Positions 1 to 29,248 of a DNA stretch of 29,248 bases are shown in pieces. The number at the start of each line of letters is the position of its first letter. The stretch's first letter is position 1. The notes under the pieces were generated by a model that ran no database searches, was not told the DNA's origin, and saw only the letters and a list, made by a program, of their open reading frames with translations. The stretch is from a virus: the IMG/VR virus record IMGVR_UViG_3300049846_001563, positions 1 to 29,248 of that record; one strand, 5' to 3'. A program made the translations under genes and the position numbers.

Positions 1-6
1 GTCTTG

Positions 7-12
7 TCCTTT
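7..12 (-). promoter_or_regulatory. ribosome binding site of the next gene, outside the window
   Basis: On the minus strand AAAGGA follows directly on the stop codon of the 86-residue gene. Its spacing fits a start codon just beyond the left edge, so the minus-strand cluster probably continues out of the window. Seen directly; the downstream gene itself is inferred. Confidence 0.45.
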
Positions 13-272
13 CAGAGCGTGTCGGCTTCGAGGGCTGCCAGAATGCGATCGAGCTGCCCGATGATCGTGTCGAGACGGTGCTTCACGTCGAGGTCAGTGA
101 CCGGGAGCGGGTTGGCTCGTGTGACGACGCCGCCGTCCACGCCGTCCTGGCCCGTCATGAGCTTGACGACTTGCGCCTTGGCCGTGGCCAGGCCCGTGGT
201 CTCGCTGATGAGCTCGTCGGTGCGGATCGTGTCGCCGCCCGACTGGACTGAGAGTTGAGTGTTATCTGCCAT
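12..272 (-). CDS. 86-residue virion-type protein; stand-alone copy of the N-terminal module of the neighbouring LamG protein
   Basis: Starts MADNTQ and shares a clear pattern with the first ~65 residues of the upstream 329-residue protein: MADNTQ, SGGDTI-x-x-DEL, KAQ, GQDGVD and RA-x-x-L. The segment GQDGVDGG...NPLPV is a pattern I associate with phage structural proteins. The C-terminus (LDTIIGQLDRILAALEA) looks like a short amphipathic helix that could oligomerise. The ATG lies 2 bases after the stop of the upstream gene. I infer a small particle-associated or attachment protein; the biochemical role is unknown. It may have arisen by duplication of the module, or it may serve as a partner or adaptor for the longer protein. 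Confidence 0.75.
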   Translation of the reverse strand: MADNTQLSVQSGGDTIRTDELISETTGLATAKAQVVKLMTGQDGVDGGVVTRANPLPVTDLDVKHRLDTIIGQLDRILAALEADTL

Positions 273-274
273 GG

Positions 275-1264
275 CTACACCGCCACTCCGTAGCGCCGCG
301 CGCAGTAGCCGCGGACTTCGTCGAAGATCGAATCGCCGAACACGCGCGGAGTAAGCGCGGTCTCCATGATGCGCCCGTCGTACCAGGCGCTCGCCGCGAA
401 GTTGGTGGCCTGCACCATGACGTTGGCCGAGAACGACGCAGGCGTAGCTGCCACGCTCGACCACGCTCCGCCGTCGACGCGCAGGCTGATGTTCGTGCCG
501 TCCCACTTGAACTGGGCGAGATGCCAGGCGCCCGTGCTAGCCGCGATCACGATCTCCGTGTAGGCCGCAAGCGTGTTGAACACCGCCAGCGTGACCCCTG
601 CGTCGGAGTAGCCCATGCCGAAGGTGGTCCCGCCCGTGTCCTGCCCGATGAGGTACGGGTTGTTGATGCGCGAGCCGGCGCCGGCATCTGCCACCGCCGT
701 GTCGGCGTTGAACAAGACCCAGCCAGAGGCCGCCGACTCGCTGAGGAACGTGCTCATGTTGACCGAGCTCTTCATGAGCTGGTTCGTTCCGTTGTAGTCG
801 GCTGGGACGTACGAGAGTGGCGTGCCCTGCGTGGGCGGGTTCGTGGCCTCCGACAGCGAGCGCGAGCCAGAGCCGCCCACCGACGCGGTGCCGTTCCAGG
901 GCGAACCCGTATACGTGCCTCGCCAGAGGCCTTCGAGCGCCTGGTCGGTCACCTCGAACGCGATGGGCGCCCTTACGTACGAGAGCATGCTCCCGCCCTT
1001 GCGACGTTTGTTCTTCAGGGCACGGTCGGCGAATTGGTCGGCGACGAGGCCGAACTTCTCGACGATCGCGTCCCACTTCTCCGCGTCGGCACCCGCCAGC
1101 GAGAGCGCGAGCGCGCGACGAACGGGGCCGTCATCGACGCCGTCTTGGCCCAGGAGGATCTTCATCGTCTGGGCCTTGGATGTGACAACGCCATCGACCA
1201 CGAGCTCATCGCTCGTGATCGTGTCACCTCCGCTCGTGGCCGGGCGCTGCGTGTTGTCAGCCAC
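275..1264 (-). CDS. LamG/concanavalin-like virion protein, probable fibre or adsorption protein
   Basis: 329 residues from a GTG start that overlaps the upstream stop by 8 bases. Residues 1-65 form the MADNTQ/SGGDTI/GQDGVD module also found alone in the next gene. After a basic linker (KNKRRKGG) the remainder, about residues 100-329, is beta-rich. It has LamG-like features: GWVLFNAD, NPYLIGQDTGGTTFGMGY, WHLAQFKWDGTNISLRVDGG and a closing YDGRIME segment followed by a conserved-looking helix (FDEVRGYCARRYG). Such lectin-like folds commonly bind surface glycans in phage fibres. The N-terminal module may anchor it to the particle. The fold is inferred from sequence pattern only; no catalytic residues were recognised. 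Confidence 0.75.
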   Translation of the reverse strand: MADNTQRPATSGGDTITSDELVVDGVVTSKAQTMKILLGQDGVDDGPVRRALALSLAGADAEKWDAIVEKFGLVADQFADRALKNKRRKGGSMLSYVRAPIAFEVTDQALEGLWRGTYTGSPWNGTASVGGSGSRSLSEATNPPTQGTPLSYVPADYNGTNQLMKSSVNMSTFLSESAASGWVLFNADTAVADAGAGSRINNPYLIGQDTGGTTFGMGYSDAGVTLAVFNTLAAYTEIVIAASTGAWHLAQFKWDGTNISLRVDGGAWSSVAATPASFSANVMVQATNFAASAWYDGRIMETALTPRVFGDSIFDEVRGYCARRYGVAV

Positions 1265-1511
1265 ACGCCCTCCGCAAGCGGTCTCGCCGCTCCATCATCT
1301 CCATCTTCTTCTCGAACGGAACGCACTTACCCTTGGCCGCGCACGTGGCGCAGAGGTGCTTCATGCACATCCGGCAGAACCCGCCCAGCTCGGACGGGTC
1401 CTGACCAGGACGCACGACGACCACCTCGTTGCCGTGGCCGCAGGTGAACGTCCCCATGGCGGACGCGCCGCCTGACGGATCGGTCACCTGGAGCTCGCTG
1501 CGCAGCCTCAT
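1257..1511 (-). CDS. small zinc-ribbon-like protein
   Basis: 84 residues. The ATG at 1511 is used because it follows 1 base after the previous stop; longer in-frame starts would run back into that gene. Cysteine pairs are arranged as CGH, then CRMC, then CATC, then GKC followed by VPFEKKME. This is a two-site or treble-clef-type metal-binding arrangement with a charged helical tail (KKMEMMERRDRLRR). Small Cys-rich proteins of this shape occur among phage structural genes. Their job is not established, so a virion zinc protein or an assembly factor are both possible. Confidence 0.7.
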   Translation of the reverse strand: MRLRSELQVTDPSGGASAMGTFTCGHGNEVVVVRPGQDPSELGGFCRMCMKHLCATCAAKGKCVPFEKKMEMMERRDRLRRACG

Positions 1512-1512
1512 G

Positions 1513-1965
1513 TCACTGCTCCTCGAAACCTGCCGACCCACCGAAGGTGGTGGTGGTGGCAGCCGAGAGGCCGATCATGATCCCCGCGTTCGCCGTGGCC
1601 GGAATCACGATCTCATCGCCAGGGCTTGCGACCCAGCGGAAGCTCGCCTTCTGGTTCAGCGGCACGCCCCAGAGGAACGCCGCCGCCGTGAGCGTTGGAT
1701 CCGCCGTGACAGTGTCCTTGCACACCGCGATGGCCGCGAGCGTGTCTGCCGGGTCGACCGCGTTGGGCGTGAGAGCGCTACCCGTGCCTGCCGTGCTGGA
1801 GCGCTGCACGATCCAGGTGAACGACAGATCGGCCGGCGTTGCGTTGCAGCCGATCGAGTAGTCGTACACCTTGATGCGGCTGGGCGAGGCCGCCGCCGCG
1901 TTGATGAGTAGAACGCTCTGCACGTTGGCCGCGCCCTTCGTGCCCTGGATTCGCCACTTCGCCAT
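1513..1965 (-). CDS. beta-rich virion protein of unknown function
   Basis: 150 residues, with a strong Shine-Dalgarno sequence (AGGAG) about 9 bases before the ATG. The protein is rich in Ala, Thr and Val with alternating hydrophobic strands (KVYDYSIGC, SFTWIVQRSS, SFRWVASPGDEIVI) and ends in EEQ. The layout suggests a compact beta-sandwich, as in small phage decoration, collar or fibre-associated proteins. It lies between the zinc protein and two further small beta-rich genes in what looks like the distal-tail or surface module. The exact role is not recognised. Confidence 0.7.
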   Translation of the reverse strand: MAKWRIQGTKGAANVQSVLLINAAAASPSRIKVYDYSIGCNATPADLSFTWIVQRSSTAGTGSALTPNAVDPADTLAAIAVCKDTVTADPTLTAAAFLWGVPLNQKASFRWVASPGDEIVIPATANAGIMIGLSAATTTTFGGSAGFEEQ

Positions 1966-1977
1966 GATGATGATCTC

Positions 1978-2298
1978 CTATACGTGGAATTTGTCGAACA
2001 CCGGGAGCAGAACGCGGTCCGTCTCGACGGTGCCGCTGGGAATGGTCAGCTGAGCGAAAACCACGTACTTGCCAGAGCCGGCCGTGGTGGTGTCGCTTTC
2101 CGTGAACGTGTGAGTGAGCGTGAGAGTGGTGGCCGTCTGGTTGGACAGCGAGGCCGACCATGTGACCTCGGCCCCTCCCTCCAGCTGGACCTTGAAGATG
2201 GCCACGGAAACGGTCGACAAATCGACGGCGCTATCCCCTGGAACCACGTCCATGACGTAGGCCTGGGGTGCCTTGGCGCCGACGAAGACCCCGATCAT
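1978..2298 (-). CDS. small beta-rich virion protein
   Basis: 106 residues. The ATG follows the preceding stop by 1 base. The sequence resembles an immunoglobulin-like or BppU-type beta-sandwich: MIGVFVGAKAPQ, then VDLSTVSVAIFKVQ, VTWSASLSNQTATTLTLTHTF, KYVVFAQLTIPSGTVETDRVLLPVFD. BppU-like and related N-terminal domains of phage accessory tail proteins have this kind of strand pattern. I infer a minor tail or capsid surface protein; this is not certain. Confidence 0.65.
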   Translation of the reverse strand: MIGVFVGAKAPQAYVMDVVPGDSAVDLSTVSVAIFKVQLEGGAEVTWSASLSNQTATTLTLTHTFTESDTTTAGSGKYVVFAQLTIPSGTVETDRVLLPVFDKFHV

Positions 2299-2299
2299 G

Positions 2300-2641
2300 T
2301 CACTTCCAGACCGCGTGGAACTGGCCGGAGTTGGCGCCGGCAGCCACGTAGGAAGTTGGAGACGTGCTCACTGAGATGGCGAGCCCTGTCGAGAACGGCA
2401 GCGCGTAGGGCAGGTTTACAAGCTTGTCTTCGTTGGCCGCGATGGGAATCGGTGGCACCAAGAGAGCGGCGCCCGCGAACGCGGATTCGTTACAGACCCA
2501 GATGTAGACCTTGGATGCCGTCGTGTTGACCGCACGCAGGTAGAAGAGCTTGCCAGGAGAGGCCTTCACCACGGCCGTCAGCTCGCCCGCGAGGGGCGAG
2601 ACGTACGAGGATGCGCCTGACTCTACGAACCTGTAATCCAT
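2300..2641 (-). CDS. small beta-rich virion protein
   Basis: 113 residues from an ATG just after the TAG of the 984-residue gene (TAGGATG arrangement). Strands such as ELTAVVKASPGKLFYLRAVNTTASKVYIWVCN and PFSTGLAISVSTSPTSYVAAG indicate an all-beta fold. The pattern of an early PGKLFYLRAVN strand and a late GLAISVS strand is one I have seen in small phage particle proteins near fibre genes. The function is unassigned. Confidence 0.65.
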   Translation of the reverse strand: MDYRFVESGASSYVSPLAGELTAVVKASPGKLFYLRAVNTTASKVYIWVCNESAFAGAALLVPPIPIAANEDKLVNLPYALPFSTGLAISVSTSPTSYVAAGANSGQFHAVWK

Positions 2642-2642
2642 C

Positions 2643-5597
2643 CTACTCTCCTGCCTCGACCCTCTGGGCCGTGCTCAACAGATTCTTATCAAGCTTTCCG
2701 CCAGCTTTCGAGCCTTGTCCGGGAGGTTTAGCCTGGGCCGACTTGTCGTCAAAGGAAGCCCGCATGGCCTTCTGGAAATCGGGCTCCATGACCTGGTTGG
2801 TAACCTTGCCGAAGAGCGTCCCCACGTTGACCTCGCGCTCGTAGGCGAGCGGACTCGTGAGGCTCATGGTCTGGCGCTGAACCTCGCCCACCATCTTCGC
2901 GAAGAGCTGATCGTGGACTTGCTTCACGGCGTCGACCTGCGTGGCCGTGACGGTGCCGTCCTTCACGTCCTGAAACAGGCTGAGGGGGTCCGTGAGGGAC
3001 TTGTAAGCCCGCATGAACTCGTACTTCTGCGTGTCGGACACATCCCCGGGGATCAGGTGCGGTGTGAGCGAGTTGGGGTCGCGCTGGGGCGGCGGCAGGA
3101 TCCCGAGCAGAAACGCTTGGGTCTTCTGGGCGTTCATGAGGGACGCCGCGTAGAGCCCGGGGGCCTGCTTAGCGATCGGCCCGAGGGCCTCATCGACCTT
3201 GCGAACCAGGAGGTCAGGATTGGCTGCCTGGGCCTGGAGCTCGTCGCGGACGTCCTCGAACTTCGGCAGCGGAGGGGGCTTGGGCGCGAGCTTCTTTTCT
3301 TCCTTCGAGGCCTGGTCAGCTCCGGCCGCTCCGACCGCCCTGCCGAGCACCATGGCCGCGCCAGCCCGGATCGCATCGTCGACGCTGGCAATCTGGCGCG
3401 AGATGGCTCGCAGGGTCCTGGCCGCCAGGAGGTTGTTCGCGCCCCGCATGCGGTTGGCGACAAAGCTCGTGAGCAGGGTGCCCGCGGCGCCGATGGGGTG
3501 GGCCTTGGCAGCCGCGAAGCCCGCCGTGATGAGCGCGTTCTGGGACACGAGGGGCGAGCCAGGCTCGTTCTGGACCCTCCGCATTCCTTCGATGTACGGG
3601 TCGACACTGGTGGGCGCGGTCTTGGTGCCTTCGACGGCTTTCTGCTGGGACCGAGCGAGCTTCTCACGCTCTTTCGTGGCGAGCTTCTCGAACGAGGCCT
3701 TGGCTTCCTCGGCCTTGAACTGGGCGGCCTCGATTCGCTTGGCTCCTGCCTTCTCGGCAGCGGCGGCCTGGGCCTGGCCTTGCGAGCGAGCGGCCTCGAT
3801 GGCCTTGGCGGTCTCCGCCTCGACCTTCTTGAGGTTCTCCGCTGCCTTGGTCGCCGCCTGCTCGGCCTTCTTGAACTCCGGCGTGGCCGCGCGAGCCTGG
3901 GCGACGAACTGGTCAGCCTTCCGACCGGCTTCCGCGATGTCGCGCTGGGCCTGCATCTCGGTCGTGCGGGTCGCGCCCTCGACCTTCTTGACGTGCGAGA
4001 GCGCCTCCGCGTGCGCCTTGTCGAGATCGCCGATCAGCGCTCGAAGGGTTTGGATTCTCTCGGTCCGCCCGGCTACAGCTGCCGCCCCGTCCTCGGCAGC
4101 GCGGTATTCGGCGATCTTCTCTTTTGTAAGAATCTCGCCGGTATAGGAATCAACCTCGCCCGGCCGCATCTCGCGCTGGGCATAGTGCTGCTTGCCCCCC
4201 GCACCCTTCCTGGCGATCTCGCTGAGTTCTTGAAATTCCGCACTCCCCTCCTGGCCAGTCCTCCTCAACTCCTGGAGCCGGAGAAGATCTCGTTTTGTCA
4301 CTGCCCGGACAGGCGTGGGCGGCGCGATTTCGCGAAGAACTTCCGCCAGTTCCATCTGGGCGGACATCTTTTCCAGACCCAGAGCCTCGGCCTGCTCCAG
4401 TCCCAGGCGATGCTCGTTCTTGAGCGTGCCCATGAGGCTGTCGTAGTGGTCGACGACTTCACGGTAGGCCCTGGTGGCCTGGTGCTGGGCTACGTGGGCC
4501 GAGACTTCGGCCGCGGTCTCTTTCTCGGCCTGCCGGATGAACGCCCCCGAGGCCTCTTCCTCGGCTGTCTTGGCAGCCCTGCGCGCAGCTGCTCCGCCGA
4601 GCTCGGCCGCCTCGACCTTGGCGCCGCCCTTGGCCATGGCCTCCAGGGTGCCCTCGGTAGCCTCACGCTCGGCTCGAGCGACCAGCCCGGCTCCGGCTTG
4701 CTCACGACCGAGAGCATGCTTGACGTCGAGAAGCGCGCGATCGGCCTCGTGCCCCTCGGCCAGCGTGGACGCCAGGCCCTTGCGCTCGGCAGCCTGGGCG
4801 CCCGCGAGTGTGTCAGCGAGCGCGGAACGAGACCCCGGGATCCCGCCTCCAAGGTCGGTGATCTTGCGCCCTGCGACGCCGGCCTCTTCGCCGGCCACGC
4901 CCACCTCGCGCCCCACCGAGCGCATGGCCTGCTCTTCCAGGCCGGGGACCGCGCGCTTGGCGAACGCTCCGTAAGCCTTCGAGAGTCCCGCACCCAGAGC
5001 CTCACCGCCCGCGCCGAAACCGACGCCCATAAGGAAGCGTCCGGGAGCAGCCGCCGCAAGCTTCTGGGCGTTGAGGTCCTTGTCGCCGAGGCTGGCTTCG
5101 TTGATGTCCTTGGCCGTGCTCTGGACGACGTTCTCGACGCCGGCCATGCCGATACGGCCGGCCATCGGGAGCCTGGACACGCCGGTCACCTCGGCTGCGC
5201 CGATGGCGCCCCGGGCCGTGCCCATGAGATCCATCCAGCCCGAAGCGAGCGGGTGCCGCTCGTCGAGACCCTTCAGGTACTCGCGCGTGGACTTCTTGGC
5301 CTCGTCGCCGAAAAGGCCCGCGATGCCCGTCGCCGCAGAGTCCAGCGGGATGCCCACGGAGCCAGCAACGCCGCGGACGTCGGCATGAAGGCCGGCGAGG
5401 TAAGCCTCTCCCGTTTCCCTGATGGGATGTTCGTTCCGGTCGATCTCTTCCGCGATCTGACGACGGACCCCTTGGGACTCCGCTTCCGAAAGCGGGCGCG
5501 CGCCGGGTTGCTGGAGAAGCTCCGGGAGCTTGTCCTTCGGTACGCTGACCGGCGTACCGTCTGCGGCAACCGCATCGACGCGAGAGGGGCCCGACAC
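2643..5597 (-). CDS. large coiled-coil internal virion (ejection) protein
   Basis: 984 residues, starting with GTG directly after the TAG of the upstream gene; AAGGGG lies 6 bases before it. Residues ~60-230 are Gly/Ala-rich, with segments that could be membrane-active (VRGVAGSVGIPL, GRFLMGVGFGAGGEALGAGL). Residues ~240-690 are a long Ala/Glu/Lys coiled coil. Then comes a hydrophobic patch (AHPIGAAGTLLTSFVANRM) and a helical C-terminal domain with PPLPKFEDVRDEL. Size, position after the nozzle and composition match ejection proteins of podoviruses, which form the channel through the cell envelope. I see no lytic transglycosylase or protease motif in it. Confidence 0.75.
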   Translation of the reverse strand: MSGPSRVDAVAADGTPVSVPKDKLPELLQQPGARPLSEAESQGVRRQIAEEIDRNEHPIRETGEAYLAGLHADVRGVAGSVGIPLDSAATGIAGLFGDEAKKSTREYLKGLDERHPLASGWMDLMGTARGAIGAAEVTGVSRLPMAGRIGMAGVENVVQSTAKDINEASLGDKDLNAQKLAAAAPGRFLMGVGFGAGGEALGAGLSKAYGAFAKRAVPGLEEQAMRSVGREVGVAGEEAGVAGRKITDLGGGIPGSRSALADTLAGAQAAERKGLASTLAEGHEADRALLDVKHALGREQAGAGLVARAEREATEGTLEAMAKGGAKVEAAELGGAAARRAAKTAEEEASGAFIRQAEKETAAEVSAHVAQHQATRAYREVVDHYDSLMGTLKNEHRLGLEQAEALGLEKMSAQMELAEVLREIAPPTPVRAVTKRDLLRLQELRRTGQEGSAEFQELSEIARKGAGGKQHYAQREMRPGEVDSYTGEILTKEKIAEYRAAEDGAAAVAGRTERIQTLRALIGDLDKAHAEALSHVKKVEGATRTTEMQAQRDIAEAGRKADQFVAQARAATPEFKKAEQAATKAAENLKKVEAETAKAIEAARSQGQAQAAAAEKAGAKRIEAAQFKAEEAKASFEKLATKEREKLARSQQKAVEGTKTAPTSVDPYIEGMRRVQNEPGSPLVSQNALITAGFAAAKAHPIGAAGTLLTSFVANRMRGANNLLAARTLRAISRQIASVDDAIRAGAAMVLGRAVGAAGADQASKEEKKLAPKPPPLPKFEDVRDELQAQAANPDLLVRKVDEALGPIAKQAPGLYAASLMNAQKTQAFLLGILPPPQRDPNSLTPHLIPGDVSDTQKYEFMRAYKSLTDPLSLFQDVKDGTVTATQVDAVKQVHDQLFAKMVGEVQRQTMSLTSPLAYEREVNVGTLFGKVTNQVMEPDFQKAMRASFDDKSAQAKPPGQGSKAGGKLDKNLLSTAQRVEAGE

Positions 5598-7565
5598 CTA
5601 GCGCCCCTTGCTGCGAGGCTTCTCTCCCTCGATAGGGGCCTGCGTGGTGCGTGAGCCTGGGGTGGCCGAAAGGATCGGGCCCTTCGGAGTAGTCTGCCTA
5701 ACGCTCTGTTCCGGCCGGGTGGGATAGTCCGCGATGCGCGGATCGAGCGGTCGCGTGCCTGCGGGAGGCAAAGACTCGTTGGGGGCAACAGACTGCCCCG
5801 TGAGCTCGCTCACTCGCGAGAGTCTCCCTGTTGCCGGGTCACGGTTGTAGCCTTTCTGTACCAGTTCCGCGTTGAAGGTCCGCATCATGGCCTTCTGAGA
5901 CTCGTCGTTGCGGTCGATGTTGTTCCGGATGACGCGATCCGCCGCTCGACGCTCAGCGCCGACCAGGTAGTCCGTGCCCGGAACGCCTGCGGCCTTGGCC
6001 GCACCCGCGGCCCTTGCTCCCTGCCGGCCAAGGACAGGCAGATCGACCCCATCGAAGCCAGCCGTGTACATGGTGCCGTACTTCTCCTCGCGCTCGACGT
6101 CTGCCTTGGTGTTGACGCCCTGGCCAGCCGCTACGGAGTAGGCATCCATCCTCTCTTTCTGAAGCGTACGGAGCTCGCCCACACCTGCGAGCCACTCCTC
6201 CTTTTCCTTCGTCCCAGCGAGAGGGTTGAGGTTGTCGAGCCTTTGCCGGATTTGCAGTGCCCTCAAGTCCTTAGCTTGAAGCTCCTGGCGAAGACGCAGC
6301 TCCGCGAGCGCCGTACCTTGAAGCTTCTCGGTATCCAGCGCGTACGTCGTGTTGTCCGAGAGGGTGACCTTGTGGGGAACGTCGGACATGCCCGCGCCTC
6401 CGCCGCCATAAACCTGAGGTGGGCGGTACCTGTTCGCCATTTCGCGCGAGATCTCTCCCTGCTCCCGGCCAAAAAGACGCTCTTCGGTCTTGGTCCTCTC
6501 TTCGAGGATCTGGCCCTGGAGCCGCAGGTAGTTCGCGGGGTTCACATCCGCACGATGTTCGGCCGCGAGCTTTTCGAGCTGAGTCAGCGCGCTGTCGTAG
6601 TAGGCCAGCTTGGTCGCGTCGACCGCCTTGGCCTTGTTGTTCAGGCGCTCGTTGTGGAGGTTGAGCAGGTTGGTCTGGCGACCCGCGAGCTTGCCGGCCT
6701 CGTCGCGAGCCTTGAGCTTCGAGCCGATGTCCTGGTCGATGAGTGAGTTGATGAAGCCGCCCGCGCTCGCGATCGGGATCCCTGCTACGAGACCGCCTCC
6801 GCCAGCAGCTGCCGCTGTTCCGATCGCCATGAGCGCGAAGCTCAGGAACCGACCGAAGGCCACCTCGCTGTTCCAGATGTCTTCCGGCTTGCCCGCGGCC
6901 TGCTTGTTGAGCGACTCGATCTCGCGAAGCTTGGCCTGGGCAATCGAGTCACGTTCCTCGGCGATCTGGCGCTGTTGAAGAGCCGCATCCTCGGCAGCCT
7001 GGATCTTGATGCCCGCGATCTTCTTCTCCTGGTCGTACAGGTGCTGATCCGCGTGGTACTGGACGCCGGCCGCCGCCGAGCCAAGCCGCGCCACGTCGTC
7101 GTAGCCCTGACGGATCTCCTGGGGGACCGGCTGCTTGATCTTCTCTTCGGTCTTCTCCGAGAACGGCATCATGCCGCCCGGAATCACGCCACCGCCGCCG
7201 TAACCCAAGGGAGCCGGGCCGGCAGGCGCCCGACGGTCGGGAGGCTTGGGAGGCTCTGGCGGGGTCGGGTCCGTGGCTTCGGCAATGGCCGCTCTCCTGG
7301 CGAGCAGTGCCGGGTTTTCCTCGTCTTCGCTGAAGGTAGGAACCACCGCGGGTGGCGCAGGAGGGGGAGGGGGCGGCTCAGGAGGCACGAGCGTTCCCTC
7401 CGGCGTTCCGGACAGGAACCTCGACCTCGGCCCCTTCGTCGCGGCGGTGCGAGACTCAGCGGCGGCCAAGGCAGCATCGTAGGCCGCTGCGGCGTCAGCC
7501 TCCCGGCGAAGTTGCTCCTCGTCAGAAAGAATCGGGCTGGGCGTATAAGATTTCGGTCCGCTCAT
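5598..7565 (-). CDS. internal virion-type protein with Pro-rich N-terminus and membrane-like segment
   Basis: 655 residues. The ATG at 7565 overlaps the previous stop as ATGA, which decides the start. Residues ~55-115 are very Pro-rich (a run of prolines near 64-69). Residues ~175-225 are coiled coil. Residues ~237-278 are hydrophobic and Gly/Ala-rich (SFALMAIGTAAAAGGGGLVAGIPIASAGGF), long enough for one or two membrane passes. More coiled coil follows to ~350. The C-terminal third is mixed and ends in a basic tail. Together with the flanking genes this suggests an ejected virion protein that inserts in or spans the host membrane. No enzymatic motif was recognised. Confidence 0.72.
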   Translation of the reverse strand: MSGPKSYTPSPILSDEEQLRREADAAAAYDAALAAAESRTAATKGPRSRFLSGTPEGTLVPPEPPPPPPAPPAVVPTFSEDEENPALLARRAAIAEATDPTPPEPPKPPDRRAPAGPAPLGYGGGGVIPGGMMPFSEKTEEKIKQPVPQEIRQGYDDVARLGSAAAGVQYHADQHLYDQEKKIAGIKIQAAEDAALQQRQIAEERDSIAQAKLREIESLNKQAAGKPEDIWNSEVAFGRFLSFALMAIGTAAAAGGGGLVAGIPIASAGGFINSLIDQDIGSKLKARDEAGKLAGRQTNLLNLHNERLNNKAKAVDATKLAYYDSALTQLEKLAAEHRADVNPANYLRLQGQILEERTKTEERLFGREQGEISREMANRYRPPQVYGGGGAGMSDVPHKVTLSDNTTYALDTEKLQGTALAELRLRQELQAKDLRALQIRQRLDNLNPLAGTKEKEEWLAGVGELRTLQKERMDAYSVAAGQGVNTKADVEREEKYGTMYTAGFDGVDLPVLGRQGARAAGAAKAAGVPGTDYLVGAERRAADRVIRNNIDRNDESQKAMMRTFNAELVQKGYNRDPATGRLSRVSELTGQSVAPNESLPPAGTRPLDPRIADYPTRPEQSVRQTTPKGPILSATPGSRTTQAPIEGEKPRSKGR

Positions 7566-9877
7566 CCTGTCCTCTGGCGCTTGCGGTTCTTGAGGATGGC
7601 CCCGAGCTCGTCGACCTGGTCTTGGAGGCTGGCGACGCCGTCCGCCGTGACCGTGATCGCGTCCTGGAGAGCGACCTTCTTGAGGCCGGTCTCGTCGTTC
7701 CTGACCGCCGTGGCCGTGATGGGGTTCTCTTCCAGGGTCTGGGCCATGAAGCCATGGTGGACCTGATTGGGATCCTCGCCGAAGCCTTCCTTGTACGTGT
7801 ACGTCTCGCCGCGGAGCTTGCGGTTGGCGTCCTTGCGCATCTCCATCATGCCGGCGTGCTCGCCGCGAGTCGTCTTGGCATTCTGATCGGACGTGCCCCA
7901 CGGATGATCCTCGTCCGCCGTGTTCTTCGGGGGAGGGATCGGGATCTCGCGAAGCCGATCCTCGCGCATGTTGCCCTCGACTGGCGAGTAGGGAAGCGGA
8001 GTCGGGTCGTCTCTCTTGAACTCGGTCGGCTGCCTCAGCTTGAATCGCTCATTTTGCGGAGGGGGAGGGGTATCCGTCAGGCCGTACGCTGCTCCCGTCC
8101 TTACCCCCAGCTCGGCAGCTCCAGGGATCCCCGTAAATGCCGTCTTGGCTGCGCCGATCGCGATGTTCCTCTTGGCGTCGTCATGGTCCGCAGTAGCGTC
8201 GTCCACATACTTGCGCTGATTCGTCGGATCCATTCGCGGAACCGCGTCGCTCTTCTTGGCGTGCGACGTCGCCGCCGACTGCTTGGGAAGGTAGGACGGA
8301 AGATCCTTGGTCCTGCCCTGGCCGTAGCTCACGCCGTCGAGAAAGGCCTGCTGCTTGGCGGCCGGGTCCGAGGTCATGACTTCAAGATCCCTGTCGCTCA
8401 TGCGCTGCACGTCGGACCCAAAGATGATGTCGTTACCGTTGAAGCGGGGGTTCTCCTTGAGATGCTTGAAGTCAACCCATGTACCAGAGGGCTCCGTCAG
8501 CATCCTTCCCTGCTTATCGAACGTGTAGTCGTGCTTGACGGTCTTGCCTGGCGCGCCGTAGCGGAGCCAGTCGTCCGAGCCGGGAGCCTTGCCGGCGTCG
8601 CCCGTTTTGGCCGACCATCCGTCAGAGTAGCCGCCACCAAGGTCGTACGATGCGTTGCCCAGGTTGGGGTTCATGATCGAGCTCTTGGACCCCGCGCGAG
8701 ACGCGGCGTAGCCCTCGTCGGCTTTCTGGGGACCCGCTGCGTACGACTGGTGCCCAGGAATTCGCTCACGTCCAGCGATCATGTCCACGTAGTCCTGCGA
8801 GTAGCTCTTGGGCGAGCGGTCGCTGAAACGGATCTCGTTCACATCGCCGGGGCTCTCGCCGCCCTTCTGTTCGTCGCTGAAGCGAATGCGCTCGACGTCG
8901 TCCTCGCGAGGCCCGCTCTCGCCGCTGTCCTTGTCGTCGTAGCCGAAGAACTTTTCCCAGACGTTCCTTGCGCCCTCGCGCGTCTTGGCCATGCGGGCGA
9001 GTGCAGAGGGGGCCATGACATGCTTGACCTCGCGAGGGGACAAAAACGTCTTGGCTCTGGCGTCGGAGACTGCGCCCAGTGTGGTCGCGGCAAGCTTTGC
9101 GACGGTGGCAGCGTCGGCCATGTTGTCCCGCTTGTTCTGAGCCTCGCGCGCCTTCTGATCCAGGTAGCTCTGCTCGATGAGGCCCCCGAACCGAGTGTTA
9201 TTCGCCAGATCATTGGCCTGCGTACCGTAGGCCAGTCTCTCGTAGCCGATCTTGCGTCGCTGGTTCATGTCGCGGTACGCAAGCTCGTTGCTCGCGTCAG
9301 CCTCTGCCCGCTGCTGGGCCAGGCCTTGGCTGCCGTAGTCCTGTTTCCGGATCGCTCCGGCGCCCGAGTTGAAGGCCCCGAGGTCGGCGCCGATCTCGGA
9401 GGACCGCATCCCGGCATAGCCGCCAATGCCCTGATTCTGCATGGACTGCATACCGCGAAGCGCCCCGGCTCCTGCGGCGCCCTGGGCTGCCGGAGATCGT
9501 GCGCCACCCTGAGCGGCCATGGCCTGATCGATGGACTGCCCGGCTACCTGGTTGCCGAGAATATTGGCCTCGGACGGCGCGTTGCCCTGGGCCGCACCCT
9601 TCAGGAGACCGAGAGCCTCCGTCTGGGTTCCTCGCGCTTCTAGCGAACGAGCCTCGTCGGCCTGCGCCTTTCCGAAGTTGAGTTTTGGATTGGGCCGGGC
9701 TCCGAAGATCCCGTTACCGTCGTTCTCGTCCCCGAGAGCGCGATACCGATCCCTGGCTACCTGGGCGCCAGAGCGGTTGTCGGCATCCATCGCGCCGGAT
9801 CCCGTGGGGTCCGCGCCGTACCCTCCGTACTGAAACGGATCGTACTGCCCGTAGGGAGTAAAGCCTCGCCTTGCCAT
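7562..9877 (-). CDS. internal virion-type protein with C-terminal intramolecular chaperone (Peptidase_S74-like) domain
   Basis: 771 residues. About residues 90-260 are Ala/Gln/Gly-rich and helical, ending at SDARAK (271-276). The middle region is polar and low in hydrophobics. The last ~110 residues match the endosialidase-type chaperone: SDQNAK (663-668), then LRGETYTYKEG, HHGFMAQTLEENP, a helix containing LKKVALQDAI, and a terminal coiled coil VASLQDQVDELGAIL. In this family (tail spikes, and eukaryotic MYRF) a Ser and a Lys five residues later form the self-cleaving dyad, here S663 and K668. The location beside ejection proteins is unusual for this domain, which normally trimerises spikes. 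The N-terminal third resembles the upstream 349-residue protein. Confidence 0.8.
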   Translation of the reverse strand: MARRGFTPYGQYDPFQYGGYGADPTGSGAMDADNRSGAQVARDRYRALGDENDGNGIFGARPNPKLNFGKAQADEARSLEARGTQTEALGLLKGAAQGNAPSEANILGNQVAGQSIDQAMAAQGGARSPAAQGAAGAGALRGMQSMQNQGIGGYAGMRSSEIGADLGAFNSGAGAIRKQDYGSQGLAQQRAEADASNELAYRDMNQRRKIGYERLAYGTQANDLANNTRFGGLIEQSYLDQKAREAQNKRDNMADAATVAKLAATTLGAVSDARAKTFLSPREVKHVMAPSALARMAKTREGARNVWEKFFGYDDKDSGESGPREDDVERIRFSDEQKGGESPGDVNEIRFSDRSPKSYSQDYVDMIAGRERIPGHQSYAAGPQKADEGYAASRAGSKSSIMNPNLGNASYDLGGGYSDGWSAKTGDAGKAPGSDDWLRYGAPGKTVKHDYTFDKQGRMLTEPSGTWVDFKHLKENPRFNGNDIIFGSDVQRMSDRDLEVMTSDPAAKQQAFLDGVSYGQGRTKDLPSYLPKQSAATSHAKKSDAVPRMDPTNQRKYVDDATADHDDAKRNIAIGAAKTAFTGIPGAAELGVRTGAAYGLTDTPPPPQNERFKLRQPTEFKRDDPTPLPYSPVEGNMREDRLREIPIPPPKNTADEDHPWGTSDQNAKTTRGEHAGMMEMRKDANRKLRGETYTYKEGFGEDPNQVHHGFMAQTLEENPITATAVRNDETGLKKVALQDAITVTADGVASLQDQVDELGAILKNRKRQRTG

Positions 9878-9883
9878 GGTGAA

Positions 9884-10933
9884 TCAGTACCAGTCCGCGA
9901 TGTTCTTGGCTCGTCGATCCGAGAGCTTCTTGGGGTCTTCCTCTGGCGCCGGAGATTTCAGGGCTTGCGCCCCGGCCTTGGCTGCCCCGGTCCCGATGTC
10001 GCCCACCGCAGAAGCGACGCCCCGAGCGTCCTGACGGCCGGCCGTTCGGAGCTGATCTTCCTTCTGGGCCACTCCGAGCTTGCCGGCAAACCGCTCGATC
10101 TGGGCTGCTGCCTGCGCCTGATTCGTATCCGCGCCCATGCTTTCGTACTCCAGCTCGGCCTGATCGTTGAGCGCCCGCTGCCCACGGTCCATCTGGCCCT
10201 GGAAGATGCCCTGTTGCTGACTGAGCCCTTGGCCCATGAGGTCGCCCTGACGCTGAGCGAGACCGGCTCCCAGGAACTGCTGGCGGCCCATGGCCTGCTC
10301 GCGGGCGAGTACCCCAGCAAGCGACGCGTTGGCTCCCGCACGGAAGCCTGCCTCGCCCGCTTGCTGTCCGGCCAGCGCGCTCGCTGCCGAAAGCGGGCCG
10401 CCTCGCCGTGAGGCCGCCACCGAGCGCTGGGCGTTGACGCCCTGGTTGATCATCGACTGGCCAAGCTTCTGGGACTGGGAGTTGATACCCAGCGCCATGT
10501 CTCTGGACATGCCGATCCCGGCGCCCTGCTCGCCCCGCATCTCGCCAGCGCGTCCCGCCCAAGCGTCGGCAACCGAGTAGTCGGTCTGGGGTCCCGTGCG
10601 CGCGCGGGCGCCCTGCGCCATCTGTTGATACCGCTCGACGTCAGCCTTGGCCCCCGTCGCGGACTTGTCGATCTTCAGCTCGCCCGTGACGGGATCTCGG
10701 TAGGCACGGCCGCCGACGCCGCCCCACGAGCCCGGGTCGTAGATGTTCCCTGTCGTATACCCCTGCTCGTTGCCAGAATTGCCGGGGGTCCCGAGGAACT
10801 GGTTGCTGGCGTCCGCGCTCGACCAGGGGTTGCGAGCCTGTCGCTGCTCCTCGGGGGAGACATTGTCCGGGTTCTTGTCTCCAGGGTCGAAGTCCCAGGT
10901 GTCCGCGTAGCCGCCTGATTGCTGCCCAGCCAT
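9884..10933 (-). CDS. Ala/Gln/Gly-rich structural protein ending at an SDRRAK motif
   Basis: 349 residues from ATG 10933, which has AAAGG upstream; a longer frame would run into the nozzle gene. The body is helical and rich in Ala, Gln, Gly and Met (GQSMINQGVNAQRSVAAS, GLSQQQGIFQGQMDRGQ). It ends KKLSDRRAKNIADWY. The composition, repeat-like GQQ/AGQ texture and terminal S-D-x-R-A-K match residues ~90-276 of the next protein, so the two look like tandem paralogues. SDxRAK is the first motif of the S74-type chaperone domain, yet here the protein stops six residues later. It may be a naturally short form, or a remnant of a longer gene. An internal virion protein is inferred. Confidence 0.72.
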   Translation of the reverse strand: MAGQQSGGYADTWDFDPGDKNPDNVSPEEQRQARNPWSSADASNQFLGTPGNSGNEQGYTTGNIYDPGSWGGVGGRAYRDPVTGELKIDKSATGAKADVERYQQMAQGARARTGPQTDYSVADAWAGRAGEMRGEQGAGIGMSRDMALGINSQSQKLGQSMINQGVNAQRSVAASRRGGPLSAASALAGQQAGEAGFRAGANASLAGVLAREQAMGRQQFLGAGLAQRQGDLMGQGLSQQQGIFQGQMDRGQRALNDQAELEYESMGADTNQAQAAAQIERFAGKLGVAQKEDQLRTAGRQDARGVASAVGDIGTGAAKAGAQALKSPAPEEDPKKLSDRRAKNIADWY

Positions 10934-10934
10934 C

Positions 10935-13900
10935 TCAGCCTTTCTTTCTAGCAGACATCCCGTCACCCTTCAGGACGCCGAACTCGATCCCCATCGTCTC
11001 GAAAGACGGGCCTTTCCCGTCGCCCAGGGACCCCGGCCCCGTGGGCGCGCTGTCGGTGATCCGGAATCTAATGCTCATGCATTTTCTCCGGTTGCCGATC
11101 GCGATCTTGCACTCCTCCAGCGGGCCCACGTCGGTCACGGCGGACGTCTGATCGAAGGTCACCGATTGCTGGTACTCGTCCGAGCTGTCGAACGCGCACT
11201 CCACAGTGAGTTCGTGCTTCGAGTTGCTGGCGCCCTGGAGCTGGAAGTTGCGGACGGAGTGGAAGGCCAGCGGGCCGGCAGCGGAGACCCAGGCCGTCTC
11301 AAGGATGCCTGACGTGTACGTGCCGTCATCGAGGCTAGAAGTCGTGATCTCGCGATACAGCCGCCCAGCCGGAGTCACAAACACCCACGCTCCGCGCCAT
11401 AGGGTGGCGTGCGCAATCGCGCAGCCGCGAGTGGTCCCGTCGTAGTACCTGGAGGAAGACCATTGTTTCTCGACGAAGTTGTAGACGAGCACGACGCCCG
11501 AGGTCGAATCGCTCGTATTGCATGTGAACCTGACCTCGTTGAACGCAGGCACGAGAACTGCGCTCGTCACGTTCGGAAATTCGGCGAGCAGATCCTGGAC
11601 GGCCCTGCCGATCCAGACCACTTCCAGCCCGCGCGTGAGAAGCATGATCCCGCGAACAGCCTGGAACATGATGCCGTCAGGAGTCCCCACGATGGACTTG
11701 GCACTTGAACATCCAAGGTCCGTCTGCACCTTGATCGGCCCCTGAAAGTCGGAGCCCTGGCCGTTTGCTGCCGGGCCTGTGCCGAGCATGTAGCTGATGC
11801 CGTTCTCCGAGAAGAAAACAGCCTTGTCGTCCATGGAGAGGCCGCCGACCTGAGGTTCAAGGAACGCAATGCGGAAGTCGGGATGGAACCCTGGAGCGGT
11901 GCCAAGGTCGTCTTGGAACGCCTTGGAGTACCACCACGTGAGCTGGTCCCCGGCCAGGACCCAAAGCCGATCTGCGTGCTCGAACAGCGCGACGCTCCCT
12001 ACCGGCGCGTAGTCCTCCTTGACGCCTCCCGTGGTGTACAGCACGGGACGTACAGAAAGCGCGGTGGTCGCGCCGATGTTGGAGTCTGCCCTGGTGTCGA
12101 CAACCGAAACGCTGGCCCGCTCGCTGTCTACGGATGTGAAGTTGTACAGCGGGGGGTAACCGAGCTTCCTGACGATCGAATCGTTGACCAGGGACCTGTG
12201 GGGCAGAAACGCGGTAGGGGTTGCGTTGTCGCCAGCAAACGAAAGCCTGTAGTTCTGCTTTCTTGTGAAATTGAAGCCGGTAACGTCGAGCGTCACTTGA
12301 CCGTTGGGCCCCGTGACGGCGGCCGTGATCGCAGACATCGGCGGGCTTCGGTGGACGACATCGGAGGCCGACCGATACTCAAAGATTCCCGAATAGATGT
12401 AGTCACCGGTCGCCATGCCTCCACCCGCGGCTGCCGGCGTATAGAGGACGAACCACGGGCCGCGCGGAAACCCATAGTCGAAAACCCTGGCGCCGTCGTA
12501 CGCGGTCAGTGTTGCGCCCGCGATGTAGACCTCGCGCGAGGTCTGGCTGGCCTGCCAGTATCCGGAAGGAAAGAGACTCTCACTTGTCGCGACCGAGCAA
12601 AGCCTCACGCTCTGGAGCCAGTTCTCCCCGAGTCGTGCCGGAACCTCGGCCAGAAATGGCGTGTTGACGTAGGCTCGGCTCGCGTACTGCCCGGATCCCG
12701 GAAGCGGTGCCCACTTGGCCCAGAGTCCTCCAATGAGCAGGTCCGAGCATCCGACGTACCTCGGAGGAACGAAAGCGCTCGGGGCAGCGGGGGGCGTGAT
12801 GGTCGAAGTTTCCAGTTCGACCAGCATCGTGTTGTTGGGAAAAAAGCTCGACGTGTACGGAACGGAACGATCGCAGAGCATGCACCACGCTCGCCCCCCA
12901 AGGATGAAGGGACGTGAGAGTGGGATGCCCTGCCACTGTCCCCGTGTGCTCGTCGAGGTAACCGTGCCGGCAACATCCAGCACGTGGACCATGGTCCGAT
13001 CTCCGGCGTTGCCGGAGCCGGAGAAGTCGATGACATGACTCACGGCAATGGCCGTGGTGCTCGACAGGATCTCAATGCCGATCCACCACGTTTCTTCGGT
13101 CCCGCCGAACGTCATGATGTCCGTTGGGCCCGCCACCTCCGTCAGCGTGTTGTCGAAGACAGAGAACCTGACAGGCCTGGGGATCGCTACGCCCTGAACG
13201 TAGTGCAGGAAAATGTTGGTCCCGTCACTTGCGATCGAGCAGATGTCGCAGCCTGCGACCTCGGAGCTCGAACCTGTGGCCACGAAAGCCAGGGCCGTTG
13301 TGTACGTGTTGAGAGTGATGGTGTTGACCGGCCCGACGTAGGCCACAAGAAAGCCAGAACCGTGACTCGTAACGTCCCAGCCTGCTCCAGAGCAGCCGGG
13401 CGGGTGCGTGAGGTCGTTGAAGAGGGTCGAGCCGGCCGAAAGCGTAAGGGTCGTCAGATTCAGGGAGTAGCCGCGTACCTCGTAAGGGCCAGGTGACGCG
13501 ACCCTCCGGAAGAAGATTCCAGCCGTGGTGCCGTTCACGCATACGCGAATGCCGGTCGGTTCAGTAGGCGACTCCAGCAAAACCGGAGGCACAACGATGG
13601 CCCCGGTAGCGACGTCGACTACCTGATAAAAAACCTTCGACCCTACGCCCCACGGGTCTCCGCCAATCCATGCCTGGACGAGCAGACCCGCCGCTGAAAC
13701 CGCGCTGTCCGACGATTGGACGCCTACGGCCGAATTCAACAGCGTTGACCATGTCAGGGCCGCGTCTGGAAGACCGTCAATCGTTCGCCAGGTGCCCGAG
13801 TAGTACGAGTACAGCGTCGGGCTGGCCGTGTTTCCAATGAGGCACAATTCATCATCTCTCGTGACGAGCCTGAGAGCTGTTGTCCCGGTGGCGAGAAGCT

Positions 13901-14051
13901 CAGTCCCCGCACGCTTCTCCAGCTTGGAGCCCTTGCCCCAACGGTAATTTTCGCACTTCGTCAGGACCCCGAACGGAACCGCGTGCGGGCTGTCGCCTTC
14001 GGCGAGCCCGAACTTGAACGGAGTTTGCTGAAGCTGGAAGTCGAGAGCCAT
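10935..14051 (-). CDS. tail nozzle / tail tubular protein B-like
   Basis: 1038 residues. The ATG at 14051 overlaps the upstream TGA by one base (TGATG). The N-terminus is characteristic: PFKFGLAEGDSPHAVPFG..TKCENYRWGKGSKLEKRAGTELLA. It matches the opening strands of podovirus nozzle proteins (T7 gp12 and P22 gp10 type). The long beta-rich body contains propeller-like blades, for example VALFEHADRLWVLAGDQLTWW, LSMDDKAVFFSENGISYML and SIVGTPDGIMFQAVRGIMLLTRG. Its C-terminal part adds further beta structure. In the virion it would form the distal channel below the adaptor and interact with the fibres. The length is above that of T7 gp12 (~800), suggesting inserted domains. Confidence 0.82.
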   Translation of the reverse strand: MALDFQLQQTPFKFGLAEGDSPHAVPFGVLTKCENYRWGKGSKLEKRAGTELLATGTTALRLVTRDDELCLIGNTASPTLYSYYSGTWRTIDGLPDAALTWSTLLNSAVGVQSSDSAVSAAGLLVQAWIGGDPWGVGSKVFYQVVDVATGAIVVPPVLLESPTEPTGIRVCVNGTTAGIFFRRVASPGPYEVRGYSLNLTTLTLSAGSTLFNDLTHPPGCSGAGWDVTSHGSGFLVAYVGPVNTITLNTYTTALAFVATGSSSEVAGCDICSIASDGTNIFLHYVQGVAIPRPVRFSVFDNTLTEVAGPTDIMTFGGTEETWWIGIEILSSTTAIAVSHVIDFSGSGNAGDRTMVHVLDVAGTVTSTSTRGQWQGIPLSRPFILGGRAWCMLCDRSVPYTSSFFPNNTMLVELETSTITPPAAPSAFVPPRYVGCSDLLIGGLWAKWAPLPGSGQYASRAYVNTPFLAEVPARLGENWLQSVRLCSVATSESLFPSGYWQASQTSREVYIAGATLTAYDGARVFDYGFPRGPWFVLYTPAAAGGGMATGDYIYSGIFEYRSASDVVHRSPPMSAITAAVTGPNGQVTLDVTGFNFTRKQNYRLSFAGDNATPTAFLPHRSLVNDSIVRKLGYPPLYNFTSVDSERASVSVVDTRADSNIGATTALSVRPVLYTTGGVKEDYAPVGSVALFEHADRLWVLAGDQLTWWYSKAFQDDLGTAPGFHPDFRIAFLEPQVGGLSMDDKAVFFSENGISYMLGTGPAANGQGSDFQGPIKVQTDLGCSSAKSIVGTPDGIMFQAVRGIMLLTRGLEVVWIGRAVQDLLAEFPNVTSAVLVPAFNEVRFTCNTSDSTSGVVLVYNFVEKQWSSSRYYDGTTRGCAIAHATLWRGAWVFVTPAGRLYREITTSSLDDGTYTSGILETAWVSAAGPLAFHSVRNFQLQGASNSKHELTVECAFDSSDEYQQSVTFDQTSAVTDVGPLEECKIAIGNRRKCMSIRFRITDSAPTGPGSLGDGKGPSFETMGIEFGVLKGDGMSARKKG

Positions 14052-14602
14052 CAGACCTCGGTGTACCTGTAGAAGATCGCGAGCGCGCCCTTGAGGATCG
14101 TGGTGGTGTCGCCTGCCGTGGTCGAGCACGCCTTGAGCCCAAGGATGCCGTCGGCCTCCACCCGGACACGTACGTTGATCCAGTCGTCACGGAACCCGCC
14201 GTTGACCGTGTGGACCGCGCTCGTGAGCGTGTTGATCGCGTTGAGCTGGACGTAGGCCAGGGTCGTGATGGCCCCGAGGGACGAGTGGAGGATCCCCTGG
14301 AGCGTCGAGCCCGTAGGGGCGGCAATCATGTAGCTCATGCCGTTGACGCTGCCAGACACGCCTGCGCGCCCGTAGTACTGCATGACCCAGAGGTCGCCCC
14401 GCTTGACCTGAATGGCGAGCTTGGTGCCCGCAGCGGAGTTGCGCGTGGTCGTGAACGTGTCCTTGAGCACGATCGCGGCAGGCAGGTAGAGGAGCTGGTC
14501 CTCGACGGTCGAAAGCTTCGCCGCCGCCTGCTGTCCGGTCCGCTGGACCCTGTCGACTGCCGCGTTTCCCGTGTGTTCGCGCCGGAAAGGGATCCGGCTC
14601 AT
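14051..14602 (-). CDS. beta-rich structural protein between adaptor and nozzle
   Basis: 183 residues from the ATG at 14602 that overlaps the adaptor stop as ATGA; a GTG two codons earlier is possible. A short helical N-terminus (AAAKLSTVEDQLLYLPAA) is followed by beta strands: GTKLAIQVKRGDLWVMQYYGRAG, GMSYMIAAPTGST, DDWINVRVRVEADGILGLKA and KGALAIFYRYTEV. The end resembles the closing strands of TNF/C1q-like trimeric heads. By position it could be a collar, head-fibre or fibre-adaptor protein. No specific family was recognised. Confidence 0.65.
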   Translation of the reverse strand: MSRIPFRREHTGNAAVDRVQRTGQQAAAKLSTVEDQLLYLPAAIVLKDTFTTTRNSAAGTKLAIQVKRGDLWVMQYYGRAGVSGSVNGMSYMIAAPTGSTLQGILHSSLGAITTLAYVQLNAINTLTSAVHTVNGGFRDDWINVRVRVEADGILGLKACSTTAGDTTTILKGALAIFYRYTEV

Positions 14603-15288
14603 GTCCACCAGGGCCCGAACGAGAACTCGTCGGACAGGGGCACGATCTCGCTCACGCGCTCCGGATGGCTCGCGTCACGCTTGGCTGCCAGGGCGTCGAT
14701 GAGCCGAAGGATCTTGTCCTTGCGCATCTCCCAGAAGCTCGGGTCCGCCTCTTCCTTGGCAAGGCAGGACGCGGTCGCGCCGTAGATGGCCGCGATCTCG
14801 TAGCCGTTGTACCCGTCGACCTCGTGCCTCGGGGTCTGGTTCAGGCGGTAACGCGGCTCGCTGGGCGCGTAGAACAGCGTGGCCGTGAAGCTCTGCGTGA
14901 CAGGGAGGAACTCGATCTGGGCTTCCTGGATCCGGTACATGGGCGAGCCCGCGGGGACCAGGACCTGCGAGTTGACCAGGCTCGCGCGCTCGGCCTCCAT
15001 GAACGGGTCGAGCCTGCGCTGGATGCCGCCCAGGCTTGCCTCGCAGGAGAGCAGCTCCCAGAAGTCGGCCGGCAGGTCGTAGGTGCTGGTGGCGCTCGTG
15101 ACCGAGATGGTCCGAGTCCGCCGCTGATGGGGCTGCCCCTCGTTCAGGCGAAGATGCGAGCGGAGCTCGGCCAGTTCCTGGTTGAGGTACTCCAGGATCT
15201 CCTGGTTGGTGACGAACTCGGAGTTCTCCATGTTCGCTCGCATGCGAACGTCGAGAACCATGTCATCGATCGTCCGCGTGCGAGCCAT
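14599..15288 (-). CDS. head-to-tail adaptor protein
   Basis: 229 residues with GAGGAG 6 bases before the ATG. The N-terminal helical part (IDDMVLDVRMRANMENSEFVTNQEILEYLNQELAELRSHL) is typical of podovirus adaptors that dock under the portal. It is followed by strand-rich STYDLPADFWELLSCE and a C-terminal helical part with GYEIAAIYGATASCLAKEEADPSFWEMRKDKILRLIDALAAKRD. Length and motif order fit the SU10-type or T7 gp11-type adaptor family. It sits in the expected place between capsid and nozzle genes. Assignment is by pattern, not by alignment. Confidence 0.75.
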   Translation of the reverse strand: MARTRTIDDMVLDVRMRANMENSEFVTNQEILEYLNQELAELRSHLRLNEGQPHQRRTRTISVTSATSTYDLPADFWELLSCEASLGGIQRRLDPFMEAERASLVNSQVLVPAGSPMYRIQEAQIEFLPVTQSFTATLFYAPSEPRYRLNQTPRHEVDGYNGYEIAAIYGATASCLAKEEADPSFWEMRKDKILRLIDALAAKRDASHPERVSEIVPLSDEFSFGPWWT

Positions 15289-15291
15289 GGC

Positions 15292-15540
15292 TTACTCCTC
15301 TTCGTGGCCGCAGGCCTGGATGACTCTCTTGAGAGCCGCCTTGGCCTGGGCAGTCTTTTCCTTGGGCACTCCGAGGATGGTCAAGAGCCCGCTCGCGGCA
15401 GCATCGAACGACGCATCCGCTGCGGGCATCTCTTCCTCCTCGTCGCCCATGTCCGGCTCAGAAGCCTGCGGCTCCCTCGGCTTGGAGCCGATGAGAAGAG
15501 CCGCGAGCTCGCCGTGCTTGGCGCGAGGCACCGCGCCCAC
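15292..15540 (-). CDS. small acidic protein of the head module
   Basis: 82 residues starting with GTG immediately after the TAG of the upstream gene; an internal GTG three codons later is an alternative. A basic start (PRAKHGELAALLIGSKPRE) is followed by an acidic stretch (DMGDEEEEM) and an amphipathic C-terminal helix (TAQAKAALKRVIQACGHEEE). It may be an assembly or head-completion factor. The function is not recognised. Confidence 0.6.
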   Translation of the reverse strand: MGAVPRAKHGELAALLIGSKPREPQASEPDMGDEEEEMPAADASFDAAASGLLTILGVPKEKTAQAKAALKRVIQACGHEEE

Positions 15541-16008
15541 CTAGGCCCCGACGCCAACGTCCTTCAGGACGAAGTCGACGCACACCGTGCGGCCTGAGGT
15601 CTCCTCGGCGGCGCCCGTGTTCTCGTTGTGCGTCGTCACCAGGACCGTCACGGCCGTTTCGTGGCCAGACCCCTGATTCGCCGGTTTTGTGCAGCATGCG
15701 CGCTTGCCGTCGTTGGGGCCCGCTTCCGGTCCCCACATGGCCGCGTCAGCCCACCAGACCGAGCGCCACCCGTCCGAGAACGTGAGGAGGAACTCCCCAG
15801 CATTTCCCGTCTTGGTGATGCTCGCAACGAAAGCCGGCCCGGTGTTGGACACCGAGCTGGCCCCGTCCGTACCCTTGAGCCCGCCCGCACCCTCGATGAG
15901 GGTCACGTCCGGGTTCGTGCCGATGTTCGTGGTGACGAACTTGACCGAGCCGTAGACGAGCCCTGGAGAGGCGTAGCGAGCGTTGGAGAACCAGGATCGA
16001 CGCGACAT
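15541..16008 (-). CDS. probable head or decoration protein, beta-rich
   Basis: 155 residues. The ATG shares one base with the preceding TGA. It opens SRRSWFSNARYASPGLVYGSVKFV and continues with beta strands and the aromatic stretch FSDGWRSVWWADAAMWG, then HETAVTVLVTTHNENTGAAEE and VCVDFVLKDVGVGA. The strand pattern, with a terminal VDFVLKD-type strand, resembles small phage capsid or stopper proteins. It has a CC pair in RACCTKP, so metal or disulfide use is conceivable. The role is inferred from place in the head cluster. Confidence 0.6.
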   Translation of the reverse strand: MSRRSWFSNARYASPGLVYGSVKFVTTNIGTNPDVTLIEGAGGLKGTDGASSVSNTGPAFVASITKTGNAGEFLLTFSDGWRSVWWADAAMWGPEAGPNDGKRACCTKPANQGSGHETAVTVLVTTHNENTGAAEETSGRTVCVDFVLKDVGVGA

Positions 16009-16544
16009 CAGAGCCTCTGGACGTGAACGGCGATCTCGAAGTTGGGCATGACGACGCCCGTGCCGTTCTTCGCGATCGACCAGGTGACCGTGCCGCCCGC
16101 GACCAGGATCAGGTTCGCGCTCGTCAGGGTGAAGTCCTCGCCCACGAACGCCGTGAACGATCCTGCGCCCGAGTTGAGCGTTGTGATTGTTCCCAACGTC
16201 GTGAGGCTGCCGCCAGCCGAGTCACGCTTGGAGACCGTGACCGTGGCCGCGTTGGCCGCGTCACCCGTGATCGCCGAGTCGGGCGTCAAGGTGATGCGTC
16301 GCACGATGCCGAATTCGGTTCCGGCAGAGTAGCCGTCGAGGATCGGGATCTGGAACCCGAAGCTCTCGGCCGTGGTCGTGCTGGCCATTGCGTCCGCAAG
16401 GAGGACGCCCGTGGAGAGCACCACCTTTCGGAACTTGTAGACCAGCGTGTTGGCCGCCTTGACCAGGTTGAAGGCGTTCGAGACGCCGCGTGCGTCGCCG
16501 AACCGGCCAGCCTCGATGTCCTGCTTGTACGTCTCGTCGCTCAC
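16008..16544 (-). CDS. beta-rich head or decoration protein next to the major capsid gene
   Basis: 178 residues. The GTG start overlaps the major-capsid stop as GTGA, with GGGAGG six bases before it. The first ~60 residues are mixed, then a beta-sandwich-like region follows: EFGIVRRITLTPDSAITGDAANAATVTVSKRD, SFTAFVGEDFTLTSANLILVAGGTVTWSIAKNGTGVVMPNFEIAVHV. The order TPDSAITGD..., T..V-V-KRD..., V-GG-VT-S..K.GTGV..P is one I associate with phage head decoration or head-fibre proteins. Translation appears coupled to the capsid gene, which suits a stoichiometric capsid partner. Confidence 0.68.
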   Translation of the reverse strand: MSDETYKQDIEAGRFGDARGVSNAFNLVKAANTLVYKFRKVVLSTGVLLADAMASTTTAESFGFQIPILDGYSAGTEFGIVRRITLTPDSAITGDAANAATVTVSKRDSAGGSLTTLGTITTLNSGAGSFTAFVGEDFTLTSANLILVAGGTVTWSIAKNGTGVVMPNFEIAVHVQRL

Positions 16545-17788
16545 GTGAGCCTCCCGCGGACCGAGCCCGCCACCTTCTTGGAGATCATCTGGTAGTACGC
16601 GATGATGCGGCCTTCGTAGGCGTCGGCCGAGTCCTCGCGAAGGAGCTTGGTCCCGTCGCGCGCGTCGATGAACGGGAATTGACCGGGGCCCTTGAGCTCC
16701 CACTTGTCGAGATCCACGCCCCAGGCGACGCCCTGCGTGTTGTTGTAGTCGGAGTACACCTCGACGGTGCCTGCGCCAGTCGCGACCTTCACGCCCTCGA
16801 AGCCGACCTTTCCGTCGACCTCCGTGTTGACCACGATACGCCTGCTGCCGAGCGACAGGATGAGCGCGAGGAAGTCCAGGTCATTCTCGAAGATGTGGGA
16901 GAGCTTGCCGCCGTTGCGGATGCTCACCTGGCACATCTTCTGGATCTGCTCCTCGGGGCCGAGCGTGCGGAGGTCTGCGCGGGAACCCGCGAGACGAACC
17001 GCGTCCTGCGAGCGGTCGAGACCAAAGAAGTTGTCGCCGCCGACCGGCGCCGTGGACGGCACCCAGGCCTCGAAGCCCTTGATCGCGATGCCGAAGTCGC
17101 CTTCCGTGAAGATGAAGTCCGACGCCGCCGCGGTCGGGATCATCGACGCGTCGTTGATGGCCGTGGCCGTGCCGCCCGGCGTGTTCGTCACCGTTACGGT
17201 GCCCGCGTCGCGGTCGACCGAAAGGACGTACATCTTGCCCGGCTTGACCGAGCCAGACGTACCGTCCGCCGTCGAGAGCACCAGGGGCTGGTTCTTCTCG
17301 AACTTGACGATGTCGTTGATGTTGTTGAGCGTGAAGCTCGTGCCGGAGAGCGTGACGCCTGCCGTGAAGCGGCCGATGGAGCCGCCGCCGTTGAGATACG
17401 GCTCGTAACCGAAGTTACGCTTCATCGCGTCCATCGCCGAGTCGAGCTCGAACTCAAAGGCCTCGACGAAGGCACCCTTGCTGTTCGACGTCTGACGCTG
17501 GAGGCGTCCGTCCACCGAGTACAGCGAGTAGTTGTCCGTGATCGAGATCTGGTACTCGACCACGTTGCTGGCCACCTTGTTGGCCTTGGCCTTGTTGAAG
17601 AGGTGCGATCGGCCCGCGGTGTGAGCGATGCGCACGGGCATGTGCCAGCTCTTGCCGTAGCCGTCGAAGCTCTTTTTCAGCATCGAGAACAGCGTGTTGT
17701 TCTCGTACATCGCCACCATGACGTCGTTCGGGTCAGGGTAGAGATGCTTGATGATCGCGTCGTGCGTCGTCGGAGTTGCCGCAGCCAT
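16541..17788 (-). CDS. major capsid protein (HK97-type fold)
   Basis: 415 residues with a strong GGAGG 7 bases before the ATG, fitting high expression. It has the expected place after portal and scaffold. The N-terminal segment HLYPDPNDVMVAMYENNTLFSMLKKSFDGYGKSWHMPV and the strand SNVVEYQISITDNYSLYSVDG fit the N-arm and early P-domain of HK97-type capsids. FVEAFEFELDSAMDAMKRNFG would be the long spine helix. Later strands (IVVNTEVDGKVGFEGVKV, GVDLDKWELKGPGQFPFID) suit the A and P domains. No N-terminal protease domain is visible, consistent with a separate scaffold gene. Confidence 0.85.
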   Translation of the reverse strand: MAAATPTTHDAIIKHLYPDPNDVMVAMYENNTLFSMLKKSFDGYGKSWHMPVRIAHTAGRSHLFNKAKANKVASNVVEYQISITDNYSLYSVDGRLQRQTSNSKGAFVEAFEFELDSAMDAMKRNFGYEPYLNGGGSIGRFTAGVTLSGTSFTLNNINDIVKFEKNQPLVLSTADGTSGSVKPGKMYVLSVDRDAGTVTVTNTPGGTATAINDASMIPTAAASDFIFTEGDFGIAIKGFEAWVPSTAPVGGDNFFGLDRSQDAVRLAGSRADLRTLGPEEQIQKMCQVSIRNGGKLSHIFENDLDFLALILSLGSRRIVVNTEVDGKVGFEGVKVATGAGTVEVYSDYNNTQGVAWGVDLDKWELKGPGQFPFIDARDGTKLLREDSADAYEGRIIAYYQMISKKVAGSVRGRLT

Positions 17789-17812
17789 TCCAGCCTCCAG
17801 GGCTGGCGCCTG

Positions 17813-18814
17813 TCATTCTCGCGACGGTTGGCCAGCCTCAAGCCCTGCCACGATGGCCTCCCTGGCTTGACGGCGCCTCTCTTCGAGCGAGAGCGCCTTC
17901 TTCTTGCCGGAGGACGTGGCAGCGGCGTGTTGGTTTGAGATCCCGTTCGGCCCGCTCTCGGTTTGTGCCGGAGCCTGTTGCGCTTGGCCGTTCGTTGGCT
18001 GGGAAGATCGCTTCGCGTGACCTTCGAGAATTCTTGTAGCACGAGGTTGGGCCTCAAGTTCAAGCGCTTCGCGAATTTCGTCGTCAGACGGGTTGCGTCC
18101 GTGCTCGATGTTGAACTTTCGGATGAGGGGAATCGTCCGACCCGTGCCGTCATCGACCGGACGATGGAGAAGCTCCTCGACCAGCGCCGGAACCTGGTGC
18201 GGCTCGTACACCAGCGTCAAATTGGGCGCGTTGTCGGGCGTGATCGAGCCCACGAACATCTTCATGGCCTCGAAACGGCGCCGATCCTGCTGTTCGGCCG
18301 CGATCCGCTCCTTTTCCTGCTCTTCTTGGGCGGTTTTCGCCGCGAGAGCCTCTTCGAGCTTGCGGATCCGCTTCTCTTCCTCCGATTCGGGCTTCGCGAA
18401 CCGCTTGGCGACCTCGACGGGGTCCTTTCCCTTCTTCAGGAGGTAGCCAACGGGGTCGCCGAGGGCCTCGTCGAGCTCGTCGAGCTTGGCCTGGATGGCT
18501 TTTTCCTTCTCGGAGAGCCCGGAGAGCTTCTCCTGCCACTGAGATTCGAGTCTTCGGACGTTCGCCTCACGCTTGGCGGCCGCCTCGAAGCGCTTGGACA
18601 GCTCCAGGTGCTTCTCGGGGGCCTCTTCGGGGGCCGTTTCGGCGACTGGAGCAGCCCCGGAGGGCTGGGGGGCCGGGGTTTCCGGTGCCTGGCTCGCCTC
18701 CGACGCTGCTTCAGTGGCCGGAGCGGCCTCTTCCGCTGCGGGGGCGTGCGCTTCCGGCGCCGCGCTCGCGCCGATCGTGGAGCGAGCCTGCGAAACGATG
18801 GGTCCATTGCTCAT
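17813..18814 (-). CDS. capsid scaffolding protein
   Basis: 333 residues, starting 3 bases after the portal stop. Residues ~15-68 are an Ala/Pro/Glu-rich disordered region. Residues ~70-125 are strongly helical and charged (LELSKRFEAAAKREANVRRLESQWQEKLSGLSEKEKAIQAKLDELDEAL), and ~140-200 are coiled coil. After RKFNIEHGRNPSDDEIREALE comes a Gln/Ser-rich linker and a basic C-terminal helix (KKKALSLEERRRQAREAIVAG), which is the usual capsid-binding end of scaffolds. Position between portal and major capsid makes this the standard assignment. No protease motif was seen. Confidence 0.82.
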   Translation of the reverse strand: MSNGPIVSQARSTIGASAAPEAHAPAAEEAAPATEAASEASQAPETPAPQPSGAAPVAETAPEEAPEKHLELSKRFEAAAKREANVRRLESQWQEKLSGLSEKEKAIQAKLDELDEALGDPVGYLLKKGKDPVEVAKRFAKPESEEEKRIRKLEEALAAKTAQEEQEKERIAAEQQDRRRFEAMKMFVGSITPDNAPNLTLVYEPHQVPALVEELLHRPVDDGTGRTIPLIRKFNIEHGRNPSDDEIREALELEAQPRATRILEGHAKRSSQPTNGQAQQAPAQTESGPNGISNQHAAATSSGKKKALSLEERRRQAREAIVAGLEAGQPSRE

Positions 18815-18817
18815 GGG

Positions 18818-20809
18818 TCAGGGTCCTTGCGGGGGTCCAGGTGGAACGCCGCCGTTGGGGAGGGGCATCATCTCGGGCGGCGGTGCGCCCGGGGGCATCA
18901 TGGGAGCCGGGCCGGCCATGGGAGGCCCAGGCGGCATGGGCGGAGGCTGTACGGCCTGCATCTCAGGCGGCATCGGCTCGCCCGGCATCAGGTTGGGGCC
19001 CTCGGGAACCCAAGGCTTGCCCGTCAGGAAGTGGTAGCAGGCCGCGATGTAGTTCCGCATGACGGCCAGGCGCTCCTGAGGAAGCCCGTCGTGCTTGGCC
19101 GCCTCATAGGCGTCCAGCATCATGCGGTACGCCATCTTGTGATCGCCGATCGCGTCGCGGACAACCTTCTCGCCCTTGCGCATGCGGGCGATGTCGCGGC
19201 GAACGTTCTTCTTGCCGGCCAGGCGCTCGGACGCAAAGGCCTCCGTGTCCGGCCACTCCAGCATCTCGAAGATGTCATCGGTCGTGACCTGCGTGTACTG
19301 CGCCAGCTCCAGCGCGTACTCGCGTCGTCCGGCCGGCGTGTCCGGCATCTTGCTCGTTGGGTAGACCTGGACCGCGATGGTGTCGAAGTCGACCTTGTCC
19401 CAGGTCACGCTCTCGATGGTGCGCCCCGAGAATCCGGACCGGGCGAGCACGGGGGCGGGCTTCTTCTTGAGCGAGCCCACCACGCGGGCGAGCTTGTACG
19501 CATCCTGGCTCGCGCTCTCCTCGGCCGAGCGGAGGAAGTTGGCGAATCGCTCGGTCTCGACGTTGAGGTACGTCCGGAGAGCGACCGCGGAATCCAGGCC
19601 CGCGGGCTTCTGGCTCTGCGCGGAGAGCTGAGAGATGCCGGTGACCTCGTAGAGCGTGCGCACGAGATACTGGAGATGCTGGAAGACCTCGCTCGACATG
19701 CTCTGCGGGGCGTAGACCTGCGGGGGAACCGCGCCCGTGTACTTGATGATCGTGGCGATGTCGTTGTTGAGGCTGGCCGAATTGACGTTGGAACTCGACT
19801 CGACCATCCAGTGAGGCTTGGCAAGCAGGTGCATGGCCCGCTGGATGTCGCGGATGATGCGATTGATCTCGCGCTGGATGCCGGCGACACGCTCCGCGAT
19901 GCCGATCCCCCACATGCCCATGACCTGGACTTCCGGGCGCTGGAAGTTGTAGGGCAGGATCTTGTCGTCGTAATCCAGGAACTTGAGCGTTTTGCCCCGG
20001 ATGCACACGATCTTCTTGCCTGGGCGCTGGCCCCTGGGCCTGGCGTAGCCCTCGTACACCAGGATCTGGTCAGAAGACTCGTCGCGGTCGAAGTCGTCGA
20101 TGTCCGTCTCGCTCGCGCGAGCGTCGCAAGCCTCTTCCAGGTCTTCGTTCCAAGTCTTCTCTTCGCGCCCGTTGCCAGGCTTACGCCAAAGCTCGAAGAC
20201 TTCCTGACGGTCGTAGTACTTCCGCTCGGCGATGTGGACCGGGGCGCCGTAGAGGCACTCGCGATCGTCGAAGATCATTTCCCAAGGGAACCGGCGCTCA
20301 ACAACGGCGTCCCCGTCGACCTCGTGGACCTTGGACACGCCCAGGCCGTAGATGGCCGTGTCGAGGATCTTGCCGGGGTAGATGTTCTGGTAGTAGCCGA
20401 GCTCATAAAACTTGCCGTCGATGTACTTGTCGGCGTTCTCGGCCTTCTCGCGAAGCTCGTAGGGCCCTTCCACCGTCGTAAACATCGGCCGCGGGCGGTT
20501 CTTGCAGGTCTTGGAGACCAGCGAATCGATCGCGTTCTGCGTGACGTTCAGGCTGATCTGGCCCTGGTTCATCATGCTTCGGGTGTACGAATTCACCCCG
20601 AAGCCCAGGAGCGGCAGGTTGGAGTACAGGCTCGCGTAGAGCAGGTTGCGCTTCCTGCGGTCGACGGCGCTTGGCCGCTCGCGGACGTGGTCGCACCACT
20701 TCAGGAACTGCGCGTGCGCGTCCTCGAAGTCGGCGTCTTCCCAGCGAAACCGCTCGGCCTCGGCCTTGGTATCCGAGACTCCGATCGTGCGACGCTTCGT
20801 CGTGGCCAT
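18818..20809 (-). CDS. portal protein
   Basis: 663 residues. The portal core is visible: DSLVSKTCKNRPRP (~95-108), AENADKYIDGKFYELGYY, DTAIYGLGVSKVH, the RFPWEMIFDDRE strand (~173-184), MWGIGIAERVAGIQREINRIIRDIQRA (~299-325), QHLQYLVRTLYEVTGISQLSAQ (~377-398) and AVALRTYLNVETERFANFLR. The last ~60 residues are an unusual Pro/Met/Gly tail (MPPGPP, MMPPGAPPPEMM), probably disordered. It opens the head operon. A 19-bp motif ends 9 bases before the ATG, and the ribosome site is weak. Confidence 0.88.
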   Translation of the reverse strand: MATTKRRTIGVSDTKAEAERFRWEDADFEDAHAQFLKWCDHVRERPSAVDRRKRNLLYASLYSNLPLLGFGVNSYTRSMMNQGQISLNVTQNAIDSLVSKTCKNRPRPMFTTVEGPYELREKAENADKYIDGKFYELGYYQNIYPGKILDTAIYGLGVSKVHEVDGDAVVERRFPWEMIFDDRECLYGAPVHIAERKYYDRQEVFELWRKPGNGREEKTWNEDLEEACDARASETDIDDFDRDESSDQILVYEGYARPRGQRPGKKIVCIRGKTLKFLDYDDKILPYNFQRPEVQVMGMWGIGIAERVAGIQREINRIIRDIQRAMHLLAKPHWMVESSSNVNSASLNNDIATIIKYTGAVPPQVYAPQSMSSEVFQHLQYLVRTLYEVTGISQLSAQSQKPAGLDSAVALRTYLNVETERFANFLRSAEESASQDAYKLARVVGSLKKKPAPVLARSGFSGRTIESVTWDKVDFDTIAVQVYPTSKMPDTPAGRREYALELAQYTQVTTDDIFEMLEWPDTEAFASERLAGKKNVRRDIARMRKGEKVVRDAIGDHKMAYRMMLDAYEAAKHDGLPQERLAVMRNYIAACYHFLTGKPWVPEGPNLMPGEPMPPEMQAVQPPPMPPGPPMAGPAPMMPPGAPPPEMMPLPNGGVPPGPPQGP

Positions 20810-20818
20810 CTCAAGCCA

Positions 20819-20837
20819 CTTTACATAACTTTACGTT
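20819..20837 (-). promoter_or_regulatory. 19-bp tandem motif upstream of the portal gene
   Basis: Minus strand AACGTAAAGTTATGTAAAG. It differs at only 2 of 19 positions from the copy at 28501-28519. It contains GTAAAG twice at a 10-base period, about one helical turn. It is AT-rich in a GC-rich genome and ends 9 bases before the portal ATG. A phage-specific promoter element, or a site for an activator or repressor, is inferred; transcription was not observed. Confidence 0.55.
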
Positions 20838-20993
20838 GCGATCCAGCGAGGACGGGCTACCTTCCTCAGCGGCGGAGCCTACACGCACCCCGTGCTGAAA
20901 GGTTCAGCGCGACCCTTTGTAAGGTCGAGATACGGTTCAAATCCGTCTTCGTGCTCCTCCCACTCGACGCCCCTCGGCCCCGGCCCTGGGGCG
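20838..20993. other. non-coding gap between the terminase module and the portal operon
   Basis: About 155 bases without a supported gene. Besides the 19-bp motif at its low-coordinate end, it contains the tRNA-like element and most of an 8-bp-stem hairpin. No credible start codon with ribosome site was found on the minus strand. The gap separates the terminase gene group from the head genes, so it is a natural place for a terminator followed by a promoter. Confidence 0.6.
20885..20955 (+). tRNA. tRNA-like element with TGT-type (Thr) anticodon arm and eight-base loop, possibly degenerate
   Basis: On the plus strand, opposite to all genes. It contains a consensus T-arm core (GGTTCAAATCC) with a 4-bp stem plus one mismatch. 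A D-arm is formed by GCTG/CAGC around AAAGGTT. An anticodon stem CGACC/GGTCG closes an eight-base loop, CTTTGTAA. Removing one T would give CTTGTAA, the usual Thr(TGT) loop. The acceptor stem pairs only 4 of 7 positions (GCAC with GTGC), the variable loop is just 3 bases, and no CCA is encoded. It could be a decayed tRNA, a tRNA mimic or a processing signal. This was folded by hand. Confidence 0.35.
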
Positions 20994-20995
20994 TC
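20966..20995 (-). terminator. strong GC-rich hairpin at the end of the terminase gene group
   Basis: A perfect 8-bp inverted repeat (GACGCCCC/GGGGCGTC) encloses a 14-base loop and overlaps the stop codon of the 64-residue gene. There is no U-tract on the minus strand after it. It may therefore be a weak or factor-assisted terminator, an attenuator or an RNA-stability element rather than a classical intrinsic terminator. Confidence 0.35.
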
Positions 20996-21188
20996 ACTCG
21001 TTTGTGATCGGGCCTTCCTCTTCGTCGAGAGGTCGCATCGGGCGCACGAAGGGATCTTTCTTCCAGTCCGGGATGGGCTCGAACCCATGTTTCTCGGCCA
21101 GCTCGGCGCCGGTCATAGGACGGATCGGGACGCCCATCGCGTAGCCCACGCGGCGGCGGATGTTGCGGATCATCTTCTTCAGGCTCAT
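20994..21188 (-). CDS. 64-residue protein of unknown function, last gene of the terminase group
   Basis: The ATG overlaps the previous stop as ATGA. The sequence begins with a basic helix (MSLKKMIRNIRRRVGYAMG), continues with PMTGAELAEKHGFEPIPDWKKDPF and ends acidic (LDEEEGPITNE). The basic helix could bind nucleic acid or a membrane surface. A short gene between terminase and portal is common in phages, but I do not recognise this one. Confidence 0.6.
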   Translation of the reverse strand: MSLKKMIRNIRRRVGYAMGVPIRPMTGAELAEKHGFEPIPDWKKDPFVRPMRPLDEEEGPITNE

Positions 21189-21421
21189 GGCAGTTTCTCC
21201 AGTTCCTGGTCGCTCACGGGGCGGCCAAGCTGTTCCTCGTAGAAGCTGCGGCGCATGGCGAGCGGGTCGCGTTCGGCCTTCTCCAGCTTCACGGGCTCCG
21301 CGCCCAGGAGGATCTCGGTCCCCTGGTGAACCAGCTTGAGCACCCCGCGCCTGCGCATCAGGTCGATGAGATCGCTCAGTTCAGAAAGCTGGTCTCGTTC
21401 ATCTGTTCGAGGTCGGGCCAT
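21185..21421 (-). CDS. 78-residue protein of unknown function following the large terminase
   Basis: The ATG at 21421 has GAGGAT about 8 bases upstream and overlaps the 3' end of the terminase gene by 46 bases. It begins MARPRTDERDQLSELSDLIDLMRRRGVLKLVHQGTEILLG, suggesting two helices and a strand. It ends with MRRSFYEEQLGRPVSDQELEKLP, a helix pattern often seen where a short protein contacts nucleic acid or another subunit. It is coupled by ATGA to the next gene. The function is unknown. Confidence 0.62.
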   Translation of the reverse strand: MARPRTDERDQLSELSDLIDLMRRRGVLKLVHQGTEILLGAEPVKLEKAERDPLAMRRSFYEEQLGRPVSDQELEKLP

Positions 21422-22878
21422 GCGGGATCCTCTTTCTCGTTCCACCATTCGGTCTTGGGCTTGACGACTTCGGCCAGCCTGGCCTCGAACATGGCCTCGG
21501 CCTCCAGGGCGTCAGCCTCGGGCGTGCCCTTCACTGGGCCGGCCTTACGGGTCTCTTCGAGGTAGTGACACGCCGCACGCCAGGCGTACAGGCACGCGTC
21601 GCTCAGGTGGTCCTTGTAGCCCTCCATGGGCATCTCGCGCTCGTCGTCCCACGGGAGCTTGCTCCACTCGTCAAGGAGTCCCTCGTTGCCGGGGAAGACC
21701 TTGAGCAGTCCCGCCTTGAGGTCCGACGCGAAGAGCTCGATGTAGCCTCGCTTGTTGTTCTTCTCGGCGGCCTCGATGGGGAGCTTGAACCGGCGCCGGG
21801 CCTCCTCGACGTAGCCTTTGCCGAAGCCGGAGGTGTCGCCGACCATGCGGGCGAAGGGGTACTTCTTCGTGAGCCGGAGAGCGATCTCCGCAGCCTCGGG
21901 CGCGAGCAGGCCCCGCTTGTCGAAGCTCTCGATGACGTAAACGTTCGGGTCATCGCGCTGCCAGCCCAGCACCACGAACGCCGTGGAGTCGGTGAAACCG
22001 TAGTCGATGCCCAGGACGTACTGCCAGCCCAAGCGCTCGCTCATGGGCAGGGCAGGAGAAGAATTCTTCTGCTTCGCGTACGGGTACACGAGACCCTGGG
22101 CGGCAGCGACGAAGCTGCACTCGTACTCCTGGGCGAACCACCAGCCTCGCCCGAGGGCCTCTTTCTCGGCCTTGAGCGCTTCTAGCTGGGCCCTGGGCGC
22201 GCGCGGGTTGTGCCAGGCCGTGACTTCGTACCGGTCCCAGGCTACGCCGCCGCCATGCCAAATGTCCGCGAAGTGCCCCTTCAGTCCCTTGGGTGTCGAG
22301 AGCAGGATGTGTTGACCCTTCGTGACGAGGAGCGAGGGTTCCAGGGCCTCGAAGACCGCGTCAGGGACCGCGGCGGCCTCGTCTTCGATGATCATGTGCG
22401 GGGAGTAGCCGCGGATGGTGTCAGCGTCGGCGGCCACGATCATGATTCGAGAGCCGTTCGAGAATTCTAGCTCCCGCTTGTTGTCGGCCTTGGTGTTGAC
22501 CGTGATCTCCTTGAGCTCGCGCATGTGGTCTTCGATCTTGCGACGAAGCTCCTGCGCCTGGGGGATCGCGGGGGCGACGATGAGCGTGAGGCTCTTGGGA
22601 GAGAAGACGGCCTTGTGGACCGCCTTCGCTGCCGCCGTCGTGCTCTTGCCCTGCTGGCGAGCGACGTTGACGATAATCTTCTTGGACTTGCTTTGAAGGA
22701 GCCTTGCCTGCCATCCGTCAGGCTCAAACTTCAGGTTGTCCCGGCAGAACTGGACCGGATCGTACGCGTGAAGGCTCTGGAGGATGACCTTCTGGAGAGC
22801 TTCAGCCGGCGACCCCGGGGGCTGGTGCTTGCTGGTCTGCGCGAGGAGCTTTTCCAGGCTTTTCTTGACGTTCGGCAT
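21376..22878 (-). CDS. terminase large subunit (packaging ATPase-nuclease)
   Basis: 500 residues, the usual length. The ATPase half has Walker A ARQQGKST (73-80), Walker B MIIEDEAAAV (162-171) and the coupling motif LLSTPKG (192-198). The nuclease half has RNase H-like acidic residues: D292 in LGIDYGFTDST, D348 in VGDTSGFG, and D423/D427 in KDHLSDACLYAW. It pumps genomic DNA into proheads through the portal and cuts concatemers. The start codon overlaps the preceding gene by 77 bases; no other early Met is available. No clear small terminase precedes it directly. Confidence 0.92.
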   Translation of the reverse strand: MPNVKKSLEKLLAQTSKHQPPGSPAEALQKVILQSLHAYDPVQFCRDNLKFEPDGWQARLLQSKSKKIIVNVARQQGKSTTAAAKAVHKAVFSPKSLTLIVAPAIPQAQELRRKIEDHMRELKEITVNTKADNKRELEFSNGSRIMIVAADADTIRGYSPHMIIEDEAAAVPDAVFEALEPSLLVTKGQHILLSTPKGLKGHFADIWHGGGVAWDRYEVTAWHNPRAPRAQLEALKAEKEALGRGWWFAQEYECSFVAAAQGLVYPYAKQKNSSPALPMSERLGWQYVLGIDYGFTDSTAFVVLGWQRDDPNVYVIESFDKRGLLAPEAAEIALRLTKKYPFARMVGDTSGFGKGYVEEARRRFKLPIEAAEKNNKRGYIELFASDLKAGLLKVFPGNEGLLDEWSKLPWDDEREMPMEGYKDHLSDACLYAWRAACHYLEETRKAGPVKGTPEADALEAEAMFEARLAEVVKPKTEWWNEKEDPAWPDLEQMNETSFLN

Positions 22879-23185
22879 TCTTCAGAGTCTGCGGGCTGGG
22901 CCTGTCGGTGTCCAGGAAGCGGTAGTTCTTGATACGGCTCGCCGGCACGCCCGTCCACCACTCCCAGCGGTCGTCAGCCCCCGGCTCTTTCGCGCCGTTA
23001 CCGGGGTTGCACGCCCGGTTGATGAAGACCTGCGCATCGCCAATGCGCGCGCCGTCCCACGGGACTTCGATGAGCCACATTTCGGACGCGATGAGCGTGC
23101 CCATGGGCATGATGTTCCGGTCCGTCGCGTCCATGACGGGCGTGTCCAGGGCAGCGAGAGCGAGGCGGCGGGTCGTGACGGTCAT
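22802..23185 (-). CDS. 127-residue protein preceding the large terminase
   Basis: The ATG overlaps the previous stop as ATGA. It begins MTVTTRRLALAALDTPVMDATDRNIMPMGT and has a compact, Trp-rich core (IEVPWDGARIGDAQVFINRACNPGN, DRWEWWTGVPASRIKNYRFLD). The Lys/Gln/Pro-rich tail (PGKAPRADQQAPAPGVAG) overlaps the terminase start by 77 bases. It has no helix-turn-helix pattern, so I do not call it the small terminase, although the position would suit one. Unknown function. Confidence 0.6.
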   Translation of the reverse strand: MTVTTRRLALAALDTPVMDATDRNIMPMGTLIASEMWLIEVPWDGARIGDAQVFINRACNPGNGAKEPGADDRWEWWTGVPASRIKNYRFLDTDRPSPQTLKNAERQEKPGKAPRADQQAPAPGVAG

Positions 23186-23577
23186 GTCTTCAGTTCCTTG
23201 AAGGGGTTGAACGCGATGGGCTCGGAGCTTGGGAAGTGTCGCTCGGCCGACAGGAACGACACTAGCTCACGATGCAGGGCCGCGCCCAGCTCGGGATCGC
23301 TTCGGATGGGAACACGGGCGTACGCGTAGAGGATCTGCCAGTCGCTCAGGCCCTTGGAGCGCCGGATGGCCATCCAGCACTCGGGGGTCTCCGGATGGCT
23401 GGGATGACAGCCCATCCAGACCTCGCTCGTGGGGAGCGTGATGAAGTCGAGCACGTGGTTCACGAGCAGCCAGAAGTCGGCCTGACGTAGACCCTTGCCC
23501 CAGACCTCGCGCGCGCGCCGCTCGTTCAGGTCGTGCTTCCAGCTCGCCAGTACGAACTGCCTCTCGCTCGCCGACAT
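23182..23577 (-). CDS. GNAT-fold-like phage protein
   Basis: 131 residues from the ATG at 23577 (MSASERQFVLASW). The order fits phage GNAT-like proteins: an opening FVLASWKHDL helix, a central strand EVWMGCHPSHPETPECWMAIRRSKG, then WQILYAYARVPIRSDPELGAALHRELVSFL. There the strand LYAYARVPIRSDPELGAAL takes the place of the acetyl-CoA-binding V..-x-R/Q-x-x-G-x-G/A loop, but the glycine-rich Q/R-x-x-G-x-G signature is not intact. It may bind a ligand or have a structural role; T7 gp13 is a distant comparison. The start is uncertain because the upstream gene overlaps it by 52 bases. Confidence 0.55.
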   Translation of the reverse strand: MSASERQFVLASWKHDLNERRAREVWGKGLRQADFWLLVNHVLDFITLPTSEVWMGCHPSHPETPECWMAIRRSKGLSDWQILYAYARVPIRSDPELGAALHRELVSFLSAERHFPSSEPIAFNPFKELKT

Positions 23578-23951
23578 CGGACGGACAAGCAGGGCAAACC
23601 CCGAGGCTGACGAAGCCTCCACTTTTTGGGGCGCGCCCTCGGCCTGACGATCGCGATTAGGTACGCGAGTATCGACATGAGAAAGTCGACCATGTGCGTC
23701 GTCCCCTTGACCCTCGCCACGTACTCGGTCCTCGCGTACTCCTCCGGATCGACCGTCACTGAATGCCATCGGTACGTCTCCTTGATGGGCAAACCATCTC
23801 TGTCGACACGAAAGTAGGTGACGCGCAGCTCGTTCGTCCGGGGCGTCATGACGAGGTCGAGTCGCTCGTCCCTGCTGCATCGTCCAGCGCACGCGCGGCC
23901 CCAGAGGATCCTCGCCAGATCACGCGGGTTCGGGGGCGTAGCGGCGGACAC
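23526..23951 (-). CDS. 141-residue hypothetical protein with one possible membrane segment
   Basis: A GTG start at 23951 overlaps the GroES-like gene by 32 bases; an internal ATG at 23849 would leave a 70-base gap, unusual here. The central part (RVTYFRVDRDGLPIKETYRWHSVTVDPEEYART) is strand-rich. HMVDFLMSILAYLIAIV is hydrophobic and long enough for a membrane pass. The tail is strongly basic with scattered Cys. The last ~50 bases overlap the next gene, and the tail may be little constrained. No family recognised. Confidence 0.5.
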   Translation of the reverse strand: MSAATPPNPRDLARILWGRACAGRCSRDERLDLVMTPRTNELRVTYFRVDRDGLPIKETYRWHSVTVDPEEYARTEYVARVKGTTHMVDFLMSILAYLIAIVRPRARPKKWRLRQPRGLPCLSVRCRRARGSSYWRAGSTT

Positions 23952-24462
23952 TGGGGTTTCTCACGAGATGGTGGTTGTTCGTCATCACGGCCAGGATCCA
24001 GTTGCCCGGATAGACCAGGATGTCCTTGCCGTCGTACTTGAAGACCTCGTACACGCGAGCGTTGTTGAAGAGGACCAAGTCGCCCGGCCGGAGCTCGGCG
24101 ATGGCGCGTTCAAGCTCGCCCGAGAAGATTGGGGCCTCGACCCTAGGTCTCTCCTCGACGTGGGTAGGCTTCCAGTCCGGGTCTCGATGGCCGCGTAGCG
24201 GATCGAAGACCTCTTGGACGCCGTCCTCGTCCTCCATCTTGTCCCAGAGGTATAGGTTGTCGTTGTCCAGATGCCGCTGTCTCTGGCCCTGGATGCTGAT
24301 GGGCGGAGACCACTTGCCCTGCTGCGTCCAGCGAGAGCCTAGGCCCACGATCTCGCCGATCTGGACTACCCCCGGATCCTGCTGGAGAGTCCAGAGGGAC
24401 GACGTGTCCTCGTAGACGCGTCGGAGGAGCACGTTGCCACCGCAGCCACGTAGCGGGATCAT
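23920..24462 (-). CDS. GroES-like co-chaperonin with a large central insertion
   Basis: 180 residues; the ATG overlaps the preceding micro-ORF as ATGA. The N-terminus (MIPLRGCGGNVLLRRVYEDTS...VVQIGEIVGLGSRW) follows the GroES pattern I-R-P-L...V-x-x-x-R...GEVLAVG. The C-terminal part LRPGDLVLFNNARVYEVFKYDGKDILVYPGNWILAVM (~124-160) follows GroES VGDIVIFNDG...DNEEVLIMSESDILAIV. Between them, residues ~43-120 replace the short GroES roof hairpin with ~75 polar residues. Phages such as T4 (gp31) encode co-chaperonins to fold their capsid protein with host GroEL; the same job is inferred. The mobile-loop IVL is not obvious. Confidence 0.72.
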   Translation of the reverse strand: MIPLRGCGGNVLLRRVYEDTSSLWTLQQDPGVVQIGEIVGLGSRWTQQGKWSPPISIQGQRQRHLDNDNLYLWDKMEDEDGVQEVFDPLRGHRDPDWKPTHVEERPRVEAPIFSGELERAIAELRPGDLVLFNNARVYEVFKYDGKDILVYPGNWILAVMTNNHHLVRNPSVRRYAPEPA

Positions 24463-24557
24463 TTCTTCGCCCTCTCTCTCCGTCGCTCGGCCTCGTCCTT
24501 GTCCGCCCACCCGCGGCAGTACGACTCGTGATCTACGTCGGGAGGGGAAGCAGTCAT
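24459..24557 (-). CDS. 32-residue coupled micro-ORF
   Basis: ATG overlaps the preceding stop as ATGA, and its own stop overlaps the next ATG as ATGA. The product starts MTASPPDVDHESYCRGWADKDE and ends in a run of Glu, Arg and Lys (AERRRERAKK), so it is highly charged with a single Cys. Perfect stop/start coupling at both ends is the main support. It may be a real small protein or just a coupling leader for the co-chaperonin gene. Confidence 0.5.
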   Translation of the reverse strand: MTASPPDVDHESYCRGWADKDEAERRRERAKK

Positions 24558-24862
24558 GCGTCAAACTCCCTCGTTCCGAGCTTGGGCTCCATGGGCAGCA
24601 CCGGCTTGGCGCCGATGGGGTTCTTCCGGGCCTCCAGGATGGAGTCGGCGATGGCCTCGCGAATGGTCAGCCCGTGGCCCTTCCATGCGTACTTCCGGCC
24701 CTTCTCGTCGTGACGAGCGTCCGATCGCAGCTCGCACCACCATTCGAGCTCGCCGTTGTGAACCTGCTGGAGGCTCAGGGTTCCGTACTCCGAAGCCTGC
24801 CGCTCCAGAAGGGCCAGGCTGGGACGGAAGAGCCAGGACAGGAGCCTGCGAAGCCAGTTCAA
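24554..24862 (-). CDS. 102-residue hypothetical protein with an N-terminal hydrophobic helix
   Basis: Starts with TTG overlapping the previous stop as TTGA; no nearby ATG fits. MNWLRRLLSWLFRPSLALLERQ is a short amphipathic or membrane-associating helix. A beta-rich core (YGTLSLQQVHNGELEWWCELRSDARHDEKGRKYAWKGHGLTIREAIADSILEARKNP) follows. The pattern of a substrate-like strand followed by G-x-G-L-T-I-x-E-A-I-x-D-x-I resembles small phage cofactors with a terminal helix. No function assigned. Confidence 0.6.
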   Translation of the reverse strand: MNWLRRLLSWLFRPSLALLERQASEYGTLSLQQVHNGELEWWCELRSDARHDEKGRKYAWKGHGLTIREAIADSILEARKNPIGAKPVLPMEPKLGTREFDA

Positions 24863-25116
24863 GGCGCCGCCTTCTTCCGGTCCTGTTCCATCCGCTCCCA
24901 GGTGAGAAGTTCGCGCTCCTTGACGTCGGCGACGCGAGACGTTGCCTCAGAGAGGGCGCGGATGGCCCTGGCGATGGCGAAGAGCCCGTCCGTCACGTTG
25001 GCAAACTCGCCGTTGCTGTCCGTTTCGTTGGCCGAGACCAGGCCCTCGCGAAGCGCAGTTCTGACCCCTTCCATCACCTCTTCCACGTGATCCGCAACGC
25101 TGTACTCTTCTCTCAT
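24859..25116 (-). CDS. 85-residue helical acidic protein of unknown function
   Basis: The ATG at 25116 overlaps the previous stop as ATGA. The product is nearly all helical and amphipathic: YSVADHVEEVMEGVRTALREGLVSANE, then NVTDGLFAIARAIRALSEATSRVADVKERELLTWERMEQDRKK. It probably forms a coiled-coil dimer or trimer. The position in the small-gene run suggests a regulatory or structural accessory protein, but nothing specific is recognised. Confidence 0.6.
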   Translation of the reverse strand: MREEYSVADHVEEVMEGVRTALREGLVSANETDSNGEFANVTDGLFAIARAIRALSEATSRVADVKERELLTWERMEQDRKKAAP

Positions 25117-25361
25117 CGCCCCACCTCCAGGAATTTCACCAGCTCTCGGAGAGCCTCTTCGCCTGCCCTGCCTGTCGCGATGTGCGGGGGCCCCGCGGGC
25201 TCCGTGAGCGCGCGAGCGGTCCAGCGCCAATCGTGGTCGTGGTTCGAGAAGTCGTAGCCCTTGAGGTTCACCTTGAAGGTGATCTCGGTTGCTCCCGCGT
25301 CCTTTGCGCGCACGAGCAGGCCGACGAAAGGGCTCAGTGTCGAGGGATCACGGCCTGACAC
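25113..25361 (-). CDS. 82-residue hypothetical protein
   Basis: A GTG start with AAGGTG upstream overlaps the ribbon-helix-helix-like gene by 14 bases. It contains LLVRAKDAGATEITFKVNLKGYDFSNHDHDWRW and a C-terminal helix EEALRELVKFLEVG. The HDHDWRW segment, with several His and Asp, could bind a metal. It shares tight coupling with its neighbours on both sides. Family not recognised. Confidence 0.6.
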   Translation of the reverse strand: MSGRDPSTLSPFVGLLVRAKDAGATEITFKVNLKGYDFSNHDHDWRWTARALTEPAGPPHIATGRAGEEALRELVKFLEVGR

Positions 25362-25521
25362 GGGACAGCACCTTGCGGAACGTGTCGGCCGCCGAGAGCT
25401 TCCACTTGTGCGAGAGCTTCACGAGCTTCTCGCGCTCCTCTTCGGACAGGAGAACGTGGAACGTCTTGCGCGGCACCGAACGATCGGCGCGTGTGCTGGG
25501 CTGGTAGTAGCTCTTGGCCAT
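25348..25521 (-). CDS. ribbon-helix-helix-like small DNA-binding protein
   Basis: 57 residues, starting MAKSYYQPSTRADRSVPRKTFHVLLSEEEREKLVKLSHKW. The basic N-terminal arm and strand (RKTFHVLL) followed by two helices (SEEEREKLVKLSHKWKLS, AADTFRKVLSRV) match the Arc/CopG-type layout, in which dimers read DNA with the strand. Phage proteins of this kind are typically repressors or transcription regulators. The start lies ~37 bases after the preceding gene with no strong ribosome site. A candidate to bind the 19-bp motif, but that link is speculation. Confidence 0.62.
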   Translation of the reverse strand: MAKSYYQPSTRADRSVPRKTFHVLLSEEEREKLVKLSHKWKLSAADTFRKVLSRVRP

Positions 25522-25557
25522 GGCGTGACTGTACTGCCTGGACTGCCAGAAGGCAAC

Positions 25558-25893
25558 CTAGAACCAGAAGATGGAGATGGTCTCGCCGCCCGTCGAGTTG
25601 ATGACGAAGGCAGACGCGCTCGCCAGGAACACCGTCGTGGGCCCAGTGACCGAGAGCGGCACACCCGTGTCGCCCGCGATGCCCTTGAGCGTCTTGGCCG
25701 CGGTGCCTGGGCCGAGCGTGAAGCCCGTGGCGCCCGAGGGCGGGGTGACGGTGTTGTTTCCGTTCGAGAGCACGAGGGGCTGGGGCCCGCCCGAGGGAGC
25801 GGCCGTGTTCTGTACCTCGGGAGGACGGTACTCAAAATCCACTCCGTCGCCTGCGACAGCAACGCCCACGGTCACGCGAGAGAGCTTAGCCAT
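25558..25893 (-). CDS. small Gly/Thr/Ser-rich virion-type protein
   Basis: 111 residues, with AAGGGC just before the ATG, overlapping the previous stop by 8 bases. After MAKLSRVTVGVAVAGDGVDFEYRPPEVQNTAA come Gly/Thr/Asn-rich strands (PLVLSNGNNTVTPPSGATGFTLGPGTAAKTLKGIAGDTGVPLSVTGPTTVFL, FVINSTGGETISIFWF). The composition fits a decoration or fibre-type beta protein. It sits away from the structural cluster among accessory genes, which is odd for a virion protein. Confidence 0.6.
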   Translation of the reverse strand: MAKLSRVTVGVAVAGDGVDFEYRPPEVQNTAAPSGGPQPLVLSNGNNTVTPPSGATGFTLGPGTAAKTLKGIAGDTGVPLSVTGPTTVFLASASAFVINSTGGETISIFWF

Positions 25894-26068
25894 GCCCTTG
25901 CTGGTACCACACGAGGCACGCGTGTGCAGCCTCGGCGAGCTTCTTGAAGTGCATCACGGTCTTCTTTCCAACGGGCCTGCGCTCGTCGATGACGACGTAG
26001 CCGCCCGAGGTCACGGGCAGCACGCGGAGATGGCCGTGCTGGACGTCGGGATCGGGGAAGTGATTCAT
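25886..26068 (-). CDS. 60-residue hypothetical protein
   Basis: ATG 26068 overlaps the stop of the 24-residue micro-ORF as ATGA, with GAGGAG upstream. MNHFPDPDVQHGHLRVLPVTSGGYVVIDERRPVGKKTVMHFKKLAEAAHACLVWYQQGHG has a strand-strand-helix layout in ~55 residues, with the terminal helix KKLAEAAHACLVWYQQ. Unknown function. Confidence 0.55.
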   Translation of the reverse strand: MNHFPDPDVQHGHLRVLPVTSGGYVVIDERRPVGKKTVMHFKKLAEAAHACLVWYQQGHG

Positions 26069-26139
26069 CTTTGCCGCTGCTCCTCGGGCTTGCCTGGTGC
26101 CAGCAATCCGCGTTCGAGACGCAGGCCGGGGCAGTTCAT
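26065..26139 (-). CDS. 24-residue coupled micro-ORF
   Basis: ATG overlaps the preceding stop as ATGA, and its own stop overlaps the next ATG as ATGA. The product begins MNCPGLRLERGLLAPGKPEE and ends in QRQR. The strict coupling at both ends is the only support. It probably either encodes a tiny peptide or carries ribosomes to the next gene, whose GAGGAG lies inside it. Confidence 0.4.
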   Translation of the reverse strand: MNCPGLRLERGLLAPGKPEEQRQR

Positions 26140-26384
26140 TTGCGTGACAGCTTCTTCCTAGCCCTTCTCTTGCGCGCTTGGGCAGCACGTTTCCTGCGCT
26201 CTGTCTCCCACTCTCTTGCGGTCTGAAAGCCCACTTTGTGACCGCGGATGATCCCATCCTCGTACGTCGCGACCAGGAGCCTCACCAGTTCACTCTGTCG
26301 CCTCTCGGGCGGGTAAAAAACGAGCTTGGACAGATACGCGTAGGCGTCGTGGACGAGGCGAGGATTCTCGAACGGGTTACTCAT
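26136..26384 (-). CDS. 82-residue basic protein of unknown function
   Basis: The ATG overlaps the preceding stop as ATGA. It starts MSNPFENPRLVHDAYAYLSKLVFYPPERRQSELVRLLVATYEDGIIRGHKVG and ends with an Arg/Lys-rich helix (ETERRKRAAQARKRRARKKLSRK), suggesting nucleic-acid or ribosome contact. Length and charge could suit a DNA-bending or scaffold-type accessory factor. No family recognised. Confidence 0.6.
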   Translation of the reverse strand: MSNPFENPRLVHDAYAYLSKLVFYPPERRQSELVRLLVATYEDGIIRGHKVGFQTAREWETERRKRAAQARKRRARKKLSRK

Positions 26385-26707
26385 CTGAGGATGGTCCTCA
26401 ATTTCTGAATCTGCTTGCGTGACAGGCCAAGCTCGCGCACGCTGGATCCCCTGGGGCCGATGACCTGCAGGACTCCGTGACCCTTCGGGGCAATCACGAG
26501 GACCAGGTCATCGCCCGCCACATCCAGCGTGTCGAGCCCGAGCCACGTGGGCAGGCTGGCCTGGTGCTCGGCGACCAGATCCCTGGGCCCTTCGGGTCGC
26601 TCGGCGGGAGCCTCGTCGGCCAGGAGGGCCTCGACCTCTTCGAGCTTGGTCTTGCCTGAGAACATGTCGACCGTGCGCATGTCCGCGGGAGCTTTCTTAC
26701 GAGTCAT
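26381..26707 (-). CDS. 108-residue hypothetical protein
   Basis: The ATG at 26707 (MTRKKAPADMRTVDMF) overlaps the upstream gene by 11 bases. The middle is Glu/Ala/Pro-rich (TKLEEVEALLADEAPAERPEGPRD). The C-terminal half (WLGLDTLDVAGDDLVLVIAPKGHGVLQVIGPRGSSVRELGLSRKQIQKLRTILR) looks like a small beta-alpha domain. Its end, a strand followed by GLSRKQIQKLRTIL, resembles a short DNA-binding or helix-turn-helix segment. Not assigned. Confidence 0.6.
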   Translation of the reverse strand: MTRKKAPADMRTVDMFSGKTKLEEVEALLADEAPAERPEGPRDLVAEHQASLPTWLGLDTLDVAGDDLVLVIAPKGHGVLQVIGPRGSSVRELGLSRKQIQKLRTILR

Positions 26708-26936
26708 GGTGACCGAAAGGGCAAGCGGCCTCGGGAACTGGAGACAGCCTGACCACGCGTGCGTTCTTGCCCAGGGCCTTGGCGACGCGGCTCGCAGCAA
26801 TCTTTCCGTCGCACGAGAACACGTGAGCGCGTGACCGCTCGAACGTAAATAGCGGATGATTCCACCGTCCCGTGGTTACTCCCCAACGGGCGAAGTACAG
26901 GCAGCAAACCTTCACGACGTAGCGACTGCGAGTCAC
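26697..26936 (-). CDS. 79-residue hypothetical protein
   Basis: The GTG start at 26936 has GAGGAG 8 bases upstream and overlaps the preceding stop as GTGA. VTRSRYVVKVCCLYFARWGVTTGRWNHPLFTFERSRAHVFSCDGKIAASRVAKALGKNARVVRL is strand-rich, basic and Cys-containing. The ribosome site decides the start: longer frames run through the previous gene. No function recognised. Confidence 0.6.
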   Translation of the reverse strand: MTRSRYVVKVCCLYFARWGVTTGRWNHPLFTFERSRAHVFSCDGKIAASRVAKALGKNARVVRLSPVPEAACPFGHHDS

Positions 26937-27094
26937 TGGTCGATCTCCTCGGGGCAGAATCCCTGCGTGAAGGCGCAGATGATCTTTGCCCCGCGTGAGG
27001 CGAAGAAGACCTCCCAGTGCTTGGCCACCTCGGGGTTGACGGTCCACTCGGGGTGCCATGTCCCGTCGTCGAACTTGGCGAGGTAGACGATCAC
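26933..27094 (-). CDS. 53-residue hypothetical protein with GTG start
   Basis: GTG overlaps the preceding stop as GTGA, and its own TGA overlaps the next GTG. The product (VIVYLAKFDDGTWHPEWTVNP...) has paired strands, then a helix in EVAKHWEVFFASRGAK and a final IICAFTQGFCPEE with two Cys. The reading frame also carries the GAGGAG of the next gene. Easily missed for its length; coupling on both sides supports it. Confidence 0.6.
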   Translation of the reverse strand: MIVYLAKFDDGTWHPEWTVNPEVAKHWEVFFASRGAKIICAFTQGFCPEEIDQ

Positions 27095-27255
27095 GGCTTT
27101 GCCTGTCGCTCTTCCAGGTGCCTCACGCGATGCTCAAGCTTCTCGATGCGCGCCAGGAGCACCCCCATCGCTTCGGCCTGCGCGCGGGCGAGGAGTCGTG
27201 CCATCTCGTCGAAGGCTTGCTGGAGCGTCATCTCGGTCTTCTGTTCGCCGCTCAT
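27091..27255 (-). CDS. 54-residue coiled-coil protein
   Basis: The ATG at 27255 overlaps the previous stop as ATGA; in-frame Met codons further upstream lie inside the preceding gene. The protein is one amphipathic helix: MTLQQAFDEMARLLARAQAEAMGVLLARIEKLEHRVRHLEERQ, with heptad-like Leu spacing. It probably forms a short coiled coil. A scaffold or regulator partner is possible. Confidence 0.55.
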   Translation of the reverse strand: MSGEQKTEMTLQQAFDEMARLLARAQAEAMGVLLARIEKLEHRVRHLEERQAKP

Positions 27256-28022
27256 GGACGGCTCAGGATGTCGAGCGCTCGCTTGGCGACATCGAGCCAC
27301 TTGGTTCGGAGGCCGAGCTCGTCACGGTCCCACATGGTCTCGATCGCACGCATGACCGAAGGCCCTCGGTCCTCGCCCACCTCGCAGGCGAAGACGAGCA
27401 CGTCGGGATCGCACATGTGGAGCGCACGAGCGAAGTGTTCGAGGGTGGGGACCTTGGCCCGGGTTTCTTCAGTCTCAGGTCCCGTGTCGTTGGGACCGTA
27501 GGCCTCGAAGAATGTGGGATCCTTCTCGTTGTGCTTCAGGAAGAGGGCGATCTTCCCTTTCGTGTCGAGGGTCCGGGCAACCAATCCGTCGATCGGTATG
27601 CCCGCGATGACGAAGTCGGGCCGGTCATGGTCGACCTCCACGAGGAGGCAGCGATCGGCGTTGTGATACGGGAGCATGTAGTAGTCACTTCTCGCGGCAC
27701 CTCTCGCGGTCGGCACCTTGTCGGAGATCCCTCCCTCCGCAGTCCATAGCTTCTTCAGAGCAGCATTCTGCCCTTCCATCTCGCGATCCCATAGCTTCTT
27801 CAGGGCGTCGGGGTCGCCCTTGTACTGGATGATCTCGTTGCCTTGCAGGGCGGCCACGGGCCAGTTCTGGCCGAACCCGTCGTCCCACTTGCACTCTCGG
27901 CACCACTCCTGACCAGGAGTCCACTGGAGGTAGCGGCCCTCGAAGTGATCGCCGTCACACTCAAGGAGATCTCCGGGCTTGAGGAGACGGTGAGTAACGC
28001 CATTGATGACGGTCCATGTCAT
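27252..28022 (-). CDS. 256-residue protein with a CX5R phosphatase-like loop
   Basis: ATG 28022 starts 5 bases after the stop of the transglycosylase gene. The N-terminal half is Trp-rich, with CDGDHFEGRYLQWTPGQEWCRECKWDDGFGQNWP, and a repeated ALKKLW (73-78 and 88-93). In the C-terminal half, DPDVLVFACEVGEDRGPSVMRAI contains C213-E-V-G-E-D-R219, the spacing of the tyrosine/dual-specificity phosphatase P-loop (HC-x-x-G-x-x-R-S). The residue after R is Gly rather than Ser/Thr, and no His precedes the Cys. A phosphatase-like fold, perhaps with weakened activity, is plausible. A general-acid Asp was not identified. Confidence 0.6.
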   Translation of the reverse strand: MTWTVINGVTHRLLKPGDLLECDGDHFEGRYLQWTPGQEWCRECKWDDGFGQNWPVAALQGNEIIQYKGDPDALKKLWDREMEGQNAALKKLWTAEGGISDKVPTARGAARSDYYMLPYHNADRCLLVEVDHDRPDFVIAGIPIDGLVARTLDTKGKIALFLKHNEKDPTFFEAYGPNDTGPETEETRAKVPTLEHFARALHMCDPDVLVFACEVGEDRGPSVMRAIETMWDRDELGLRTKWLDVAKRALDILSRP

Positions 28023-28026
28023 GTGC

Positions 28027-28455
28027 TTAGTGGTACAGCCAGACCGCGCTCTTGGCAAGTCTGTTTGCGAGAGCAACGCGATCGTTCGAGATGCGCTGCG
28101 CGGTGCGTGAGCGGTAGCCGGAGCCTCGGGCGTAGGCAGCGACGGGATGAGCGGGATCGAGAGACCTGGAGTGAAGGAGCATGGCGTAGGCCTTACGCAC
28201 GCAGGCTCGTGGGTCGTCGAGAAGCTCTTGGCTGCCGCCCAGGATCTGGAACGCGCAGAGAGAGCGGCCAGCATCGCCCACGGCTCGGTTGTCGAGCGAG
28301 CTCTCGCGGTAGGAGATGGCGATCATGAGCGGGAGATCTTCTTCTGGAACCTCCATCACGAGCGCGGTCGCGAGGGCTCCGTGGCGAAGGATGGGATCCT
28401 CGGCCGGCACGAGCGAAGTCATGAGCGAGAGGACGACGAAGTAGAGACTCAGCAT
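28027..28455 (-). CDS. lytic transglycosylase-like (SLT) protein with signal peptide
   Basis: 142 residues from ATG 28455; the frame extends to a TTG at 28479, but only the ATG puts the hydrophobic signal segment (MLSLYFVVLSLMTSLVPA) first. The SLT core is visible: LPLMIAISYRESSLDNRAVGD with catalytic Glu candidate E51, then RSLCAFQI in place of the usual G-LMQI. It is followed by GGSQELLDDPRACVRKAYAMLL and AAYARGSGYRSR, the second helical half. It would cut peptidoglycan glycan strands. It could act in lysis or be a secreted host-entry enzyme. No holin was recognised nearby. Confidence 0.75.
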   Translation of the reverse strand: MLSLYFVVLSLMTSLVPAEDPILRHGALATALVMEVPEEDLPLMIAISYRESSLDNRAVGDAGRSLCAFQILGGSQELLDDPRACVRKAYAMLLHSRSLDPAHPVAAYARGSGYRSRTAQRISNDRVALANRLAKSAVWLYH

Positions 28456-28500
28456 CCGCGGGTGGTACCGCAGGACCAAACTCCGCGCACTTGGGAACGT

Positions 28501-28519
28501 CTTTACGAAACTTTACGTT
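28501..28519 (-). promoter_or_regulatory. 19-bp tandem motif upstream of the accessory operon
   Basis: Minus strand AACGTAAAGTTTCGTAAAG. It matches the copy at 20819-20837 at 17 of 19 positions. CGTAAAG occurs twice at a 10-base period. It lies 45 bases before the transglycosylase ATG, at the head of the small-gene run. A promoter for a phage-specific RNA polymerase, or an activator/repressor site, is inferred. Confidence 0.55.
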
Positions 28520-28631
28520 CCGTACAGCACGATTCAGTATTGCCTACCCAATGTAGGACATGCTTATCTCGGTCTCGCGCGCGCCCGGCGAGCCATCGGG
28601 AGTCTCCTTCGGTCCTCCCTACCCAAGCCGA

Positions 28632-28648
28632 TCTTCTCCGAGAGAAGA
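28632..28648. repeat. 7-bp hairpin with 3-base loop
   Basis: TCTTCTC and GAGAAGA pair perfectly around CGA. Stem pairing is purine/pyrimidine-asymmetric. No flanking T-run. Confidence 0.45.
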
Positions 28649-28715
28649 GGCTGTAACGGAAAGACCAAGGTCCGGAGCCCGGCGAAGCCAAGGGGCGGAG
28701 GACGCGAGTCTCGCT

Positions 28716-28739
28716 GACCTGAATTCCTAATTCAAGGTC
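28716..28739. repeat. AT-containing inverted repeat, operator-like
   Basis: GACCTGAATT and AATTCAAGGTC pair as a 10-bp stem with one bulged A around CCT. It contains an EcoRI-type GAATTC. Near-dyad symmetry of this length is typical of dimeric repressor sites or hairpin terminators; no T-run follows on either strand. Confidence 0.5.
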
Positions 28740-28760
28740 GATCGCCTGCTCGCCAGGTTA

Positions 28761-28784
28761 TGCCAGCAAGGCATTCCGCTGGCA
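28761..28784. repeat. 7-bp inverted repeat with 10-base loop
   Basis: TGCCAGC and GCTGGCA pair perfectly with a 10-base spacer. It lies 22 bases beyond the preceding palindrome. Confidence 0.45.
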
Positions 28785-28857
28785 CTGTAGCGAAGTTGAA
28801 AACTGGGTGGGCTGGTCTGCCTCGAGGCGCCCGCGCCACCGGGGGAGGTCCACCGGC

Positions 28858-29247
28858 CTACCCCCAGGGGGTGGCCTCGACCGCGACAGACACGACCAGG
28901 CCCAGTTGGGCGCGCAGCGCATTGGCCACGGCTAGCCCGGCTTCGGGATAGGATTCGAGGGCTTGCATGATTAGCCCTACGCAGGCGTGCCATACAGGGT
29001 TCGCTGCTAGGTCCTGGGCTCGTCCCTGTTGGGCTTCTAGAGCCAGCCTAGCCTGTAGCTCAATGATCCTGGTTAGTTCGCGGATCGCTAGCAGGGCCGT
29101 GCGAGGGTCGCCGCTGGACTCGGCCTGGGCGCCGAGCGCGTCCGCGCGAGCCTTGAGCCGGCGCAGTTCTCCAGCGATCTCGCCGCCTTTGATGGCCCCA
29201 TCGACGATCGAATGCGCGACAGAGCGCGCCAGAGCGCGGGGCGCCCG
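28858..29247 (-). CDS. helical protein, 5' part cut by the window edge; possibly small-terminase-like
   Basis: An open frame of 129 codons runs in from the right edge, so its start is not seen. The visible part is helical: HSIVDGAIKGGEIAGELRRLKARADAL, SGDPRTALLAIRELTRIIELQARLALEAQQ, then NPVWHACVGLIMQALESYPEAGLAVANALRAQLG. The pattern G-D-x-R-x-A-L-x-A-I-R-E-L-x-x-x-I-E-L followed by a P-x-W...AL-x-x-Y-P-E-A segment is one I associate with small-terminase-like or helix-turn-helix proteins of phages. Leucine is coded CTA in 7 of 17 cases, and CTAG tetranucleotides are frequent, unlike the other genes. Assignment is tentative. Confidence 0.6.
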   Translation of the reverse strand, partial: RAPRALARSVAHSIVDGAIKGGEIAGELRRLKARADALGAQAESSGDPRTALLAIRELTRIIELQARLALEAQQGRAQDLAANPVWHACVGLIMQALESYPEAGLAVANALRAQLGLVVSVAVEATPWG

Positions 29248-29248
29248 C

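Follow-up and report, generated by a model that had tools for sequence, protein, structure and literature searches.

A Peptidase_S74 domain probably split by a long insert, with repeated start motifs, in an ejection-type protein of an SU10-like podophage

When a virus protein carries several copies of the Ser-Asp-x-x-x-Lys (SDxxxK) motif that starts a Peptidase_S74 domain, which copy holds the self-cleavage dyad, and what would such a domain do beside DNA ejection genes? The known role of S74 domains is to fold spikes that are trimers and to make a single cut within the same chain. Two adjacent ORFs, of 360 and 771 aa, raise this question in the window, i.e., the whole 29,248-nt stretch analysed here (IMG/VR record IMGVR_UViG_3300049846_001563, positions 1 to 29,248). 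Its genes on the minus strand follow a podophage-type order, and this order (terminase, portal, coat, adaptor, nozzle-type protein and then several large proteins) is the same as that found with T7- and P22-type ejection proteins:

21376-22878, minus strand: terminase large subunit
18818-20809, minus strand: portal (Pfam SU10_portal)
16541-17788, minus strand: coat (PHROG major head protein)
14599-15288, minus strand: adaptor (Pfam SU10_adaptor)
10935-14129, minus strand: nozzle-type protein of 1064 aa (gene order and a weak PHROG 511 match, stronger in relatives)
9884-10966, minus strand: 360-aa ORF (349 aa from an ATG start at 10933)
7562-9877, minus strand: 771-aa ORF

Beyond the nozzle-type gene, the same strand carries in turn the 360-aa ORF and the 771-aa ORF, and then two genes whose products have about 655 aa and 984 aa. 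The gene downstream of the 771-aa ORF probably begins at an ATG at position 7565 that overlaps the stop of the 771-aa ORF (ATGA), which gives the product of about 655 aa; this start is probably to be preferred over that of a 767-aa ORF from 7901. The 360-, 771-, 767- and 984-aa ORFs gave no Pfam or PHROG match to the T7 gp14/15/16 or P22 gp7/16/20 families.

Direct searches with the 360-aa and 771-aa proteins found no relative in IMG/VR or INPHARED, and the window portal had no match in INPHARED. The relatives discussed here are IMG/VR contigs reached via three proteins (portal, coat, adaptor) and afterwards via the paralogue alignment (L025 and L009 designate one contig, as do L024 and L007); the genes at the equivalent place in these contigs are homologous to the window proteins. 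A consensus S74 query of a second subtype matched no phage record and four IMG/VR contigs.

A preliminary description of this DNA had placed the two proteins among ejection-type virion proteins, which is supported by the podophage gene order and by the compact relatives described below, which match PHROG 4287 ('DNA ejection protein') with both parts covered (P0007 at 2e-5, P0010 at 2e-6 and the L034 protein at 5e-10). The 771-aa and 360-aa proteins themselves matched no PHROG at E≤1, and their link to PHROG 4287, as read from these profile comparisons, runs only through the three compact proteins. As part of the explanation that we favour, the 771-aa protein is probably an ejection-type protein of an SU10-like podophage, and it would be located in the virion.

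The same description had called an S74 domain beside ejection proteins unusual. We rejected the idea of an oddity, as this arrangement is established in other podophages. Indeed, S74-tailed proteins are found there in many of them, such as phiGT1_17, phiM5_27, PAE2_13 and those of several Rhizobium phages, and PHROG 4287 includes the domain. The record note of Sulfitobacter phage phiGT1_17 names Pfam S74, although S74 appears nowhere in the text of the phiGT1 paper. Sinorhizobium phage phiM5_27 matches PHROG 4287 at 6.5e-91, and its record gives detection in the phage particle proteome. In the literature searched, no paper dealt with S74 in ejection proteins. The 771-aa protein shares with PHROG 4287, phiM5_27 and phiGT1_17 the ejection-gene neighbourhood, a Gln/Ala-rich N-terminal part and a C-terminal S74. 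However, phiM5_27 and phiGT1_17 have one motif and a contiguous S74, whereas in the 771-aa protein the domain appears split by about 400 residues and four motifs are present. Hence, S74 next to ejection proteins is already known, and what is unusual here is the split form with its iterated motifs. In L019 (8173-11730, MW202675), a compact S74 (277-327) lies inside an 1185-aa protein with an SLT transglycosylase domain (601-694), where autocleavage would part a helical protein from an enzyme portion.

All the strings quoted in the preliminary description are present where it had put them, i.e., SDQNAK (663-668), GETYTYKEG, HGFMAQTLEENP, SDARAK (271-276) and, near the end of the neighbouring protein, SDRRAK. 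It was right that the motif recurs non-randomly, and it undercounted the copies: the 771-aa protein has four SDxxxK, not two (at 271, 352, 503 and 663, vs 0.21 expected by shuffling, p=2e-4), and a fifth lies near the C-terminal end of the 360-aa neighbour. The assignment to S74, the intramolecular chaperone, was also upheld, by a match of Pfam PF13884 (Peptidase_S74) in the C-terminus at 23.5 bits, above the gathering cut-off of 22 bits. On the contrary, the C-terminal domain is not the full one that had been described: the match pairs residues 683-717 with profile positions 18-51 of 58, so that only the second part is covered and the Ser/Lys segment lies outside. In L007 and L009, the score is under the cut-off. 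The parts of the two proteins are as follows:

9884-10933, minus strand: 360-aa ORF from its ATG (349 aa), paralogue of the 771-aa N-terminal domain, no S74 core
9905-9922, minus strand: SDRRAK near the C-terminus of this paralogue; the protein ends SDRRAKNIADWY
9068-9877, minus strand: N-terminal helical Gln/Ala/Gly-rich domain, residues 1-270 (BLASTP and predicted helices)
9050-9067, minus strand: motif 1, SDARAK, residues 271-276 (invariant Ser, Asp and Lys, end-point of homology, predicted strand)
7838-9049, minus strand: insert, about residues 277-680 (absent from the compact homologue, pLDDT mostly below 50)
8807-8824, minus strand: extra motif SDRSPK, residues 352-357 (from the SDxxxK count)
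8354-8371, minus strand: extra motif SDPAAK, residues 503-508 (context like L007/L024 SDEKAKQEAYLQGV, aligned with SDEDAK of L025)
7874-7891, minus strand: extra motif SDQNAK, residues 663-668 (30 residues before YTYK, the dyad candidate of the preliminary description)
7565-7837, minus strand: second S74 part, residues 681-771 (helix, YTYK strand, GFMAQ strand, C-terminal helix)

Two kinds of homologues bear on where the domain starts. In the compact kind (L028, 384 aa; L034, L020, L022, L023, L049, L082 and L084), YxYK, or a sequence close to it, lies 25-31 residues past SDxxxK, with GxMAQ or a variant further on, and in those put through a Pfam scan the S74 profile matched from its position 1 at their SDxxxK; L048 is similar, without YxYK. 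In the split kind (the window, L025 with 851 aa, L024 with 671 aa, L010, L027 with its near twin L106, and L103), the two S74 parts are 113-481 residues apart. The N-terminal domain (1-270) is common to the compact S74 ejection-type proteins and the 360-aa paralogue. When the compact L028 protein P0007 was compared with the 771-aa protein by BLASTP, two significant pieces were obtained: its residues 23-282 align on 12-276 (35% over these residues, E=3e-28, ending at SDxRxK) and its residues 303-383 on 693-769. Residues 276 and 693 of the 771-aa protein thus correspond to 282 and 303 of P0007. Because 12-276 and 693-769 become nearly contiguous in this alignment, motif 1 is taken as the S74 start. 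SDARAK 271-276 would then most likely start the domain, providing the cleavage strand and the Ser-Lys dyad, with the rest following after an insert of about 400 residues.

In every homologue, the N-terminal domain is followed by motif 1, which is conserved throughout. Across 13 aligned proteins, there is no variation at S271, D272, K276, Y695, A712, Q713 and G731 and hardly any at Y693 and G709. The key conserved residues of MyRF include Ser, Asp, Lys and Gly (PMC3742443). This conservation bears on the possibility, which we hold to be real and yet somewhat unlikely, that the domain is structural only, its motif serving as a strand for trimer assembly, with no cutting and with full-length protein in virions. 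The splitting of the domain and the weakness of its Pfam match (23.5 bits, and under the cut-off in L007 and L009) would suit such a role, but a mere strand has no obvious need for a Ser, an Asp and a Lys that stay invariant in 13 diverged proteins.

The preliminary description had proposed instead that a complete S74 domain sits locally at the C-terminus, using Ser663-Lys668, that its cut removes the last 109 residues and that 271 is a second site. The spacing would be workable, since SDQNAK lies 30 residues ahead of YTYK, within the compact range of 25-31 and close to the 28 of MyRF, whereas 422 residues separate the conserved dyad 271/276 from YTYK. In L024, SDEKTK lies 17 residues ahead of YSYK and has S74-like flanks. 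L072 (11043-12719) has two S74 starts, set apart by some 60 residues of other sequence; Pfam S74 matches there partially at the first motif (profile 1-23) and nearly in full at the second (1-54, residues 452-505). The Pfam domain is thus completed by the motif that lies closer to the core, so the dyad pairing can shift. However, the motif at 663, closer as it is, is not conserved, and the orthologous dyad is 271/276. L025 reads SDDDSVQ at the place of SDQNAK, and no SDxxxK comes closer to the Tyr than 75 residues in L027, L103 or L010. The flanks of 663 are also unlike S74 starts, as judged by a weak test of resemblance in which 61% of sequence windows score as well as 663 and 8% as well as 271, and pLDDT is below 50 at 663. 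We therefore regard the local C-terminal domain as unlikely. The best explanation as a whole is probably a helical N-terminal domain with one S74 domain split by an insert: the first S74 strand, with the Ser271-Lys276 dyad, would follow directly on the N-terminal domain, and the remainder would stand at the C-terminus, past a flexible insert.

Structure models bear on this split arrangement. The model of the compact P0007 (mean pLDDT 65) shows, after SDxRxK, a strand, a short helix, two strands, a helix, two short strands and a long helix. In the PDB, it matches the MyRF ICA domain 7dc3 best, through three chains (probability 1.00, E 0.005-0.014), and endosialidase 3gw6 weakly; in BFVD, 'intramolecular chaperone auto-processing' proteins come first, and many of the viral matches carry this annotation. 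A phmmer search of P0006 against the PDB gave no match. The full-length model of the 771-aa protein (mean pLDDT 54) is confident over about 68-210 and 671-771. It has helices over 68-267 (pLDDT about 75-85 over 68-210), a strand at 276-278 (block pLDDT 77) in a model built on an alignment already pairing motif 1 with the motif of the compact proteins, and pLDDT below 50 over 513-670, SDQNAK included. At the C-terminus, strands at 691-695 and 706-709, a helix at 712-716, strands at 725-727 and 733-735 and a helix at 737-770 agree in order with the intramolecular-chaperone fold; the fold search of this model itself, by Foldseek against the PDB, returned no S74 structure and nothing meaningful.

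The order SDxxxK, YxY strand, GxMAQ strand and C-terminal helix is the same as in the Peptidase_S74 domains of endosialidase, MyRF and the T5 L-shaped fibre. Unlike in these, the upstream part of the 771-aa protein is predicted to be helical with no beta-helix stalk, and the first strand appears detached from the core. Where a tail spike carries S74 after a beta-helical stalk, residues 68-267 of the 771-aa protein are predicted to form long helices. The insert of about 400 residues is hydrophilic and, according to the model, likely to be largely disordered. The L026 protein (14094-15842), which has the N-terminal domain and no S74, carries a KKPNHPTFS-type module, which is also found in the insert of the L025 protein (15298-17853). 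Because this module is common to both, the insert may be able to hold exchangeable modules.

The extra SDxxxK motifs could be chance or low-complexity by-products of an insert that is hydrophilic, disorder-like and rich in D, K and S. The positions of the lysines argue against this. When motif 1 is not counted, 23 SD dipeptides occur in five diverged lineages (window, L025, L024, L027 and L103); 12 of the dipeptides have Lys at +5, vs 0-3 at any other offset from 2 to 20 (binomial p of about 1e-9 for +5, an optimistic value as the sequences are related). Permutation of the four closest proteins one by one, again without motif 1, gave p from 4e-4 to 2e-3, and p was 5e-5 for the whole L103 protein. 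At the DNA level, L024 contains within one gene a 49-nt direct repeat, 86% identical (13168-13216 and 13747-13795), which carries GDFAYSDEK.K, and in L103 a hydrophobic segment is repeated together with SDExTKxxLGSP. In view of the shuffling, the excess of Lys at +5 and the L024 repeat, we rejected a chance origin, which we consider very improbable. The two repeats suggest that some of the motifs, at the least, have multiplied by duplication; the further SDxxxK motifs would be genuine copies of the start motif or of a segment around it.

The fifth motif belongs to the 360-aa protein. Sequence comparisons through the L028 pair indicate that this protein and the N-terminal domain of the 771-aa protein are paralogues: P0009, the L028 paralogue, matches P0002 (the 360-aa protein) at 3e-37 and the compact P0007 at 1e-27 by BLASTP, and hhalign gave 99.5%. 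After the motif, the shorter protein ends within 6 residues in the window, 9 in L025 and 15 in L028 (P0009 ends SDERMKFRVRRLSLAQAVGGS), with no S74 core in any. A remnant of S74 escaping detection after the 360-aa ORF was dropped as a candidate, the gap between the two ORFs being only 6 bases. In the L025 homologue, which ends SDRRAKNIVDYLGRK, SDRRAKNI is identical at an overall identity of 31-35%, and this full retention, in a small number of sequences, speaks against a mere relic. The 360-aa neighbour is a paralogue that would have lost the S74 core and kept the motif.

In MyRF, the cut falls between P586 and S587, the dyad is S587-K592, a trimer is required and the cut strand comes from a neighbouring subunit (PMC8326128). 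By analogy, cleavage of the 771-aa protein is plausible, and its site would most likely be 270|271. The C-terminal core would trimerise, as in MyRF and endosialidase (PMC8326128), and the trimeric core would take in the Ser271 strand, which would be cut between 270 and 271. Once cut off, the helical N-terminal domain would be free to assemble into the virion.

A further possibility, to which we assign a low probability, is that a single S74 core works on several strands as substrates, the SDxxxK of the insert and the motif of the paralogue being docked or cut in cis and in trans, for co-assembly or multi-site processing. To our knowledge, the S74 domain is known only to cut itself once. If true, this would represent a multi-site or trans version of the domain. 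The split domain, the repeated start motifs and the motif-only paralogue together would provide a natural test of S74 action on separate or multiple strands, and the split S74 protein suggests that the assembly of ejection proteins in podophages includes a processing step.
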